NCBI GenBank assembly: GCA_018700525.1
Contig: JABITN010000073.1
Span: 62,001-126,000, forward strand
Direction of reading: 5' to 3'
Length of the DNA: 64,000 nt
From: Opitutales bacterium
GTDB lineage: Bacteria > Verrucomicrobiota > Verrucomicrobiia > Opitutales > Opitutaceae
Part shown: in pieces, positions 1 through 64,000 of the stretch
Position numbering within the stretch: position 1 is the stretch's first letter
How the letters are laid out: each line of letters begins with the position of its first letter
Program-made: the position numbers and the translations under genes
The notes under the pieces: model-generated
Database searches by the model: none
Told to the model about the DNA's origin: nothing
Seen by the model: only the letters and a program-made list of their open reading frames with translations

Positions 1-287
1 GGCTATTGGCAACGGACTTAGCTGATTGGCTTGTTAATGAAGGCGTTGCGTTTCGGGATGCTCATCACATAGTTGGAGCAATGGTGGCCAAGGCGGAAAC
101 TCTGAATGTCCCCCTGAACGAGGTGCCTCAAGCCGATGCCAAAGAGATTCATCGCAAGCTCGCTGGCGACTGGAGGGTTGTGTTCGATCTTCAGCGGGCT
201 ATGAAGGCTCGCGAAGGCGTTGGTATGCCGGGGCCTAAGCAAATTAAAAAGCAATTAGGGCGGTGGAAGAAAGCTTATTCGGCTTAA
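1..287 (+). CDS. argH: Argininosuccinate lyase, C-terminal part (cut by window edge)
   Basis: About 94 C-terminal residues of argininosuccinate lyase, which splits argininosuccinate into arginine and fumarate in the last step of arginine synthesis. The stretch ATDLADWLVNEGVAFRDAHH followed by VGAMVAKAE matches the conserved end of the family (D-x-A-x-x-L-V-x-x-G-x-x-F-R-x-A-H). The frame is open to the left edge (a TTG at 6 is internal, not a start), so the catalytic regions lie outside the window. It is followed on the same strand by mutL after a 47-base gap. The tail (GPKQIKKQLGRWKKAYSA) is basic and ends at a TAA. Confidence 0.85.
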   Translation, partial: LLATDLADWLVNEGVAFRDAHHIVGAMVAKAETLNVPLNEVPQADAKEIHRKLAGDWRVVFDLQRAMKAREGVGMPGPKQIKKQLGRWKKAYSA

Positions 288-334
288 CTCCAGGATTGGG
301 GTTGAGAATTGAAACCTAGAATTCGACGTATTGA

Positions 335-2161
335 ATGGCTAAGATTTCCGTACTTTCGGATCAGGTTGCGAATCAGATTGCTGCGGGCGAAGTAATAGAG
401 CGTCCGGCTTCGATTGTTAAAGAGCTGGTCGAAAACAGCCTGGATGCAGGATCGACCGCGATCGAAATAGAGTTCAAAAAAGGCGGTACGAGTTTTATCC
501 GAATCGAAGACAACGGTTGCGGTATGAGCGAGGAAGATGCGTCGCTTTCTTTGCAACGACATGCGACGAGCAAGATAAAGGATGCGAATGACTTGAACAA
601 GCTGACCTCTATGGGCTTTCGGGGCGAGGCTCTACCTTCGATCGCATCTGTATCCCGCTTTCAGTTACAAACTCGCGAGACTGAATCTGAATCCGGTACC
701 GACATTCTGATTAATGGAGGGAAAGTGGTTCATCACCGGGAATGCGGAATGCCGCCGGGTACGCGGATGACGATTTCGCAACTATTCAATACGGTTCCAG
801 CTCGGCGAAAATTCTTAAAAACGGTCGCCACGGAATCAGCTCATATCGTACACTACGCTCGTCTTTATGCGCTAGCCCATCCCGAAGTGTCTTTTACGCT
901 TATCGATGACGGGCGAACGCTGTTTCGCACGCCAGCTTGCGCTCGTTTGCGAGACCGCGTTATGGAGATTTTCGGCAAATCGGTTGCTGGGAAACTGATC
1001 GAAGTCGATGCCAAGGGAAAGGGGATGCGTTTGAGCGGTTTAATCGGCGCTCCAGGGCATTCGCGATCGAGTCGTCACGAAATGCTTATTTTCGTGAATA
1101 ATCGCCCAGTCGAGAATCGAACGCTTGGATACGCGCTCATCGAATCGTATTATGGACATATCCCTAAAGGTCGATATCCGGTCGCGTTTTTGTTTCTCGA
1201 TTTGTCCCCGAAGGATGTGGATGTCAATGTGCATCCGGCGAAGCGTGAAATTCGATTTCGAAATGAGTCATCGGTTCGAGGATTTGCGGTAAGAGCGATT
1301 TTAGAAGCGCTGCAAAAGTCAGTGGAGATCGTGGCAACGCCGATTATGAGAACTGCGCCGATTGAGAAATCGGCAAGGCTTGGTATCGAAATTGACTCTG
1401 AAAATGTCGTCCGATCCAAGCGGACGCCGATACTCGCGAGCGTGCGGGTCGAATCGTCTGCAGAAAAGGAAGTGGAGACGCCTGCAAAGCCAAAGGCGAT
1501 GGTCGAACCGGTTTCGACTGAGATCAGTGAGATCGTTCCGGAAATTAGAGAAAAGTCGAATGATGAAATTGTCGAAGTGGTCGATCGCGATTGGCACTTT
1601 ATTGGTTGGGCGCAAGATGATTACGCGCTTTACGATACGGATTCGGGAGTAGTGGTATTGGATTATAAGGCAGCTCGAAGGCGCGTTTGGTACGCCCGCT
1701 TGCTCGCTTCTTACAAAGATCGGACTGTTGAAAGCCAAAAGCTTCTCCTTCCGGTTCCGGTCGAATTCGATCCGGTGTCATCAGCGATGTTGACCGATAA
1801 CGCAGAATTGCTTGAAGCCTATGGATTAGAAGTGGCTCCATTCGGGCGAAATTTCTTTCGAATTGAGGCCGTGCCTAGTTGGTTGCCCGAGAACGAAGCT
1901 GAAGCTTATCTTGGAGACTGGGTCGATCTTTTGCGAAATGGCAGCATCAGCGACAAGAAAACGGGGCCGACTCAGGAATTACTGGCTAAGCACGCGGTGA
2001 ACAAGATCGTCCGAGGGGCTTCTACCCCCAGCGCAGCTGAACTCGGTGAATTACTTGATCGTCTTTTTGAGACGAATAACCCGCTTGCGGATCCCAATGG
2101 CCGACCGACGTTCATAGAAATTGCCAAGAGCGAGCTAAACCGCCGCTTTCATAAGGGCTAG
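335..2161 (+). CDS. mutL: DNA mismatch repair protein MutL with degenerate endonuclease motifs
   Basis: MutL couples mismatch recognition by MutS to strand removal. The N-terminal GHKL ATPase is intact: NQIAAGEVIERP (13-24) with general base E30 and Mg ligand N34, DNGCGM (59-64), RHATSK (75-80) and GFRGEAL (94-100). Length 608 is normal. The C-terminal dimerisation domain is odd: where nicking MutLs carry DQHAxxE there is DYKAARRR (443-450), the ACR motif reads AVNKIVRG (554-561), and CPHGRP reads ADPNGRPT (585-592). So the zinc/endonuclease site appears lost, as in MutLs of MutH-using gammaproteobacteria. Start is the ATG at 335, without a ribosome binding site. It follows argH on the same strand. 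Confidence 0.95.
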   Translation: MAKISVLSDQVANQIAAGEVIERPASIVKELVENSLDAGSTAIEIEFKKGGTSFIRIEDNGCGMSEEDASLSLQRHATSKIKDANDLNKLTSMGFRGEALPSIASVSRFQLQTRETESESGTDILINGGKVVHHRECGMPPGTRMTISQLFNTVPARRKFLKTVATESAHIVHYARLYALAHPEVSFTLIDDGRTLFRTPACARLRDRVMEIFGKSVAGKLIEVDAKGKGMRLSGLIGAPGHSRSSRHEMLIFVNNRPVENRTLGYALIESYYGHIPKGRYPVAFLFLDLSPKDVDVNVHPAKREIRFRNESSVRGFAVRAILEALQKSVEIVATPIMRTAPIEKSARLGIEIDSENVVRSKRTPILASVRVESSAEKEVETPAKPKAMVEPVSTEISEIVPEIREKSNDEIVEVVDRDWHFIGWAQDDYALYDTDSGVVVLDYKAARRRVWYARLLASYKDRTVESQKLLLPVPVEFDPVSSAMLTDNAELLEAYGLEVAPFGRNFFRIEAVPSWLPENEAEAYLGDWVDLLRNGSISDKKTGPTQELLAKHAVNKIVRGASTPSAAELGELLDRLFETNNPLADPNGRPTFIEIAKSELNRRFHKG

Positions 2162-2273
2162 CTGGATGAATAAGTTCGATCTGTAGAAAAATATATCTGA
2201 TCGAAATTAATCAAAACGGAAATTGGCCTGATATGAGCTTAGTGCTCACGTGAGGAAAGACTTGTATCTCGCG

Positions 2274-2291
2274 AGCGGATCTTTATCCGCT
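2274..2291. repeat. Short hairpin in the mutL-glgP gap, REP-like
   Basis: Perfect 7-bp inverted repeat AGCGGAT / ATCCGCT around a CTTT loop, in the 160-base gap between mutL and glgP. It resembles hairpins in other gaps of this window (38856-38868, 44194-44208). No T-run follows, so an intrinsic terminator is less likely than a dispersed palindromic repeat. Confidence 0.4.
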
Positions 2292-2321
2292 GTGTCTTGA
2301 TCAAACACTAACTGATTTTCA

Positions 2322-4817
2322 ATGAGTACCGTTGCTAGGAAAAAAACCGCCACTAAGCAGACTAGGAAAAAGATGAAGAACGCCGGGGAGCCAAAGCCTA
2401 TGAAGGAGTCGATTTTAGAGCATCTAAGACTGACTTTGGCTCATGATCCGTCGATCGCTACTTCGCGCGATTGGTGGACGTGCATCTCCCTTGCAGTACG
2501 CGATCGAATGGTTACCAACATGATCGAGACTCAAGCGACCCATTTCAAGACGCGTACCCGTCGGGTTTACTACCTGTCTCTCGAGTATTTAATGGGACGA
2601 ATGTTGGTCAACAACATGCACAATGCTGGATTGTACGACGAATCTCGAGCTGCGATCGAGGCATTGGGACTCGATTGGGATGAGATTGTAGAAGAAGAAT
2701 TGGATATGGGTTTGGGCAATGGCGGTTTAGGTCGTTTAGCGGCCTGTTTCCTCGATTCGCTCGCGACCTTGGATTTGCCGGCAATTGGTTACGGGATTTA
2801 CTACGAATTCGGACTGTTCAAACAGGAGTTCGTTAATGGACACCAGATAGAGCATCCCGATAGTTGGAAGAAATTCGGAACTCCCTGGGAGATTGTTCGT
2901 CCGGAATACACTCAGCACATCACGGTGTATGGTCACGTAGAGCAGGTTTTCGATAGCAATGGAGATTGCCGCGAAGAGTGGGTCGGCGGAAAGACGATCG
3001 AAGGGGTGCCTTACGATATTCCGATCGCTGGCTATGATACGAAGACGGTGAATTTTCTGCGATTGTGGTCGTCGCGTTCTTCCGAGGATTTCGACTTAGA
3101 TGAATTTAACAAGGGCGATTACGTCGAAGCGGTTCGCGAGAAGGCGATTGGCGAAACGATTTCCAAGGTGCTTTACCCGAACGATCGAACGGAGAACGGC
3201 AAGGAGCTTCGCCTTGTTCAGCAATACTTTTTCGTAACTTGTTCCTTGCACGATATCATTCGTCGCTTCCGCATGACGCACGATGATTGGGACGAATTCC
3301 CCGATCAAGTTGCTATCCAGCTCAACGATACGCACCCAGCGATCGCTGTGGTGGAATTGATGCGTATTCTGGTGGACGAAGAGCGTCTCGATTGGAATTA
3401 CGCATGGAAATTGGTGACCAAGACCTTTGCCTACACGAACCACACTCTCCTGCCGGAGGCATTGGAACGTTGGAGCGTGCCGCTTTTCGAAAAAGTTCTA
3501 CCGCGTCATTTAAATATTATTTACGGTATCAATAACCAGCTTATGGATACTGTCGAGGCTAAGTGGCCTGGCGACGACGCCATGAAGCGCAATGTCTCGA
3601 TTATCGAGGAGAATCACCCCAAAATGGTGCGCATGGCAAATCTTGCAGTGGTAGCGAGTCACACTGTAAATGGCGTTGCAGCAATCCATTCGCAATTGAT
3701 AAAGGCTCGTCTCTTTTCGACTTTCCACGCGCTTTATCCGGGGAAGTTCACTAATATGACCAACGGCATTACGCCACGCCGCTGGTTGGTGGCTTGCAAC
3801 CGTGACTTGTGTTCGCTGATCACATCTAAGATTGGCAATAGCTGGACGAAAAACCTTGATGATCTGCATGGGCTGGAGGCTTATGCTGATGACCATGAAT
3901 TTCAGGATGCGTATATGGATATCAAATACGCAAACAAGGTCGCTCTTGCTGAAATCATCAAAAACGATTGTGGCGTAGAGGTTGATCCAAGCGCGATGTT
4001 CGATGTTCAAATCAAGCGTTTACACGAGTATAAGCGTCAGCATCTAACATTACTGCACATCTTACATCTCTATCGCAAATTGTTGCGCAATCCCGGTCTG
4101 GATTTCGTTCCCCGCGTATTCATCTTCGGGGCGAAAGCAGCTCCTGGATACTATCTCGCTAAGACAATTATAAAGGCGATCAACGCCGTAGGCGAAGTCA
4201 TCAACAATGACGAACGGATTGAGGGAAAGCTCAAGGTCGCTTTTCTCCCGAACTACCGTGTTTCGCTGGCTGCCCGGATTATTCCTGCGGCTGATCTTTC
4301 GGAACAAATCTCGACCGCCGGCAAGGAAGCGTCCGGCACGGGCAATATGAAGCTTGCCCTAAATGGCGCTCTTACCATTGGCACGCTCGACGGCGCCAAT
4401 ATTGAGATTAAAGAAGAGGTTGGAGATGACAATATCTTCATCTTCGGATTGGATGTGGACGAAGTGGCCGAAATTGACGAAAAGGGTTACCGCCCATGGG
4501 ATTACTACCATGGCGACGAAAACTTGAAGGCGATTGTCGACTGGATAGGATCGGATTACTTCGCTGCGGGTGAACCGGGTGTTTTGAAGCCGATTCGCGA
4601 TAGCCTGCTTGAGGGTGGTGATCCGTACAAAGCATTGGCGGATTTCAAGGAGTACTGCGAATGCCAGGAACGCGTCGACGAGGCATTTCGCGACAAACGC
4701 CGTTGGGCCCGTATGGCTATTCTTAACACCGCTCGTGTCGGCAAATTCTCTTCGGATCGTACGATTAGCGAATACGCTGACCAGATTTGGAAACTAAAGC
4801 CGGTCAAGGTAAAATAG
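2322..4817 (+). CDS. glgP: Glycogen/maltodextrin phosphorylase
   Basis: Cytoplasmic alpha-glucan phosphorylase (831 residues; E. coli GlgP is 815) releasing glucose-1-phosphate from glycogen or maltodextrin. Family signatures throughout: [67 protein letters not shown], and the PLP motif [14 protein letters not shown] with the cofactor lysine at about 677. The first 25 residues are a Lys/Arg/Thr-rich extension ([20 protein letters not shown]) not needed for the fold. The start is the ATG at 2322, without a Shine-Dalgarno sequence. It stands alone between mutL and a convergent phosphoesterase gene, with no other glg genes in view. Confidence 0.96.
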
Positions 4818-4847
4818 CTCCATCCGCTATTAGGAAGGCCAGAAGAG

Positions 4848-5747
4848 CTAGTTTTTGAAACGTAGCTTGGCGGTCACTGGAAAATGATCCGAAGGGTAGC
4901 GTCCGTCTGAATTGTCATGGAGGATTTCCGCTTCCATGACTTCAGAGGATGGACCTGCGAAGATGTAATCGATTTTGGATCCGTCGGTCTTTCCGGTCCA
5001 CGCTCCGAAAGTCCCGGTTGCTTCGGCTATAGGGTGAAGTGCTCTGAAGGTATCGATTAATGGCGCTTCGGTGGAATGTGGACCTATAGGGTCGGATTCG
5101 CCGATCAAGCTGAGAATGGTTTGAGTTTTTTCTCCAGCATTGAAGTCGCCCATCAGAATGTAGGGATCGCCTTTCGTAGATCTCTCGGCAATTCGTTGGG
5201 CTATGAGCAATGCGCTTTGTTCGCGAGATTCTTGGGATTTGTGATCGAAATGGGCATTGAAAACGTAGAACGAGCGGTCGCTGGCTTTGTTTCGGAAATG
5301 AGCCCAAGTACAAATTCGAACGATCTTGTTGCCCCAGTGAGTAGAACGAACTTCAGGAGTTTCCGAAAGCCAGAACGTATCGGATTCGAGGACTTCGAAT
5401 TGGCTTTTTAAATACAAAATCGCCGCGTACTCGCCAGTACTATTCGAGTCGCGACCGATTCCGAGGTGAGTGTATTGAGAATTGGCGGATTTGATTTCCT
5501 CAATCTGAAAATCGAGCGCCTCTTGTATTCCTACGATTTGCGGTTGATGTTCAGCGAAAACGCCGAAAACCAACTTTTTTCGTTTCTCCCAATGGTTCTC
5601 TCCGTCTTTAGCCGTTCCGTATCGGATATTGAATGACATCGTTTCGAGAACGAGGGAATCTTGAGGTGCGACGCTGCAACCGAATAGGGCTAGAAGAGCG
5701 GTTAGGGCGACTGTTGGTAGAAGACAGGAGAGCTTGGAGGATATCAT
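4848..5747 (-). CDS. Endonuclease/exonuclease/phosphatase (EEP) family lipoprotein
   Basis: Mg-dependent phosphoesterase of the EEP/DNase I fold, predicted as an exported lipoprotein. Starting at 5747 gives a lipoprotein signal (MISSKLSCLLPTVALTALLA then LFGC, acylated Cys 24); the longer open frame to 5885 adds 46 residues that would hide it. Active-site motifs are in order: MSFNIRYG, QEAL with the catalytic Glu, GDFNAG, KIDYIF and SDHFPVTAKL. The substrate cannot be read; relatives act on nucleic acids, inositol phosphates or sphingomyelin, and small lipoprotein forms are frequent in Bacteroidota and Verrucomicrobiota. Convergent with glgP (30-base gap). Confidence 0.85.
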   Translation of the reverse strand: MISSKLSCLLPTVALTALLALFGCSVAPQDSLVLETMSFNIRYGTAKDGENHWEKRKKLVFGVFAEHQPQIVGIQEALDFQIEEIKSANSQYTHLGIGRDSNSTGEYAAILYLKSQFEVLESDTFWLSETPEVRSTHWGNKIVRICTWAHFRNKASDRSFYVFNAHFDHKSQESREQSALLIAQRIAERSTKGDPYILMGDFNAGEKTQTILSLIGESDPIGPHSTEAPLIDTFRALHPIAEATGTFGAWTGKTDGSKIDYIFAGPSSEVMEAEILHDNSDGRYPSDHFPVTAKLRFKN

Positions 5748-5819
5748 GGTCTTGATTGGAAAACGGGAAGTGCGTTGATCACTTTGCGGATTGCTCATGG
5801 GGAGGCAAGTTTTTTGGGG

Positions 5820-5877
5820 TAGGGCGGTATCGCGGCTACAATGATAGAGGAGACTGCGGTAGCCTCCTACCTGTTGC
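5820..5877. repeat. REP-like palindromic sequence upstream of the EEP lipoprotein
   Basis: Read on the minus strand it contains GTAGGAGGCTACCGCAG and then GTAGCCGCGATACCGCC, elements resembling the GTAGGAG / CGCGATA signature of the repeat at 44167-44215. It lies in the roughly 265-base divergent gap between the lipoprotein and the Gfo/Idh/MocA gene, which otherwise holds no gene. The match is imperfect. Confidence 0.3.
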
Positions 5878-6013
5878 TGATTCAAACGGGGCTTCGGTTT
5901 GTCTTAATTCAACGGGATTAACGTAATTTGCTTTGTTGACTTGTTTCTCGTTTTTCGGAGGATAGAAAACTGTAGCGGCTTCGCTTTCTTATAACCCTTT
6001 TTCGGCAATACGC

Positions 6014-7435
6014 ATGAAAAATACACCCTTTTCAACTTCGGCCTCTAGTCGCCGCCAATTTCTGAAAACTTCGTCGCTTCTTGCTGGAAGTGCGTTTGTT
6101 TTGCCTCGGTTCTCGATTGGGCAACCAGGGCAGTCGGCGAACAGTAAGCTCAATATTGCATTCATTGGCGTCGGACCAGGCCAGGGCAGGGGCAATTTGA
6201 CGCAGATGGCCAACGAAAATATCGTGGCGTTCTGCGACGTTGACCCGGCTCAGATCGCCATAACCAAAGAGAAATTTCCGCATGCTCGTACATTTAGCGA
6301 CTACCGCGAAATGTTCGATAAAATGGGCAACGAAATCGATGCGGTCGGTATCGCCACTCCGGATAATACGCATTTTGTCGCGGCGATGGCAGCCGCGGAT
6401 TTGGGGAAGCACCTATTTGTTCAAAAGCCCTTGGTTCACAATATTTACGAACTGCGAACGCTTTGCGAAAAAACTCGGCAGAATAAGCTCGTTACTCAGA
6501 TGGGAAACCAGGGACGCGCCTTTGACGGAATGCGTCATATTAAGGAATGGTTCGACGCGGATGTGCTTGGAGAGGTGCGTGAAGTTATTGCGTGGACGAA
6601 TCGGCCTAACCAGGGTTACGGTTTTCGGTCGGGCGAGAGAACAAAGTTGCCCGACGCTCAACCGATTCCGAAAGGGATGGATTGGGATAAGTGGATTGGA
6701 CCAGCCCCAATGACCGGGTTTAGCGAGGATTTGCATCCAGGGTACTGGCGCGGTTGGTGGGATTACGGTTGCGGTGGATTGGGCGATATTGGCTGTCATA
6801 CAATCGACATTCCATACTATGCCCTTCAGCTTGGTCATCCCACGAAGATCGAGGTGGAATTAACTGGTAAACCTAATTTGGTCTATACGCCAAGCGGTAG
6901 TGTCGTGACGTATTATTTTCCGGCTCGTAACGGATTGCCTCCAGTTAAGGTCAAGTGGATAGAAGGTCCTACGGTACCGAAAATGGCGAAAGATTTTGAA
7001 ACAGCCCAAGCGGCTGCTCTGGCGAAATCGGGGAGCAAGGAAGAAGCAAAAAGCTATGCTGATGGCATTTTCATGGTAGGAAAAAAACAAACGCTCTTTT
7101 CGCCAGGTATGCGTCCGAATAGTCCGCGTCTCTACGACGAAGATGTTTGGCAAGAGTTTCGCCGAAACCGTCCACCTCAGACATTGCCACGTATTAAGGG
7201 TGGCAACATCCAAGAGTGGATACGAGCTGTAAAAGGAGAGGGGCCTAGACCTGGGTCGCATTTCGATTATGCCGAGGGATTGACGGAGTTGATTCTATTG
7301 GGATCTTTGGCCATTCGTACCGGCAAAAACATCGAATGGGATTCGAAGAAGATGAAGATAACGAATGAGCCTTCCCTCAATAAGTACATTAAGCCAAAGG
7401 CTCGCAAAGGTTGGCGTGAGTACTATCGCGGTTAA
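6014..7435 (+). CDS. Tat-exported Gfo/Idh/MocA family oxidoreductase
   Basis: NAD(P)-binding oxidoreductase of the Gfo/Idh/MocA family with a twin-arginine signal (SRRQFLK then a hydrophobic run ending near residue 37), hence probably periplasmic. Rossmann glycines are in IAFIGVGPGQGRGN (about 50-63). The usual EKP catalytic motif reads QKP (FVQKPLVHN), and the GDIGCHTIDI motif is conserved. A C-terminal WREYYRG matches the PVC-bacterial subgroup. Such proteins oxidise or rearrange sugars and cyclitols; the substrate is unknown. The next gene on the strand, 90 bases on, is a PVC-type heme dehydrogenase, suggesting a shared periplasmic oxidation job. Confidence 0.88.
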   Translation: MKNTPFSTSASSRRQFLKTSSLLAGSAFVLPRFSIGQPGQSANSKLNIAFIGVGPGQGRGNLTQMANENIVAFCDVDPAQIAITKEKFPHARTFSDYREMFDKMGNEIDAVGIATPDNTHFVAAMAAADLGKHLFVQKPLVHNIYELRTLCEKTRQNKLVTQMGNQGRAFDGMRHIKEWFDADVLGEVREVIAWTNRPNQGYGFRSGERTKLPDAQPIPKGMDWDKWIGPAPMTGFSEDLHPGYWRGWWDYGCGGLGDIGCHTIDIPYYALQLGHPTKIEVELTGKPNLVYTPSGSVVTYYFPARNGLPPVKVKWIEGPTVPKMAKDFETAQAAALAKSGSKEEAKSYADGIFMVGKKQTLFSPGMRPNSPRLYDEDVWQEFRRNRPPQTLPRIKGGNIQEWIRAVKGEGPRPGSHFDYAEGLTELILLGSLAIRTGKNIEWDSKKMKITNEPSLNKYIKPKARKGWREYYRG

Positions 7436-7528
7436 AGTGAGTATCCTGATGGTTGATTTTTTTATAAATACGGTTTTGTTATTTTGCTAAAATATAGCTG
7501 TTCAGTTCTTGATTAAGCCTCATTGATT

Positions 7529-10417
7529 ATGCTGTTTTCGTTTCGGTCATTGTTGCTTCTTTTTTCGGTTTTTCTGTGGTCGCTCGCTTTGAGGGCGGAT
7601 CGTTTTATTCCAGTGAACACACAGGCTCCGGGCGAGGAACCGCCTTCGCCAGAAGAGGCGGCCGCTCTGATATCGGTTCCTGAAGGCTTTAGCGTTACGC
7701 TTTTTGCTGGGGAGCCGGAGGTTCGGCAGCCTATCGCGATGCAGATAGACGATCGGGGTCGATTATGGGTGGCAGAATCCTATTCGTACAAGGAATGGGA
7801 ATTCAAAGGACAGGATCGAATCCTCATTTTTGAAGATGGCGACAATGACGGTCGCTTTGATAAGCGAACGATATTTTGGGATAAGGGAACTCACTTGTCG
7901 GGGTTTGCTATCGGCTATGGCGGCGTGTGGATTTGCAATTCGCCCCGCCTGGAATTTATTCCGGATCGCGATGGCGACGATGTTCCTGACGGAGCCTTGG
8001 AGACGATTCTCGATGGTTTTTCGGTCGATGCGAAGCATAATTTCTTCAATGGGTTAACTTGGGGACTTGATGGATGGTTGTACGGTCGACACGGGATAAC
8101 GGCACCCTCGCTTGTTGGAGTTCCTGGGACTCCTAATGCAGAGCGCATAGATGTTGATTGCGGCATTTGGCGGATAGATCCGGTGACGCATACTTTTGAG
8201 ATGGTTCTTCGGGGGACGACCAATCCATGGGGACTTGATTGGAACGACGTGGGTGAGATGTTCTTTACGGGTAATGTGAATGGTCATCTTTGGCATGGAA
8301 TACCGGGCGCTCGGTATCCAAGAATGCATGGACAAGGTTTTTCCTTTCATGTCTACGATCGCATCGGCTTAACTGCGGATCACCTGCACCATGAAGGGGA
8401 GTGGACGGATCGGAGGAAGTTTCGCGATAATGCTGAAGGGCTGACCAATGAGTTAGGCGGAGGACATTCGCATGCGGGAGGCATGATCTATCTCGGGGAT
8501 AATTGGCCTGATGAATACCGGAATACGATATTCATGAGCAACACGCATGGAAGACGGATCAATAACGACATACTCGAGCGCCAAGGATCTGGATACGTGG
8601 GGCGTCATGGAAGGGACTTTCTAATATCGAACCAGCCATGGTACAAGGGGGTCACTCAAATCTATGGCCCCGATGGAGGCGTATTCATGTCGGATTGGAC
8701 TGACCTAGGTGAATGCCATGACAACGATGGGGTTCATCGTACAAGTGGGCGTATTTACAAAGTGGTGTACGGAGAAGCTGAAAAGGGGGGGGGATTGAAT
8801 TTGAAGGAAGAGTCAAATCGAGCTCTTGCTAATTATCAACTGCATCGGAACGAATGGTTTGCCCGTCATTCGCGACGGATTTTGAACGAGCGATTCGTGG
8901 GAGGCGTCGATGTATCGGACTCGAGGCCAATACTTGAGGCAATCGTTGACGAGAGAAAGGTTACGGTAGCGGAACAGTTGCGGGCTCTGTGGACTTTGCA
9001 TTCGGTTGGAGGAGTGGGCGAGAGTCGATTGACTGATCTATTGGATCACGCTAACGAGCACGTTAGAAGTTGGGCGATTCGTTTGATTGGCGAGGGTGGG
9101 AATGCGAGTGTTTCCCAATTCCAAAAGATTCGACTGATGGCGGAGGACGGAAAATCTCTTTTGGTCCGTTTGTATATCGCATCGACGCTTCCTCGGTTTG
9201 CTCAGGAACAGCAGTGGAGACTTGCGGAGTCGCTTGTGAAGGCGTTCGGATACGAATCGGACCAGAACCTGCCTCAAATGATTTGGTACGCTCTTGAGCC
9301 TCTAGTGGCGTCGGATCCGATGCGTGCGTTGGAGTGGTTGGATCGTTGTCGCGACCCAATGGTTTATCGATCTATTAGTCGACGGATAGCATCGGAGTTT
9401 GAATCGAACGATAGATATATTTCGGAATTGGTAACTGCATTCGATCGAGCATCGAGACGAGGAGACGAGCGTTACGCAAAAGCAGGGCTTGAAGGCTTGG
9501 AAGCTGCGTTTAATGGTTTGAAGGGAATTACGGCTCCGAAGAACTGGAGTCTGATCGCAAATTCTAGATTGGCCGAGATTCGCCTATTTGGCGAACGGTT
9601 CGATTCGATCTTTGGCAACAACCTAGAGATGTCGTCCAACGATTGGATACAACTCTTGCAAGAGCCAACCCTGCGCCGACAGGCAATACGAGAGTTGGCT
9701 GCATTCGATGATTTCAAGGTGGGCGCATTGTTGATTAAGGATTATCGGCGTTATGGTCGCGAGGACCGTCAGGCAGTTATTAGTACATTGAGTTCCAGGA
9801 AATCGTTGGCGACTGTACTGCTTCAAGCAATGCAATCGGGGAATGTGAAGCGATCTGAGGTTTCCGCTTATCACGCTCGGCAAATATTCGGTTTGGGTGA
9901 CGAAAAATTGGGTCGACAGTTGGAATCCGTTTGGGGAACGATTGGGCATACGCCAGCGGAAAAGCGCACGGAAATTGAGCATTGGCAGTCGCGGCTCACA
10001 CCTCGAATTCTTGCTAGTGCGGATACGCTAAATGGAAATGAAATATTTGAACGAAGCTGCGTCGCTTGTCATCGCCTATATGGAAAAGGCGGTAGCGTTG
10101 GTCCGGATTTAAGCGGGGCCGATCGCCAGAATCTTTACTATTTAATTGAAAACCTGGTCGATCCAAGTGCGGTCTTGCCAAGAGATTTTAGAATGACTTT
10201 GGTGTCGCTTAAGGATGGAAGAGTGCTTGCAGGAACGATTTCAGCTCAATCTCCGCATTCGATTACGCTCGTTGGGTTAGAGGGTGAGCATGTGATCGCG
10301 AATAATGATATTCTAAAAAAAGAGCAGGTGGAGCAATCGATTATGCCTGAAGGTCTCTTGCAGAATTTAACGGAAAACGAAGTCCGCGATCTAGTAGGCT
10401 TTTTACAGTCGAAATAG
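7529..10417 (+). CDS. PVC-type membrane-bound dehydrogenase with C-terminal CxxCH heme domain
   Basis: A 962-residue secreted protein. The N-terminal signal (LFSFRSLLLLFSVFLWSLAL) is followed by the PVC dehydrogenase beta-propeller domain (GFSVTLFAGEPEVRQPIAM, then DRILIFEDGDNDGRFDK, to about residue 420), a HEAT-like helical middle, and a cytochrome c-like domain with heme site CVACH (844-848) and a likely axial Met in SIMPEG. Resembles TIGR02604 plus TIGR02603. The family is expanded in Planctomycetota/Verrucomicrobiota and thought to oxidise sugars or alcohols using the heme as electron exit. The ATG at 7529 is preferred over a TTG two codons upstream. It follows an oxidoreductase and precedes a GDSL esterase. 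Confidence 0.9.
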   Translation: MLFSFRSLLLLFSVFLWSLALRADRFIPVNTQAPGEEPPSPEEAAALISVPEGFSVTLFAGEPEVRQPIAMQIDDRGRLWVAESYSYKEWEFKGQDRILIFEDGDNDGRFDKRTIFWDKGTHLSGFAIGYGGVWICNSPRLEFIPDRDGDDVPDGALETILDGFSVDAKHNFFNGLTWGLDGWLYGRHGITAPSLVGVPGTPNAERIDVDCGIWRIDPVTHTFEMVLRGTTNPWGLDWNDVGEMFFTGNVNGHLWHGIPGARYPRMHGQGFSFHVYDRIGLTADHLHHEGEWTDRRKFRDNAEGLTNELGGGHSHAGGMIYLGDNWPDEYRNTIFMSNTHGRRINNDILERQGSGYVGRHGRDFLISNQPWYKGVTQIYGPDGGVFMSDWTDLGECHDNDGVHRTSGRIYKVVYGEAEKGGGLNLKEESNRALANYQLHRNEWFARHSRRILNERFVGGVDVSDSRPILEAIVDERKVTVAEQLRALWTLHSVGGVGESRLTDLLDHANEHVRSWAIRLIGEGGNASVSQFQKIRLMAEDGKSLLVRLYIASTLPRFAQEQQWRLAESLVKAFGYESDQNLPQMIWYALEPLVASDPMRALEWLDRCRDPMVYRSISRRIASEFESNDRYISELVTAFDRASRRGDERYAKAGLEGLEAAFNGLKGITAPKNWSLIANSRLAEIRLFGERFDSIFGNNLEMSSNDWIQLLQEPTLRRQAIRELAAFDDFKVGALLIKDYRRYGREDRQAVISTLSSRKSLATVLLQAMQSGNVKRSEVSAYHARQIFGLGDEKLGRQLESVWGTIGHTPAEKRTEIEHWQSRLTPRILASADTLNGNEIFERSCVACHRLYGKGGSVGPDLSGADRQNLYYLIENLVDPSAVLPRDFRMTLVSLKDGRVLAGTISAQSPHSITLVGLEGEHVIANNDILKKEQVEQSIMPEGLLQNLTENEVRDLVGFLQSK

Positions 10418-10434
10418 ATGGCTAACGTATCGTT

Positions 10435-11133
10435 ATGATGAATATGAATCGAATTTGGAAGAGAACTGAAAATGTTTGTTTGTTGACTTTGCTGTTGGTG
10501 GGCGTGGCGGTATTCGGGAAAGCGACCGCGGATCCTCACCGTTTCGATGACGCGATTGCGGCTTTTGAAGCGATTGATCTCGAGTCTACGCCCGCAAAAG
10601 GAAAGGTTTTGTTTTTGGGTAGTTCTTCAATTCGGCGCTGGGATACGGCATCAGCGTTTAAGGGGATTGATTCGTTGAATCGAGGATTCGGGGGATCTCA
10701 GATTTCCGATTCGATTTTCTTCTTCGATCGAGTGGTCTTGCCGTACGCCCCGAGTATTATTGTTTTCTATGCGGGCGATAACGATATCAATGCAGGAAAA
10801 ACGATTGATCAAGTGATAGCCGATTTTAGGCAATTCGCTCGATTGGTTAATCGAAAACTAAAAGGGACCAAGATCGTTTATATTCCGATTAAGCCGAGTA
10901 TCAGTCGCGAGGCTCTGTGGAACGATATGTCTGTAGTTAATAAGCGGATTCAAGGAATGAGCGAGAAACAAGAGGGTCTATACTATGCCGATATTGCGAC
11001 ACCGATGCTGGCTACGGGAAGGCCGCCTAATGCCGATTTGTTTGCGAATGACGGTTTGCATCTTAGTGACAAAGGTAATGCGATGTGGAGCGGGGTCATT
11101 CGTCCTGTGCTTGAGCAAGCGTTGAAGGATTAA
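10435..11133 (+). CDS. Secreted GDSL/SGNH-family esterase
   Basis: SGNH hydrolase of 232 residues with an N-terminal signal peptide (hydrophobic VCLLTLLLVGVAVFG, about 14-28). Block I with nucleophile Ser is FLGSSSIRRWD, block II Gly is in GFGGSQISDS, block III Asn in GDNDIN, and block V Asp/His in NDGLHLSDKG. Such enzymes remove acetyl or acyl groups from carbohydrates or lipids. It begins 17 bases after the heme dehydrogenase and probably shares its transcript. The exact substrate cannot be told; relatives next to PVC dehydrogenases are usually presumed glycan deacetylases. Confidence 0.88.
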   Translation: MMNMNRIWKRTENVCLLTLLLVGVAVFGKATADPHRFDDAIAAFEAIDLESTPAKGKVLFLGSSSIRRWDTASAFKGIDSLNRGFGGSQISDSIFFFDRVVLPYAPSIIVFYAGDNDINAGKTIDQVIADFRQFARLVNRKLKGTKIVYIPIKPSISREALWNDMSVVNKRIQGMSEKQEGLYYADIATPMLATGRPPNADLFANDGLHLSDKGNAMWSGVIRPVLEQALKD

Positions 11134-11378
11134 CGTATCGAAGATTTTCTGTCCCGGATTTGTTGGTGACTAATTCAACAGTAAGGGCCGCTCGGAGATC
11201 GGCCGCGACCTTTAGAATCGCTCGGGACTTGCCCCGGCGGTGCTTTTTTCGGAGCCAAGCCGACTTCTCTTCGCCGCTTTTTGATTGCGGCAAAACCTTT
11301 GCGAATCAATATGTCGTCAGTAGAATTCCTCTGTCCGAAAGACGCCTTGCATCTTCCCCAACCTAGATCATCCGATTT

Positions 11379-12806
11379 ATGAATTTGTCTATTCTCGCCG
11401 TTTCAGAAACCTCCGGGTCCTATTGGCCATTCGCCGTTCTGGCCATGGGAATTGTGTTTGTTATTCTCGCGATAGCGGTTTTTCGAATCCATGCTTTTAT
11501 TTCGCTTATTCTGGCGGCTGTATTCGTTGGGGCGCTGTCCGATAGCTTGCCTGGCGCTGAGGAAGGTAATCATTTTGTGACTGCGATTGGGCTGGCTATG
11601 ACCGAATTCGGTACGACGGCGGGCAAAATTGCATGGGTGATTGCTTTGGCGGCGATTATCGGAGTTTGCCTGATGGAAAGTGGAGCGGCCGATCGAATCG
11701 TTCGAGGAATGGTTCGGACGTTGGGCGAATCGCGTGCAGGTGTGGCATTGGTGTTGTGCTCATTCTTTCTCTCGATTCCGGTATTTTTCGATACGGTGTT
11801 TTTTCTTTTGATCCCCTTGGCTCAGGCGTTGGCTTTTCGGCTGGGGCGGAACTACCTCTATTTTGTAATGGCGGTGTGTAGCGGGGGAGTTATCACCCAT
11901 GGACTGGTACCGCCGACGCCGGGTCCACTGGTAATGGTCGAGACTTTGGGCTTGAATCTTGGGTTCACGATTGTCGCAGGCATTGGTCTGGGCTTGATAC
12001 CGGCATTCTCGGGATTGTATTTCGGAAAATGGTTAGAAGGACGTTTGGATATTGGGGTTCGTGAAAGCCCAGGTATTAGAATTGTGGATATCGAAGCGAT
12101 CGTTTCGAAGGAGGATAGTGAATTGCCTTCGTTTTTCATGTCGATGCTGCCAGTGGTGTTGCCCGTTTTTTTAATTGCAGCGACTTCGTTTTTAGGAATC
12201 TGGACGACAGAAGGGCAGTTCTACGAACTTATGCAGATTCTTGGAAACAAGAATGTGGCTATGCTTTTGGGTACGATCATTGCTCTGTATTTGCTAGCGA
12301 AACAACGGGGAGTGAGCTTTCGAGCCTTAGGCGAAGTGATTGAAGGACCTCTTGGGATGGCTGGAACGATCATTTTGATCACTTCAGCTGGCGGTTCTTT
12401 TGGGGCGATGATTCGTCACGCGGGAGTAGGCGATTCAATTCGCATGGCTACCGAAGACACCGGGTTTTCGTTAATCATCATGGCCTGGCTTGTGGCAGCA
12501 ATAATGAAGGTTGCCCAAGGGTCAGGAACGGTTTCGATGATTACTACTTCGGGAATTATCGCCGCAATTATCGGAAATGGCACAGGGCTTGGATACAGTC
12601 CGGTTTATCTGTTTGCTGCGATTGCGTTTGGTTCGCAAATGGGTTCTTGGATGAACGACAGTGGATTCTGGGTTGTTTGCAAACTAAGTGGGTTTACTGA
12701 AAAGGAAACCCTCAAGACTTGGACCGCGTTGCTCGCGGTAATGGGAATCGTGGGACTCGTCGAAGTTTTGATCGTCTCATCGATTGTGCCGAATCTGTTT
12801 ATGTAG
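11379..12806 (+). CDS. GntP-family gluconate/sugar-acid:H+ symporter
   Basis: Inner-membrane permease of 475 residues with about a dozen hydrophobic segments, GntP/GntT family (gluconate, hexuronate or related acids, proton coupled). Family regions include VIALAAIIGVCLMESGAADR, SIPVFFDTVFFLLIPLA, GVITHGLVPPTPGPLVM and MKVAQGSGTVSMITTSG. It lies 245 bases after the GDSL gene; that gap holds no supported gene. Products of periplasmic sugar oxidation (aldonic acids) made by the preceding oxidoreductase and heme protein would be natural substrates, but this is inference from position. No gluconate kinase or dehydratase is nearby. Confidence 0.9.
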   Translation: MNLSILAVSETSGSYWPFAVLAMGIVFVILAIAVFRIHAFISLILAAVFVGALSDSLPGAEEGNHFVTAIGLAMTEFGTTAGKIAWVIALAAIIGVCLMESGAADRIVRGMVRTLGESRAGVALVLCSFFLSIPVFFDTVFFLLIPLAQALAFRLGRNYLYFVMAVCSGGVITHGLVPPTPGPLVMVETLGLNLGFTIVAGIGLGLIPAFSGLYFGKWLEGRLDIGVRESPGIRIVDIEAIVSKEDSELPSFFMSMLPVVLPVFLIAATSFLGIWTTEGQFYELMQILGNKNVAMLLGTIIALYLLAKQRGVSFRALGEVIEGPLGMAGTIILITSAGGSFGAMIRHAGVGDSIRMATEDTGFSLIIMAWLVAAIMKVAQGSGTVSMITTSGIIAAIIGNGTGLGYSPVYLFAAIAFGSQMGSWMNDSGFWVVCKLSGFTEKETLKTWTALLAVMGIVGLVEVLIVSSIVPNLFM

Positions 12807-12858
12807 TTTCCACATGGAAGCGGCTGATCTCTGAATGTCCATACTTGATCTTGGATTT

Positions 12859-12898
12859 CCACGCGAGTCCTTCGCGTCGCTACGTGGGAGTCGCGTGG
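12859..12898. repeat. Palindromic intergenic repeat (CCACGCGA family)
   Basis: Perfect 8-bp arms CCACGCGA (12859-12866) and TCGCGTGG (12891-12898) enclose a nested CGCGA/TCGCG hairpin. The first 26 bases match 51486-51511 at 23 positions. It sits between two convergent genes, where it might also act as a transcription barrier. Confidence 0.55.
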
Positions 12899-12934
12899 TT
12901 GACGTTGATAGATACTCGAGAACCTTTATTTCGC

Positions 12935-15900
12935 TTACCTGCCAGCCACCCATTTGGCGGCGTTGACTAGGATCTTTTGGTAATCAGGGTGATCGTGAAC
13001 ACGTTCGTCATGGCCAAGGGTGAATCCTACGATTCGAGCTTTGGGGTGTTCGGTGATCCAGACGGCGGCGTGTTTTTCGCCTGACTTAGCACTTACGCTG
13101 GTTTCGAGGAGCGATTTGATTTTGTTGGTTCCTTCTGGGGCGCCGCCGACGTTCATGTTGTAGAGTTCGTCGACTACATCGAAATTCGCTGAAACGCCTT
13201 TCATTATCGGGTGACGTTTAGCGACAACGCTTACGCTGAAAGGGCCCAGTTTATCGTGGCCGCGGGTTCCTCCACCGACGATTTGAGCATTGAGCTCAGG
13301 CCAATCTTTGTAGCCGTACCAGGTTCCTGGATGCAGCATAATAACGCCTTTGCCGGAATTGACTCGATCCATGAGGGCTTTGCGGTAGGCAGGCGTGTCG
13401 AATTCCTTTCGATTGACGCTGATGATAGCGACGTCCGCGTTGGCAAGTTCCTTGGTCGCTTGAGCGTTATCTTCGGTGTAGTGGACGGTGAGTCCGGCTT
13501 CCAGCAGTGTCTTGGAATCGGACTTGCCGAAGAACTCGTGAAATTTGTGGGACGAACCGCCGCCGATGATTAGCACTGAAGTTTTGCCTCTTTCCCAACG
13601 GACAGGCGTCGCTGGAATTGGAGGAGGGATAACACGACGGTTTAGAATTTTGGCTTTTGGCTTTGGGGTCGGTTTTTGTGCAACTGCTGGTTCGCTGGCT
13701 TCCCTAACGAGAAAGGCAATGAGGTTGCGGAGGTTTTCGGCCCCGAGCGCTTCGAATCCTTCCGGCATGAGGCTGCGCTTTGTGTTTTCGCGTTTAGCGA
13801 TGGTGGATTTTGCGATTTCCTTTACTCCGGCTTGGGTCGCGAGGACCAAGGTTGAGGTGTTTTCCGAGGAGATAACACCCGCGAATGTTTCCCCGCTTTT
13901 TGTAGTGATATTATGGGCCCAGTAGCTATCTTCAACTTCGCGATTCGGGTCGATGATTTGACCGAGCAGTTCGGGCGCCCCGTGCGTACCCATGCCATCA
14001 AGCGCAGGGCCAACGGCGGCTCCCGTATCGCCGAGCTTATGGCAAACGATACAGGCTCCGAAGACTGCCTTGCCTTTGACGGGGTCGCCTGGTTTTTCCA
14101 TTTCGGGAATAAGTCTAGCGATCAAGTCATCTTTTTCGGCGATCTCAGGAGCGATCTTGGCCAGTATACGATAAGCTGCACGATATGTGTTCCGATCCGG
14201 GTGGTTGCGCAGGCGTGAAAGGTTACCGGGGCCGACATCGGCTGGAAGAATTTTTCCTTCAGACATGTATTTGAGCAATTCCTGAGCCCATTTGGACCGT
14301 TTTACTATCTGATCGAAGGTCTTCAGTTTCAAGGAACCGTCCTGAGCTATGAAGTAGTTGATTAGCAACGTTCCCAGATCAGGTCCCGATACCTCGCCGA
14401 TTGCCGCGAGTACGCCTTCTTTTAAGGTGTCGCTTCCGGTGCCGTTTAGAATGTTCTTCAGCGCCGGGAGGATTTGTTGATTGTATTTACGGATACTTAC
14501 CAGACTTCGAGCGATGGTGGCACGTTGTTCTTCGCTGAGGATTCCCTGATTAAGTTTACCGAGCAATGCAGTCGTTAGGGCTTTTGTCTGGCCTTCGAGG
14601 TCACCTTTTTGGTCCCATTTAACAGCCATCGGAAGGACAAGCGTGTTAACGCTTTCATCTTTCAGCAATGACGCGATTACAGCTTTCAGAGCTGAAGTAA
14701 GAGCGGGGGGGTTTTCAATTCCTTCGGCTAGTCCGCGTAGAATGATTCCTTTCGTGACCGCGACATCCGAAGCTGCGCTTCCACAGGCCTTAAGCAGGCG
14801 AGCGGCATTGGCAGCCGCTTTGTTGTTGGCGAGGGCTGCAGGCGTAAGGGCCGAAGTGAATGCGAGCAAAGAGGCGTTTGGGGCCGTCTTGAGTGTGGCT
14901 TGCAGGACCGACACGGCGCGATCGGATGCTGCTGCGACGAGTGCCGAGCGTGTCCAGTCGTCCTGGGCAGCCTTGGCTTGGGCGACGATTTGAGCGGGAT
15001 TGGATTCGCTTGCTTTTTCGAAGCTGCGAAGGGCATCGCTTCCGATGAATTCGCCCTCGTCGCCATGGCGCTCGCGAAGGAGCCGATTGGCGGTATCGCG
15101 TATACGTTCGTTTTTACTTTGGCTTGCTTTCTGTAAAGCTACGATGTCGTTGGGATTCAATGACACTGGACCGACTGCTTGCGCTTGCTTGTGCTGGACC
15201 TTCCAAATGCGACCGTAGTAGTGATCACGATCGGGACGTACTGCGGCATTTGCAGGACCGTGAACGGGGCCACGGGTGTCGTTGTGAATGATCGCCTGGT
15301 TGCAGAAATCGACAAGGTAGATCGCTCCATCTGGGCCGGTCATCACTTCGATGGGGCGAAACCAGAGATTGTCGCTGCGGATGAACTCAGTTTCTTCGCG
15401 ACCAGCTTCTTTCGTTGCTCTGTAAGAGACCCCGTCTTTGGCGACATTGAAGTGACCAATGATGTTTAGAGTCGGCTCGCTGGTGAAGTAGCTCTGGTTC
15501 CATTTCTCGGGCCAAGCGCCACCCTCGTAGATGACGCAACCGGCGCCGGCTGTGTAGCGTCCGACCTGGTCGATTTGAACGTAAGCTTGTTGTTCCCATT
15601 CCATGGCAGGGAATGTCTTCGCCCCTGGGAGCAGGCCGTTGGTGCCACTAACGCTCGGAAGTTTGCCCTTTGCCAGTACGGACTCAGGGAGAACGACGTG
15701 GACGAGCGGATTGCCAGTGGTCGGCTGAGTATAGAAAACTTCGCCGGCCATTGTCGTATCCATACCCCAGGTGTTGCCGCCACGCGAAGCGTATTGTTCG
15801 AATGCGCTGCCGTCTGGTTTGAAGCGTACGACACCGCTGTTGATCGCTCCGAAATCTTTACTGCCGTCGCCTGAAGTAACGTTTGGGGATGATGAGTATC

Positions 15901-17281
15901 CATTAGTTGCGTACACCCAGCCATCGGCTCCGTAGTGTAGGTTGTTGATAACGGCGTGAGTGTCGCGAATCCCAAGATTGGTATAAAGCTTGGTGCGTTC
16001 GTCGGCAACATCGTCACCGTTGGTATCTTCGAGGAACCATATATCGGGGGCGCTCGCGGCGATGACGCCGTTTTTGTGAAAAACAAAGCTGTTTACGAGT
16101 TCGAGTTTATCGGCGAATACCTTTTTCGTATCCATGACGCCATCTCCGTCGGTATCCGTTAGGATGCTGATGCGGTCGAGCGGGTCCCGATCGTAGTCGC
16201 CAGGTTTGAGGGAGCCGGAGTCCATCCAAGGAACTACGTTTTGCTTGCGCAAACCGTTTGGGTACTCGGGAGTTTCGGCCACCCATAGGCGCCCCTGGTG
16301 ATCCCAATTGATATTCATCGGGTTGTTGATAAGCGGTTCCGATGCGACGAGGGTAAGCTGAAAATCAGGATGCACTTCTAAGTGATCCGGTAGCTTGGTC
16401 GGGTGGGGCACGCCGCCTTCGACATAACGCAGGGATTCGCCTAATTCGTCAGCTTTGCAGAGCATGTCTACATCGTCGCGCTTAGCGGCCCAGGCGATAC
16501 CGCGAAGAATCATGGCTCTTACGCCAATATGGGAGAAGTTCTTGTGCCAGTGGCCTGGAATATGAACGAATGAGCGGTAAGACCTACCTCCTTTGAGGGA
16601 GTTTTCGTAAGTCCAGATTTGTGGTTGGATATCATATATGTTGACGGCTTTGTTTTTGGCGACCGCTTCGGCTGCGCGTGCTTGGGCTTCTTGGTTCCCT
16701 TTTCCTTTCGTATCGATTGCTTTGGGTGTGTAGGCAGTAGCGAGGATTTTCGCTTCCGGCAAGATGTCCATATCGTAATAGATCTCGTCTTCTAAATCGA
16801 AATTGGAAACATCTTTGGTGATCGGATTTTCGACATTGGTGAAGTAGAGGCTCATCGGTGCCTCTAGGAATTTGGTCGTTCCATGGCGCCAAGAACCGCC
16901 GATGATGCTTTTATACCAGTCGGGGTCACGCGAGACGGCGCCGGCGTGCAAGACGACGAGTCCGCCGCCGCGTTTTAGAAACGTATTCAGATTTTCACGT
17001 TCTTCGCCATAGATATTGCCTGCTTCCTTGGAGTTGAGAATTAGGACATCTGTGTTGGCGAGTTGCTTCTTCGTCGGGAATTCTAAAGCTCCGTTACAAA
17101 CAACGCCGCGCGATTCTAGGAGGGGTTTCCAATCGGCCAAAAATTGCGGATGTTCGTGGGCGCCGGGAGCATGCGTCTTTTCACCAGCCCGGATAAAGAC
17201 GCGAATGGGGTCGGCCGCTTGGGCGGCGAGGGCCGACCATAGGAGACCAGCCAGTAGGAATAGGAGTGATTTTGATTTCAT
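12935..17281 (-). CDS. ThuA - PVC dehydrogenase - cytochrome c - ThuA fusion protein
   Basis: A 1448-residue secreted fusion. Order: signal peptide (MKSKSLLFLLAGLLWSALAA); ThuA/trehalose-utilisation-like domain (about 25-280, with VVLHAG); PVC dehydrogenase beta-propeller (about 300-700, from PDFQLTLVASEPLINNPMNI); HEAT-like helical region (about 715-1060); cytochrome c domain with heme site CIVCH (1077-1081) and candidate Met ligand in SLMPEG; a short Pro-rich linker (PKPKAKILNRR); and a second ThuA domain (about 1220-1448, from TSVLIIGGGSSHKFHEFF). ThuA proteins are flavodoxin/amidotransferase-like and linked to keto-disaccharide metabolism. It is the last gene of the minus-strand operon, 18 bases after the TIM-barrel gene. 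Start codon context lacks a ribosome binding site. Confidence 0.9.
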   Translation of the reverse strand: MKSKSLLFLLAGLLWSALAAQAADPIRVFIRAGEKTHAPGAHEHPQFLADWKPLLESRGVVCNGALEFPTKKQLANTDVLILNSKEAGNIYGEERENLNTFLKRGGGLVVLHAGAVSRDPDWYKSIIGGSWRHGTTKFLEAPMSLYFTNVENPITKDVSNFDLEDEIYYDMDILPEAKILATAYTPKAIDTKGKGNQEAQARAAEAVAKNKAVNIYDIQPQIWTYENSLKGGRSYRSFVHIPGHWHKNFSHIGVRAMILRGIAWAAKRDDVDMLCKADELGESLRYVEGGVPHPTKLPDHLEVHPDFQLTLVASEPLINNPMNINWDHQGRLWVAETPEYPNGLRKQNVVPWMDSGSLKPGDYDRDPLDRISILTDTDGDGVMDTKKVFADKLELVNSFVFHKNGVIAASAPDIWFLEDTNGDDVADERTKLYTNLGIRDTHAVINNLHYGADGWVYATNGYSSSPNVTSGDGSKDFGAINSGVVRFKPDGSAFEQYASRGGNTWGMDTTMAGEVFYTQPTTGNPLVHVVLPESVLAKGKLPSVSGTNGLLPGAKTFPAMEWEQQAYVQIDQVGRYTAGAGCVIYEGGAWPEKWNQSYFTSEPTLNIIGHFNVAKDGVSYRATKEAGREETEFIRSDNLWFRPIEVMTGPDGAIYLVDFCNQAIIHNDTRGPVHGPANAAVRPDRDHYYGRIWKVQHKQAQAVGPVSLNPNDIVALQKASQSKNERIRDTANRLLRERHGDEGEFIGSDALRSFEKASESNPAQIVAQAKAAQDDWTRSALVAAASDRAVSVLQATLKTAPNASLLAFTSALTPAALANNKAAANAARLLKACGSAASDVAVTKGIILRGLAEGIENPPALTSALKAVIASLLKDESVNTLVLPMAVKWDQKGDLEGQTKALTTALLGKLNQGILSEEQRATIARSLVSIRKYNQQILPALKNILNGTGSDTLKEGVLAAIGEVSGPDLGTLLINYFIAQDGSLKLKTFDQIVKRSKWAQELLKYMSEGKILPADVGPGNLSRLRNHPDRNTYRAAYRILAKIAPEIAEKDDLIARLIPEMEKPGDPVKGKAVFGACIVCHKLGDTGAAVGPALDGMGTHGAPELLGQIIDPNREVEDSYWAHNITTKSGETFAGVISSENTSTLVLATQAGVKEIAKSTIAKRENTKRSLMPEGFEALGAENLRNLIAFLVREASEPAVAQKPTPKPKAKILNRRVIPPPIPATPVRWERGKTSVLIIGGGSSHKFHEFFGKSDSKTLLEAGLTVHYTEDNAQATKELANADVAIISVNRKEFDTPAYRKALMDRVNSGKGVIMLHPGTWYGYKDWPELNAQIVGGGTRGHDKLGPFSVSVVAKRHPIMKGVSANFDVVDELYNMNVGGAPEGTNKIKSLLETSVSAKSGEKHAAVWITEHPKARIVGFTLGHDERVHDHPDYQKILVNAAKWVAGR

Positions 17282-17299
17282 GGTTTTCTGGGAAGGGGC

Positions 17300-18166
17300 T
17301 TATGTGCGATCTACGGGAATTTTCTTGAATTTTCGAGTCAAAGCGGTGAGCGATTCTTCAACCCCCATACGCTCGAGACTGGATGCTCCAACAAATCCTT
17401 GGGCATCGGTGAGTTGGTTGATGCGAGTGGCGTCCTCGGGGGTGTTGATCGGACCGCCATGCGAAAGGAGGAAAATATCCTTATTGATCGCTCGGCCTGC
17501 TTCGAAGATTTCTTGGCATCGAGCAGCAGCATCTTCCATGGAGCAAACGGCACCGGTTACGCCGATAGAGCCGCCAACGGTGGTGCCGACGTGAGCGATG
17601 ATTGCATCCGCGCCTGCCTTGGCCATGGCTGTGGCTTCTTCGGGCTTGGCGACGTAAACGACGCTGAAGAGATCCATCTTAGAAGCGATGGAGACCATCT
17701 CGACTTCCTTTTCGAAAGGCATGCCGGTTTCTTCCAAAACCTTTCGGAAGTGACCATCGACGATGCAGTGAGTAGGGAAGTTGTTAACCCCTGAAAACCC
17801 CATTTCTTTTACCTTGAGCAACCAGTGCCACATGCGGCGGCGCGGGTCGGTCGCGTGTACACCGCAAATGACGGGGATCTCTTCTATGGTGGGCAATACT
17901 TCAAACTCGCCGATTTCCATAGCAACCGCGTTGGCGTCTCCGTATGCCATCATACCGGCGGTCGAACCATGGCCGGACATGCGAAAACGTCCGGAGTTAT
18001 AAATGATCAGTAGATCAGCGCCGCCTCTTTCTATGAATTTTGCGCTAATGCCTGTTCCGGCTCCAGCTGCAATGATTGCTTCGTTGCGATCGAGAGTCGC
18101 TTGTAGGCGAGCTCGTACTTCGTCGCGCGTGTAAGGGTTTCCTTTTCCAGTCCAGGGATTTGGCAT
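17300..18166 (-). CDS. PEP-hydrolase-like TIM-barrel protein (Tm-1 C-terminal half)
   Basis: A 288-residue TIM-barrel protein of the 'phosphoenolpyruvate hydrolase-like / TIM-barrel signal transduction' family, which corresponds to the C-terminal half of the tomato antiviral protein Tm-1. Family stretches: AAGAGTGISAKFIERGGADL, NSGRFRMSGHGSTAG, EIPVICGVHATDP, GFSGVNNFPT and VGTTVGGSIGV. Cytoplasmic, no signal peptide. The partner half (UPF0261) is encoded two genes upstream in the same operon, with a cupin between them. The reaction is not established; aldolase-like or C-C hydrolase chemistry is plausible from the fold only. Confidence 0.85.
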   Translation of the reverse strand: MPNPWTGKGNPYTRDEVRARLQATLDRNEAIIAAGAGTGISAKFIERGGADLLIIYNSGRFRMSGHGSTAGMMAYGDANAVAMEIGEFEVLPTIEEIPVICGVHATDPRRRMWHWLLKVKEMGFSGVNNFPTHCIVDGHFRKVLEETGMPFEKEVEMVSIASKMDLFSVVYVAKPEEATAMAKAGADAIIAHVGTTVGGSIGVTGAVCSMEDAAARCQEIFEAGRAINKDIFLLSHGGPINTPEDATRINQLTDAQGFVGASSLERMGVEESLTALTRKFKKIPVDRT

Positions 18167-18224
18167 AATTTTAGATTTTTAGATTAGAAATTGTGTGATT
18201 GAAAATTGGATTTTGAAGTTTTCG

Positions 18225-18324
18225 TTGCCCACGAAGCTTACGAAGCCCACGAAGGTTCATCAAGGAAGATGTAGGATGTATTGGATTTGTTTAATTTTGG
18301 TGTTTCTTGTCCTTTCGTGGGCAA
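18225..18324. repeat. Inverted-repeat element (TTGCCCACGAA arms) between operon genes
   Basis: TTGCCCACGAA (18225-18235) recurs inverted as TTTCGTGGGCAA (18313-18324); a second CCCACGAAGG (18246-18255) pairs with the same right arm. The element fills most of the 162-base gap between the cupin and TIM-barrel genes, unlike the other tightly packed gaps of this operon (18-20 bases), which suggests an inserted miniature repeat. It overlaps no coding sequence. Confidence 0.5.
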
Positions 18325-18328
18325 ATTC

Positions 18329-18763
18329 CTATTTGGTCTCTGGGCGGTTTGGTTTAGCTCGGAGTGTGACCCAGGGTTCTTCGGTGGATACGTCGACTAT
18401 GTTGGGTCCATCAGCTTCGGATGGTGAAAGGATGGCGAGAAAGGTGACGTCTTCGTCGAAGGGATTGTAGGTGCCGTGGATAGCGTTTTGAGGAACGAGG
18501 GCCATTTCGCCTGCCTTGAGAATTCTGTATTCATTCTCTACCCACTGTTCCGCTTGTCCGGATACTACATAGATAATTTCTTCGCGTGTTGGATGACGAT
18601 GGAAAGGGTGTGAGTTTCCGGCAGCAATGGTCGCTCGAACCATCATAAGTTGTTCGGCTCCTACGAGATCCTTGTTGGAAAGCCATTCAACGGCTGCCCA
18701 AGGATCTTGTTCCTGAGTCACGTCTGCGGATTGCATGAAGCGATTTTGAGTGTTTTCGGACAT
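18329..18763 (-). CDS. Small cupin-domain protein
   Basis: A 144-residue single-domain cupin. Motif 1 is HPFHRHPTREEIIYVVSG (metal ligands His-x-His...Glu) and motif 2 lies around VPQNAIHGTYN (His). Small stand-alone cupins bind a metal and act as sugar or metabolite isomerases, dioxygenases or sensors; the reaction is not readable. It lies between the two split halves of a Tm-1-like protein in one operon, 20 bases after UPF0261, so it probably works in the same pathway. Confidence 0.85.
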   Translation of the reverse strand: MSENTQNRFMQSADVTQEQDPWAAVEWLSNKDLVGAEQLMMVRATIAAGNSHPFHRHPTREEIIYVVSGQAEQWVENEYRILKAGEMALVPQNAIHGTYNPFDEDVTFLAILSPSEADGPNIVDVSTEEPWVTLRAKPNRPETK

Positions 18764-18783
18764 ATGCTATTGGTGGATTTGAA

Positions 18784-19992
18784 TTATGAAGAATGCTTTT
18801 CTATGATTTCGAGAAGTTTGTTGGCGGCTGCTGCTGAGAAACTTGGGTCGTTTATTTCGAGGTCATAGTCGATGACTTCGACGGTGGCATTCTTGTGAAT
18901 GGTAGAGAATAGAGCCTCGTCGGCTATTGGATCATGGAAAGGTTTTCCGACCCCGTTGATTTCGCTGATAGCACGGAGGGGATTGAGAATGACCGTTGGG
19001 GCGGTGTTGTTGTTGGCTTTTTCTGCGATGATACGTCCGATCGTCGCACACTCATCCGCGTTTGTTCGCATGAGGGTGACCTGGGGGTTGTGAATGTAGA
19101 AATTGCGGCCTTCGAAAACTTCAGGAACGGTCTCGCGAGCTCCGAAGTTTACCATATCGACGCAACCCGGGGCGATGATTGCGGGTATCTTGGCGTGACT
19201 CATGGCGTCGAGTCTATTAGGACCGGCTGAAAGGACTCCTCCTACGGTTTCGTCGGCCCATTCGGTCGTGGTTAAATCGAGGATACCTGCGACCATGCCA
19301 CTTTCGACTAAGCTTTCCATCGCTTGCCCACCGGCTCCGGTTGCTGCGAAGACGAGGACTTCGTAGCCAGCCTCTTCTAGGAGCGCCTTGGCTGCGTTGA
19401 CGCAATTGGTAGTGTTTCCGAACATGCTGGCGACAATGATTGGTTTGTCATCAGTTGAGTCCGTTCGGGGTGCGATCATGCCGCAGATTGCTCCGGCGGC
19501 CCGGCTGAAAATCATTTTAGAAATTCGGTTGAGCCCGTTCACGTCCAGAACGGCGGGGATCATCGTAATATCTTTCGTCCCGACATAGTGAGCGACGTTG
19601 CCACTGGCTAGTGTAGAAACCATCACTTTGGGAAAGCCTAGAGGAAGGGCTCGCATGCCGGATGTGGCAATCGCAGTGCCGCCTCCGCCGCCAAGGGAGA
19701 TGATGCCGTTAATTCTTCCCTCTTCGACTAGCTGGGCAAGCAGGACGGGGATTGCGGTCGACATCGAGCTGACGCATTCGCCTCGATCTTTACGTTGGAT
19801 AAGCACATCGAGGTCAATCTTCGCCGATTCCGCTACCTGGTGCCGGGTTACGTCTGGCTTGATTTTTGGAGAGCCACCAGTGCCTACGTCGATGAGTAGA
19901 GTATCGAAGCCGTGGGCTCGAATTTGCTCAGCCACGTAGGCGTGTTCGGGGCCTTTCGAATCGAGGGTTCCTAGGACTGCAATCGTTGGCAT
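18784..19992 (-). CDS. UPF0261 / Tm-1-like ATP-binding protein
   Basis: A 402-residue cytoplasmic protein of the UPF0261 family, the N-terminal half of plant Tm-1, for which an ATP-binding fold is known. Family features: IAVLGTLDSKGPEHAYVAEQ at the N-terminus, SLGGGGGTAIATSGMRALPL (glycine loop, about 99-118), MIPAVLDVNGLNRISKMIF, and GCVDMVNFGARETVP. It is the first gene of a minus-strand operon with a cupin, the matching TIM-barrel half and the ThuA fusion. A divergent AraC-type regulator starts 217 bases away and likely controls it. Function in bacteria is not established. Confidence 0.88.
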   Translation of the reverse strand: MPTIAVLGTLDSKGPEHAYVAEQIRAHGFDTLLIDVGTGGSPKIKPDVTRHQVAESAKIDLDVLIQRKDRGECVSSMSTAIPVLLAQLVEEGRINGIISLGGGGGTAIATSGMRALPLGFPKVMVSTLASGNVAHYVGTKDITMIPAVLDVNGLNRISKMIFSRAAGAICGMIAPRTDSTDDKPIIVASMFGNTTNCVNAAKALLEEAGYEVLVFAATGAGGQAMESLVESGMVAGILDLTTTEWADETVGGVLSAGPNRLDAMSHAKIPAIIAPGCVDMVNFGARETVPEVFEGRNFYIHNPQVTLMRTNADECATIGRIIAEKANNNTAPTVILNPLRAISEINGVGKPFHDPIADEALFSTIHKNATVEVIDYDLEINDPSFSAAAANKLLEIIEKHSS

Positions 19993-20123
19993 GGTTGGGG
20001 TGGTGTTTAAAAATTACTGAATGGCGATTTATTGAACAGTCTTATCGTTTAGGAAAGGCGAGAAGCTAGCGTTGCTAGGGGAGAGCGGCAAAGCAAATTC
20101 ATCAACATAAACCTATTGAAAAC

Positions 20124-20133
20124 ACACATGTGT
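20124..20133. promoter_or_regulatory. Small palindrome in the AraC/UPF0261 divergent gap
   Basis: ACACATGTGT is a perfect 10-bp palindrome in the 217-base gap between the divergent operon and the AraC-type gene. A place for regulator binding is possible, but AraC proteins usually bind direct repeats, so this is only a candidate. Nothing else is seen in the gap. Confidence 0.25.
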
Positions 20134-20209
20134 TTGAGGAGTGCGGGAGTCTCCATCCGATGAATTGGATTGATCTATTGGAATTCCTACATTTTTTGAG
20201 TATGAGGCT

Positions 20210-21082
20210 ATGTCGGTTAAAAAAGATGAGTACGTAATGAGGGATGATGTCCAAATTTTGGGGGATTCGTCTTATTTGCTCGTTCGTTCCGACGAAGTCG
20301 AGGAACGGGATTGGATGGCAGGCAGCCCCGTGTGTCCGTTGTTGAGTCAGCATCATGTTGCCCATGCCGGGATTTTGCGGTCTCGGTTTCCCTTTGAAAT
20401 CGTGCGCGCGGATCAGTCTGGCTCTTATATGATGGCTTGTTTCGGCGGGGAAGGCCGAGTGTTGGTCGATGGGGCTTGGAAAACAGTGCGTTCGGGAGAG
20501 GCTTGTTTGTTACCGCCGTTCGTGCGCAACGCGTTTAAATGCGTCGAAGGGAAATCGTGGGATTTTTGTTGGGTTCGCTATTTGGAATCGAGAGAACGCA
20601 AGCCGATTGTTTCTCAGAATTCACCGGTTTTAAGAACTTACGATAATGCTCCATTGCGGTCGGCGATCGAGGGATTGTATGCGGAAACCCTTGGAGCGAT
20701 GAATCCGGGAGTTTTGGGGCATTGGGTGGAGTTGGTGCACCAGTATGCATTGCGATTTGCTCAACCGCATGATTCGGATGATCGACTTTGGCGATTGTGG
20801 AATCGAGTAGAGCCGGAACTGGAGCGGAAGTGGAGCTTGTTCGAACTTTCGGAAATCGCCCATGTGAGCGAGGAGCATTTGAGGCGATTGTGTCGGAAGC
20901 GTTACGGACGCAGTCCGATGCAGCATCTGACGTTTTTGCGAATTCAACGAGCGAAGAATTTATTGAGCTCTACGGACGAGAAAATTGAGACGATTGCCCG
21001 TTTAGTCGGCTATGAGAATCCGTTTACCTTCTCTTCTTTGTTTAAAAAATGGGTTGGTTGGAGCCCGTCGAGGTATCGCTGA
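20210..21082 (+). CDS. AraC-family transcriptional regulator
   Basis: A 290-residue regulator: an N-terminal cupin-like sensor (about 20-160, with GEACLLPPF) and a C-terminal AraC double helix-turn-helix (about 190-290), including FELSEIAHVSEEHLRRLCRK and IETIARLVGYENPFTFSSLF followed by KKWVGWSPSRYR. Probably senses a sugar or other small molecule and activates neighbouring genes. Divergent from the UPF0261/cupin/TIM-barrel/ThuA operon, the likely target. Start ATG at 20210 has a weak purine stretch upstream (TATGAGG). Convergent with the PNPOx gene. Confidence 0.92.
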   Translation: MSVKKDEYVMRDDVQILGDSSYLLVRSDEVEERDWMAGSPVCPLLSQHHVAHAGILRSRFPFEIVRADQSGSYMMACFGGEGRVLVDGAWKTVRSGEACLLPPFVRNAFKCVEGKSWDFCWVRYLESRERKPIVSQNSPVLRTYDNAPLRSAIEGLYAETLGAMNPGVLGHWVELVHQYALRFAQPHDSDDRLWRLWNRVEPELERKWSLFELSEIAHVSEEHLRRLCRKRYGRSPMQHLTFLRIQRAKNLLSSTDEKIETIARLVGYENPFTFSSLFKKWVGWSPSRYR

Positions 21083-21123
21083 CTCTAATGGCGATTGTTG
21101 GAATTAAAAGAATGCTCGGACTC

Positions 21124-21663
21124 TTACAAGATATTCGTGGGGTTGCCGTCTATAGTGTTTCGGTTCTTTTGGTCCCAATAGTCGCGAATACCTTCTTCGC
21201 CTTTGTTTTCGGCCCATTTGCACAGGGTCTCACGTTCGCCTTGTAGTTTCATTATGGGGACGGCGTAGCCGCATGACGTTTGAACGGTTTTTATATCTAC
21301 GAGAAAAACCTGTCGCTTGCCTATTCGTTCATTCCAAAGGGAACTGCATTCGCTCCAATTAGCGTCGTGCTCATGGATTACTTGCGCATGGCCGTAAGCG
21401 CGCAGTATGAGTGGAGAACTGCCGAACGAGCACCACATTATGGTCATGCGGCTATTTTCTTGGATGTGGCCGGCGGTTTCATTGCCGCTGCCCGTAAGGT
21501 TTAGCCATGCTATCCGATTCGGTCCCAAAACCTTGAGGCTGTCTATGCCTTTGGGCGAAATATTGATTCGTCCATCGGCAAGCGCTGTCGATACGAAAAA
21601 AATCGGTTGCTGTTCAATGAAGGAAGTATGTTGGTCGGAAAGTTCTGTGAATTGCTTGGCCAT
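21124..21663 (-). CDS. Pyridoxamine 5'-phosphate oxidase family (flavin-binding) protein
   Basis: A 179-residue split-barrel flavoprotein of the PNPOx-like superfamily. Recognisable parts are FFVSTALADGRINISPKGID, the strand RIAWLNLTGSGNETAGHI, and RMTIMWCSFGSSPLILRAYG. This subfamily is annotated 'pyridoxamine 5'-phosphate oxidase family protein' but is not the vitamin B6 enzyme; likely an FMN/F420/heme-binding oxidoreductase of unknown substrate. A GYAVP stretch near the C-terminus is typical of the subgroup. No operon partner: it is convergent with the AraC gene and its upstream neighbour is a broken SDR gene on the other strand. Confidence 0.8.
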   Translation of the reverse strand: MAKQFTELSDQHTSFIEQQPIFFVSTALADGRINISPKGIDSLKVLGPNRIAWLNLTGSGNETAGHIQENSRMTIMWCSFGSSPLILRAYGHAQVIHEHDANWSECSSLWNERIGKRQVFLVDIKTVQTSCGYAVPIMKLQGERETLCKWAENKGEEGIRDYWDQKNRNTIDGNPTNIL

Positions 21664-21771
21664 TGGAGGGGCGTCAGAATTGTGGTAAGTATTAGCGAAC
21701 TTCTATTCGATTGAATTTGGAGGGTCGTTCATGTGGGGTCAAGTGAAGCATTGCCAAACCGAGGATAAGAG

Positions 21772-22146
21772 GTGAGTTTGAACCAGGATAAAACTAAAAG
21801 GCAAGGCTGCGGTAATTACTGGAAGTACTAGTGGAATGGGGAAGGCTATTGCGCCGCTAAGGGGGCGATGGTTTCGCTTATACGACAAGTCGCAATTGAT
21901 TATTCTCCAATAATTCGGGCGAATGTCCTGTGTCCCGGTTCTGTTGAAACGCCAATGTTGCATGACTCGGCTGCAGCATTTCCAGACCGCTCAAAAGCGA
22001 TAGCGGATGCTGCGGACCGAACTCCGATGAAGCGATTGGGGACACCTGAGGATATTGTAAATACAGCCTTGTTTTTGGCCTGCGAAGATTCTTCGTGGAT
22101 TTACGGTACGGCTCTAAGTATCGATGGAGGAGTGATGGTATGTTAG
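21772..22146 (+). pseudogene. Short-chain dehydrogenase/reductase, internally deleted and frameshifted
   Basis: Remnant of an SDR-type NAD(P)-dependent oxidoreductase. A GTG at 21772 opens SLNQDK; a one-base slip in an A-run near 21790-21793 changes frame to KLKGKAAVITGSTSGMGKAI with the TGxxxGxG cofactor motif. Then the frame jumps near 21850 to CAAKGAMVSLIRQVAIDYSP, whose CAAK is the end of the YxxxK active-site motif without its Tyr, and runs normally through VLCPGSVETPM to YGTALSIDGG. Roughly 130 central residues, including the catalytic Ser and Tyr, are missing. About 125 codons remain of about 250. Confidence 0.8.
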
Positions 22147-22174
22147 GAGAATTGATCTTGTTGATTACTATTTC

Positions 22175-23560
22175 CTAATTTCTGATTATTGCGAAGCTGT
22201 TAGCTTCTTGGTCGTTCGATTGTTCTATCCACTCTTGCATGTAGGTTTGATGCGAATACAGGATGCCTTGATATTCGGGGTGAGTTGCGAGGTTATTAAG
22301 TTCGCCAGGATCTTTTTGAAGATCGACCAAGGATTCTCGCTGGTTGCCCTCGATATAGACGCAGTATTTGTAGCGGTCGCTACGCAGCATGCGCCCGATA
22401 TCGTTTTCCGAAACGACATATTGCCGGCTCTCTTGAAGTTCTTTTCCTTCGGCGATTTGCCTTAGGCTGCGGCCTATTAGGTGAGAGGGTATCTCGATTC
22501 CCGCGTAGTCGCATAGGGTTGGCAGGATGTCGATACCGGTAGAAATTAGGTGTGTGTCGTTTACGACACCTGCGGGGATGGACCCGTTGTGACGCATCAG
22601 GAAAGGCACGCCGGAGGATTCTTCGTAAAAATGATTTTTAGATGCGAGTCCGTGGGCCGCATCCATGTCGCCGTGATCAGCGGTGAACAATACGAGAGTA
22701 TTTTCCTCGAGTTGGTTTGCTTTTAAAGCATCGAGAATCTTGGCAATGTGGCTATCGACGCGTTCGGTGAGTCGGCAGTAGATCCAGCGATAATAGCGCC
22801 ACTGTAACTCGTCGTATTCTTTTCGGATGATTTTAGCTGGCGTTATAGCATCGACTTTGAGGCTGCTTTCAATGGCGATTGGTTCACCTGTTTGGATATT
22901 GTGATTTGGAGGCAAGGGCGGTAGCTGATCCAGCGGTAGTTGTGTGGCTTGCTTGTAGAGTTCGTCCACGAGAGGGAGCCTTCGGGGCAAGTACTTGTAG
23001 GCGTTGAAGGCGAAACAAATATCGTGAGGATTGATGAACGAAGCGACGACGAAAAACGGGTTTTCACGCGGTGTCTCAATGAATTCGATACAAGCATCGG
23101 GTAGGGCATCGCGTTCGTTTTTGAAAAATTTGTCATAACCAGATTTACGTGGTTCGAGCGAAGGAGCGAGGTGTGTCTTGCCGCCGTAGAAGGTGTCGTA
23201 TCCGGCCCGTTTCATGAGTTTACCGAGAGAGTTCTCGTCGACGTGTTCAGGGATGTCGGCTTTCATGCCGTTGTTGAATACGCCTAATCGTCCAGGCATC
23301 ATTCCAGTTGCCATAGAAACGCGACTGGGCATGCATACGGGATTGGCGACGTAGGCATTGGTGAAGCGGACGCCCTGGTTTGCGAGCGAATCTAAGGCTG
23401 GCGTCTCGAGGTATGGGTTTCCGGCAGCACTCATCATGCCCGCATGATGCTGGTCGGTGATGATGAAAACGATGTTAGGTCGTTCGTCTGTGGCGGAAGA
23501 GTGAAGCGCGGTCGCAAGTAACCACGCTCCGGTTAACAACAGGGTTTTACTGAGCTTCAT
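22175..23560 (-). CDS. Secreted type I (FGly) sulfatase
   Basis: A 461-residue sulfatase with a signal peptide (MKLSKTLLLTGAWLLATALH). Metal ligands lie in NIVFIITDQHHAG; the formylglycine site CMPSR (C76-R80) sits in CMPSRVSMATGMMPGR, meeting the C-x-P-x-R rule for anaerobic or FGE maturation; LFTADHGDMDAAHG holds the second metal/sulfate ligands. Expected to cleave sulfate esters from glycans in the periplasm. No maturase gene is in the window. The MFS transporter upstream on the same strand probably imports the product. S1 subfamily and substrate cannot be assigned by eye. Confidence 0.92.
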   Translation of the reverse strand: MKLSKTLLLTGAWLLATALHSSATDERPNIVFIITDQHHAGMMSAAGNPYLETPALDSLANQGVRFTNAYVANPVCMPSRVSMATGMMPGRLGVFNNGMKADIPEHVDENSLGKLMKRAGYDTFYGGKTHLAPSLEPRKSGYDKFFKNERDALPDACIEFIETPRENPFFVVASFINPHDICFAFNAYKYLPRRLPLVDELYKQATQLPLDQLPPLPPNHNIQTGEPIAIESSLKVDAITPAKIIRKEYDELQWRYYRWIYCRLTERVDSHIAKILDALKANQLEENTLVLFTADHGDMDAAHGLASKNHFYEESSGVPFLMRHNGSIPAGVVNDTHLISTGIDILPTLCDYAGIEIPSHLIGRSLRQIAEGKELQESRQYVVSENDIGRMLRSDRYKYCVYIEGNQRESLVDLQKDPGELNNLATHPEYQGILYSHQTYMQEWIEQSNDQEANSFAIIRN

Positions 23561-23675
23561 AGCGATTAATCGGTACTCGTGAATCGATGTAAACGAGAGA
23601 ACTGAGGGTTAATGAGGCGGCCGTTAGGAGTTTCTTAAAGGCGTTAGCGAGCATGGGAAGAGGGTGAACGTCAAC

Positions 23676-23720
23676 AGGGGGAGGTCAATTGCGGAACCGC
23701 TGGATGAACCTGCTCCTACA
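23676..23720. repeat. REP-like sequence with GCTCCTACA end
   Basis: GGGGGAG (23677-23683) ... GCTCCTACA (23712-23720) mirrors the ends of the element at 44167-44215 (GTGGGAG ... GCTCCTACA). It lies in the 165-base gap between the MFS and sulfatase genes. The interior is divergent, so this is a degenerate copy at best. Confidence 0.35.
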
Positions 23721-23725
23721 ATCGC

Positions 23726-25081
23726 CTATGCGTTGCCTGGATCTATCTTTTTCGTGCAATCGATGGTTAGCCAACTGATGGCGGTGACCATGTAAAGAAT
23801 GGCAACCATGACGAACATCGGGGAATAGTTGGTCACCTTTTGCGATACGTCATCGATCACTTGAACGGTTGTGTACTTGTCTAGCAAGGGACCGACTAAG
23901 AATAGAGGCACGAGCAGCGCTCCAATGTTTCCGGAGGCGTTAACCATGCTGAATACGGTAGCCGAATGGCGCCCTCCTATATCTGAACACGCTCCCCAAA
24001 TGGTTGGTTGCGACCAATCGCTGAAGAACTTAACGACGAAAAGCCCGATAGCCAAGGGGAGTATGCTGGTTTGGGAAATAGCGAAAAACAGGCATACGGT
24101 AGCGATTATTTTACCGGAAGAGCCCATGATGCGTCTTGCCCATTTTCGGTTGCCCGTAGTTCTGATCAAATAGTCATTGAGGAAGCCTCCAACGAGCCCT
24201 CCTATGGCTCCTCCAAAAAGAGGGAAACTTGCGTAGATCCCCATTTCGGAGATGGAAATGTTTTTAGTTAGGAAGTAGCTACCCAGTACAGTCGTGTAAA
24301 CGATGTCGGCACCAGCATTCGAAAGTTGCGCGAAAATCATGATCGATAGGGCTCGATTTTTAAGAGCCTGTCTGAAACTGATTACTTTTCCTTGAGATTT
24401 CTGGGCTGCCTTCTCTTTTTGAAAAAGCTCTTTTTCGGCTGCGTTTACGCGCGAGTCGCTTTCTGGATTATTGCGGTATAGCAGCACAAACGCTACTGCC
24501 AGAACTATACCGATTAAGGCCATGATGATGAGGGCCGTTTTCCAGTGAAAACCGAAGTACCCCATCAATACTGTTGCCATAATAATGGGAGCAAGAGCGC
24601 CTCCCGCTCGACCTGCAAAGCTAGCAACGAATCCCTGCATGCTGGTACGCGTTGCGGGGGGGAACCAATTTTGGGAAACATTATTCAGACTTGGATAAGC
24701 CCCGGCTTGAGTAGCCCCAAAAATTGCTCGGGATGCGGCGAACGCAAAAAAGGTGCCTCCTAGGGCGAAGAGAACCAGACTGAGCGACCAACCCGCAATG
24801 AGTGATCCGAGGAAAATGCGGGCTCCGAAAAAATCGCAAACAATGCCTGCGGGAACTTGTCCGAAGGCGTAAGTGAAACTGAAAAAGCTAAATATTTGCT
24901 CAAGCTCTGTGTTCGTATACCCGTATTCTCGCGCGAGTTCCGGTCGAATGACGTTCCAAGTGTACCGGTGCAAGTAAAGTACCAGTGAGGTCATTGAAGC
25001 GAGAATCAGGACCATTCGATGGACTCGCGTTGGGTCTGACGGGTGCGTTTCAAGAGGAGAGCTTTTAGGACCTGAGTTCAT
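23726..25081 (-). CDS. MFS transporter (anion:cation symporter-like)
   Basis: A 451-residue major facilitator with about 12 transmembrane segments. The N-terminal half has YTNTELEQIFSFFSFTYAFG and GIVCDFFGARIFLGSLIAGW, matching the A-motif region between helices 2 and 3; SRAIFGATQAGAYPSLNNVS fits the ACS (anion:cation symporter) branch that carries sugar acids. It precedes the sulfatase by 165 bases on the same strand, so uptake of a desulfated acidic sugar is a reasonable inference. The start is the ATG at 25081; the sequence before it is pyrimidine rich, with no ribosome binding site. Confidence 0.9.
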   Translation of the reverse strand: MNSGPKSSPLETHPSDPTRVHRMVLILASMTSLVLYLHRYTWNVIRPELAREYGYTNTELEQIFSFFSFTYAFGQVPAGIVCDFFGARIFLGSLIAGWSLSLVLFALGGTFFAFAASRAIFGATQAGAYPSLNNVSQNWFPPATRTSMQGFVASFAGRAGGALAPIIMATVLMGYFGFHWKTALIIMALIGIVLAVAFVLLYRNNPESDSRVNAAEKELFQKEKAAQKSQGKVISFRQALKNRALSIMIFAQLSNAGADIVYTTVLGSYFLTKNISISEMGIYASFPLFGGAIGGLVGGFLNDYLIRTTGNRKWARRIMGSSGKIIATVCLFFAISQTSILPLAIGLFVVKFFSDWSQPTIWGACSDIGGRHSATVFSMVNASGNIGALLVPLFLVGPLLDKYTTVQVIDDVSQKVTNYSPMFVMVAILYMVTAISWLTIDCTKKIDPGNA

Positions 25082-25223
25082 AAGGATGAGGTAGAGAGGG
25101 AGAGAGATTCGATAGTCGTCTGCAATGATCGTTTTGGCAATTAATAAGTAGCGTCTAAGCGGAGTGAGAGATTTCTACCGTAGAGTATTGCAGTTGTCGC
25201 AGGGTTCGATGCAGGATGTATTG

Positions 25224-26408
25224 ATGACCTGGAAATCTTATTTCGCCCTTCTCGTTTGTATCCTCCTCGGAACGACATTATTCCCACCAATGATTTTTGC
25301 AGATAGAGCTCTTTCGGTCGCTTCGGTTTTTGGCGATAACATGGTTTTGCAACGTGGAATTTCAGTGCCAGTTTGGGGGACCTCTGAACCAGGTTCAGCA
25401 GTAGTGGTGAGCTTTGCCGGACAGAAGCGGAAAACGAAAACGAATAAGGAAGGTCGGTGGAGAGTTGTTTTGGGGAAAATGAAAGCGTCAGCGAAGTTGC
25501 GGAAGATGGTTGTTGCGAGTGAATCGCTGGAATTGTCTTTCGATGATGTACTTGTAGGTGAGGTGTGGCTGTGTTCAGGGCAATCGAACATGAAATTCAG
25601 ACTTGCTAACTGCTCGGATGCTCAATCGGTGATTAACGAAGCTAACCACCCTAATCTACGATTGAATCGAGGAAAAGGATGGACCGCGGCATCCCCAGAA
25701 AGCGTGCCTGAGTTTTCGGGTGTTGCTTATTTTTTCGGACGTAAGCTTCACGCTGATACAAATATACCAGTTGGTTTGATTGCTCGCGCTTTAGGGGGGA
25801 CGCCAGTTGAGTGGTGGACGCCAAAGTCTAAGTTGTCTCGAGTTGAATACGCGAAAAACGCGATGATGAATCCATCTAAAGAATGGATACAGTACGAAAA
25901 GTCTGTTGCTAGCTGGAAGAGCAAGATCGAGTTGGGTGGACGCAAGAAAGCAGGTAAGAAACCTCAATGGTCTGGTTCTGCGGAAGAAGGAGTGCTTGCA
26001 AGTATTTATGCTCCAGGCAAACTAGGAAGTCTGTATACTCAGCATTTCGAAGCGATGGCCGGATATGGGATCCGTGGAGCTCTATGGTATCAGGGCGAAA
26101 GGAATTCCAAGGCAGGGGTGAACGCTTCAAAAGCCTATCGTGAGCTATTGGCCAATATGATTACTAGTTGGCGCGAGGAATGGGGGCAAGGCGATTTTCC
26201 TTTTCTGGCGGTGCAGTTGCCTAGGTTTTCGGGTGGTGGCGAGGGTTGGGCACTGGTTCAAGAGGCTCAGGCTGCGGCGGTTAGTGACGTGCCGAACGCC
26301 GCGTATATCGATATCCGAGATCAGCCCGACGACGGACTGCACCCGAAAAACAAGAAACCTGTCGGCGAACGACTAGCGAAGTTGGCGTATTCCTTGAAGT
26401 CGAATTAG
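25224..26408 (+). CDS. Sialate O-acetylesterase-type (SASA) secreted esterase
   Basis: SGNH-type carbohydrate O-acetylesterase of about 394 residues. The ATG at 25224 is preferred because it places a signal peptide at the front (MTWKSYFALLVCILLG...); the open frame reaches back to 25164. Motifs: SVFGDNMVLQRG at the mature N-terminus, WLCSGQSNM with the nucleophile Ser, ALWYQGERN, and DDGLHPKNKKP with the Asp/His pair. Removes acetyl groups from acetylated sugars (sialic acids, pectin or other glycans). Converges with the AmiE-NamZ fusion, 46 bases between stops. Confidence 0.88.
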   Translation: MTWKSYFALLVCILLGTTLFPPMIFADRALSVASVFGDNMVLQRGISVPVWGTSEPGSAVVVSFAGQKRKTKTNKEGRWRVVLGKMKASAKLRKMVVASESLELSFDDVLVGEVWLCSGQSNMKFRLANCSDAQSVINEANHPNLRLNRGKGWTAASPESVPEFSGVAYFFGRKLHADTNIPVGLIARALGGTPVEWWTPKSKLSRVEYAKNAMMNPSKEWIQYEKSVASWKSKIELGGRKKAGKKPQWSGSAEEGVLASIYAPGKLGSLYTQHFEAMAGYGIRGALWYQGERNSKAGVNASKAYRELLANMITSWREEWGQGDFPFLAVQLPRFSGGGEGWALVQEAQAAAVSDVPNAAYIDIRDQPDDGLHPKNKKPVGERLAKLAYSLKSN

Positions 26409-26454
26409 GGCAGTGCGGTTGTATCGGGAGAAATGGTTGCAACCTTTCTTTGCC

Positions 26455-28824
26455 CTATTCGTAAATTAGATACGGTTTTCGGCGCTTGATAAATCTGTGT
26501 TTCTCACTTGCCCAGGAAGAAGTGATAGCTTGCCAGGAATAGCCATTTTGTAGTTCTTCGATTACTTTAGGGTGCATGAGCAGTCGATTGAACTTTTCGA
26601 TATCGAATTCGGGAGAATAGAGTCGATTCAGTGTATGCGCGATTCCAATACCTAGATCTACTGTAGGGCAATTTTCTCGATCGGTCAGGATGATGTTGAC
26701 GCCGCGGCAAACTTGTCCCTCGAATTTGCTGGATGAAGGTATGAACTGTATTGGAACGAAACGGATACCTGGAATGCCTAGTCGGTTCAGCTCTTCGGCT
26801 AATTCAAGATGGTTGATGTAGGGAGCTCCAATGATTTCAAAAGGCGCGTCTGTTCCTCGCCCGACAGACAATTCAGTAGTCTCCAGTAAGCCAATTCCTG
26901 GATATAGAATAGCTTGAGTGAGGTTTCGCATGTTGGGAGAAGGGTTTATCCATGGAAGACCTGTCTCATCAAAGAGCATCTCGCGTCTCCATCCTTTGAC
27001 TGGTAGAATTGTCAGATCGAGCTCTAGGTTATTTTCCGTTTTTATCATTCGGGCTAATTCTCCGACGGTCATTCCGTGACGAATCGGAATTTCGTGATAT
27101 CCAGTGAAATTGGATACACCCCGTCTGAGAGGTCCATCTACGTTTAATCCGTTTATCGGGTTTACTCGATCGAGAACGAAGAAACGTTTACCTGATTCCG
27201 CTGCTGCTTCCATTGCCAGCCCCATCGTGGAGATGTAAGTGTAGAAGCGACAGCCGATGTCTTGAATGTCGAAGACTAGGGCATCTATTTCGACTAACGA
27301 TTCTTTAGCTGGTTTTCGTGTGCTCCCGTACAGACTGTGAATTGTCAAACCCGTGTGGGAATCAATTTCGTCTTCGACCGACTCGTCAAATTCTCCACGG
27401 ATGCCATGCTCGGGACTAAATAGAGCGCCCAAAGCGACCTTGTTGCTTTTGAATAAAAGGTCGATCGTTGAAACGCCATTCCGATTTCGGCCTGTATGAT
27501 TGGTTATTAGTCCAACCTTCAATCCTTCGAGGACTGAGAAATTTTCGTCCTCCAGGACATCGATACCATTTTTCACTTTAGTGAGGGCGTCCTTGGCTTT
27601 TGTAAAATCGAAGTCTCGAATAGCTTCCGCTGCGAGAGTCCCAATATCGTTCCTTAACTGTAGTACGTTGCCACTGCCATCCGGATGAATGCGATTGCAC
27701 ATGAAGATGACAAACGACTGAGAGTAAGGGTCGATCCATATGCTCGGTCCTGCAAAACCAGTATGGCCGTATCCGCCAATTGGAAAGAGCGTTCCTCTTT
27801 GTTTGGTGTAGCCCGTTTCGATGTCCCAGCCAAGCCCTCGCCACGAACTAATTCCGGCGGGCGATTGAATGGATGTCATGAGTTTGACTGTTTCGGGTTT
27901 TAGAAGCTTGACGTCATGAAGTTGTCCCTGGTTGAGCATCATGCGTGAAAATTTGGCCAAGTCAGCTGCCGTGGTGAACATCCCCGCATGACCATGGCCT
28001 CTTCCTGTCATTCGACATATGGGATTGTTCGGGATTCCTTTCAGCATTTTGCCATCAACCCATTTTGTTGGGGCAGTCCGAGCTCTCTGTTCAGTGGAGG
28101 GTACGTAGACGGTGTCAATCATCCCCAATGGTTCGAAAACTTCTTCGCGAACAAAATCCTCTAGGCGATGTCCGGTTAGTTGCTGAATGATCTCTCCGAG
28201 GAGAATATAGTTGATGTCGCTATAGATGAATTTCGCCCCTGGCTTGGATTGGGTTTTCTCGGATTTCGCGAGAGCGATGGCGGTCTCGTATCCCGTCCAT
28301 TCTTTGGATACGCCGTTTTCTTCTACTGTGTGGCTGATCCCTGGACGAAGACCAGAGGTGTGAGTCATTAGATGTCGAATCGTTATTGATTCCTTTCCAC
28401 CTTCCTTGAAGTCGTCGAGGTATGTATGAACGGGAGCGTCGAGAAGAATCTTCCCGCGCTCGATCAGAAGCATGATTGCAGGTGTTGTCGCGATTACCTT
28501 AGTCAATGAAGCTGAGTCGTAGATCGTATCAATGTCACTCGACACGACTTCAGGCTCGATCGCCATATTGCCGAATGCCTTGGAGTAGACGGTTCCCTGG
28601 GACTCTAGCCAGAAAACCCCACCTGGAGTTTTGTCTTGCTCAATAGCTGTCTCGATTGCGGCATCGATTTCCTTGAGTTTACTGGTTCGAAAGATTTCGT
28701 CTCCGACTGTCGGTAGACAGACGGATGACAGAAGGAAGCTTATGACAATTGATTGCTTTGCATTCCATCTCGAACGAAAAGTGGTATTAGATATTCGCTG
28801 TACCCACTGGAAGAGATTCACCAT
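26455..28824 (-). CDS. AmiE-like serine hydrolase fused to NamZ-type exo-muramidase (DUF1343)
   Basis: A 789-residue exported fusion. After a signal segment (SIVISFLLSSVCLP), residues about 48-400 form a beta-lactamase-like serine hydrolase: SLTK (S106/K109), YSDINY as the Tyr motif, and GHTG for KTG. Residues about 415-789 form DUF1343 (GH171 NamZ, exo-beta-N-acetylmuramidase): GLITNHTGRNRNG, FSPEHGIRG, FDIQDIGCRFYTYISTMG, FVLDRVNPING and RHGMTVGELARMI. In Bacillus subtilis the separate genes amiE and namZ lie together and strip peptides and MurNAc from peptidoglycan fragments. Here both activities appear joined. No nagZ or MurNAc uptake gene is nearby. Confidence 0.9.
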   Translation of the reverse strand: MVNLFQWVQRISNTTFRSRWNAKQSIVISFLLSSVCLPTVGDEIFRTSKLKEIDAAIETAIEQDKTPGGVFWLESQGTVYSKAFGNMAIEPEVVSSDIDTIYDSASLTKVIATTPAIMLLIERGKILLDAPVHTYLDDFKEGGKESITIRHLMTHTSGLRPGISHTVEENGVSKEWTGYETAIALAKSEKTQSKPGAKFIYSDINYILLGEIIQQLTGHRLEDFVREEVFEPLGMIDTVYVPSTEQRARTAPTKWVDGKMLKGIPNNPICRMTGRGHGHAGMFTTAADLAKFSRMMLNQGQLHDVKLLKPETVKLMTSIQSPAGISSWRGLGWDIETGYTKQRGTLFPIGGYGHTGFAGPSIWIDPYSQSFVIFMCNRIHPDGSGNVLQLRNDIGTLAAEAIRDFDFTKAKDALTKVKNGIDVLEDENFSVLEGLKVGLITNHTGRNRNGVSTIDLLFKSNKVALGALFSPEHGIRGEFDESVEDEIDSHTGLTIHSLYGSTRKPAKESLVEIDALVFDIQDIGCRFYTYISTMGLAMEAAAESGKRFFVLDRVNPINGLNVDGPLRRGVSNFTGYHEIPIRHGMTVGELARMIKTENNLELDLTILPVKGWRREMLFDETGLPWINPSPNMRNLTQAILYPGIGLLETTELSVGRGTDAPFEIIGAPYINHLELAEELNRLGIPGIRFVPIQFIPSSSKFEGQVCRGVNIILTDRENCPTVDLGIGIAHTLNRLYSPEFDIEKFNRLLMHPKVIEELQNGYSWQAITSSWASEKHRFIKRRKPYLIYE

Positions 28825-28978
28825 GTAGAGGTGTTATTGGCAAAATACGAAGAGGTAAACTTATTATGCATCCAAGTTCGATTGGCCACGTTTTTATCGC
28901 TCGATACGGGTTTCTGCATTGCTGAATTGACCGAAGGGATTTGAGCGGCATGATTCAATCGAACTTAGTTACTGCCCT

Positions 28979-29935
28979 ATGATGAATCGAAGATCCTTTG
29001 TCGCGAAAACCACTTTAACGGGACTTGCTGCCACGGTTGCATCCGGTCCATTGGCGATGGCCCAATCGCGTTCTGTAAAACGCAAAATGACGATTAACCT
29101 CGTTTGTGGAGCGATTGGAGTTAAGGCGAGCCAGGAACGGGCGATCGAGTTGGCGCACGAGTATGGTTTCGAATCGGTCGAAGCGCACGGACCTTATCTC
29201 AGTTCCTTAGGGACAAAGGAAATGCAGTCCCTGAAAAAGGACGTACGTTCGAAGAATCTCGTTTGGGGCACGTCTGGTCTAACGGTGGATTTTCGGAAAG
29301 ATAGGGAGACTTTCGAAAATGGGTTGAAGGAATTGCCTCAAATTGCCTCTGGGTTAAGACGAGCAGGGGTCAAGCGAGTCAGTACATGGCTCCGCCCTTG
29401 CCATAATGACCTGACCTACAACCAGAACTTTAAGCAGCATACAGAGCGTTTGAGAGCCGTTGCTTCCATATTGGGAGACCAGGGACTGAGATTCGGAATG
29501 GAGTATGTTGGGACGACAACTTTGCTGGTTTCGATGAAGTATCCATTCGTTCATACGATGGCGGAAGCCTTGGAACTAGCGAATGCTATCGGAACAGGTA
29601 ACGTGGGAATCGTCCTGGATAGTTGGCACTGGTGGCAAGCGGGCGATTCAGTCGCGGACATCGAAAAATTGAAGAATAGCGATATCGTACTGGTCGATCT
29701 CAATGATGCTCCAACGGGTGTCGAAAAACAGCAGCAAATGGATAATCGAAGAGAGTTACCTGTTGCGACTGGAGTGATCGAAGTGAAAGGGTTTTTGGAT
29801 GCGTTGGTGAAGATTGGTTACGACGGACCCGTGCGTGCGGAGCCGTTCAATCAACCGCTCCGTAACCTTGACGACGCTCCTGCGTGTAAAGCGACGGTCG
29901 ATTCAATAAAAAAGGCCTTCGCAATGATTGGGTAG
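28979..29935 (+). CDS. Tat-exported sugar phosphate isomerase/epimerase-like TIM barrel
   Basis: A 318-residue AP-endonuclease-2-like TIM barrel with a twin-arginine signal (MMNRRSFVAKTTLTGLAATV; cleavage probably after ALA/MAQ near 29). Barrel features: GFESVEAHGPYL, RFGMEYVGTTTLL (metal-binding Glu), NVGIVLDSWHWWQAGD (Asp, His), ADIEKLKNSDIVLVDLNDAP and a final EPFN. Likely an exported isomerase/epimerase acting on free sugars or keto-sugars. It is transcribed away from the AmiE-NamZ fusion and converges on the DUF5916 gene; no operon partner. Confidence 0.85.
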   Translation: MMNRRSFVAKTTLTGLAATVASGPLAMAQSRSVKRKMTINLVCGAIGVKASQERAIELAHEYGFESVEAHGPYLSSLGTKEMQSLKKDVRSKNLVWGTSGLTVDFRKDRETFENGLKELPQIASGLRRAGVKRVSTWLRPCHNDLTYNQNFKQHTERLRAVASILGDQGLRFGMEYVGTTTLLVSMKYPFVHTMAEALELANAIGTGNVGIVLDSWHWWQAGDSVADIEKLKNSDIVLVDLNDAPTGVEKQQQMDNRRELPVATGVIEVKGFLDALVKIGYDGPVRAEPFNQPLRNLDDAPACKATVDSIKKAFAMIG

Positions 29936-30016
29936 TTGAACCTGAAGCCAGGGCTCGAATGCCGAGTGATCCGTAGGACAGTCCAGATCCTTTTGGTCCA
30001 ACAGTTTTTCCAAAGC

Positions 30017-32257
30017 CTAAAACCGAAAGGTGTATTGGAATTTCGTGGATACTTTGGTGTCTTGGGCATTGAAGCGGAATCCGCCCATTGGGTCTTGTAT
30101 CCAGCCCTGATTGAATACAAAGAAGAGGTCGCGACCAGGCTGCAGCGTCCATCGAACGCGGCTTTGCCACCCGAGGTTGTCGGACCGGTTGTCGTATTGG
30201 AGTAGATTCGTGAACGACAGGAAGGGCGATACCGCGAAATCGATATTCGATGTAATGATACGAGCGATGAAGTCGCCTTCGGGCAAGTGAGCGAAGGTTT
30301 GGTTGGCCGCTATCGAGAAATTGAATTTGGGCGGAAGCTTGTAGGTGATTGTCGTCGAGATTTGTTCGGCGCTACCAGACCAAAAGTCGCCGTAGGAAGC
30401 GTTAACGAAAGCGGTCATACGTCGCTTGCGCGCTGTGGCAATCGTGGTTTTGAAACGATTGTTGTGGTATTCGCCCGGCATAAGAATAACGCCTGGCGAA
30501 ATTTGAAATGGCTCGAATAAACGTTCGTAGGTGCGGTCGTAATCGATTAGCGCATGAATGGCATCACCTGATTGAAAGTGATAGTCCAGGGGAGTGATAT
30601 GAAGTTCGGTGCTTTCGATGTGTCCGTTATCTAAGCGTTCAAACTGGGTATAGAAAATGTCGTGAAACATTTGTTGAATTCCCCAGAGATTTTTCGGTCT
30701 TGGATTGTAGCTGGCTCCTGCGCGGTACATGCGAACGTTTTTGCGTTGGACGAATCCGAGAGCCGGGTTAAAGTCTTTTTCGATGACACGGTAGACGAGT
30801 TCGCCAACGTAGCTATCATTCGGGTAGTGAGCGGAAATTCCGTAAGATTGGTCATTGTCGGAGAAGCCTCCGTTGTCGCTCTTCGTTCCATACGCGTTGA
30901 CCACGAAATTTTTGTCAGTGCCAAGGAAGTCCGAAGTGGCGAGTCGCGCGTCTACTCCGTAGGTTTCTCCTTCCATTCCGAGCGCTGGATTACCGTCCGT
31001 GAATATGCCACCGACGTATGACTGCTCGAATAAATTCTGTTTAACGCGAGCTACTATGAATTCCTTACTGTCAACGAATGAAGTGTTATCGGTTCCCGCA
31101 TACAGGAGGCCAAAATCGGTGTTACCCGCTTTGCCAGTACCTTTGAGGCCTACGTTGATGGGTACCTCTTGTCCGTTGACCAGACCGATTCGACGGCTAA
31201 AAAAAGGATAGACGTCGGCCCGTGCGGAGGGGACTCCACCTGGTGAGTTCGGACCTGTACTGGCAAATGCGAATACACCGGCGTCTTCGAGGAAGAACGA
31301 TCGTTTTTCTGGGAAGAAGAGCGAAAACCGAGAGAGGTTGATCTGACGCGCGTCAACTTCGGTTTCTCCGAAATCCGTATTGATCGTTCCGGTGAGCTTA
31401 ATGCTCGAAGTGACGTTGTACGAAAAGTCCAAACCGGGTTCTGCGTCGAATCCGTCGTCGTTAGACGTTTTCGAGTTCAACCAACTCGCTGCTATGAATG
31501 GACGGATATCCAAACCAATGCCCTGGTTCAGTCCATTGAGATTTGTGATTTTACCAGCTTCGGCAATTTGGAGAAAATCTGTTTCGAGGCGAGCTCCGGA
31601 CCAGCGGCTCTCTTCGAGTTTCCGGTAGACGTTGCGCGAAATATTGAAACCCCATTCGGATTCGTTGGCTGGGAAGTTTAAACTTTTGAAGGGAATCGCT
31701 ATTTCGGCAACCCATCCGAAATCGGTGCGTTTAGTGCGAACGTCCCAAATGGCATTCCAGTCGGTATTGAGTTCTTCGTTACCGAATGCTAATCCGTCGA
31801 CGAATGCTCCCGAAGGGTTTGTCGCAAAATAAAATGCATTTCTCTGATCACGGAAAGTATCGAGGACGATCTCAAGATGATCGTCAGAACTGAGGCTGGC
31901 ATCGCGCTCCATTTGGGTCCCAATCACCTTGTCCGGTTCCGAGTCGTAGGCTTTAACGCCGATGTACAAATTGTTCGAATCGTAGAGCAAGGTCACTTCG
32001 GTTCGCTCAGTAGGAGCGGTGCCGGGGTTGGGTTGCTGCTGGACGAGATTGCCGATTGTGGGTGCTTCGCTCCAGATGGTTTCGTCGAGTTCGCCATCGA
32101 CGTTAATCTTTACAGTCGTCTGGGAAACAGTGAATGAGCGTGTTTCGGAGTTTTCGCTGCTGGCGCTGTTCTGAGCAATGCAAAGAACAGGAGCGATAGC
32201 CGTGATCAATAATCCAGTTCGGAGTGAATTCGAGCGTTTGAAGAAAGTAAAAGTCAT
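30017..32257 (-). CDS. DUF5916 outer-membrane protein with CBM9-like N-terminal domain
   Basis: A 746-residue exported protein. The signal peptide (LLITAIAPVLCIAQ) is followed by a CBM9-like sandwich (about 45-230): VDGELDETIWSEAPTIGNLV, then SDDHLEIVLDTFRDQRNAFY. The remainder is rich in alternating beta strands (for example KKRSFFLEDAGVFAF in the FFPEKR region) and ends FQYTFRF with a terminal Phe, as outer-membrane barrels do. It matches DUF5916 proteins of Bacteroidota, Gemmatimonadota and Verrucomicrobiota. Function is unestablished; a carbohydrate-binding barrel is a fair guess. Monocistronic. Confidence 0.85.
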   Translation of the reverse strand: MTFTFFKRSNSLRTGLLITAIAPVLCIAQNSASSENSETRSFTVSQTTVKINVDGELDETIWSEAPTIGNLVQQQPNPGTAPTERTEVTLLYDSNNLYIGVKAYDSEPDKVIGTQMERDASLSSDDHLEIVLDTFRDQRNAFYFATNPSGAFVDGLAFGNEELNTDWNAIWDVRTKRTDFGWVAEIAIPFKSLNFPANESEWGFNISRNVYRKLEESRWSGARLETDFLQIAEAGKITNLNGLNQGIGLDIRPFIAASWLNSKTSNDDGFDAEPGLDFSYNVTSSIKLTGTINTDFGETEVDARQINLSRFSLFFPEKRSFFLEDAGVFAFASTGPNSPGGVPSARADVYPFFSRRIGLVNGQEVPINVGLKGTGKAGNTDFGLLYAGTDNTSFVDSKEFIVARVKQNLFEQSYVGGIFTDGNPALGMEGETYGVDARLATSDFLGTDKNFVVNAYGTKSDNGGFSDNDQSYGISAHYPNDSYVGELVYRVIEKDFNPALGFVQRKNVRMYRAGASYNPRPKNLWGIQQMFHDIFYTQFERLDNGHIESTELHITPLDYHFQSGDAIHALIDYDRTYERLFEPFQISPGVILMPGEYHNNRFKTTIATARKRRMTAFVNASYGDFWSGSAEQISTTITYKLPPKFNFSIAANQTFAHLPEGDFIARIITSNIDFAVSPFLSFTNLLQYDNRSDNLGWQSRVRWTLQPGRDLFFVFNQGWIQDPMGGFRFNAQDTKVSTKFQYTFRF

Positions 32258-32361
32258 CTTTGGTAAGCTTGTTCGATGGGAGATTACTCTCCATCGATTA
32301 GAATTGGACTATGACGAGAGTGTTTTGAGAGGCGCGAAATTCGGATTTTTCGAGCTTTCAT

Positions 32362-33132
32362 TTAGTGACAGCCCTTGATGTCGTCGATAGCGTGAAACTC
32401 TTCGCGCCATTCGGTGACGGTTTCGAGGGATATCTCGTATGCTATGCATGATTCTGTATTATCGGCTAAGGCAATTTCATTTCCATGGGGATCTATGATC
32501 GCTGAATACCCTGGGTAGTTGAAGGTCGGGTCGCTACCGGTTCTATTGACGCCTATTACGTAGGCTTGGTTTTCAATTGCTCGGGCTTTGAGCAAAGTCG
32601 ACCAATGATGGAGCCGAGTGTCCGGCCAATTGGCGATCACTGGAAATAGATTGGCTCCGGCTTTGACTCCGCGTCGGAAGAGCTCCGGGAATCGCAAATC
32701 GTAACAAATAGTTGGGCACACGGTGAATCCGTGCCAATCGAAGAGCAGGATATCTTCGCCCGCTTCATAATGATCTGATTCGCCGGTATAGCTGAAGCAG
32801 TGATTCTTTTGGTAGTGTCCTATGCGTTGTCCTTTAGGACCGAATACGGAAAGCTCGTTGCTGCCGTTGCCGTCGTTAAGGCGATAGACGAGTCCGCCAA
32901 GAACCCAGCTCTCATGTTGCTGGGCGATTTCCGAAAGAAAGGATTCGGTTTGAGACGGATTGTCTTCGGCAATGCGGTCAACGTTCATGCTGAAGCCGCT
33001 GGAGAACATTTCGGGAAGAACGATGAGCGCTCCAGACTGGATGTTCGCATCGGCTAGGAGACGACGAATTGTGTCGAAATTCGCTTCGCGGTTTTCCCAC
33101 TGTATATCAAATTGGCAGGCGATTAGTTGCAT
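32362..33132 (-). CDS. Omega-amidase / nitrilase-superfamily carbon-nitrogen hydrolase
   Basis: A 256-residue nitrilase-superfamily amidase, similar to omega-amidase YafV/NIT2, which hydrolyses alpha-ketoglutaramate and related omega-amides in methionine salvage and transamination. The Glu-Lys-Cys triad is E41 (VLPEMFSSGF), K109 (GHYQKNHCFSYTGE) and C143 (PTICYDLRFPE). I start it at 33132 (MQLIACQFDIQW), the conserved first strand; the open frame up to 33273 runs through a repeat and adds 47 unrelated residues. Cytoplasmic. An mtnA gene lies about 12 kb away on the same strand. Confidence 0.88.
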   Translation of the reverse strand: MQLIACQFDIQWENREANFDTIRRLLADANIQSGALIVLPEMFSSGFSMNVDRIAEDNPSQTESFLSEIAQQHESWVLGGLVYRLNDGNGSNELSVFGPKGQRIGHYQKNHCFSYTGESDHYEAGEDILLFDWHGFTVCPTICYDLRFPELFRRGVKAGANLFPVIANWPDTRLHHWSTLLKARAIENQAYVIGVNRTGSDPTFNYPGYSAIIDPHGNEIALADNTESCIAYEISLETVTEWREEFHAIDDIKGCH

Positions 33133-33141
33133 TCTTTGGAA

Positions 33142-33170
33142 GTATGAAGGATGAAATATGAGGGATGAAT
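33142..33170. repeat. ATGAA-rich repeat, left flank of the four-helix-bundle gene
   Basis: Degenerate tandem of TATGAAGG / ATGAAATATGAGG / ATGAAT units between the omega-amidase and the four-helix-bundle gene. The same type of units appears, on the opposite strand, at 33551-33580 on the other side of that gene, so the gene has inverted flanks. Similar GATGAAG text occurs at 35045-35080. Confidence 0.5.
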
Positions 33171-33562
33171 TACTGGGATTTTGCCTTCTTGGAAATGGTG
33201 GTAAATATTGAAAGGAGTTGATTGGTTTCATCAAGAAGGCTGACAAGCTTTGTGCTTGGTGCGATCTCGGCATCTATGAGGAGTTCCAGCCAGTATGATG
33301 TTTCATCTAATTCTTGGAGTGATATGCCGCATTTAGCGATGAATTCAGCTGTCGACCGAGCCCGATAAGCTTCTCGGTAATTCGCCCCAACTGAAGTTCC
33401 AGATCTCAGTAATTGTTTTCCGATCACTTGCGCCTCAGTGGTCTTTGGGAGAGATGTGTATAGGCGAATGATGCGGAGAGCATATGTTTTTGTACGTACC
33501 TTAAGGTCGGGTCCACATTCTTCAACTACCCAAGTTCTCTCTTCTACAGTTTCATACTTCAT
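33170..33562 (-). CDS. Four-helix-bundle protein (23S rRNA IVS / S23 family)
   Basis: A 130-residue member of the TIGR02436 four-helix-bundle family, first met in intervening sequences inside 23S rRNA genes and related in fold to Avd of diversity-generating retroelements. Core motifs: ALRIIRLYTSLPKTTEAQVI, then GKQLLRSGTSVGANYREAYR, and ISLQELDETSYWLELLID. Not within an rRNA operon here: it lies between a Na+ symporter and an omega-amidase. Its start codon (33562-33560) lies inside a TATGA-type repeat and its stop abuts another, so gene plus repeats look like one insertion unit. Biochemical role unknown. Confidence 0.88.
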   Translation of the reverse strand: MKYETVEERTWVVEECGPDLKVRTKTYALRIIRLYTSLPKTTEAQVIGKQLLRSGTSVGANYREAYRARSTAEFIAKCGISLQELDETSYWLELLIDAEIAPSTKLVSLLDETNQLLSIFTTISKKAKSQ

Positions 33563-33580
33563 AGTTCATAACTCATACTT
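33551..33580. repeat. TATGA-type repeat, right flank of the four-helix-bundle gene
   Basis: On the minus strand this reads as tandem TATGAGT / TATGAAC / TATGAAG units and contains the gene's own ATG. It is the inverted counterpart of 33142-33170. Confidence 0.5.
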
Positions 33581-35042
33581 TCTCCAAACCTCGCGGAATG
33601 ATTCCAATGAAGAAGGTTGAGGTGACCCCGGCTAGCATAGGCCATTGCCAGGCTAGGTTGATGAAGTCGTTTTCGGAAAGAAGGAGGAGTGTAGCAGTTA
33701 TGGCGCTACCACTGATCATGGCGATTAGGTTGAAGCGATCGTGTCCACGTTTTGTAAGGAGTCCGATTAGGAAAACGCCCAGTAGTCCGCTGTAGGTGAC
33801 GCCCGCGATTTTAAATGCGAGCCAGATGAATTGACCTCCATTTTGAAGGCTCCAGGCGATTGAGACGAGTGCGATCGCTACGATGCCCATGAAGATTCGA
33901 GCTGCCCAAACTTGTTGGTCGGTGGTGACGTTTTTCGGCAATAGCGGCTGATAGAGATCGACGACAATCGATGAGCTCAATGCTGCCATGGCACTATCGA
34001 GACTCGACATCGCTGCGGCGAGGACACCGCAAAGCAGAAGTCCTCTGAGGCCATTTGGCAAAGTGGTTGCGATGAAGTGGGGAAACACTTTGTCCGAATC
34101 GATATTAGCAATGCCTTCCACTAGTTTAGTCGGAAGTGCCGTATCCGGAAATTGTTGATAGTATGCGAATAGACCGACTCCGATTAGAAGGAACAGAGCG
34201 GCGACTGGAAGCGCAACAAATCCGCTTATGATAATCCCTCGGCGGGCCTCGCCTAAGTGTTTGCAGGTTAGCATGCGCTGTGTGAAGTCGTGATCGGTGC
34301 CCTGCATGGCTAAGGTGTTGATGAAGCCAAACACGGCGGCGAGGAAGAACCAATTACTGTCGGCGAAGAAGCCTTCCTTGGCGGTCCATTGAAAAATTTC
34401 CAGTCTTCCAGTTTCGGAACCGGTCTGAAGAATGCTGCTCCAGCCAATTTTATCCTGTAGGACCCATACCATGACAAGTCCCGCGGTGAGGAAGACAATC
34501 GCTTGTATGCAGTCGGTCCAGATGACGGCCTTGATTCCGCCGATTCCCGCATAGATCAGACAAAGCGATGCAAACCCGATCATGGTCCAACCAAATGGAA
34601 GACCGAGGATGACATGCAATCCGGTCGATGCGATCATTAGGCGAACTGACGAAGCCATGATGCGCGACGTCAGAAAGAAGCTAGCTGCCGTGTAGTGACT
34701 CGTTCCCCCAAAGCGATGGGCGAGGTATTGGTAGATCGAGAGGCATCGCAGTTTGTAGAAGGCTCCTAGAAAAAGAAATGCGATTGCAAAGCGAGCGAGC
34801 AGGGAGCCGATGCCCATTTGCAAGTAGCCGAGATTCGATGCGTAACCTACGCCAGGCGTCCCGAGGAAAGTGGCGGCGCTGATTTCGGTTGCAATAAGGG
34901 AACCTAGGACAGCTAGCCATGGTACTTGTCGGCCACCAACGACGTAGCCTTCCATGGTTTCCGACTGTTTGCCAAAGCGAATGCCGATGAAAAGTACGCT
35001 TCCGAAGTAAGCGAGAACGATGAGCGAATCGAATAGGGACAT
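33573..35042 (-). CDS. Sodium:solute symporter (SSS family)
   Basis: A 489-residue SSS-family carrier with about 13 membrane segments. Signatures: GKQSETMEGYVVGGRQVPWL with the N-terminal core, SLIATEISAATFLGTPGVGY (Na+ site helix 1 region), YAGIGGIKAVIWTDCIQ, and GLRGLLLCGVLAAAMSSLDS-AM (conserved helix 8 area). Substrate unknown; likely a sugar or organic acid given other members near glycan genes in PVC bacteria. It lies just upstream of the four-helix-bundle gene (10-base gap) and runs divergently from the DUF1592 gene. Confidence 0.92.
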   Translation of the reverse strand: MSLFDSLIVLAYFGSVLFIGIRFGKQSETMEGYVVGGRQVPWLAVLGSLIATEISAATFLGTPGVGYASNLGYLQMGIGSLLARFAIAFLFLGAFYKLRCLSIYQYLAHRFGGTSHYTAASFFLTSRIMASSVRLMIASTGLHVILGLPFGWTMIGFASLCLIYAGIGGIKAVIWTDCIQAIVFLTAGLVMVWVLQDKIGWSSILQTGSETGRLEIFQWTAKEGFFADSNWFFLAAVFGFINTLAMQGTDHDFTQRMLTCKHLGEARRGIIISGFVALPVAALFLLIGVGLFAYYQQFPDTALPTKLVEGIANIDSDKVFPHFIATTLPNGLRGLLLCGVLAAAMSSLDSAMAALSSSIVVDLYQPLLPKNVTTDQQVWAARIFMGIVAIALVSIAWSLQNGGQFIWLAFKIAGVTYSGLLGVFLIGLLTKRGHDRFNLIAMISGSAITATLLLLSENDFINLAWQWPMLAGVTSTFFIGIIPRGLEKV

Positions 35043-35188
35043 TTTTTAAGGATGAAGATGGAAGGCTGAAGGGTGAAAATGAGATGGGCGAATCAAAACT
35101 GTGCTTGGCGAATTATATCTAGCTGGGCTTGACGCTCATTGTGGAAAGCGAGCATGCTGTCTTCTGTTCTCATTGTTTTCTTTTCCTC

Positions 35189-37273
35189 ATGTCGCCGCAA
35201 TTTTTCGAGAGTTTCGTTGCTTTTCGAGTCATCGTTTTGATGGCCGTTTTGTTCGTTTTAGGCCAAGTTGACGAATTGGCTTTCGCTCAGAGCTTGGATG
35301 TCGATTTCGGTCGTGATATCCAGCCGATATTGGAAGGGCTTTCCGATGAAGAGCGAGCGACGCTTTTGAGATGGGCCCAGCAAGGAGCTGATTTGCCTGA
35401 AGACTTGCTGTTGGGTGAATCCGAAAACGAAGCCTTGCATGGCGCAGCGCTATTCGAGTTTGAAATTGCCCCGATTTTGGCGACGCACTGTTTGGAATGC
35501 CATGATACGAGTCGTAAAGAAGGCGCTCTGGATTTATCGCGTAAACGACCGGCATTCAAAGGAGGAGATAGCGGAGTGGCCATTCATCCGGGCGATGGCG
35601 AGAATAGCGAACTTTGGAAATTGGTTGAGTCGGGCGATATGCCGGAGGATCGTCCGGCATTGTCGGTTCGTGAAAAAGGATTGTTGAAACGTTGGATGGA
35701 TGAAGGAGCGGATTGGTCTGTCGATTGGATTGATCCGGCGATTTACGAAAACGAAGGAGGTGGAGGACACTGGGTTCGTCGTCTGACTGTTCGTGAGTAC
35801 ATTGATACGGTAAAGGCGTCTGTTGGTGTGGATATCGAAGGGGAGGCACTGGATGTGTTGCCCGAGGATTTACGTGCGGATGGTTTCAATAACACGGCTT
35901 ACAATCTCAATGTCGATATGGGGCATGTTAGCGCTTATGCCGAACTTGCAGCATCGATTGTCGAGAAAATGGATACGCTGAGTTTTGCGAAACGCTTTCA
36001 CAAAAAGTTGCTGTTTACGGATAAGGAAATGGGCAATTTGATCGAGAAAATGGGAACCTGGCTTTTACGGGGTCCTCTCGAATTGGAGGAGGTGATCGCA
36101 TTTCGCGGTATCTCAACCACGGTGGCGAGCTCGGGTGGGTCATTGTCCGAAGCGGTGGGTTATATTTTAGAAGCGATGCTTCAGTCGCCTCGATTTATCT
36201 ATAGAATAGAAAAGCAGCAAAGCCCCGGTTCGAACCCTCGCGTATCTGACTACGAGTTAGCGTCTCGATTGAGTTATGGCATTTGGGGTTCGTCGCCAGA
36301 CGAGAAGCTGATGAATGCGGCAAGTGAGGACGAGCTGTCTGATAAGGCGGTTTTAGCTCAGCATATAGATCGTATGTTGATAGATTCACGCGCTGTGGAT
36401 CGTTCTTTGCAGTTCGCATATGAATGGTTGGATTTAGGTCGAATGGAGAGTTTAAGTCCGGATTCCGAAAAATTCCCCGAATGGAATTCTAAGTTGGCGA
36501 GTGATATGTGTGACGAGACACTAGCGGTTTTTCGAGACGTTGTTTGGGATGAGTCGAAACCTTTGTCGCATTTATTGAATACGCAAAAAACGTTTCTGAC
36601 TCCTGAGCTTGCCGAACACTACGGCCTGAAGCGCAATCGTAATAGTGAATCCGAAGGTGAAATGGCGCCCTACGATCTTTCACCGGATCCTTCGAGAGGT
36701 GGATTGCTTACTCAAGGCAGCATACTGTCGATCGGCGGTGATGATGCATCGATGGTGACACGCGGGCTATTCGTGTTGCATGATTTATTGAGGGGCACCG
36801 TTAAGGATCCTCCTCCTGGGCTCGACACGACTCCAGTGCCTTCCAGCCCGGGGCAGTCGCAGCGCGTAATCGCAGAACAACGAATTGCCGATAATTCCTG
36901 TGGAGGCTGTCACTCGAAATTCGAACCACTCGCGTTTGGCTTGGAGCGTTTCGATGGACTCGGGGGATATGCTAAACGCGATGTATTTAAGAATCGGCTA
37001 CGACAAGACGGAGAGATTCTGTTTCCTGGGGATGTTGAGGCGAAGAAATACAAGACTTCTAAAGAATTGATGGACCTGCTTGCGGGAAGCGATCGAGTAA
37101 GCGAAACGATTACCTGGAAACTCGTTCAATTCGTAATGGGACGACCATTGGGGGCTCGAGACGCGATTGCGGTAAAGGCCATTCATGAATCAGCTCAGAC
37201 CAATGGCGGGACTTATCAGAGTTTGATGCGTGCCATTGGAGAGAGTGATTTGGTTAGGAAAGTCAGCAGCTAG
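35189..37273 (+). CDS. DUF1592/DUF1588/DUF1585 secreted heme protein (planctomycete-type)
   Basis: About 694 residues, exported (hydrophobic FRVIVLMAVLFVLGQ; ATG at 35189 chosen over TTG at 35129 to put the signal first). Order: a collapsed cytochrome module (FGRDIQPIL joined directly to LSDEERATLLRWAQQGADLP), a complete planctomycete cytochrome module with HCLECH (C101-H105), DUF1587 (LTVREYIDTV, near 196), DUF1592 (YELASRLSYGIWGSSPDE), DUF1588 with CGGCH (571-575), and DUF1585 (WKLVQFVMGRPLGARD). The partner DUF1552 gene follows. The family is thought to form periplasmic redox complexes; the reaction is unknown. Confidence 0.9.
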   Translation: MSPQFFESFVAFRVIVLMAVLFVLGQVDELAFAQSLDVDFGRDIQPILEGLSDEERATLLRWAQQGADLPEDLLLGESENEALHGAALFEFEIAPILATHCLECHDTSRKEGALDLSRKRPAFKGGDSGVAIHPGDGENSELWKLVESGDMPEDRPALSVREKGLLKRWMDEGADWSVDWIDPAIYENEGGGGHWVRRLTVREYIDTVKASVGVDIEGEALDVLPEDLRADGFNNTAYNLNVDMGHVSAYAELAASIVEKMDTLSFAKRFHKKLLFTDKEMGNLIEKMGTWLLRGPLELEEVIAFRGISTTVASSGGSLSEAVGYILEAMLQSPRFIYRIEKQQSPGSNPRVSDYELASRLSYGIWGSSPDEKLMNAASEDELSDKAVLAQHIDRMLIDSRAVDRSLQFAYEWLDLGRMESLSPDSEKFPEWNSKLASDMCDETLAVFRDVVWDESKPLSHLLNTQKTFLTPELAEHYGLKRNRNSESEGEMAPYDLSPDPSRGGLLTQGSILSIGGDDASMVTRGLFVLHDLLRGTVKDPPPGLDTTPVPSSPGQSQRVIAEQRIADNSCGGCHSKFEPLAFGLERFDGLGGYAKRDVFKNRLRQDGEILFPGDVEAKKYKTSKELMDLLAGSDRVSETITWKLVQFVMGRPLGARDAIAVKAIHESAQTNGGTYQSLMRAIGESDLVRKVSS

Positions 37274-37356
37274 TTGAAAATGCCCTTGGTTGCAAAACGT
37301 CCAAAATTAGTTGAATATCGGAAATATTGAGTAATGTATTCTAATATCACCTCTCT

Positions 37357-38793
37357 ATGAATAATAAGCCACTAAATCGACGCGCTATGCTGAAAGGACT
37401 GGGAACCGTTGCGATTGGGTTGCCCTTTCTGGAGGAGATGATTTTGACATCAGCTTCAGCAGCTACTCCTAAGGCGGCTTTGAATGCGATACCGACGCGA
37501 GCTTTCAATGTTTTTTTTGGTTTAGGGATTCCCTCTCCGCTGCAGGCCGAAGGATTTGATGGGGTATTGGAACCATTGAAATCGCTTGGCGACAAATTGC
37601 TGATCATGCGCAATGTGGATCACGTTCGATGCGATGAATCGGGTATCAATGCTCATTTCGATGGAGCATCCGCAGCGTTCACGGCGGAGCCACCTCAGGG
37701 TGAAGCTAAATCGGGTGGACCTTCGATCGATCAAGTCATCCGGCGATCACATTATCCAGAAGGTCTGCCTTCTGGAATGGTATCTACTTTGGTCGGCGGT
37801 ACTTTCTTTCGGCGTAGTCGGGTAAGCCGTTATGTTCATAGCTATAATTTAGACGGAACTGTGGCGGCGACCATGCAGGAAAAACCGCGCGATCTTTTCG
37901 AGAGAGTGTTTGGCTCGGTGTCGCTGCTCGATGATTCTAGTGCGAGAGAACGCCATTTGAAAAAGAGCGTATTGGATTCAGTCGTTGGGCAATATAAATA
38001 TTTCACGGGAGACCGATCCCCACTGGGTGCGTCATCTAAAAGTAGGGTAGCGGATCATTTGGATCGGATTCGAGAATTCGAACAACGCGCGTTTCAATTG
38101 CCTGATTTGTCGGGCAATGGCCCAGGGCGTCCTCCGTCTTCGGGAGTAGCGCATGGTGGACAAGCGGATCCAGGAGGAGAAGGAATAGATATGGCGTTGG
38201 AGGACCTCACGCGCGAGTGGCGTTTGATGGCTGATCTCTACGCTCTTTCGATTCAAATGGATAAAGCGCGTTTCGGATCGCTGACCTTTTTGGCGGCGGG
38301 AGAGCGACTACGCGTTAAAGGAGCCTATGAATTCGAGGGACGCAACGTATTCGATTTCGATGACGCGGCCCAGCATGATGCTTCCGGGTCCAAGGGATGT
38401 AGTCACGAATGGTGGCATAAGTTTGGCGAGCAAAAGAGCAACGAAGCTCTGAGGGCGCATACGCACTATAAAATGCGTGAAGTGGCGTATTTTCTGGGCC
38501 GCCTCGATTCTGAAGATGCGATGGAGTCGAATGGAAAATCGATTCTCGAAAATTCTCTATTTACGATTTCTACGGAGTCGGGCGATGGGCGCCACTCGGA
38601 TGTTAAGCGAGAGCTTTCAGGCGTTTTTCACGCGATCAGCGGAGCCAATGGTCGGTTTAAAACCGGAAAAATCATGGACGTCGGCGCGGAAGGTATTGAT
38701 GTTTACAATACGATTTTGAATGGGATGGACGTTGAGGGTCGACTCGGCCCCGCGGATCGCGAGGCTCGATCGATTGACGGCATTCGATTGTAG
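37357..38793 (+). CDS. Tat-exported DUF1552 protein
   Basis: A 478-residue DUF1552 protein with a twin-arginine-like signal (NRRAMLKGLGTVAIGLPFLE). Recognised by LSTAH-type conserved parts such as GGPSIDQVIRR, VGGTFFRRSRVSRYVHSYNL (following SGMVSTLVGG), LIMRNVDHVRC, and CSHEWWHKFGEQK. The family usually sits beside DUF1592 cytochrome proteins in Planctomycetota, Verrucomicrobiota and Myxococcota, as here (83-base gap, same strand), and belongs to an alkaline-phosphatase/sulfatase-like DUF1501 superfamily by general resemblance. Enzymatic role is not established. Confidence 0.9.
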   Translation: MNNKPLNRRAMLKGLGTVAIGLPFLEEMILTSASAATPKAALNAIPTRAFNVFFGLGIPSPLQAEGFDGVLEPLKSLGDKLLIMRNVDHVRCDESGINAHFDGASAAFTAEPPQGEAKSGGPSIDQVIRRSHYPEGLPSGMVSTLVGGTFFRRSRVSRYVHSYNLDGTVAATMQEKPRDLFERVFGSVSLLDDSSARERHLKKSVLDSVVGQYKYFTGDRSPLGASSKSRVADHLDRIREFEQRAFQLPDLSGNGPGRPPSSGVAHGGQADPGGEGIDMALEDLTREWRLMADLYALSIQMDKARFGSLTFLAAGERLRVKGAYEFEGRNVFDFDDAAQHDASGSKGCSHEWWHKFGEQKSNEALRAHTHYKMREVAYFLGRLDSEDAMESNGKSILENSLFTISTESGDGRHSDVKRELSGVFHAISGANGRFKTGKIMDVGAEGIDVYNTILNGMDVEGRLGPADREARSIDGIRL

Positions 38794-38840
38794 GAACGGG
38801 GTTGTCCTAACGAAAGCAATTCAATTAGTTGACACACATG

Positions 38841-38874
38841 GGTAGGAGAATCATCTCCGCGAAGCGGATCTAGC
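38841..38874. repeat. REP-like sequence downstream of DUF1552
   Basis: GGTAGGAGAATCATC leads into a TCCGC-GAA-GCGGA hairpin (38856-38868), the same GTAGGAG plus short GC hairpin layout as the 44167-44215 element. Located between convergent genes. Confidence 0.4.
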
Positions 38875-38895
38875 GAACGATGTCCTTTTGAAAAT

Positions 38896-38932
38896 GAAAA
38901 CGCCCAGACTAGAGCTCTGAGCTGGGTTTTCT
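38896..38932. terminator. Candidate bidirectional terminator
   Basis: GAAAACGCCCAG (38895-38907 region) faces CTGGGTTTTC (38922-38931), with an inner AGAGCTCT palindrome: an interrupted hairpin bounded by an A-run and a T-run, between the convergent DUF1552 and Gfo/Idh/MocA stops. The inner stem is imperfect. Confidence 0.4.
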
Positions 38933-40244
38933 ATATCAGCTTGGTCTTTCCGGGGACGGCGACTGGGGCGAGTGGGTAGTCGTGCCAGCTCCAGTCCTTT
39001 GGAGTGAGGTCGAGCTTGGATGCGTTCATTGCCCAGTCCCAGCTAATATTGCGACCAGTGTAGGCGGCCATGCGACCGAGAATCGCGGTCATCGTGCTTT
39101 GGGCGATGCGCTTACCCTCGTTGATCGTATTGCCGGATCGGATCGCATCGAGGGTGTCCTTGTATTCCTGAACAGCTGGATTGACATGGGGGCCATCGTA
39201 TTTGAATGGGTTCTTTCCTTCGATGCTAACTTTTGCGAAGCTAAGGAACAGACGTCCTTCGGTTCCGTCGACGCGTAGATCATTGCGACTGCTGACGCCG
39301 TCGATTTGCGAGCCGATGTGCGTTACGCGAGCGCCGTTCGCGTATTCATACTCTACTGATATATGATCCCAAACATTGGGATAAATCGAGTCGGTACGAT
39401 TTTGGCGACCGCCGGATCCGATGGCTTTGATTGGATGTCCGCCCATGAGCCAATCGACCAGGTCGAGATTGTGTACGTGCTGTTCGGTTATGAAATCGCC
39501 TGATGCCCAGGTCGTGAAGAGCCAGCGGCGTAGTTGCCATTCCATGTCAGACCAACTATTAGAACGGATCGCTTCCGATTGACGCCAATTTGAGAGGGCT
39601 CCGCCAATCCGTGTGGATTGACCCGATAGGAGGTCGCCGATGGCACCGTCGTGCAGGCGTTCCATTCCGGCCATGATATGGCGCGCGCGTCGCATTTGCG
39701 TTCCGGCTACGACCGTGAGGCCTTTCTTTTCCGCGAGTTCGGAGGTTTTTATGACGTCTTTGACGCCGGTAGGATCGACGGCTATGGGTTTTTCGATGAA
39801 AACGTGTTTACCTGCCTCGACTGCGGCCTTGAAGTGGATTGGGCGGAAGACGGGTGGAGTGGTCAGGATGATGAGATCTACATCGCAAGCGATGACGTGC
39901 TTGTAGGCATCAAAGCCAGAGAACATCGTCTCGGGGGTGACCTTGTAGATGACACTGAAAGGGAGGTTGTGCTTCGCCATGTTTTTGCGAATCGTCTCGG
40001 GAGCCTGCTCAAGGTGATCCGGGAAGAGGTCGCCCATGGCGACGAGCTCGATGTTGGAGTCGGCTTGGGCGCAGTCGATGATGCCGGCTCCGCAACCGCG
40101 GCCGCCGAGTCCGATAAGGCCAATACGAATTTTGTCGTCCGTTCCTCGAGCGTGGAGATTCTGGGCTCCGATTAGGAGGGAGGCTATACTGGCACCGCCA
40201 GTGGTTTTAATGAAGTTACGGCGTGTGATGGGGTCGATGCTCAT
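38931..40244 (-). CDS. Tat-exported Gfo/Idh/MocA family oxidoreductase
   Basis: A 437-residue Gfo/Idh/MocA oxidoreductase with Tat signal (TRRNFIKTTGGASIASLLIG). Rossmann motif IGLIGLGGRGCGAG, catalytic EKP motif in HVFIEKPIAVDPTGV, and the TEQHVHNLDLVDWLMGGHP histidine/aspartate stretch (family H-x-x-D). The C-terminal SWHDYPLAPVAVPGKTKL tail is typical for PVC homologues. Likely a periplasmic NAD(P)-type sugar oxidoreductase with a retained cofactor; substrate unknown. No close operon partner; 427 bases separate it from the Lon-N gene upstream. Confidence 0.9.
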   Translation of the reverse strand: MSIDPITRRNFIKTTGGASIASLLIGAQNLHARGTDDKIRIGLIGLGGRGCGAGIIDCAQADSNIELVAMGDLFPDHLEQAPETIRKNMAKHNLPFSVIYKVTPETMFSGFDAYKHVIACDVDLIILTTPPVFRPIHFKAAVEAGKHVFIEKPIAVDPTGVKDVIKTSELAEKKGLTVVAGTQMRRARHIMAGMERLHDGAIGDLLSGQSTRIGGALSNWRQSEAIRSNSWSDMEWQLRRWLFTTWASGDFITEQHVHNLDLVDWLMGGHPIKAIGSGGRQNRTDSIYPNVWDHISVEYEYANGARVTHIGSQIDGVSSRNDLRVDGTEGRLFLSFAKVSIEGKNPFKYDGPHVNPAVQEYKDTLDAIRSGNTINEGKRIAQSTMTAILGRMAAYTGRNISWDWAMNASKLDLTPKDWSWHDYPLAPVAVPGKTKLI

Positions 40245-40671
40245 GGTTATAGTAATCTAAAAAAATCTTGATTAGGGGTCAATTGGCGGGGGAAGATAAG
40301 AGTATACTATAATCGGATCAACGAAAACTTGCCCATTGTTGCCACAGATTTAGCGATTGCGATTGAATGGTTGGAGCGGCGTGCGTCCGATGTGAGGAAG
40401 GTTGAGGGTGAGCCTATACGCTGGATGTCGACTATACGATAATCTTGATGATTTTTAACCACTGATTACACTGATGATTTGGTAGATGGGCGATTTGGGT
40501 ACAGGGAGGGCTGTCGCTAGCGGCATGCCGCGATAGAAGATTGATTCGAAGATCGAGGCACGGTGCGAGCACCGGCCTTATGGAAGTAACGATTTCTCGA
40601 TTTGCCCGAAGTATTATATCAGTGCCCATCAGTGGTTAAAATAGTTTCACCAATATTGCGGAACCCTTTTG
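40245..40671. other. 427-base gap without a gene
   Basis: No credible reading frame. It contains the inverted-repeat element listed at 40452-40641 and an AT-rich stretch (TATACTATAAT near 40303) that could hold a promoter for the minus-strand oxidoreductase, but spacing to a -35 box is not convincing. Confidence 0.6.
40452..40641. repeat. Inverted-repeat element with AACCACTGAT arms
   Basis: TTTTTAACCACTGAT (40452-40466) plus ACTGAT is mirrored by ATCAGT and ATCAGTGGTTAAAA (to 40641). Inside are a GCGGCATGCCGC palindrome (about 40520-40531) and a CGGTGC-GA-GCACCG hairpin (about 40561-40574). The 11-mer GCACCGGCCTT at 40569 recurs at 47960. Layout suggests a miniature inverted-repeat element of about 190 bases with no coding capacity. 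Confidence 0.6.
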
Positions 40672-41301
40672 TCAATTTCGTTCGTCTCGGGTGGCGTTGC
40701 GGAGGTAGCCCGCGAGGAAGTCGATGCGTTTCGCTACTTCCAGTTCTTCGAGGAGCTGGCGGCGCATTGATGGTTTTTGAATAAATTGCTGGGCGACCGC
40801 GTCGGCGAGAATAATGGGATCGCCTTGAGCTCGATCGAGCGTTTCGTTGACTCGGGTTTGCGTTTCTTCGGGGAAGCTCCGCAGGGCCTGGTTAACCGCA
40901 TCTCTTAGATTTGCAATGGCGGCTTTGAATTCGGAGTCGGGCAGTCCTTTGCTGATGGCGGGTTCGATGTGAGCGAAGGGGTAGGACTTGTCGTCTAGCC
41001 AGTCGGTAAACTTAACTCTAAGAATACCGTGCAGAAGCAGGTTAGAACGGCCGTCTTCTTGTTCTCTCGACGCCCGAATGAGACCGATCGTTCCGATTTG
41101 AGCGGCGCAGTGGGCTGGATTAGATGATTCGGAATCGATTAGGGTTCCGACGCAGATCATGCAATTCGACTCTAGGGCATCGGCTAGCATCTCTTGGTAG
41201 CGGGGTTCGAAGATGTGGAGGGGCATGGCTCCGTGCGGAAACAACGTTGTATCCGGAAGCAGAATCGCGCCGCAGTATTCAGGAATTTCGAGACCGGACA
41301 T
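40672..41301 (-). CDS. Stand-alone Lon substrate-binding (LON N) domain protein
   Basis: A 209-residue protein made only of the Lon N-terminal substrate-binding domain: GAILLPDTTLFPHGAMPLHI-FEPRYQEM is the family signature, then CAAQIGTIGLIRASREQEDG. The ATPase and protease domains of Lon are absent. Stand-alone LON-N proteins are widespread and of unknown function, perhaps chaperone or adaptor roles. The C-terminal part is helical and charged (RRQLLEELEVAKRIDFLAGY). Cytoplasmic. It follows the TIM-barrel isomerase gene on the same strand by about 110 bases. Confidence 0.88.
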   Translation of the reverse strand: MSGLEIPEYCGAILLPDTTLFPHGAMPLHIFEPRYQEMLADALESNCMICVGTLIDSESSNPAHCAAQIGTIGLIRASREQEDGRSNLLLHGILRVKFTDWLDDKSYPFAHIEPAISKGLPDSEFKAAIANLRDAVNQALRSFPEETQTRVNETLDRAQGDPIILADAVAQQFIQKPSMRRQLLEELEVAKRIDFLAGYLRNATRDERN

Positions 41302-41412
41302 TGTGGAAAGGTTGAAGGTTGAAACTTTGTAGGCTCGGTAGCTCAGCGCTATAGCTTGATCGATTTACTAGATGTTCAGACTCAGGCTAAAACTTTAAGT
41401 TACGGATTGGGC

Positions 41413-42327
41413 TTAAATATCGCAAAGCTTCGCGGCGTGGCGAAGGGCAGCGATGGGATCGTCCCAAGTTGGGATGAATTCTTGCGCGACGTATCCCGTG
41501 TAACCCGTTTTCAGGATTTCTTCCAGTATGGGTGGATAATTGATTTCCTGCGTATCGTCGAGTTCGCCCCGTCCTGGATTGCCAGCTGTGTGGTAGTGAC
41601 CGATGTATTGATTGTACTGGCGAATGCGACGGATGACGTCGCCGTTCATTACGGATACGTGATAGATGTCGAAGAGTAGTTTGAAGTGCTCGGAGCCGAC
41701 TTGCTTGATGAGGTCGATACAGAAGTCCACGTCATCCCCAAAGTAGCCAGGGTGGCCTTTCATCGGATGGGACGAGTCGCGGGAATTGAGGTGTTCCAGC
41801 ACGAGAGTGATGCCTTGCTTCTCGGCGTGCGGCAGAACTTCCTTCCAGGTATCGATGCAATGCTGAGCGGATTTCTCGTCATCCATGCCATCGTAGCGCA
41901 TGCCGGTAAAGGTTATGACATTTTGACAGCCGACTTCTTTGGCGAGGTCTATACCTTTGATTAGACCATCGATGACCACTTGACGATACTTAGGATTGCA
42001 AGGACCTTTGTTGAAGCCGTGGTTTCCCGAGACCAAGGAGATCTCCAATCCGAGACCTTGGACCATGGGGTAATGTTCAGCGCCGATCCCCTCCATCGCA
42101 ACCAGACCGATATCCTTGCAATGCTTAGCAAGCGTCGGGACGTCCATGTGATCCTTGAAGCACCAACCCATAATCGATTGGCGAATACGGCCATTGGTGA
42201 TTTTCGGTTCGCCATAGGCAGCCTGAGTCGATTGGGAAAGCAGCGTTCCGCCGGCAGCTCCTGCGAGCAATCCGTTGGCTCCGCGTTTCAAGAGATCACG
42301 TCGGTTGAATAGGTTTTTAGGGTCCAT
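41413..42327 (-). CDS. Tat-exported hydroxypyruvate isomerase-like TIM barrel
   Basis: A 304-residue sugar isomerase-like TIM barrel with Tat signal (NRRDLLKRGANGLLAGAAGG). Family features: RQSIMGWCFKDHMD opening strand typical of the hydroxypyruvate isomerase group, NVITFTGMRYDGMDDEKS, ITLVLEHLNSRDSSHPMKGH (metal Glu), KLLFDIYHVSVMNGDVI (Asp/His) and HYHTAGNPGRGELDDTQEIN. The exported location argues against the classical glyoxylate role; an external keto-sugar isomerase is more likely. Follows the SSS symporter by 69 bases on the same strand, so probably co-transcribed with it. Confidence 0.88.
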   Translation of the reverse strand: MDPKNLFNRRDLLKRGANGLLAGAAGGTLLSQSTQAAYGEPKITNGRIRQSIMGWCFKDHMDVPTLAKHCKDIGLVAMEGIGAEHYPMVQGLGLEISLVSGNHGFNKGPCNPKYRQVVIDGLIKGIDLAKEVGCQNVITFTGMRYDGMDDEKSAQHCIDTWKEVLPHAEKQGITLVLEHLNSRDSSHPMKGHPGYFGDDVDFCIDLIKQVGSEHFKLLFDIYHVSVMNGDVIRRIRQYNQYIGHYHTAGNPGRGELDDTQEINYPPILEEILKTGYTGYVAQEFIPTWDDPIAALRHAAKLCDI

Positions 42328-42396
42328 GGGTTAGCTAGTTGATCGGTTATAGGACAGTTTAGCAGAAGACTTTTGGAAGTAAATCTTAGATCCTTG

Positions 42397-44091
42397 TTAA
42401 GTTCGCTTCCGTCTTAGCAGAGGGATTCCAAGCACAGCGAATGCGATGACGAGTCCGATGAGAATGTATCCAATGTTTACGTCCTTCGGTTGATCGGTCT
42501 CTGCGAGTCCTAGGGGCGATAGCAGGACGTAGGTCGCGATCATCAAGAGCGTCGCGATAATACTGACTGTCTTGAAGTGTTTCCAAGGGGTGAGGTCTAC
42601 GCCTTCCGGGCCTGAGGACCTGAAATTAGGTTTAGAGTGGTCGGGTTTGAATCTTCCGATTAGCAAAGCGAGCGAGATGAAGATCACAAAGAGAATCGCC
42701 ATGTAGTGGAGGTAGTGCATCTCCGGTTGGATGACGAACATGAAGATCGCGTAGACGATCAGGAAGAGGCCTAGGCAAATATTGACCGCGATAGGAGGCG
42801 TTTTTTTCGAGAAATAACCGAGCAGGAGAACCATCAATATGGGTGCTCCAAAGAGGCTGTCGACCTTGACCATGAAGGTGAAAATGCCGTCGGGGAAATA
42901 TATGATGAACGGAGCGATGGTCATCGTTATCGCGGCCATTACGACTCCGACCTTCTTGCTGCGTTGAATGATCGTGTTGTCGTCGAGTCCTTTGCCCCAA
43001 AGCGGCTTGTAGATATCGAGGGCGAAAATGGTGACGGTACTGTTGAGGACGGAATTGAACGTACTGAGGACGGCTCCGAATATGACGGCGGCGAAGAAGC
43101 CGACGAAAACCCCCGGCATGATATCGCGGATGAGCGTCGGGTAGACAAAATCCGCGTTTTCAAAATGACCGGGTCCATAGAGGTGCAGGGCAATAACCCC
43201 GGGCATGGCGATGTAGAAAATATTGAGCACCTTGAAGAAGGACGCGATCATGACGCCTTTCTGGCCTTCTTTGAGGCTGCGTGCCCCGAGTGTTCGCTGA
43301 ACGATGAATTGATTGGTGCTCCAAAAATAAAGGTTGTGCAGGAGCATTCCAGTAAAGAGGACGGAGAACGGAATCCCGTCCGCCTCGCCGCCAATAGCGT
43401 CCAGGACCTCAGTGTTCTTGGTCAGGAGTATTTTGGCACCGGCGATAAAGTTCTGATCGCCTACCATGTAAACGCCGAGGAAGAAGACCATGGCACCGCC
43501 AATGAACAACCCGACGCCGTTGAGCGTATCCGAAACCGCAACACCCTTGAGGCCTCCAAAAAGCGCATACACGGCACCGATAGACCCAAGGAGCCAAACG
43601 ACGATCCAAATAGCCGCTTGTTCGCTAAGCCCGAACGTTTGAGGGACGTCGAAGAGATGATTGATCGCGATGGATCCGCCGTACAGCGCAACGGGCATGG
43701 CACTGACGATGTAGGAAAAGAGGAACATGATCGCTATTAAGCGACGCGTGGTTTTGTCGAATCGGTTCTCTAGGAATTCGGGAATCGTAGTGAAGCCGCC
43801 TTTGAGGAAGGTGGGTAGTAGGATTGCACAAAAGTAAATTAGAACGGGGATAACCGTGACGGTCCAGGCGATGGGTGAGAGGTTGCCTTTGTAGACATTG
43901 GCGGTCATTCCGGTGAAATTGGCCGCGCTGAGGTTGGTCAGCATCAACGATCCGGCGATGACCCAGCCGTTGAGGCTATTTCCGCCTAGGAAATAACCTT
44001 TGGATGAATGCAGGTTGTCCTTGCGGGTTCGAAGGTAGGTGATGAATCCGACAAGACCGGTAAAGAAGAGAAAGGATAGGAAAGTGCCCAT
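42397..44091 (-). CDS. Sodium/sugar-type solute symporter (SSS family)
   Basis: A 564-residue SSS carrier of the SGLT-like branch, about 14 membrane segments. Features: GYFLGGNSLNGWVIAGSLML, TNLSAANFTGMTANVYKGNL, FALFGGLKGVAV-like ALFGGLKGVAVSDTLNGVGL, NLYFWSTNQFIVQRTLGARS, and AAVIFGAVLSTFNSVLNSTV. NQFIVQR is characteristic of SGLT-type sugar carriers. Lies between mtnA and the exported TIM-barrel isomerase on the same strand. Likely imports a sugar or inositol produced by the isomerase; that link is inferred only from position. Confidence 0.92.
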   Translation of the reverse strand: MGTFLSFLFFTGLVGFITYLRTRKDNLHSSKGYFLGGNSLNGWVIAGSLMLTNLSAANFTGMTANVYKGNLSPIAWTVTVIPVLIYFCAILLPTFLKGGFTTIPEFLENRFDKTTRRLIAIMFLFSYIVSAMPVALYGGSIAINHLFDVPQTFGLSEQAAIWIVVWLLGSIGAVYALFGGLKGVAVSDTLNGVGLFIGGAMVFFLGVYMVGDQNFIAGAKILLTKNTEVLDAIGGEADGIPFSVLFTGMLLHNLYFWSTNQFIVQRTLGARSLKEGQKGVMIASFFKVLNIFYIAMPGVIALHLYGPGHFENADFVYPTLIRDIMPGVFVGFFAAVIFGAVLSTFNSVLNSTVTIFALDIYKPLWGKGLDDNTIIQRSKKVGVVMAAITMTIAPFIIYFPDGIFTFMVKVDSLFGAPILMVLLLGYFSKKTPPIAVNICLGLFLIVYAIFMFVIQPEMHYLHYMAILFVIFISLALLIGRFKPDHSKPNFRSSGPEGVDLTPWKHFKTVSIIATLLMIATYVLLSPLGLAETDQPKDVNIGYILIGLVIAFAVLGIPLLRRKRT

Positions 44092-44166
44092 GGGGTGTTA
44101 GAGAGGAATAGGGAGATAAGGAGACAGAAGGAGGTTTGGAGATTATTGAGTGAGGGACAATGCTTT

Positions 44167-44215
44167 TGTGGGAGAAGGGCTGACTGTGTTATCGCGGGGT
44201 AAACCCGCTCCTACA
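44167..44215. repeat. REP-like palindromic repeat
   Basis: Ends TGTGGGAG (44167-44174) and CTCCTACA (44208-44215) are inverted and enclose CGCGGGGTAAACCCGC, a GCGGG/CCCGC hairpin. It is the best copy of a GTAGGAG-type family also glimpsed at 2274, 5820, 23676 and 38841. It lies in the 130-base gap between mtnA and the symporter gene. Confidence 0.55.
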
Positions 44216-44221
44216 TTTTCG

Positions 44222-45325
44222 CTACTTTTCGGGGAAAAGCTGGCGGATGGCGATCTCGTTGGCGGCGCAGGTGCCGCGTTCGGTTATGAGACCCGTGACG
44301 AGGCGGGCTGGGGTGACGTCGAAAGCGAAATTGGAGGCTGGCGACTCCGGAGGAGTTAGGAGGACGCGCGTGAGTTTGTTGTCGCAGAGCCCTTGGGCGT
44401 ATTTGACTTCTTCGTCACCGCGTTGCTCGATGGGAATCTCGGCGACGCCGTCGCGAATCTCCCAGTCGAAGGTCGATGAGGGAAGGGCTACGTAAAACGG
44501 GACGTCGTTGTCTTGGGCGGCGAGCGCTTTTAGATAGGTTCCGATCTTATTGGCGACGTCGCCGGAAACGGCGGTGCGATCAGTACCGGTTATGACCAGG
44601 TCGACCATGGCATGCTGCATCAAGTGACCTCCCACATTGTCGGCAATGATTGTATGGGGAACGCCATGTTGAGCTAATTCCCAAGCGGTTAGGCGGGCTC
44701 CTTGATTTCGGGGACGTGTTTCGTCGACGTAGACGTGGACGGGAATTCCGGAATCGTGGGCAGCGTAAATGGGAGCGGTGGCGGATCCGTGGTCGACGAA
44801 AGCGAGCCAGCCAGCATTGCAGTGAGTGAGGATGTTTATCGGTTGGCCTGGTTTCGCTTTGCTTATTTCGCGAATGATCTCGAGACCGTGCAGGCCTATT
44901 CGCTGACAGAAGGCCACGTCTTCGTCTGCGATCGCTTTTGCTGTTTCCAAAGAGATTCGTATTTTCGCTTCGATTGATTCGGCCTGTTCGATGGCATTCA
45001 TTTGCCGATCGAGGGCCCAGACGAGGTTCACTGCGGTTGGACGGGTGGATTTGAGCTGTTCGTATGAGCTTTTCAAGGACTTCTGGAAATCGATCGTTTG
45101 CGAGGCCTCTAGGCAGGCGAGGTACATTCCGAATCCAGCGGCAGCTCCGATGAGGCCCGCTCCGCGTACATGCATGTCTTCGATGGCGATGCTCATCGTC
45201 GCGGCATCTGCGACATCTTCGATATTGAACTCGTGAGGCAGGTTTCGCTGGTCGATGATTTGGACGATCGCGTCATCGTTTTCCTTGAGCCAAATCGTGC
45301 GGTAGGGCATGCTGTTTACGTTCAT
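44222..45325 (-). CDS. mtnA: S-methyl-5-thioribose-1-phosphate isomerase (eIF2B-like)
   Basis: A 367-residue aldose-ketose isomerase of the methionine salvage pathway (methylthioribose-1-P to methylthioribulose-1-P). Conserved: RGAGLIGAAAGFGMY (substrate loop), catalytic C169 in NILTHCNAGWLA, YVDETRPRNQGARLTAWEL, and D249 in ITGTDRTAVSGDVANKIG. Start at 45325 gives MNVNSMPYRTIWL, matching the family's MKVNGxxYRTIW; upstream ATG at 45343 is possible. Other salvage genes are absent nearby, though an omega-amidase is 11 kb away. Cytoplasmic. Confidence 0.9.
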   Translation of the reverse strand: MNVNSMPYRTIWLKENDDAIVQIIDQRNLPHEFNIEDVADAATMSIAIEDMHVRGAGLIGAAAGFGMYLACLEASQTIDFQKSLKSSYEQLKSTRPTAVNLVWALDRQMNAIEQAESIEAKIRISLETAKAIADEDVAFCQRIGLHGLEIIREISKAKPGQPINILTHCNAGWLAFVDHGSATAPIYAAHDSGIPVHVYVDETRPRNQGARLTAWELAQHGVPHTIIADNVGGHLMQHAMVDLVITGTDRTAVSGDVANKIGTYLKALAAQDNDVPFYVALPSSTFDWEIRDGVAEIPIEQRGDEEVKYAQGLCDNKLTRVLLTPPESPASNFAFDVTPARLVTGLITERGTCAANEIAIRQLFPEK

Positions 45326-45412
45326 GGCACGAGAAAGTATCAAGGCTGAGAAGTTGGCAAGCGGCAGATTCGCATAGTGCGCGTTGGAGGGTTTCTAATC
45401 CTTTTCGATTGA

Positions 45413-45443
45413 TTGTCTAATAATACCAAATTTCGAGTAAAAT
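45413..45443 (+). promoter_or_regulatory. Candidate promoter for the ebo operon
   Basis: TTGTCT (45413-45418) and TAAAAT (45438-45443), 19 bases apart, lie in an AT-rich stretch 130 bases before the first operon ATG, in the divergent gap with mtnA. Spacing is 1-2 bases longer than ideal. Confidence 0.25.
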
Positions 45444-45571
45444 CTACTAGCCGCCTCCTCCTGAGTGGGGTGCGCTTGATTAGGTGCTTGGGAAGGTTTA
45501 ACATCGGTTTAAGCTCGCCTAGGTTCTCAGCCGCAACAGACTTTCCAGGTTTTTTCGAAAACAGCCCTAAA

Positions 45572-45844
45572 ATGAAACCTAAAAACAAGCAGAATACCGT
45601 GGATCTCTATTACATGGAAGCCCGGTCAAAGCTGATCGATATCGCAGCATTCATGGATCGCGTCGAGCGCGATGGATTCACTGACGATTTCAGGTACTTG
45701 GCGTTTAAGGATGCTCTAAAGGAGCTCGATTCGGATAACAGGACTCGGAAGGTTTTGCTGAGCTTGAGCGATCCAACAAAAGAATTGATCCCAGTCGCCA
45801 CCACTAAGGCAGCTTGCGGAGCTTGGCCCGATAAACCGCAATGA
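45572..45844 (+). CDS. Small conserved-looking protein at the head of the ebo operon (EboA position)
   Basis: A 90-residue soluble protein, probably helical: YYMEARSKLIDIAAFMDRVE, then FRYLAFKDALKELDSDNRTR and a C-terminal LSDPTKELIPVATTK. The ATG at 45572 is chosen; the frame is open to 45413 but the extra 53 residues are low in structure. Its TGA overlaps the ATG of eboB (ATGA), so the two are translationally coupled. It holds the place of EboA, yet is far shorter than cyanobacterial EboA, and I cannot confirm homology by eye. Function unknown. Confidence 0.75.
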   Translation: MKPKNKQNTVDLYYMEARSKLIDIAAFMDRVERDGFTDDFRYLAFKDALKELDSDNRTRKVLLSLSDPTKELIPVATTKAACGAWPDKPQ

Positions 45845-46647
45845 GATACATCGAACCACACGCTCATATGGTCAGTCGGACGACTGACGACTACATGGCA
45901 ATGGTTGTCGCCGGTTGCAAAGCGGTCTGCGAACCGGCTTTTTGGGCCGGATTCGACCGGAGCTCGGCCCACGGATTTTACGACTATTTTTGTCAGCTTA
46001 CGGATTATGAACCGAAGCGAGCTGCCAAATTCGGTCTGCCTCATTTTTCCTGGCTTTGCATCAATCCCAAGGAGTCGGAGGATATCAAGTTGGCTGAAGA
46101 CGTGATCGCTTTGATACCGGAGTTTCTGAAGCGGGACAATGTCCTGGGAATTGGCGAAATCGGTTTAAACAAAAACAGCCGGAACGAGATGACCATTCTC
46201 GAAAAGCACGTGAACTTGGCTGCCGAATACGATCAATTGATCCTCGTGCACACGCCTCACCTTGAGGACAAATTGAAAGGGACTCAGCTGATCGTCGACA
46301 TGATCAAGAGCGATTCGCGTATCGATCCCGGCAAAGTCCTGATCGATCACTTGGAAGAGCATACGGCAAAAATCGTGATGGATGCTGGCTTCTGGGGTGG
46401 ATTAACCTTGTATCCGGAATCCAAGTGCACATCGCCTCGCGCAGTTGACATTATAGAAACCTATGGAGGTGATCGCCTGTGGATGAATTCTGCCTGCGAT
46501 TGGGGCGTGAGCGTTCCTTTGGCGGTGCCATACGCTGCGCAAGAAATGCGTCGCCGTGGTTACGATGACGAGACGCTCGATCAAGTATTCTATCAGAACC
46601 CGGTTAGATTTCTGAGTCAGAGTCCTAACTTCAATATTGGGAAATAG
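45841..46647 (+). CDS. eboB: EboB: TatD-like metal-dependent hydrolase
   Basis: A 268-residue TatD-family TIM-barrel hydrolase of the Ebo type. Metal sites: EPHAHM (the H-x-H pair, 7-9), GIGEIGLNKNSRNEM with the bridging Glu, VHTPH and IDHLEEHT histidines, and a final SACDWG Asp. The N-terminal MRYIEPHAHMVSRTTDDYMA is characteristic of EboB rather than of DNase TatD. Overlaps the preceding small gene by four bases and is followed by eboE after 57 bases. In cyanobacteria ebo genes are required to move scytonemin precursors to the periplasm; the EboB reaction is unknown. Confidence 0.88.
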   Translation: MRYIEPHAHMVSRTTDDYMAMVVAGCKAVCEPAFWAGFDRSSAHGFYDYFCQLTDYEPKRAAKFGLPHFSWLCINPKESEDIKLAEDVIALIPEFLKRDNVLGIGEIGLNKNSRNEMTILEKHVNLAAEYDQLILVHTPHLEDKLKGTQLIVDMIKSDSRIDPGKVLIDHLEEHTAKIVMDAGFWGGLTLYPESKCTSPRAVDIIETYGGDRLWMNSACDWGVSVPLAVPYAAQEMRRRGYDDETLDQVFYQNPVRFLSQSPNFNIGK

Positions 46648-46704
46648 AGGAATTGTTTTCGCATTAACTGCCCGGCTTGGCGCGATTGACGGCCCTACTA
46701 TTTA

Positions 46705-47880
46705 ATGAAACTAGCGAACAATAGTCATTTAGCATATTGCACGAATATTCACCGAGGCAGCTCTTGGGCGGAGACGCTTGATTCGCTCGATCGGTATACG
46801 ATGAAGGTACGCGATCGCGTGTGTCCTGACGATGAATACGCTATTGGCTTAAGGTTGAGCGCATCGGCAGCCAAGCAGCTTTCGGACAGCGCGACTTTAT
46901 TGGAGTTTCAGCGTTGGTTGGAGAAGCGGAAGTGCTACGTGTTTACAATCAATGGATTTCCTTACGGTGATTTTCACGGCACGCGCGTGAAAGAAGCGGT
47001 CTATCGTCCGGACTGGACCTCGCCTGATCGCGTTGAATACACTAAGTCGCTCTTCGACCTGCTCTGTCAGATTGCGCCTCCGGGGAGGGAAGCGAGTGTC
47101 AGTACGGTCCCAGGGTCGTTTAAGCGATTCATTACGAGCGAAGACCAATTAGTGGCGATGCGAAAGAACTTGGCAGAGTGTGCCTGGCACATCGATGCCT
47201 TGAGCTCGAAAACCGGGCGGGATCTTCACATGGGATTAGAGCCGGAGCCTTTGTGCTTATTCGAAACGAGCGCTGAAACGGTTTCTTTCTTCGATGCATT
47301 GCTTTCGGCAGAGGTCGGAGAGAAGGACGTTTTACTCAAGCGCCTCGGGGTGAATTACGATGCTTGTCACTTGGCTGTCGAATACGAAACGGCTGAGGAG
47401 TCTTTGGGTCGTTTGGTCGACAACGGGATTCGGATCAGCAAGATTCACTTAAGTTCGGCCCTGAAGGTTTCCGATTTTTCCGATGCTACATTGAAAACCT
47501 TGGAAGGCTTTTGCGAGGAAGTGTACTTGCATCAAGTGGTTGCCCGAACGGGTACGGATCCATTGGTTCGATACGAAGATCTCGATGTGGCGTTGGCTGC
47601 GAGAAAAAGCGGCGAGGATCAGGCGGAGGAGTGGCGTATCCATTTCCACATTCCTTTGCATAGTTCGCCGGGAGCTCCTCTGGAGTCGACTAGCGATCAA
47701 ATTTCCAGCATTCTCGATTTAGTGAAAGGGAGTCCTGACATGTGCCGTCATTTCGAGATGGAGACCTACACTTGGGAAGTATTGCCGGGGGGATTGGGCG
47801 CTGTGGACGTGGTAGACCAGCTCGTTCGCGAGTATGATTGGACCTTGGGCGAATTCGATATCCGCGGACTGCGGGGATAG
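46705..47880 (+). CDS. eboE: EboE: metabolite traffic protein (TIM-barrel isomerase-like)
   Basis: A 391-residue xylose-isomerase-like TIM barrel of the EboE family. Family signatures: LAYCTNIHRGSSWAETLDSL at the N-terminus, CYVFTINGFPYGDFHGTRVK, LHMGLEPEPLCLFETSAETV (metal Glu), LGVNYDACHLAVEYE (Asp/His), and MCRHFEMETYTWEVLP near the C-terminus. Cytoplasmic. Sits between eboB and eboC. Its role in the Ebo pathway is not known biochemically; isomerase or C-C bond chemistry on a small metabolite is suggested by the fold. Confidence 0.9.
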   Translation: MKLANNSHLAYCTNIHRGSSWAETLDSLDRYTMKVRDRVCPDDEYAIGLRLSASAAKQLSDSATLLEFQRWLEKRKCYVFTINGFPYGDFHGTRVKEAVYRPDWTSPDRVEYTKSLFDLLCQIAPPGREASVSTVPGSFKRFITSEDQLVAMRKNLAECAWHIDALSSKTGRDLHMGLEPEPLCLFETSAETVSFFDALLSAEVGEKDVLLKRLGVNYDACHLAVEYETAEESLGRLVDNGIRISKIHLSSALKVSDFSDATLKTLEGFCEEVYLHQVVARTGTDPLVRYEDLDVALAARKSGEDQAEEWRIHFHIPLHSSPGAPLESTSDQISSILDLVKGSPDMCRHFEMETYTWEVLPGGLGAVDVVDQLVREYDWTLGEFDIRGLRG

Positions 47881-48041
47881 GGATGCATGGTTTTTCGTCC
47901 GTAGGGTCGGCTCATGCTCTGTTCCGCGTTGGATGTTCCGTCTTAACTGTGCGGCGCAAGCACCGGCCTTGGATCGGGGTGAATGGACGGGGTTAGAAAA
48001 AAGTGCTCGCCCGGCGGCGAATAGCGCTTTGGCTAGACCTC

Positions 48042-48902
48042 ATGGTTAAGGGTCGAGCATTGTTGGTCTTAGGACGCGTATCGAACTTGAGTACGGTTTG
48101 GTCGAATTGCTTGTGCGCCTGGATTTTGTCGGGCGGTGGTTCAAATTCAGTTTTCGCGAGTTTGTTGATTGGCTTGAGTTTTCTGTACGTTGGCGGGATG
48201 TACTTAAATGACTACTGCGATGCGGGCTTCGATCGGGAGTACCGTCCGGAACGTCCGATTCCGTCGGGACAGATTCAGCAAAAAACAGTGCTGACCCTGA
48301 CATTGTTATTTTTCGTCCTTGGACTAGCAGCGATCTCTTGGACCGGGATTGAATCAGCGATATATGCGGTCATTTTGATCGGATTGATCGTCGCGTACAA
48401 CCTTGTCCATAAGAAGACGACTTTGGGGATACCTTTGATGGGAGCTTGCCGGACGGGAGTTTATCTCGTTGTGGGAGCCGCTGGCGTTGGGGGACTTGTT
48501 GCTCCGATATACTGGGCCGGCGGTTTGATGTTTTCGTATGTTATCGGGATTACGAGCCTGGCGCGAACGGAATCGAATCTGGAAGCGAATTCGTGTGCGG
48601 GCTTAGCGATGATCGCCGCCCCGCTGGTCGGAGCGGTTTGCCTCGCTAATCCGGAGTTCGACACTGCGTTTACAGGCGGGATTCTAATGGCGGTTGGGTG
48701 GATGCTTTGGGCCCTTTTCAGAGCTCGCGTTGGAGGAAAGCTGATCGTCGGCAAGATGATTGGGCCCCTTTTGGCAGGGATTTGCCTGATCGATTTAGCG
48801 ATTATCGCTGCTGAGGATAAATTTTCTTTAACCGTAGGAGGAATTCTGCTGGCGTTTTTCGTGATCGCATTGATCGCCCAACGTCGTATCCCTGCGACCT
48901 GA
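48042..48902 (+). CDS. eboC: EboC: UbiA-family prenyltransferase-like membrane protein
   Basis: A 286-residue UbiA-fold membrane protein with about 8-9 helices. LGRVSNLSTVWSN opens the family core; the first Asp-rich motif is NDYCDAGFD (56-64) followed by REYRPERPIPSGQI; the second loop (LARTESN) is less Asp-rich than in true prenyltransferases, as usual in EboC. ATG at 48042 is preferred over a GTG at 48003. Twelve bases separate it from eboD. Thought to handle a prenylated or hydrophobic intermediate in the membrane; its substrate is not established. Confidence 0.9.
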   Translation: MVKGRALLVLGRVSNLSTVWSNCLCAWILSGGGSNSVFASLLIGLSFLYVGGMYLNDYCDAGFDREYRPERPIPSGQIQQKTVLTLTLLFFVLGLAAISWTGIESAIYAVILIGLIVAYNLVHKKTTLGIPLMGACRTGVYLVVGAAGVGGLVAPIYWAGGLMFSYVIGITSLARTESNLEANSCAGLAMIAAPLVGAVCLANPEFDTAFTGGILMAVGWMLWALFRARVGGKLIVGKMIGPLLAGICLIDLAIIAAEDKFSLTVGGILLAFFVIALIAQRRIPAT

Positions 48903-48913
48903 TTTTCGTTTCC

Positions 48914-50077
48914 ATGTCTGATTTTTCCCACATCGAGTATCCGATTTCCATTCCGTATCAACTCCGGGTCTATTTTACAAAACACGCTTTCGACGTGAGC
49001 AATCCCTTGTTTCGCGACTTGGCGTGTTCGAGGGAAAGCGGCAATCGCCGCAAAGTACTGTTTTATGTGGATGAAGCGGTTAGTCAGGCGACTCCGGGTC
49101 TGGTAGATCAAATCGCTGCGTATTTCGATAATTATAGCGAAGAATTGCGGTTGATGGGCGTGGAGACGCTGCATGGAGGCGAGTCGCTTAAGAACGACGA
49201 AACGTGTTTGGATCGCATTTATGGCGATATTGAAAATCGAAAGATTTGCCGTCACAGCTACATCGTTGCGATCGGTGGCGGCGCTTTGTTGGATACGGTA
49301 GGTTTTGCTGCTGCCACAGCTCATAGGGGTATTCGTCATTTCAGATTTCCGACCACGACTTTGGGGCAGGCGGATGCAGGAGTGGGAGTCAAAAATGGAG
49401 TGAACTTCAATCGGAAGAAGAACTTCGTAGGAGCGTTTGCACCCCCATTCGCGGTGATCAATGATTTCAGCTTTCTTGAGACCTTGCCTGAAGTGCATTT
49501 GCGCAATGGTTACATCGAAGCGATTAAAGTGGCTCTGATTCGCGATGCGAAATTCTTCGATTGGATCGAAGCCAATGCGGAAGGGCTCAATCGTTTTGAG
49601 CCGGCCGCAATGCAAGAGATCATCCATCGTTGCGCGGAGCACCACGTTGCCCATATCGCAACCTCTGGAGACCCATTCGAAATGGGATCGGTTCGTCCAT
49701 TGGATTTTGGGCATTGGGCGGCCCACAAACTCGAGCAGCTTTCGGAATTCGTGCTTTCCCATGGCGAGGCCGTGGCTATTGGTATCGCGATCGACACTTT
49801 GTACTCGGAGAAAATGGGTTACTTGGATGAGGGCTGCTCAAACCGTATCCTCTCGTTGCTCAAGCAATTGAATTTCGAGACCTACTCGGATCAACTGGAG
49901 CGTCGCAATGGAAGCGGTTACCCGTACGTATTGGAAGGGTTGGAGGAGTTTCGCGAACATTTGGGCGGCCTACTCACCATAACGTTGCTAAAGAAAATCG
50001 GAGCGCGGTTCGAGGTTCACGAAATGGATACGAATGTTGTCCTCAAGTCGATAAATCGACTCAAAGAGTTTGCCTAA
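48914..50077 (+). CDS. eboD: EboD: 3-dehydroquinate synthase-like sugar phosphate cyclase
   Basis: A 387-residue member of the dehydroquinate synthase superfamily. NAD site AIGGGALLDTVGFAAATAHR, then FPTTTLGQADAGVGVKNGVN (substrate Lys/Asn), NFVGAFAPPFAVINDFSFLE, and zinc ligands in DFGHWAAHKLEQL and LSHGEAVAIGIAIDT. It is not a shikimate-pathway AroB by context: within the ebo operon and of the EboD subgroup, which probably cyclises a C7 or similar sugar phosphate. It overlaps the possible upstream start of eboF by a few bases; spacing to the chosen eboF start is 7 bases. Confidence 0.92.
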   Translation: MSDFSHIEYPISIPYQLRVYFTKHAFDVSNPLFRDLACSRESGNRRKVLFYVDEAVSQATPGLVDQIAAYFDNYSEELRLMGVETLHGGESLKNDETCLDRIYGDIENRKICRHSYIVAIGGGALLDTVGFAAATAHRGIRHFRFPTTTLGQADAGVGVKNGVNFNRKKNFVGAFAPPFAVINDFSFLETLPEVHLRNGYIEAIKVALIRDAKFFDWIEANAEGLNRFEPAAMQEIIHRCAEHHVAHIATSGDPFEMGSVRPLDFGHWAAHKLEQLSEFVLSHGEAVAIGIAIDTLYSEKMGYLDEGCSNRILSLLKQLNFETYSDQLERRNGSGYPYVLEGLEEFREHLGGLLTITLLKKIGARFEVHEMDTNVVLKSINRLKEFA

Positions 50078-50084
50078 TCTTCGG

Positions 50085-51452
50085 ATGCAACGGACAGCCG
50101 TCATCAATGTCGTAGGACTGACCTCTTCGCTAATTGGAGAATCTACGCCTAAAATTCAGGCATTCGCGTCCCGCAATCGCCAGAAGAGCGTCAAGCCGGC
50201 TTTCCCTGCGGTAACGTGTACTGCCCAGTCGAATATCGTTACCGGGTGTCCGGCTTCCGAGCACGGAGCGGTTGGCAATGGTTGGTACAATCGAGATTAC
50301 AGCGAAGTCCATTTTTGGAAGCAGTCGAACCCGATCGTTAAAGGGCTAAAGATTTGGGATGAGCTGAAGGGGCTGAATCCGTCCTTTACCTGCGCGAAGA
50401 TGTTCTGGTGGTACAATATGTATTCGTCGGTCGATTATTCGATAACTCCGCGCCCGATGTATCCAGCGGATGGACGCAAATTTTTCGATGTTTACACCCA
50501 TCCTATGGAAATGGGAGCTAAGATCAAAAAGGACATTGGCGACTTTCCGTTTCAAACATTCTGGGGACCGCGAGCGGGCATCGGTTCCTCGCAGTGGATT
50601 GCCGAGTCGACGAAATGGGTTGAGGAGAAGCATGAGCCTACCTTGAACCTTATCTATTTGCCGCATCTCGATTATAATTTGCAACGTTTGGGACCGTCGC
50701 ACCCCGATATCAAGACGGATCTCGAAGAGATCGATCAGGTTGTCGGCGATCTGATTTCCTTCTTCGAAGCGCGAGCTGTTAAGGTTGTCTTGCTTTCGGA
50801 ATACGGAATTAGCGATGTAGATCGGCCGATACATATCAATCGTGTTTTGCGAGAGAAGGGGTGGATCACGACCAAAGACGAATTGGGCTTGGAGCAATTG
50901 GATTGCGGCGCGAGTCAGGCTTTCGCGGTCGCTGATCACCAAGTAGCCCATGTTTACGTGAATGATGAGAGCATTCGCGGCGAGGTTCACGCGGCTCTAG
51001 AAGCGATCCCGGGCATTGAGTCTGTTCTCGACGAAGTGGGTAAACGAGAGATGGGAATCAACCATGAGCGATCCGGCGATTTCGTTGTCATTTCCGATCA
51101 GCGGAGCTGGTTTACCTACTACTACTGGCTTGATGATGGGGTCGCGCCCGATTTCGCCCGTTGCGTGGATATTCACCGGAAGGTCGGATATGATCCGGTC
51201 GAGTTGTTTATCAATCCGAAGCTAAAGCTCCCGGTTTTGAAAATCGTAAAATTTCTTTTGAAAAAGAAGCTTGGTTTTCGAGGGTTGCTGGACGTGATTC
51301 CGTTGGATGCTTCCCTCGTGAAAGGTTCCCATGGACGAATACCTGAAAGCCAAGACGAATGGCCGGTTGTTATTTCACCTGATTCGCTGAACGGGATTTC
51401 CAAATCTACTGATCTTTATGGTGTGATTCGAAAAATGGTGGTTGAAGGGTGA
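50085..51452 (+). CDS. eboF: EboF: alkaline phosphatase-superfamily nucleotide pyrophosphatase-like protein
   Basis: A 455-residue alkaline phosphatase-superfamily protein of the NPP type. MQRTAVINVVGLTSSLIGES starts the fold; the nucleophile Thr is in FPAVTCTAQSNIVTGC; metal ligands appear in YLPHLDYNLQRLGP, LLSEYGISDVDRPIHINR and ADHQVAHVYV, ending PESQDEWPVVISPD. No signal peptide. ATG at 50085 fits the first strand better than the TTG at 50070. Last core ebo gene. Probably hydrolyses a phosphate ester or diphosphate of the Ebo metabolite; unproven. Confidence 0.9.
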   Translation: MQRTAVINVVGLTSSLIGESTPKIQAFASRNRQKSVKPAFPAVTCTAQSNIVTGCPASEHGAVGNGWYNRDYSEVHFWKQSNPIVKGLKIWDELKGLNPSFTCAKMFWWYNMYSSVDYSITPRPMYPADGRKFFDVYTHPMEMGAKIKKDIGDFPFQTFWGPRAGIGSSQWIAESTKWVEEKHEPTLNLIYLPHLDYNLQRLGPSHPDIKTDLEEIDQVVGDLISFFEARAVKVVLLSEYGISDVDRPIHINRVLREKGWITTKDELGLEQLDCGASQAFAVADHQVAHVYVNDESIRGEVHAALEAIPGIESVLDEVGKREMGINHERSGDFVVISDQRSWFTYYYWLDDGVAPDFARCVDIHRKVGYDPVELFINPKLKLPVLKIVKFLLKKKLGFRGLLDVIPLDASLVKGSHGRIPESQDEWPVVISPDSLNGISKSTDLYGVIRKMVVEG

Positions 51453-51485
51453 GCGTCTAATTATTGGTAGTGCCAATTGCAGAAT

Positions 51486-51511
51486 CCACGCGAGTTCCTC
51501 GCGTAGCTACG
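51486..51511. repeat. Palindromic repeat, second copy of the CCACGCGA family
   Basis: Matches 12859-12884 at 23 of 26 positions and holds a CGCGA-GTTCC-TCGCG hairpin. It lies in the frame that could extend the next gene upstream, which argues for starting that gene later, at 51605. Confidence 0.5.
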
Positions 51512-51604
51512 ATGCTGAGTGCTGTTTTGGTTCGCGATGCTCGCTATACGATAGAGCGAGAGTTTGGGTTGCTTTCGTCGCACTGGGATTCCTGTATAGA
51601 ACAA

Positions 51605-52621
51605 GTGAAAGCTATTCAAATTACTGGACCCCGCAGAGCTGAAATTATTGAGGTGGAAATGCCGAAACTGGGCGTTGGCGATGTGCGCGTCAAGTTACAG
51701 AAGACTTGTTTATGCGGGTCGGATATTCCGTTTTTCGCTTATGATCAACAGGCTCTGGCGGATGAGGGTAAACGGAATTTTTCGGGACATATCGATTATG
51801 CGCATGAGTCGGTGTACCCATTGGCGCCTGGACTATCGCTACATGAATGCGTTGGCGTTGTGGCTGAGTCGAGGTCGGAGCGATTCAAGGAGGGTGATTT
51901 CGTGCTCGCATTACCCTTTGATCAGTATGGTTTTTTCGAATACTTGACGCTGCCTGAGTCGCGAATCTTTAAATTGCCGCAAGGCTCCGTGAGTAAGGAA
52001 GAAATTCTATTGTCTCAGCCTCTCGGCACGCTTCTCTATGGGTTTCGAATGATGCCCAAGTTGGAAGGCCAAACGGTGGCGGTTGTCGGGCAAGGTCCAA
52101 TCGGACTTCTGTTTAACGCGTTGTTGAAGCGAGGAGGAGCATCGACGGTGATTGGTATCGATCGTTTTCGCAATCGACTTGAAGTAGGGGCAACGCTTGG
52201 CTCCGACAAATCGATATGTTTAGAAGAAGGATCATCGGTGGATGCAATGTCGAACCTGACGAATGGAGCGATGGCGGATATTGTAATCGAAGCGGTTGGT
52301 CACGGAGAGTTGGCTCTTGAGAGTTCCGTTGATCTGGTGCGTCAAGAAGGAACCGTGTTGGCATTTGGAGTAGTGGATACTGAATACGTAGATCGGTTTC
52401 CGCTCGGAAAAGCATTCTACAAAAACCTAACCATCAAGCATACTGTGGGAGCCAAGGACGAAGGCGATTTTCTCGCTGCCGCTGATATGATCGCCAATCG
52501 CGAGGTCGATTTAAAACCGCTCATTACCCATACACTACCGTTCGAAGAGGCTCAACGTGCCTATGAGCTATTTGTCGACCGAGAAGATAACGCTATCAAA
52601 GTGATTATCGATTTCGAGTAG
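51605..52621 (+). CDS. Medium-chain (zinc-type) alcohol dehydrogenase family protein
   Basis: A 338-residue MDR-family dehydrogenase. GTG at 51605 gives VKAIQITGPRRAEIIEVEMP, the family's first strand; the open frame back to 51464 runs across a palindromic repeat and is unlikely coding. Catalytic zinc: CLCGSD, then the H/E pair in LSLHECVGVV. The usual GHE is displaced and the four-Cys structural zinc loop is missing. Rossmann motif VAVVGQGPIGLL and IGIDRFRNRLE. It follows eboF on the same strand by 152 bases, so it may belong to the ebo transcript and act on the same metabolite. Confidence 0.88.
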   Translation: MKAIQITGPRRAEIIEVEMPKLGVGDVRVKLQKTCLCGSDIPFFAYDQQALADEGKRNFSGHIDYAHESVYPLAPGLSLHECVGVVAESRSERFKEGDFVLALPFDQYGFFEYLTLPESRIFKLPQGSVSKEEILLSQPLGTLLYGFRMMPKLEGQTVAVVGQGPIGLLFNALLKRGGASTVIGIDRFRNRLEVGATLGSDKSICLEEGSSVDAMSNLTNGAMADIVIEAVGHGELALESSVDLVRQEGTVLAFGVVDTEYVDRFPLGKAFYKNLTIKHTVGAKDEGDFLAAADMIANREVDLKPLITHTLPFEEAQRAYELFVDREDNAIKVIIDFE

Positions 52622-52713
52622 CTCGTAAGATTTGAGATCAAACGTTCAGGAGGTAGGGAGGTTCTTGGACGATTCAAATGGATGGACAATTCTGAGGGGC
52701 AAGCTCGAAGGTA

Positions 52714-53376
52714 TTAGGAGGTCCTGAACCAATCGGCAAACTTTCGAGGACCTACTTCAAGGGATTGCCAAATTTGAAAGGCGAGACGTTTGCTTTCGTC
52801 GTCATGAATTGCGAGATCGGGAACGAGGACAACCTTTGCTCTGGCAGCGGCAGCACCAATGACTCCTAACCGGGAATCTTCGAATACTAGGCAACGCTCG
52901 GGTGGGGTTTGCATTTGCTTAGCTGCTTTTTGGAAAATTTCCGGGTGCGGTTTGCCATGAGTCACTTGATCGCCGCTAATAATGGAATGGAAATGAGGCA
53001 ATAGGTCATGATGACTCAGTTTGCGTTGGGCCAAGCTCTGAGCGGACGAAGTGGCCACCGACTGGGGAATGCCGCGTTGGCGCAGCCATTCGATGCAGTC
53101 CGTGGCTCCTGCTTTCAAGGGCGGGCCTTGGGCTATTTTGACCTGATAGATGTCGTTGGCGTGTTGAACAAGGGCGGAGACGTCGGTTTGATGGCCGAGA
53201 TTTTCTTCAAGCCAGCGATGAAAGCTATCAACGTTCATACCGATGATCTCAAGGAAGATCCGATCGTCAATTCCAGTATCGAGTTCCTTTGAGGCCTGTC
53301 GCCACGATTCGTGAGCGAGCCTTTCCGTGTCGAGGAGCAAACCGTCCATATCCCAAATAACCGCATCGAAATTCAC
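52714..53376 (-). CDS. HAD-superfamily phosphatase / beta-phosphoglucomutase-like
   Basis: A 220-residue HAD subfamily IA enzyme. Motif I WDMDGLLLDTE (nucleophile D9, acid/base D11), motif II VATSSA, motif III Lys in HGKPHPEIF, motif IV EDSRLGV. A helical cap lies between residues about 18 and 85. Likely a sugar-phosphate or nucleotide phosphatase, or a phosphoglucomutase-like mutase; by sequence alone these are not separable. Convergent with the dehydrogenase following the ebo genes (92 bases between stops); no operon partners. Confidence 0.9.
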   Translation of the reverse strand: MNFDAVIWDMDGLLLDTERLAHESWRQASKELDTGIDDRIFLEIIGMNVDSFHRWLEENLGHQTDVSALVQHANDIYQVKIAQGPPLKAGATDCIEWLRQRGIPQSVATSSAQSLAQRKLSHHDLLPHFHSIISGDQVTHGKPHPEIFQKAAKQMQTPPERCLVFEDSRLGVIGAAAARAKVVLVPDLAIHDDESKRLAFQIWQSLEVGPRKFADWFRTS

Positions 53377-53668
53377 GTACTCTTGCTCAAAAAAAACGTG
53401 CTCAATAGCAATTGATTACGTGACTTCAGGAGGTTTTTTATGTTTTCTGGATATTCGGATTCGTCTTCTATGGGCTTACTTGAAAAACTTAGAATCTCCG
53501 AGGTGATTCGTTTTTCGAAGATTGCGGGAGTTCTTTAGTTTTGTACGTTGAATTTGGTTTTTTCGGAGTTCCACAAATCCTTAAGAGCGTTCTCCAGGAG
53601 AGCGTGGCGGAAACTCTGAGCGGTTTAACGCGTTGACTATGCTGCAGAATTTCGACTAGCCTAAATAT

Positions 53669-54317
53669 GTGTATGTAGCCAAAGGCTCTTACCGCGAGAT
53701 TATCGCTTTGATTGGAGGTCTCACCGAGGGTGAGTCAGAAGGAGGTAGGAAATCTGGATTGGGTAGTCTGCTCGGAGGTGTATCCAACGCGACCAAAACC
53801 GTCGCCGGACCGGACCTTGACACCGATCTGCCTCCGTTCGACGGGGTCGAATCGGAGCTATTTTCCAAGTGGGATTTACCGGTCGACTTGTTTTCGTTTA
53901 ATCAGTTGGCGGATGAGCGTTAAAAGAATGTGAAAGACTGCCTGGTTCAGGAGAAGGGATTGACCTGAGCCGGGTCTTTATCCCGGGAAAGAACCAATTA
54001 GATGATAGCGCAGTCGAAACCAGTACGGTTCATTTTGAGCTGACGGATTAGGAGGGACAGGACATTGGAGCCGGTTAAGGTTTCCGTTTTTGAAGACCAG
54101 ACAAAGTGCTTGAAATAGGGTGGCTCCTCACCATTGTGCGACCGTAGAACGTGGAACGGAGTTCATGAGGTGTAAATTCGATTATGCTGGTCATCAGTCA
54201 CCCCATCCTGCGTTTGCTGCCGAAGCATTTCGGAATAACGAGCTCGTCAAGGTGAGTCTTTCCGGTTCTACAGATGCATGGGTTGCGCTCGTTTCTATCT
54301 GGACGACTTCGCTTTGA
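53669..54317 (+). pseudogene. Decayed open reading frame of unknown family
   Basis: The 1 kb between the HAD and DUF1080 genes has no intact gene. A protein-like stretch starts at the GTG 53669 (YVAKGSYREIIALIGGLTEG, then DTDLPPFDGVESELFSKWDL) and stops at 53921. Other frames continue with DDSAVETSTVHFELTD (stop near 54048), and RCKFDYAGHQSPHPAFAAEA followed by FRNNELVKVSLSGSTDAW to a TGA at 54315. These read like pieces of one gene broken by frameshifts and stops. I do not recognise the family; it could also be chance. Confidence 0.35.
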
Positions 54318-54384
54318 TGGTTTCAATAGAGCTTGGAGCTCTTGCTCATAGGCAGGAATGAATTCGATTAGAAAAATTTAGACT

Positions 54385-54999
54385 ATGAAATTAAGCTATT
54401 CTATTTTATTTATTTTGGTAGGGCTTCTCTTTTCGGGTTGCGGCGGTTCGTCGAATGTCGAATCGCTTTTCGATGGGGAAAGCCTTGACGGCTGGGAGAT
54501 TCAAAACGGAGGTTTGTTCTCCGTTGCGAATGGGGTGCTGACGATCGATCGAGGAACCGGGTGGCTTCGATCTGCGGATACCTACGGCGATTACACCTTA
54601 ACGATGGAATTTAGATTCCTCGAAGCAAACGCGAACAGCGGGATTTTCGTCCGCACAGGGCCGACGAGCAATGATGATGAAAACGGCTGGCCGGATAACG
54701 GCTACCAGATTCAGTGTCTGGATACGATCGAAGGAGGAAATCCGCTTGCGACAATGATTCCTTACGGCGCACCCCCATTCGAGCATGAATCTAATTTGGA
54801 AGCCTTGAAGCGGGCGTATCAGCCAACTGGCGAATGGCAGCGGTACGATATTACCTGCCTCGGCGAGACGATGGAGATTCGGCTCAACGGGATCCTCGTA
54901 ACGACCTGTACGAGCATCGAGAACCTCTCGGGCCACGTGGGGATTCAGGCGGAAATGGGTTTACTCGAATTTCGTAAGATAGAGATCGCTAGCCTTTAG
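54385..54999 (+). CDS. DUF1080 (3-keto-disaccharide hydrolase family) lipoprotein
   Basis: A 204-residue lipoprotein: signal ILFILVGLLFSGC with acylated Cys 19. The mature part is one concanavalin-like DUF1080 domain: SLFDGESLDGWEIQNGGLFS, YTLTMEFRFLEANANSGIFV, DNGYQIQCLDT and ISLRLNG-like EIRLNGILVTTCTS. The family includes 3-keto-glucoside hydrolases, which act after periplasmic C3 oxidation of sugars by Gfo/Idh/MocA enzymes, several of which occur in this window. Monocistronic; the start has no ribosome binding site. Confidence 0.9.
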   Translation: MKLSYSILFILVGLLFSGCGGSSNVESLFDGESLDGWEIQNGGLFSVANGVLTIDRGTGWLRSADTYGDYTLTMEFRFLEANANSGIFVRTGPTSNDDENGWPDNGYQIQCLDTIEGGNPLATMIPYGAPPFEHESNLEALKRAYQPTGEWQRYDITCLGETMEIRLNGILVTTCTSIENLSGHVGIQAEMGLLEFRKIEIASL

Positions 55000-55013
55000 G
55001 GTGAGTGGTCGTG

Positions 55014-55048
55014 TTCCACGTGCAGTCTCCAGCTAGCGTTGCGTGGGA
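55014..55048. repeat. Possible third CCACG-type palindrome
   Basis: TTCCACG (55014-55020) is mirrored by CGTGGGA (55042-55048), with CAGCTAGCG inside, in the gap between DUF1080 and MFS genes. Layout resembles 12859 and 51486 but the interior differs. Confidence 0.3.
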
Positions 55049-55139
55049 TTGATTTGTTTCAGGTGCTCCCTCCCTTAACTTATATGCGAGTTAAGTCTCC
55101 TGCATTGACCTTGGAAGAGCTGTCGCGGAGTGTTTCGAC

Positions 55140-56516
55140 GTGTTGCTCTCCAAGCTGTTCAAGCCTGATTTTCCTTTCCGTCCGAAGTCGCTCCCGTTTC
55201 ATTACGGCTGGGTGGTTGCGGTCGCAGGGGCAACGGGGATTGTGGCGAGTATACCGGGGCAGACGATTGGTGTTAATGTTTTTAATGATGAGCTGATAAG
55301 CGCCTTAAGCATAAGTCGCTCTCAGGTGGCCTTGGCGTATTTTTTCGGTACGGCAACGAGCGGAATTATGCTTTTCTGGGCCGGAAAGGTTTGCGATCGG
55401 ATAGGTTCTCGCCGCTTGGTCGTAGCAGCCAATGTGGCTTTGGGGCTATCGATGCTCTACATGAGTTGCGTGGATTGGCTTCCGCGTTTTGCCGCTAAGG
55501 TTTTAGGACTGGACAGTCCGACGAGCCCAATGCTGGTTGCGAGCTTAAGTGTGGGATTTTGGATGCTTCGTTTCTCCGGACAGGGATTCGTAACCATGGC
55601 GGGCCGCAATATGGTCGCTAAATGGTGGAGGTATCACCGAGGTAAGGTGCTACCTATAAGTGGAATTGGCGTAAGCGTCTGTTTTTCGCTTTCGCCTTTG
55701 GTATTTTACGAGTTGATACAGGCTACTGATTGGCGAGTCGCTTGGAGGATCTTGGGTTTGTGCTCGGGAATTGGCGTAGCGTTATATGCGTGGTTCGTCT
55801 ATCGAGATAATCCTGAGGAGTGCGATTTGTCGATCGATGCGGGTATTGCACCTAGGCAGAAGCAGCGGGACGATCCGGAATTTACGGTAGTGAAAGAATT
55901 CACGCGCGATGAAGCTATTCAGAATTTTTCGTTTTGGGTCTTTTGCGGGATCTTCGCGGTTCAGTCGATATTCGTGACGGCTTATGTTTTCCATGTTTTG
56001 GATTTGGCGAAGGAGCTTGGTATGACGCCTCAAGGGATCTTGAGACTCTTTTTGCCAGGAGCATTGATTGGCGGGGTTTTGAGCGTAGCAATAGGCTGGT
56101 TGAGCGATCATTTCCGCTTGAAATTTTTCGCGGCTTTAATGGCAACGGGTACGGGTTTGACATCATTCGCTCTGATGACGCGTATCGACGGTTGGATGAT
56201 TCCGATGATGATCGCTGGGATGAGCATCAATAGCGGTTCGTTTGGTCCGATGACTGGGGCCTTCGTGCCGCGCTATTTCGGGATTAAGCATATCGGAGCG
56301 ATTAGCGGGGTTATGATGTCGACTATGGTCATCGCGAGCGCAACGGGACCCTTGCTCTTCAGTGTCGTTAGAGATTTCACTGGGAGCTATCGAAATGCTT
56401 TTGGCAGTACATTCGCTGTTGCTGTCATACTGGTAATGGCTTCGTTTTGGGCGAACAATCCTCAGAGAAAGATCAAAATGCAGCTGGATGAGGAGAAAAC
56501 AGGATCACTAAGATAG
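55140..56516 (+). CDS. MFS transporter
   Basis: A 458-residue major facilitator with about 12 helices. The GTG at 55140 is used (VLLSKLFKPDFPFRPKSLPF then HYGWVVAVAGATGI, first helix); no ATG fits better. The loop 2-3 motif is GKVCDRIGSRRL, and helix 5 has SGQGFVTMAGRNMVAKWWRY. Resembles the oxalate/formate-antiporter-like, monocarboxylate branch. Substrate unknown; it stands before a sulfatase on the same strand (201 bases), so it may import part of a sulfated-glycan breakdown product. Confidence 0.88.
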   Translation: MLLSKLFKPDFPFRPKSLPFHYGWVVAVAGATGIVASIPGQTIGVNVFNDELISALSISRSQVALAYFFGTATSGIMLFWAGKVCDRIGSRRLVVAANVALGLSMLYMSCVDWLPRFAAKVLGLDSPTSPMLVASLSVGFWMLRFSGQGFVTMAGRNMVAKWWRYHRGKVLPISGIGVSVCFSLSPLVFYELIQATDWRVAWRILGLCSGIGVALYAWFVYRDNPEECDLSIDAGIAPRQKQRDDPEFTVVKEFTRDEAIQNFSFWVFCGIFAVQSIFVTAYVFHVLDLAKELGMTPQGILRLFLPGALIGGVLSVAIGWLSDHFRLKFFAALMATGTGLTSFALMTRIDGWMIPMMIAGMSINSGSFGPMTGAFVPRYFGIKHIGAISGVMMSTMVIASATGPLLFSVVRDFTGSYRNAFGSTFAVAVILVMASFWANNPQRKIKMQLDEEKTGSLR

Positions 56517-56717
56517 GTCGCTGATTCGTGCTTTTCCAGCGTAGGACTTGGGCTTGAGGCACGCCGCGAAAGCAGAGAGATCTTTTCGCTGGAAGCGGCA
56601 CAAGGGCCGTCCCTACAGTTCGATTAGTTAGACTTGTAACCAAGATTTCGCTACGTAATTGCCGTTGCTTGTTTCTAGGCTTGAGTTAGGGCGGGTTTCT
56701 AGCACCCTTGTCGTGAT

Positions 56718-58067
56718 ATGAAACTGACTCGAATATCGATATCCCTAGTGAGCGTTTGGCTCTTTTCGTGGGGAGGCTTTGCGGCCGACAATCAAAAGCC
56801 AAATGTTTTATTCATCCTCGTCGATGATCTCGGTTATGGAGATTTGTCCTCCTATGGAGCTACGGAACTAAAATCTCCTCGCATCGACGAACTCATGGGC
56901 GAGGGCGTACGTTTTAATCAGTTTTACGCCAATTGCACCGTTTGTTCGCCGACAAGGGCGTCGCTGATGACTGGACGGTATCCGGATCTAGTCGGCGTGC
57001 CGGGCGTTATTCGCCAAAAAGCTCCCAACAGTTGGGGCTACTTGGATCCGGATGCGATAACGTTGCCTCAGATGTTGAAGAAGGGTGGATACCACACGGC
57101 GATGATCGGCAAATGGCATTTGGGTTACGACTCGCCGAATATTCCCAATGATCGCGGATTCGATTTTTTTCACGGCTACTTAGGCGACATGATGGACGAC
57201 TATTATACGCATCGTCGCGGTGGTATCAATTGGATGCGAAAGAATCGCCGTGAAGTTGATCCAGAGGGTCATGCGACCGAGCTGTTTTCCGCTTGGGCAG
57301 TTGATTACATCAAGGAGCGAAAAGACAAAAAGAACCCATTCTTTCTCTATCTCCCTTACAATGCTCCTCATTTCCCGATTCAGCCGCCGACGGATTGGTT
57401 GGAGCTTACAAAAAAACGAAGCCCCGAGTTATCGGAGGGAAGGGCTAAGAATGTGGCCTTTATCGAACACATGGATTTTTACATTGGAACGGTTTTAGAT
57501 GCTTTGGATGAAACGGGCCAACGCGACAATACGCTGGTCGTATTCAGTTCGGACAACGGTGGATCGCTTCCGCATTTTCAAAGCAATGGAAATTTACGTG
57601 GTGGAAAACAGAATCACTGGGAAGGCGGTATACGGGTCCCTACCTGCGTCCGATGGCCTGGAAAGGTTCGTCAGGAACAAGTGGATACTGTTGGCATTAC
57701 GATGGATTTCTACGCTACGCTATGCGAAGTTGCAGGGGTAGAGGTTAAGCATGAAATTGAAGGGCGTTCGTTATTGCCGTATTTATTGACTGGCGATACG
57801 GCGAACACCGAAGGACGTGATTTGTATTGGGTTCGTCGCGAGGGCGGAGCCACGGGGTATCAAGGCAGGGCTTACTACGCAGTTAGGCGGGGTCCTTGGA
57901 AATTACAGCAAAATTCGCCTTTCGAACCTATGCAGCTTTTCAACCTGGATGAGGACCCGCTTGAAACCACCCCAGTGAAGAATCGGAAATTGATTTCGGA
58001 ACTGAGTAGCAGTTTAATGCTCCACTTGCAGAAGGCTGGACAAGTGCCTTGGCAAAAATTCAAGTAG
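56718..58067 (+). CDS. Secreted type I (FGly) sulfatase
   Basis: A 449-residue sulfatase with signal peptide (ISLVSVWLFSWGGFAAD). Metal site NVLFILVDDLGYGDLSSYG, formylglycine motif CSPTR (C76-R80) in CTVCSPTRASLMTGR, MIGKWHLGY with the catalytic Lys/His, and VFSSDNGGSLPH for the second metal pair. Shares only fold-level motifs with the sulfatase at 22175. Likely removes sulfate from a carbohydrate in the periplasm; N-terminal half resembles the arylsulfatase A/GalNAc-6-sulfatase type. Downstream is an unrecognised secreted protein. Confidence 0.93.
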   Translation: MKLTRISISLVSVWLFSWGGFAADNQKPNVLFILVDDLGYGDLSSYGATELKSPRIDELMGEGVRFNQFYANCTVCSPTRASLMTGRYPDLVGVPGVIRQKAPNSWGYLDPDAITLPQMLKKGGYHTAMIGKWHLGYDSPNIPNDRGFDFFHGYLGDMMDDYYTHRRGGINWMRKNRREVDPEGHATELFSAWAVDYIKERKDKKNPFFLYLPYNAPHFPIQPPTDWLELTKKRSPELSEGRAKNVAFIEHMDFYIGTVLDALDETGQRDNTLVVFSSDNGGSLPHFQSNGNLRGGKQNHWEGGIRVPTCVRWPGKVRQEQVDTVGITMDFYATLCEVAGVEVKHEIEGRSLLPYLLTGDTANTEGRDLYWVRREGGATGYQGRAYYAVRRGPWKLQQNSPFEPMQLFNLDEDPLETTPVKNRKLISELSSSLMLHLQKAGQVPWQKFK

Positions 58068-58268
58068 TACATGGAATCTTTCTGGGAAAGCCTCCGATCG
58101 ATGACGATTAAGCGCTTTGCGTAGCGGTATTTGGTGAAGATACCAAAACGTTGTTTGGGCAATAACCCTTTATCGTTAGCAATAAATACCTTAAGATGTT
58201 GAAACCTTGAGAATTGGGTTTGTTCTGATTCTGGGAATCCAACAGCTTGCGAAACCCCACAACGACTT

Positions 58269-59642
58269 ATGCAAACTATGCTAAAAACCTTTTCCTGCTT
58301 GAAGCGGTGCATGGCTCTCGGATGCCTGCTTTTCTCGAGTCAGCTACCGCTTTGGTCTCAATCGTTGCTCTCGGATTCGGGAGTAGCGGATGACGCTGAC
58401 TTCTTCGTTCGTTTAGATGCCTATGTGAAGTATGGCGGCGATATCGATGTGATCGATGGCCTTACGGGGAGGAGCTATCACAGCGACAATAAGGTCGTGA
58501 AAGCGATTCATTCGAATTTTCCCAAGATTATGGGCGGGCTGCATCAGCGCTTGCTGAACCTCGAATCGCTTCATATGAATTTCCATTTGGAGCAAGGAGC
58601 TTTGCACGAACAAGAACTATCAGCCCTGGCGACGTCGTTCGGAATTACGAATTTCAAATTAGATAGAACGAAATGGCTTGCCCGTGAGAGAGCGATTCTC
58701 GCACGTTTACGCTCGAAACCATTTTTTCAAATCAAGGAACTTGTGGTTTGGGAATTGGAAGAGATGGATCCTATATTGCCGGGGAATAAATACGCCAAAA
58801 ACCTGCGATACGATCGGGAGACTCAAACCTGGGAGCGCCGCGTTTTGACTGAGTGGAAAGTGAAGGTTCCCACTCGCAAGGGCCTAACGGTGGTTACGAA
58901 AAATCAAGGGCTCAATCTCGAGACCAATGAAGGTTTCCATATTATCAAAGATCGCGGCCTTCCGGGTAACGTGCATCCAAGCTTTTTCAAGGAAGTTACG
59001 GTTTCCTATCCGATCATTGTTTCTAGGAAGCAAAATACGGACGAGCAAATTGCGCATTTACAGAGATTGATCGTGAAGAATATGAGTCATTTGTATGATC
59101 CATTTACTTGGATTAGCCGGCGCAATACGCGATTTCGCAAAGTGTTTTCATCAACTTTGCTGGGACACTTTAGAAATCGGACCTACCGGATCAAGGATCG
59201 CGACTGGTTCGATCCAGTCATCTGCAATTTTCTGAACGATGTTGTGACGGTAAATCGTTATGGTTTAAAGGAGGTTTACGATCTCTATGTGGCCGGAATC
59301 GAAAATCCGCGAAACACCCTAGGAGAAGAATTCGATTCCTTGAATTGGAATACCGGAGAAAAACGAAAAGGGTCGGGGATGAGTTCGGGGAAACGTATTC
59401 GATTGAACTTCGAGAATTCGACTGGAGGTCGATTTGTTCTGTTCGATCTGTATCTGCGTTATGGTGACGAATTTATAGATAACCTACGCCTGAAACTTAC
59501 CGGTTTGAAGAAAAAGGGAGACAGTCGGGAGTTGATCAGAGCTTCGATTGCTGAAGTGACCGGCCGCTCAGCTGATGAATATATAAAGGCTGCGCTTAAA
59601 GCTCAGGAAGTCGGGATCGCGTCCTATAGGGAAAAACGATAA
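58269..59642 (+). CDS. Secreted protein of unknown function
   Basis: A 457-residue protein I do not recognise. The signal peptide is in residues about 10-31 (RCMALGCLLFSSQLPLWSQ). The mature protein is hydrophilic and mixed alpha/beta with no repeats or Cys clusters: VDVIDGLTGRSYHSDNKVV-like IDVIDGLTGRSYHSDNKVVK, a charged middle (KWLARERAILARLRSK), RNRTYRIKDRDWFDPVICNF, and GGRFVLFDLYLRYGDEFIDN. Codon use looks like its neighbours, so it is probably real. Separated by 200 bases from the sulfatase before it, without overlap. Confidence 0.75.
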   Translation: MQTMLKTFSCLKRCMALGCLLFSSQLPLWSQSLLSDSGVADDADFFVRLDAYVKYGGDIDVIDGLTGRSYHSDNKVVKAIHSNFPKIMGGLHQRLLNLESLHMNFHLEQGALHEQELSALATSFGITNFKLDRTKWLARERAILARLRSKPFFQIKELVVWELEEMDPILPGNKYAKNLRYDRETQTWERRVLTEWKVKVPTRKGLTVVTKNQGLNLETNEGFHIIKDRGLPGNVHPSFFKEVTVSYPIIVSRKQNTDEQIAHLQRLIVKNMSHLYDPFTWISRRNTRFRKVFSSTLLGHFRNRTYRIKDRDWFDPVICNFLNDVVTVNRYGLKEVYDLYVAGIENPRNTLGEEFDSLNWNTGEKRKGSGMSSGKRIRLNFENSTGGRFVLFDLYLRYGDEFIDNLRLKLTGLKKKGDSRELIRASIAEVTGRSADEYIKAALKAQEVGIASYREKR

Positions 59643-59823
59643 GTCGGATCGATCGCTCCACTATGGCTTTCGCCGGTTCTATTGCCCTACGGATTCGCGA
59701 AGAACTTTTTGATGTGCTCGAGAACAATCGGATGCGCTTCCTGTACGGCTTGAAATGTGCGGGAGTGGGCAAGGCCATCATTCCAGGTCTGCACCCCGCA
59801 TTACGGGAACGTTTAACAGAGTC
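59643..59823 (-). pseudogene. Possible fragment of a lost minus-strand gene
   Basis: On the minus strand, between an upstream TAA and a TAG near 59698, about 35 codons read WNDGLAHSRTFQAVQEAHPI and then VLEHIKKFFANP, which looks like the C-terminus of a real protein rather than random translation. The rest is not coding. Family not identified. Confidence 0.25.
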
Positions 59824-60957
59824 TCAGGGGAGGAAGGATTCCATGTCGAATTGGAAGCGTATGATGTCGGGCGAATTTCCAATTATGGCTTTATAGTCGA
59901 AGACGTTGAGGACCTTCCGCTTGGCAGTATTGACGATGATTGGTGATGGATAATAACCATCGGTGACATCGCCTCGCTCGATATTGTCGAGAACGTATTG
60001 CTCTTCGATTTCAAGGTTCGTGGGATCGAAGCGAATCAAGTCAAGTTCCATGGGAAACTTGTAATTAGGAGCACGGTGGTTGCGGCCGATTAGAAAATAA
60101 CTACCCGAGTGTTCGAAGAGGCGAGGTCTGCCTATATGCGAACTAATCGTCGGCGTTTTCTCCGTGATGTTAACCTCTTGGATAAGTTTGAAATTCGAAT
60201 CCACGTGATGGAGTCGCTGCATTGAGTCATACCCACGAGTCGCAATGATGAAGCCACCCAGATAAGGGATGAGGCTGCTTTCGTTGATTCTAATATCCCC
60301 AAATTCGTGATTCAGGTTTCGTTGGAAATGCCAAGTCTCTCCATTGTCGTCGGAGTAGAGAACATCTACGGAGCGCCTTCCACCTGCAAGGTATTCGAAG
60401 GTCATGATCAAGGCGTATAGCCGTTGGCCAATCGTCGCGCTATCGAATAGATATCCGTATTCGACTCCGTCGATCAGACCTACGCTTTCTAGGGTCTCGA
60501 AACTTCTGCCGTTGTCTCGACTGATGGCTCGCATCAATCCAGTTCGATAATGTTGGCCCTGGTCGTCGACCTTTTGGACATCGATATAGGTGGCCAGGTT
60601 TCCGTTTGGAAAACGAATCCATTCGCCCATTTGCATGATCCCTTCAGGTACTCCGATTTGGATTGGCTCTTGGAGCTGGCGACCGCTCTCAAGATCGATT
60701 CGAATGACTTCCAGTACGGCTCCAGGATCTCTGGCGTGTTGTCTACCGCGCTTGTACGAAAGCAGGATCTCGTTGCCGGCCAAGGGAGCGATGGCAGGAA
60801 ATGCCAGATAGTCATTGGATCCGGTGCCACGATAGGATACGAGCGTTTCTTCGATACGGTATTGTGGCCCAGGAGGAATAGACTCTTTCGCCGTTGCCAG
60901 TAGGGGACTGGTGGAGATGATCGCGGCGAGGATCCAAGCGCGTTTCCAATACTTCAT
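59824..60957 (-). CDS. Sialidase-fold (BNR repeat) secreted protein
   Basis: A 377-residue six-bladed propeller of the exo-alpha-sialidase type with signal peptide (WILAAIISTSPLLATA). An Asp-box is clear in YSDDNGETWHF, a weaker one in SRDNGRSFETLE; an Arg-containing start LLSYKRGRQHARDPGA lies where sialidases place substrate arginines. True sialidase activity is not certain because related propellers cleave other sugars or only bind. Minus strand; its upstream neighbour is a broken sodium symporter on the other strand. Confidence 0.82.
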   Translation of the reverse strand: MKYWKRAWILAAIISTSPLLATAKESIPPGPQYRIEETLVSYRGTGSNDYLAFPAIAPLAGNEILLSYKRGRQHARDPGAVLEVIRIDLESGRQLQEPIQIGVPEGIMQMGEWIRFPNGNLATYIDVQKVDDQGQHYRTGLMRAISRDNGRSFETLESVGLIDGVEYGYLFDSATIGQRLYALIMTFEYLAGGRRSVDVLYSDDNGETWHFQRNLNHEFGDIRINESSLIPYLGGFIIATRGYDSMQRLHHVDSNFKLIQEVNITEKTPTISSHIGRPRLFEHSGSYFLIGRNHRAPNYKFPMELDLIRFDPTNLEIEEQYVLDNIERGDVTDGYYPSPIIVNTAKRKVLNVFDYKAIIGNSPDIIRFQFDMESFLP

Positions 60958-61132
60958 AATAGTTGATTTACCGGGGGTGTCGTGAGGTTTACGATAAAGC
61001 TGAACAATTTGTAATCCGTTTTAAAATACAAAGTTGACTATGTACAACTCAAATTAGTTGGGTATGTTTTTGAAGTGTTTCCGCGATAGGAGAGAGTTGA
61101 GTTTTCGAAAAGAATGCGGGGCGAAGACGTTA

Positions 61133-62312
61133 ATGGAAATTGATGCATTAGCGTGGCAGGATTGGGCGGTGGTGATCGCTTACGCCCTCGTCGTGCTGTG
61201 CGTGGGTTGGCGATTTTCAAGACGCTCGGAATCGGAAGAAGAATACTTCTTGGGCGGAAGAAGCATGTCACCGTTTTTGATAGGGATTTCGCTTTTCGCT
61301 TCGCTACTGAGCACAGTCTCCTACTTGGCTTATCCTGGCGAGATCATCCAAATGGCCCCGTCTATCTTACTGGTATCCTTTCGGTTCCAATAGCCTATTT
61401 CATCTCGGTAACGACGGGCGTCATCGCAGTGGCTTACACTTCGATGGGTGGATTGAGGGCGGATCTGCTTCAATTTTCTTTGCTCTTTATCGGAGCTGTG
61501 GTGTCGGTTGCCGTAGTGAGCGTTTCTCTGGGGGGCTTTTCATGGATTCTTACGCAATGGAGCGACAATTGGGATGTGCAACCTGTGTTGAGTTTGGACC
61601 CGCAAGTCAGAGCCACGGTGGTTGGAGCGATCGTTATGCAATTGGTGTTTCGCGTTTGTACGGCTGGAGCTGATCAGACGATGGTGCAGCGATTTATGGC
61701 CACCTCGAGCGCGTCCTCCGCTCGGCGAGCATTTTTAATTCAAAGCATTGCGGCAGTCATTGTGACTTTATTCCTCGGTCTTTTGGTTTCGCATTGTTGG
61801 GGTACTTTCGCGACTCGGCTTTGTTGGCGAAACCGGGACTTGATCTTGGTGAGAATGCAGATAATTTATTCCCGTTTTTCATCGCTCATTCGTTGCCTAC
61901 GGGACTGTCGAGTGTAGATTCGGGGGTTAATTCAATTACCGCTGTACTTAACCAAAACTTACTCCCACGTATTTGTTCTTTGCCGTCAAGCGATCAGGCA
62001 CGACGCCGACGAAATCATGGAATCGCTTGGTGTTCCGGATTGCTGGTCGTAGCGCTTTCGATAGGCGTGCGGTAAGTTCCGGGGAACTACCTAGAAGTGA
62101 CACAGAAAACATCGAGTTTGTTTTTTCCACCGCTGTTCTCGTTGTTCTTTTTAGCGTTGTTCGTATCCCGATCCAATGGTCCTGGCGCTTTGATAGGCGT
62201 CGCTTACGGCATGACCGTAGCAGTGTTCTTCGCTTTTTGGGACGTTCTCACGGGACAGGATACCTTGACCTGCCAGTGGATTGGGTTCGTGTCTTTGTTA
62301 ACGAGTATTTGA
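61133..62312 (+). pseudogene. Decayed sodium:solute symporter
   Basis: Remnant of an SSS-family symporter. Frame 1 from the ATG at 61133: WRFSRRSESEEEYFLGGRSM and LASLLSTVSYLAYPGEIIQ-type text. A one-base loss near 61352 shifts to NGPVYLTGILSVPIAYF, which then jumps to VTTGVIAVAYTSMGGLRADL (about 70 codons missing). Near 61795 a further shift leads to LDLGENADNLFPFFIAHSLP, then TGLSSVDSGVNSITAVLNQN (about 14 codons deleted). A last frame from about 62077 gives GNYLEVTQKTSSLFFPPLFS. At least three frameshifts and two deletions; not functional. Confidence 0.85.
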
Positions 62313-62468
62313 GTGGACTGGGGCGCGTGTTTATTTTTCCATGGGCGGTTAGAGTCGAAGCGATTGATTCCGTTTTTAACTGGGGCTTTGGTTCTGCTCT
62401 GCGGGGGATCAGCCTTGGTCTTGCTATGGGGACGTTCTTTGGGGGTAGGATGAACAATATAGGTTACG

Positions 62469-63002
62469 TTGAAATCAATTGTACGAGAGGAATTGTCAGT
62501 CGGGGGAACTGTAGTTTACGTCAATGCGGGTTACTCCGATCCTGAAGTCGCTGAAATGATGGGATAAGCCGATTTCGATTGCGTATGGATTTGCCTAGAG
62601 TATCGGCATCTCGTTCCGAATGTAATTAAATAGTTGATACTGGTAGGCCGTACTTCTAGCAATGCGATTGCATGTTGAGGCTCAAGCCGCGGGACCATAC
62701 AGATTCCGCCTTTTTGCTAGAAACGGGAGCGGGGGCATAATGGTTCCTCATGTTTATGATCAGGAAGAAGCCAGCGCGTAGTGAATGTGATGAAGTTCCC
62801 ATCTCACGGTCGTCGAGGGCTAGATCCGATACATTCGGACGCCGATATGGGAAAAAGACTCCGTTGCGTCCCCGAGGACAGGGAGTGCCTCTGGAAACAA
62901 GGGTATCGCTTTTTCAACGTGGCGAGCGACTTCCGTCTTATTGGACAAGGACCCGGTGCCGCGATTGAAGACGCTCGCCGTTCCTTGGAACCGGCTAAAT
63001 AG
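62469..63002 (+). pseudogene. Decayed HpcH/HpaI-family aldolase
   Basis: Remnant of an HpcH/HpaI aldolase/citrate lyase family gene. From 62469: LKSIVREELSVGGTVVYVNA-GYSDPEVAEMM, a TAA at 62565 in place of a sense codon, ADFDCVWICLEYRHLVPNVI, a TAG at 62631, frameshifted LLETGAG and IMVPHVYDQEEASA (about 62718-62772), then FPSHGRRGLDPIHSDADMGK, and the C-terminal QGYRFFNVASDFRLI. About 178 codons remain of about 250. It follows the broken symporter, so both probably belonged to one lost pathway. Confidence 0.8.
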
Positions 63003-63042
63003 GTCCGCGATCCCTCCGACTGCGCTTTTCTTCAGGCGCGGT

Positions 63043-64000
63043 TTAATTCGGGAAGATCGAGTGATCTAGGCCGGGGATGATGCTCAAGGCGTTTTTGTAG
63101 TAGAGCTTTTTGAGAATTTCGTCAGGAAGGTTTAGGCCGTACATCCGCCAGAACGCATGGTAGCGTTTGTAGTAGGGGAAGTATTCGTCGTCGGATTCCA
63201 GGACTCGGAAGTAGGTGGGGAATTCCGCTGGTTTGTAGGAGTCTTTACCGAAGAGGACTCGGTCTTGGTGTTTTTCGAAGAAGCGATTGGCCATGCGAGG
63301 CTGGCGTCCGAGCTCGGCAATTATCGCAGCGATACCAACGTACATATTCGGTATCTCGTCCAAGATTTCGCCGAGCTTGCCGAGGTCGTTGGCGAGCCAA
63401 CTCATATGGGCGGCGATGAAGTTCGTGTTAGGGTGTTTCTGGAATACATTGTGCTGCTCAGCGATGATCTGTTCCCAAGGGGCCGGATTGTTGGCTTCGC
63501 GCTTTCTCCGGGGGTGGGTCTTTAATTCCAACCAACGTTCGTTTTGATTGTCGAAAGGAGACCAAAAGGGTTTTGGGTCGCCAGAGTGGATGATCACTGG
63601 AATTCCGAGTTCGCCGCATTTTGCCCATACGGGATCGAGTCTCGGGTCATCGACTGCAATTCGGTTTCCTTGCGTATCCTTATTTGAAAGGCCGAGGCTT
63701 TTGTAGGCTTTGAGCCCTTTGGCACCGTTTTGAACGTCTTCTTCAAGTCGGCTTATCGTTCGCGTGGCCCAGTTCGTTTCGTCGACGTTGTTGAAATCAA
63801 TATTGGTGAAAAGGGCGAAGCGACTTGGGTGATGCTTTTGCACATTGCTTGCCATTGCTTTCAGCTGGGACCCGCCGCGTCCGCTGAGGTTGACCATGAT
63901 ACCCATGTTCATCGCGTCCATCTCGACGATTCGATCGTCTAGATCCGAAGGTCCCATTCGGTACTGATGGCTATGAACGTCGATGAATGGAAATTTCGCT
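63043..64000 (-). CDS. Amidohydrolase family 2 protein, 5' end outside window
   Basis: A TIM-barrel amidohydrolase (amidohydrolase 2 / PF04909), at least 318 residues here. The frame stays open past the ATG at 63957 to the right edge with FPFIDVHSHQYRM, whose HSH is the family metal pair, so the true start is beyond 64000. Other metal/substrate sites: GIPVIIHSGDPKPFWSPFDN, NFIAAHMSWLANDLG, and DRVLFGKDSYKP near the C-terminus. Family members are decarboxylases or hydrolases acting on lactones or cyclic acids. Faces the decayed aldolase; probably not related to it. Confidence 0.88.
   Translation of the reverse strand, partial: AKFPFIDVHSHQYRMGPSDLDDRIVEMDAMNMGIMVNLSGRGGSQLKAMASNVQKHHPSRFALFTNIDFNNVDETNWATRTISRLEEDVQNGAKGLKAYKSLGLSNKDTQGNRIAVDDPRLDPVWAKCGELGIPVIIHSGDPKPFWSPFDNQNERWLELKTHPRRKREANNPAPWEQIIAEQHNVFQKHPNTNFIAAHMSWLANDLGKLGEILDEIPNMYVGIAAIIAELGRQPRMANRFFEKHQDRVLFGKDSYKPAEFPTYFRVLESDDEYFPYYKRYHAFWRMYGLNLPDEILKKLYYKNALSIIPGLDHSIFPN

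Follow-up and report, generated by a model that had tools for sequence, protein, structure and literature searches.

What do the two halves of Tm-1, a virus-resistance protein of plants, do in a bacterium that encodes them as separate genes? Almost every land plant sequenced so far has Tm-1-like genes (PMC5028733). The window analysed here, a stretch of 64,000 nucleotides from an Opitutales bacterium, holds both halves together with a cupin and a giant exported protein, transcribed from the minus strand in the order UPF0261, cupin, PEP_hydrolase barrel and giant protein, see Table 1. The intergenic gaps along the operon are 20, 162 and 18 bp, and a spacer (19993-20209) separates the UPF0261 gene from a divergent AraC gene. 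All of these genes, named together in the original prediction, are present with intact reading frames. The AraC gene itself falls just beyond the interval 12935-20209 which that prediction covered. Promoter and terminator scans of 12700-20400 gave counts at the level of shuffled sequences.

Table 1. Genes, haem motif and operator copies of the gene set, in window coordinates.
Feature	Position	Strand	Evidence and remarks
UPF0261 / Tm-1 N-terminal-type protein, 402 aa	18784..19992	-	PF06792 E 2.3e-61, PF23189 E 1.8e-83; predicted small-molecule kinase
Small cupin, 144 aa	18329..18763	-	Cupin_2; metal site H55, H57, E62, H96 intact
PEP_hydrolase (PF09370) TIM barrel, Tm-1 C-terminal-type, 288 aa	17300..18166	-	345.9 bits
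Exported ThuA - DUF7133 propeller - CxxCH cytochrome c - ThuA giant protein, 1448 aa	12935..17281	-	Pfam/NCBIfam profiles
CIVCH, sole haem motif of the giant, residue 1077	14039..14053	-	
AraC-family regulator, 290 aa, divergent	20210..21082	+	HTH_18 E 8.7e-22
GntP-family permease, convergent neighbour	11379..12806	+	PF02447 E 2.4e-96
Operator copy 1, AAATGTAGGAATTCCAATAGA	20174..20194	-	Conserved spacer alignment; score 21.6, training copy
Operator copy 2, ACATGTGTGTTTTCAATAGGT	20111..20131	-	Score 24.5, training copy

The giant protein begins with MKSKSLLFLLAGLLWSALAAQAADP, which judged by eye is a typical Sec signal. It contains PF23500, two ThuA stretches and a cytochrome c, and it carries both profiles (TIGR02604, 246.7 vs 122.2 bits; TIGR02603, 104 vs 68.15 bits) and the CxxCH motif that define the PVC-type haem-binding CxxCH proteins. 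In the cupin, H55, H57, P58, E62, G69, E72, G85, H96 and R135 are invariant in 13 homologues, including one from S. meliloti.

The phylogenetic profile of 288 Verrucomicrobiota genomes clearly shows that these genes are inherited together. UPF0261 and the barrel, counted above cut-off, occur in the identical 21 genomes and their copy numbers match in each, including cases of 2/2 and 3/3. In Bacteroidota they occur together in 7/8 genomes, the exception being a UPF0261 match truncated at a contig end. UPF0261 is encoded elsewhere in 29 of the 31 genomes whose barrel locus is without it. The two form an obligate partnership in the Verrucomicrobiota profile. All 16 genomes with this type of cupin, and all 14 with this type of giant protein, fall inside the 21; no genome of the 288 was found with such a cupin or giant on its own, and close homologues of the giant are limited to those that have the Tm-1 pair. 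This restriction persists where the genes are scattered. Counting by genus, with genera taken as independent, the probability by chance is about 1 in 4e12 for the cupin and 1 in 4e9 for the giant. Several genomes hold the pair without giant or cupin, which suggests that the pair serves other pathways too.

The neighbourhoods agree with this profile. In 19 of 81 PEP_hydrolase loci a same-strand cupin gene lies within one or two genes of the barrel, against a background of just 3-26 Cupin_2 matches per genome. A PF23500 protein is near the barrel in 25-32 of these loci. As background, 20 of the 21 pair genomes have PF23500 matches at all, at 13-41 per genome, while G134 has the pair and zero PF23500 matches. 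Both neighbours exceed chance. The recurring cupin and ThuA/haem partners that the original prediction called for are thus strongly supported (81 loci, 288 genomes). Two candidates were set aside: conserved neighbours of unlinked UPF0261 genes (e.g. c12), seen in three genomes of one genus, as within-genus synteny, and ApbE as a core partner, confined to one arrangement.

Control by the AraC protein is indicated by a conserved operator, about ATGTGnATTTTCGATAGG, between its gene and the operon. The two copies in the window form a direct repeat in the same orientation, 63 bp apart, so that the divergent AraC gene and a repeated conserved operator, which mark an AraC-controlled operon, are both found here. 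In 18 loci an AraC gene and the first gene of the pathway are transcribed divergently, and the operator was also recovered in loci outside the training set (L130, L034, L089, L090, L033, L127, L068, L129, L123 and L153). Several genomes spread these genes over up to four loci, so the single operon that was first assumed is not essential and the set is rather a regulon. Three of them (G187, G190 and G199) have the genes at four separate loci, yet all members are present and the predicted operator is common to barrel and giant. The predicted operator near unlinked cupin and giant genes also points to a regulon; in scattered genomes it lies 63 bp upstream of the unlinked giant gene in 2/3 cases, and in the remaining one its distance to the called start is 7 bp. 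The predicted AraC link extends from the operon to unlinked members. The operator was not found at unlinked UPF0261 genes, which counts against a full regulon, and a loose-pattern search of the whole G223 genome, with 18 matches vs 6 in the reversed control, is too loose to define a wider one.

We suggest, at somewhat less than even confidence, that these genes form a catabolic set under AraC control which acts on a sugar-type substrate through exported oxidation, phosphorylation and conversion by the barrel. Going by its signal peptide and domain content, the giant would be exported and oxidise the substrate outside the cytoplasm, passing electrons to its own cytochrome c, while the ThuA domains would act on the oxidised product. 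This product would then be imported. The GntP permease is a possible uptake route; a GntP gene is near the giant in just two of the genomes seen (that of the window and L145), so its role as transporter is left as a possibility. In the cytoplasm the UPF0261 protein would phosphorylate the product with ATP, as a characterised relative suggests. Judging from its fold, its phosphate-site motifs and the exchange of its partner, the barrel would bind the phosphate group and convert, most likely cleave, the phosphorylated intermediate. The metal-binding cupin, replaced in other lineages by a Dabb protein, might contribute an auxiliary isomerisation or ring-opening, and in a few genomes a glycerate kinase, whose gene is found in four loci, could take up a C3 product. 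The order of exported first and cytoplasmic later, as originally proposed, fits the predicted localisation.

The neighbourhood context favours a putative sugar-type substrate over a phenolic one. A DUF1080 3-keto-disaccharide hydrolase is fused to or adjoins the haem protein; Gfo/Idh, xylose-isomerase-like and GH43 genes are among the neighbours of barrel loci; and loci in Alphaproteobacteria contain sugar ABC transporters, Gfo/Idh and a beta-L-arabinofuranosidase. A literature search on ThuA with 3-keto sugars and cytochromes returned nothing relevant.

The UPF0261 protein scores 207.2 bits with PF06792 and 279.5 bits with PF23189, vs a cut-off of 27, and its closest solved structures are 9MPY and Tm-1. 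The former is Saro_1862, a UPF0261 protein solved with acetovanillone. In the same strain, of Novosphingobium aromaticivorans, the single-component kinase MarK starts acetovanillone catabolism (PMC13101465), and Saro_1862 is most likely this kinase, assigned in 2025. The function of the pair can thus no longer be called wholly unknown, as it was at first. Two points weigh against the suggested pathway here: the substrate of MarK is a phenol, and the protein in the window is nearer to tomato Tm-1 (about 38% identity over 381 residues) than to 9MPY (28%). It could be that the genes break down a phenolic compound of plants or its glycoside: the giant would release or oxidise the sugar, UPF0261 would phosphorylate the phenolic hydroxyl like MarK, and the aryl phosphate or the side chain would be the target of barrel and cupin. 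In addition to the acetovanillone in 9MPY, UPF0261 genes are found in 4-hydroxyphenylacetate clusters of Shinella and Rhizobium, and the Thermomicrobium pair has PEP/pyruvate-binding and PEP-utilizing genes in its neighbourhood, which may be similar to the phenol kinase HpeHI. However, the UPF0261 genes in hpa clusters, one of which adjoins a HAD hydrolase, have no barrel partner, and the neighbours that recur are sugar genes. Carboxylase, ring dioxygenase and CoA-ligase genes are absent from the operon and from its recurring neighbours; of the Hpe/Acv/MarK pathway, a kinase with a three-subunit biotin carboxylase and a phosphatase, neither carboxylase nor phosphatase genes were found among the genes scanned around the operon. 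We therefore consider a phenolic substrate rather unlikely.

The barrel matches PF09370 far above its cut-off of 33.8 bits, although "PEP hydrolase", the name taken over in the original prediction, is only a label. In the fold search the best 50 rows are led by 2p10 (Z 28.4), followed by IGPS, TrpA, TIM and 4ml9 barrels, and include no isocitrate lyase or PEP mutase folds; by fold as well as by family, the nearest matches are TIM barrels that bind phosphate. With H192, H236-G237, S262-S263 and E265-R266 invariant, the barrel is predicted to act on a phosphorylated substrate. NMO, a flavin enzyme family, is the weak second Pfam family of all 41 barrel members that were scanned, with a best E of 4.9e-6, and the phosphate site might therefore be one for FMN rather than for a substrate. 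The barrel would then be an FMN-dependent, nitronate-monooxygenase-like enzyme served by UPF0261, for instance by activating or delivering its substrate, without a phosphorylated carbon intermediate. In six loci an ApbE flavin-transferase gene close to the barrel agrees with such a role, but the NMO match covers just about 50 residues of the protein in the window and the best non-self folds among the 50 are the non-flavin barrels IGPS, TrpA and TIM, even if fold likeness proves no function. Further, in Thermus a class II aldolase adjoins a barrel-less UPF0261, in the place of the barrel. A flavin-dependent barrel is, in our opinion, quite unlikely.

An older idea of "TIM-barrel signal transduction" would make UPF0261 and the barrel a regulatory or stress module beside varied catabolic genes. 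The neighbourhoods are indeed highly varied beyond Verrucomicrobiota and Bacteroidota, and binding of viral replication proteins has been described for plant Tm-1 (PMC5028733). However, residues of catalytic type are invariant, one UPF0261 relative is a characterised kinase, and the co-inheritance is specific to one cupin and one exported enzyme subfamily; this makes a purely regulatory module very unlikely. Co-inheritance through shared mobile islands alone, with no common pathway, is the least probable explanation of all. The Bacteroidota clade nested inside Verrucomicrobiota in the barrel tree is consistent with transfer, but the three genomes with four separate loci keep every gene, with barrel and giant under a shared operator.

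Neither the split pair nor the coupling of its halves (PMC5028733; PMC8963296) is new, while the full set and its regulon appear to be so. What this analysis contributes is the company of the pair: a single type of cupin, a single exported enzyme linked to haem, and one AraC regulator whose operator can be recognised, all co-inherited with it. The original prediction as a whole thus gains recurring partners, co-inheritance and an operator, and gives up the unknown function, the hydrolase name and the single operon. Returning to the sugar-type pathway, it can be speculated, with low confidence, that the Tm-1 pair is a kinase and a phospho-substrate lyase in a new pathway, where an exported haem-linked oxidase produces an intermediate of keto-sugar type, followed by its import, phosphorylation and cleavage. 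On this view plant Tm-1 would combine kinase and lyase in one bifunctional protein and share the native chemistry of the pair. The set yields a testable idea of Tm-1's own role and connects the Tm-1-type pair to the recent kinase assignment. It names enzymes that can be tested, proposes the order in which they act and offers a regulatory read-out with which the inducing compound could be found. The abundant but poorly characterised ThuA and PVC-type haem domains may likewise gain a function from it.

Among known systems, the trehalose-utilisation (Thu) system consists of ThuA, ThuB (Gfo/Idh) and the thuEFGK ABC transporter. In the window, the ThuA domains are instead fused into another protein; no ThuB- or thuEFGK-type genes were found among the genes scanned (7523-23560), and no Gfo/Idh match anywhere in the window. 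The PVC-type haem-binding CxxCH proteins share the propeller and CxxCH domain above cut-off, but the giant carries two flanking ThuA domains. Mll9387 of Mesorhizobium loti (2p10) has the family and fold of the barrel (E 3.8e-79) but is known from its structure alone, and to our knowledge its name "putative phosphonopyruvate hydrolase" is not a tested function. The rhizobial pSymA cluster has the same three cytoplasmic families in a row and keeps the metal ligands of the cupin; however, a TetR gene and a sugar ABC transporter replace the AraC gene and the exported haem protein. MarK/9MPY shares the UPF0261 family, the two-domain fold (Z 31.7) and the family-wide motifs, but MarK opens a carboxylase/phosphatase route for acetovanillone (PMC13101465), while the operon in the window is without such genes and has an obligate barrel. 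Finally, plant Tm-1 contains both domain families in one fused polypeptide, whereas the window encodes the same two families in two genes, with the cupin gene between them and an exported partner in addition.

All genes named in the original prediction (UPF0261, cupin, a PEP_hydrolase-type barrel, a giant 1448-residue protein and AraC) are present and intact in this Verrucomicrobiota genome, see the table. UPF0261, cupin, barrel and giant genes follow each other in this order, with intergenic gaps of 20, 162 and 18 bp, and the AraC gene diverges from them across a 217-bp spacer. The nearest public loci are from Opitutales; in the closest relative, L027, the barrel is 95% identical to that of the window, and flavoprotein and sulfatase genes adjoin AraC there too.

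Coordinates of features in the window and in three related loci (L110, L175, L112)
Feature	Coordinates	Strand	Remarks
Giant protein	12935-17281	minus	N-terminal ThuA, DUF7133 propeller (PF23500), CIVCH cytochrome domain, C-terminal ThuA; putative N-terminal Sec-type signal (judged by eye)
Barrel	17300-18166	minus	PEP_hydrolase (PF09370)
Cupin	18329-18763	minus	classical metal ligands retained
UPF0261	18784-19992	minus	Tm-1 N-terminal type
AraC	20210-21082	plus	
Flavoprotein and sulfatase	21124-23560		after AraC; flavoprotein PNPOx-type, 179 aa
Second PVC-type haem protein	7523-10417	plus	964 aa; propeller and CxxCH, without ThuA; directly upstream of GDSL and GntP permease genes
Enlarged PEP_hydrolase-family protein, Azospirillum	L110:4806-6632	opposite to pair	about 580-610 aa; near normal pair
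Enlarged PEP_hydrolase-family protein, Qingshengfaniella	L175:8481-10229	opposite to pair	about 580-610 aa; near normal pair
Pyruvate kinase, Bradyrhizobium sp. 131	L112:10928-12340		after UPF0261/barrel pair and FAD enzyme

The predicted partnership of the UPF0261/barrel pair with cupin and ThuA/haem proteins recurs in the window and 80 related loci from Verrucomicrobiota and Bacteroidota, with ORFs at unannotated loci called mechanically. UPF0261 is linked to the barrel in 42-43 of the 81 loci, a PF23500 protein lies near the barrel in 25-32 (the count varies with the permitted distance), and a cupin in 19, always on the same strand and at most two genes away. The divergent AraC gene recurs as well.

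The composition of the set varies. The exported enzyme occurs as ThuA-propeller-cytochrome-ThuA, ThuA-propeller, propeller-ThuA, DUF1080-propeller-cytochrome and ThuA-DUF1080-propeller-cytochrome. Several lineages have Dabb beside the pair and no cupin linked to it; none of the 81 loci combines the two, though some genomes encode both at separate sites. Glycerate kinase is found at four loci (L060, L098, L123, L130). ThuA, Gfo/Idh, xylose-isomerase-like and GH43 genes join the pair in Cytophagales, and in Alphaproteobacteria it occurs with sugar ABC transporters, Gfo/Idh and cupins, in one case with a beta-L-arabinofuranosidase. Loci L143 and L144 (genomes G237, G240) hold a second, divergent UPF0261/barrel pair adjoining an AraC-like gene; the L143 barrel of this pair is about 27% identical to that of the window.

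The surveyed genomes are samples, some incomplete, and show co-inheritance. UPF0261 and a barrel above the cut-off occur in the identical 21 of 288 Verrucomicrobiota genomes with equal copy numbers; one additional genome has a barrel match below the cut-off. In Bacteroidota the pair co-occurs in 7 of 8 genomes; in the eighth, the UPF0261 match is truncated by the end of a contig. Where a barrel locus lacks UPF0261, it is found elsewhere in 29 of 31 genomes; the two without any are 2.9-3.0 Mb in size and may be incomplete. The window types of cupin (defined by a threshold of E 1e-15; 16/288) and giant protein (threshold E 1e-150; 14/288) always fall inside the pair's 21 genomes. As Cupin_2 (3-26 matches per genome) and PF23500 (up to 41) are common, it is these particular subfamilies, not the families, that go with the pair. 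The odds calculated for co-inheritance assume independence; kinship of the genomes breaks this and inflates the significance, yet at genus level the values are still extreme.

The halves of the pair differ sharply in conservation. The window barrel is 77-80% identical to Bacteroidota barrels (L037, L047, L057, L073), the window UPF0261 only 40-42% to their partners, below the 48-50% shared with Thermomicrobium or a haloarchaeon. Bacteroidota barrels form a clade that branches within Verrucomicrobiota in the barrel tree; in a UPF0261 tree, built from a quick search only, Verrucomicrobiota form one group.

The AraC spacer contains a conserved 21-bp operator; close relatives carry it twice in direct orientation, spaced mostly at 63-65 bp and in one relative at 53 bp. 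A matrix trained on eight copies gives high scores at held-out loci, among them L130 (25.3), L034 (25.2), L089, L090 and L033 (21.5), L127 (19.1). All 12 matches scoring at least 20, training and held-out, lie in an AraC or operon spacer; below 20 chance matches mix in, a 1.96 Mb Markov control giving 11 at 14.5 or above. The core pattern (at most two mismatches) lies 63 bp before an unlinked giant gene in genomes G187 and G190 and, in G217, G178 and G251, close to unlinked cupin genes; it was not found at unlinked UPF0261 genes. In G199 the core pattern lies 7 bp before the called start of an unlinked giant gene. Because the operator occurs both at AraC spacers and at unlinked giant and cupin genes, the gene set is, judged from sequence, a predicted regulon of variable clustering more than a fixed operon.

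In the fold search, the closest solved relatives of UPF0261 are Tm-1 (Z about 41) and 9MPY (Z 31.7), titled as Saro_1862 with bound acetovanillone, which we infer to be MarK, a single-component kinase that reportedly starts acetovanillone catabolism in the same strain (PMC13101465). That kinase assignment reportedly dates from 2025. Many motifs of the family (DTK, GGxxG, TExxD, RT) are in common. UPF0261 without a barrel adjoins a class II aldolase in Thermus and a HAD hydrolase in an aromatic cluster elsewhere; both enzyme types often act on phosphorylated compounds. On Thermus brockianus plasmid pTF21c (L169) UPF0261 overlaps the class II aldolase/adducin gene, beside creatininase-family and tripartite carboxylate transporter genes; no annotated barrel partner was seen at this locus, possibly a second kinase-plus-lyase pairing. 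In Rhizobium and Shinella (L170, L172) a HAD hydrolase, two aminotransferases and a phosphotransferase lie by UPF0261, beside hpa genes, perhaps an aromatic-amine route.

For the barrel, the fold search used a predicted model whose confidence is middling (mean pLDDT 73), but a solved homologue, 2p10, aligns with it at 46% identity. The top non-self folds listed are those of indole-glycerol-phosphate synthase, tryptophan synthase alpha, triosephosphate isomerase and 4ml9, whose title reads 'with the conserved phosphate binding site'. In all 41 barrel members nitronate monooxygenase ranks second among the families. Given these phosphate-barrel folds and this second family, the name 'PEP hydrolase' is no evidence of chemistry. 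From the MarK likeness, the barrel folds and the aldolase or HAD in the barrel's place, we suggest that UPF0261 would act as a kinase, followed by conversion, most likely cleavage, of the phospho-substrate. From neighbouring genes only, we infer a sugar-type substrate.

Our literature search, with most subscription papers outside its reach, turned up no account of the cupin/exported-haem/AraC set or of its operator. The co-inherited gene set as a whole appears to be undescribed, while its families are known: PMC5028733 reported the split pair, the plant fusion and a predicted interaction in 2016, and profiling recovered the UPF0261-barrel link in fungi (PMC8963296).
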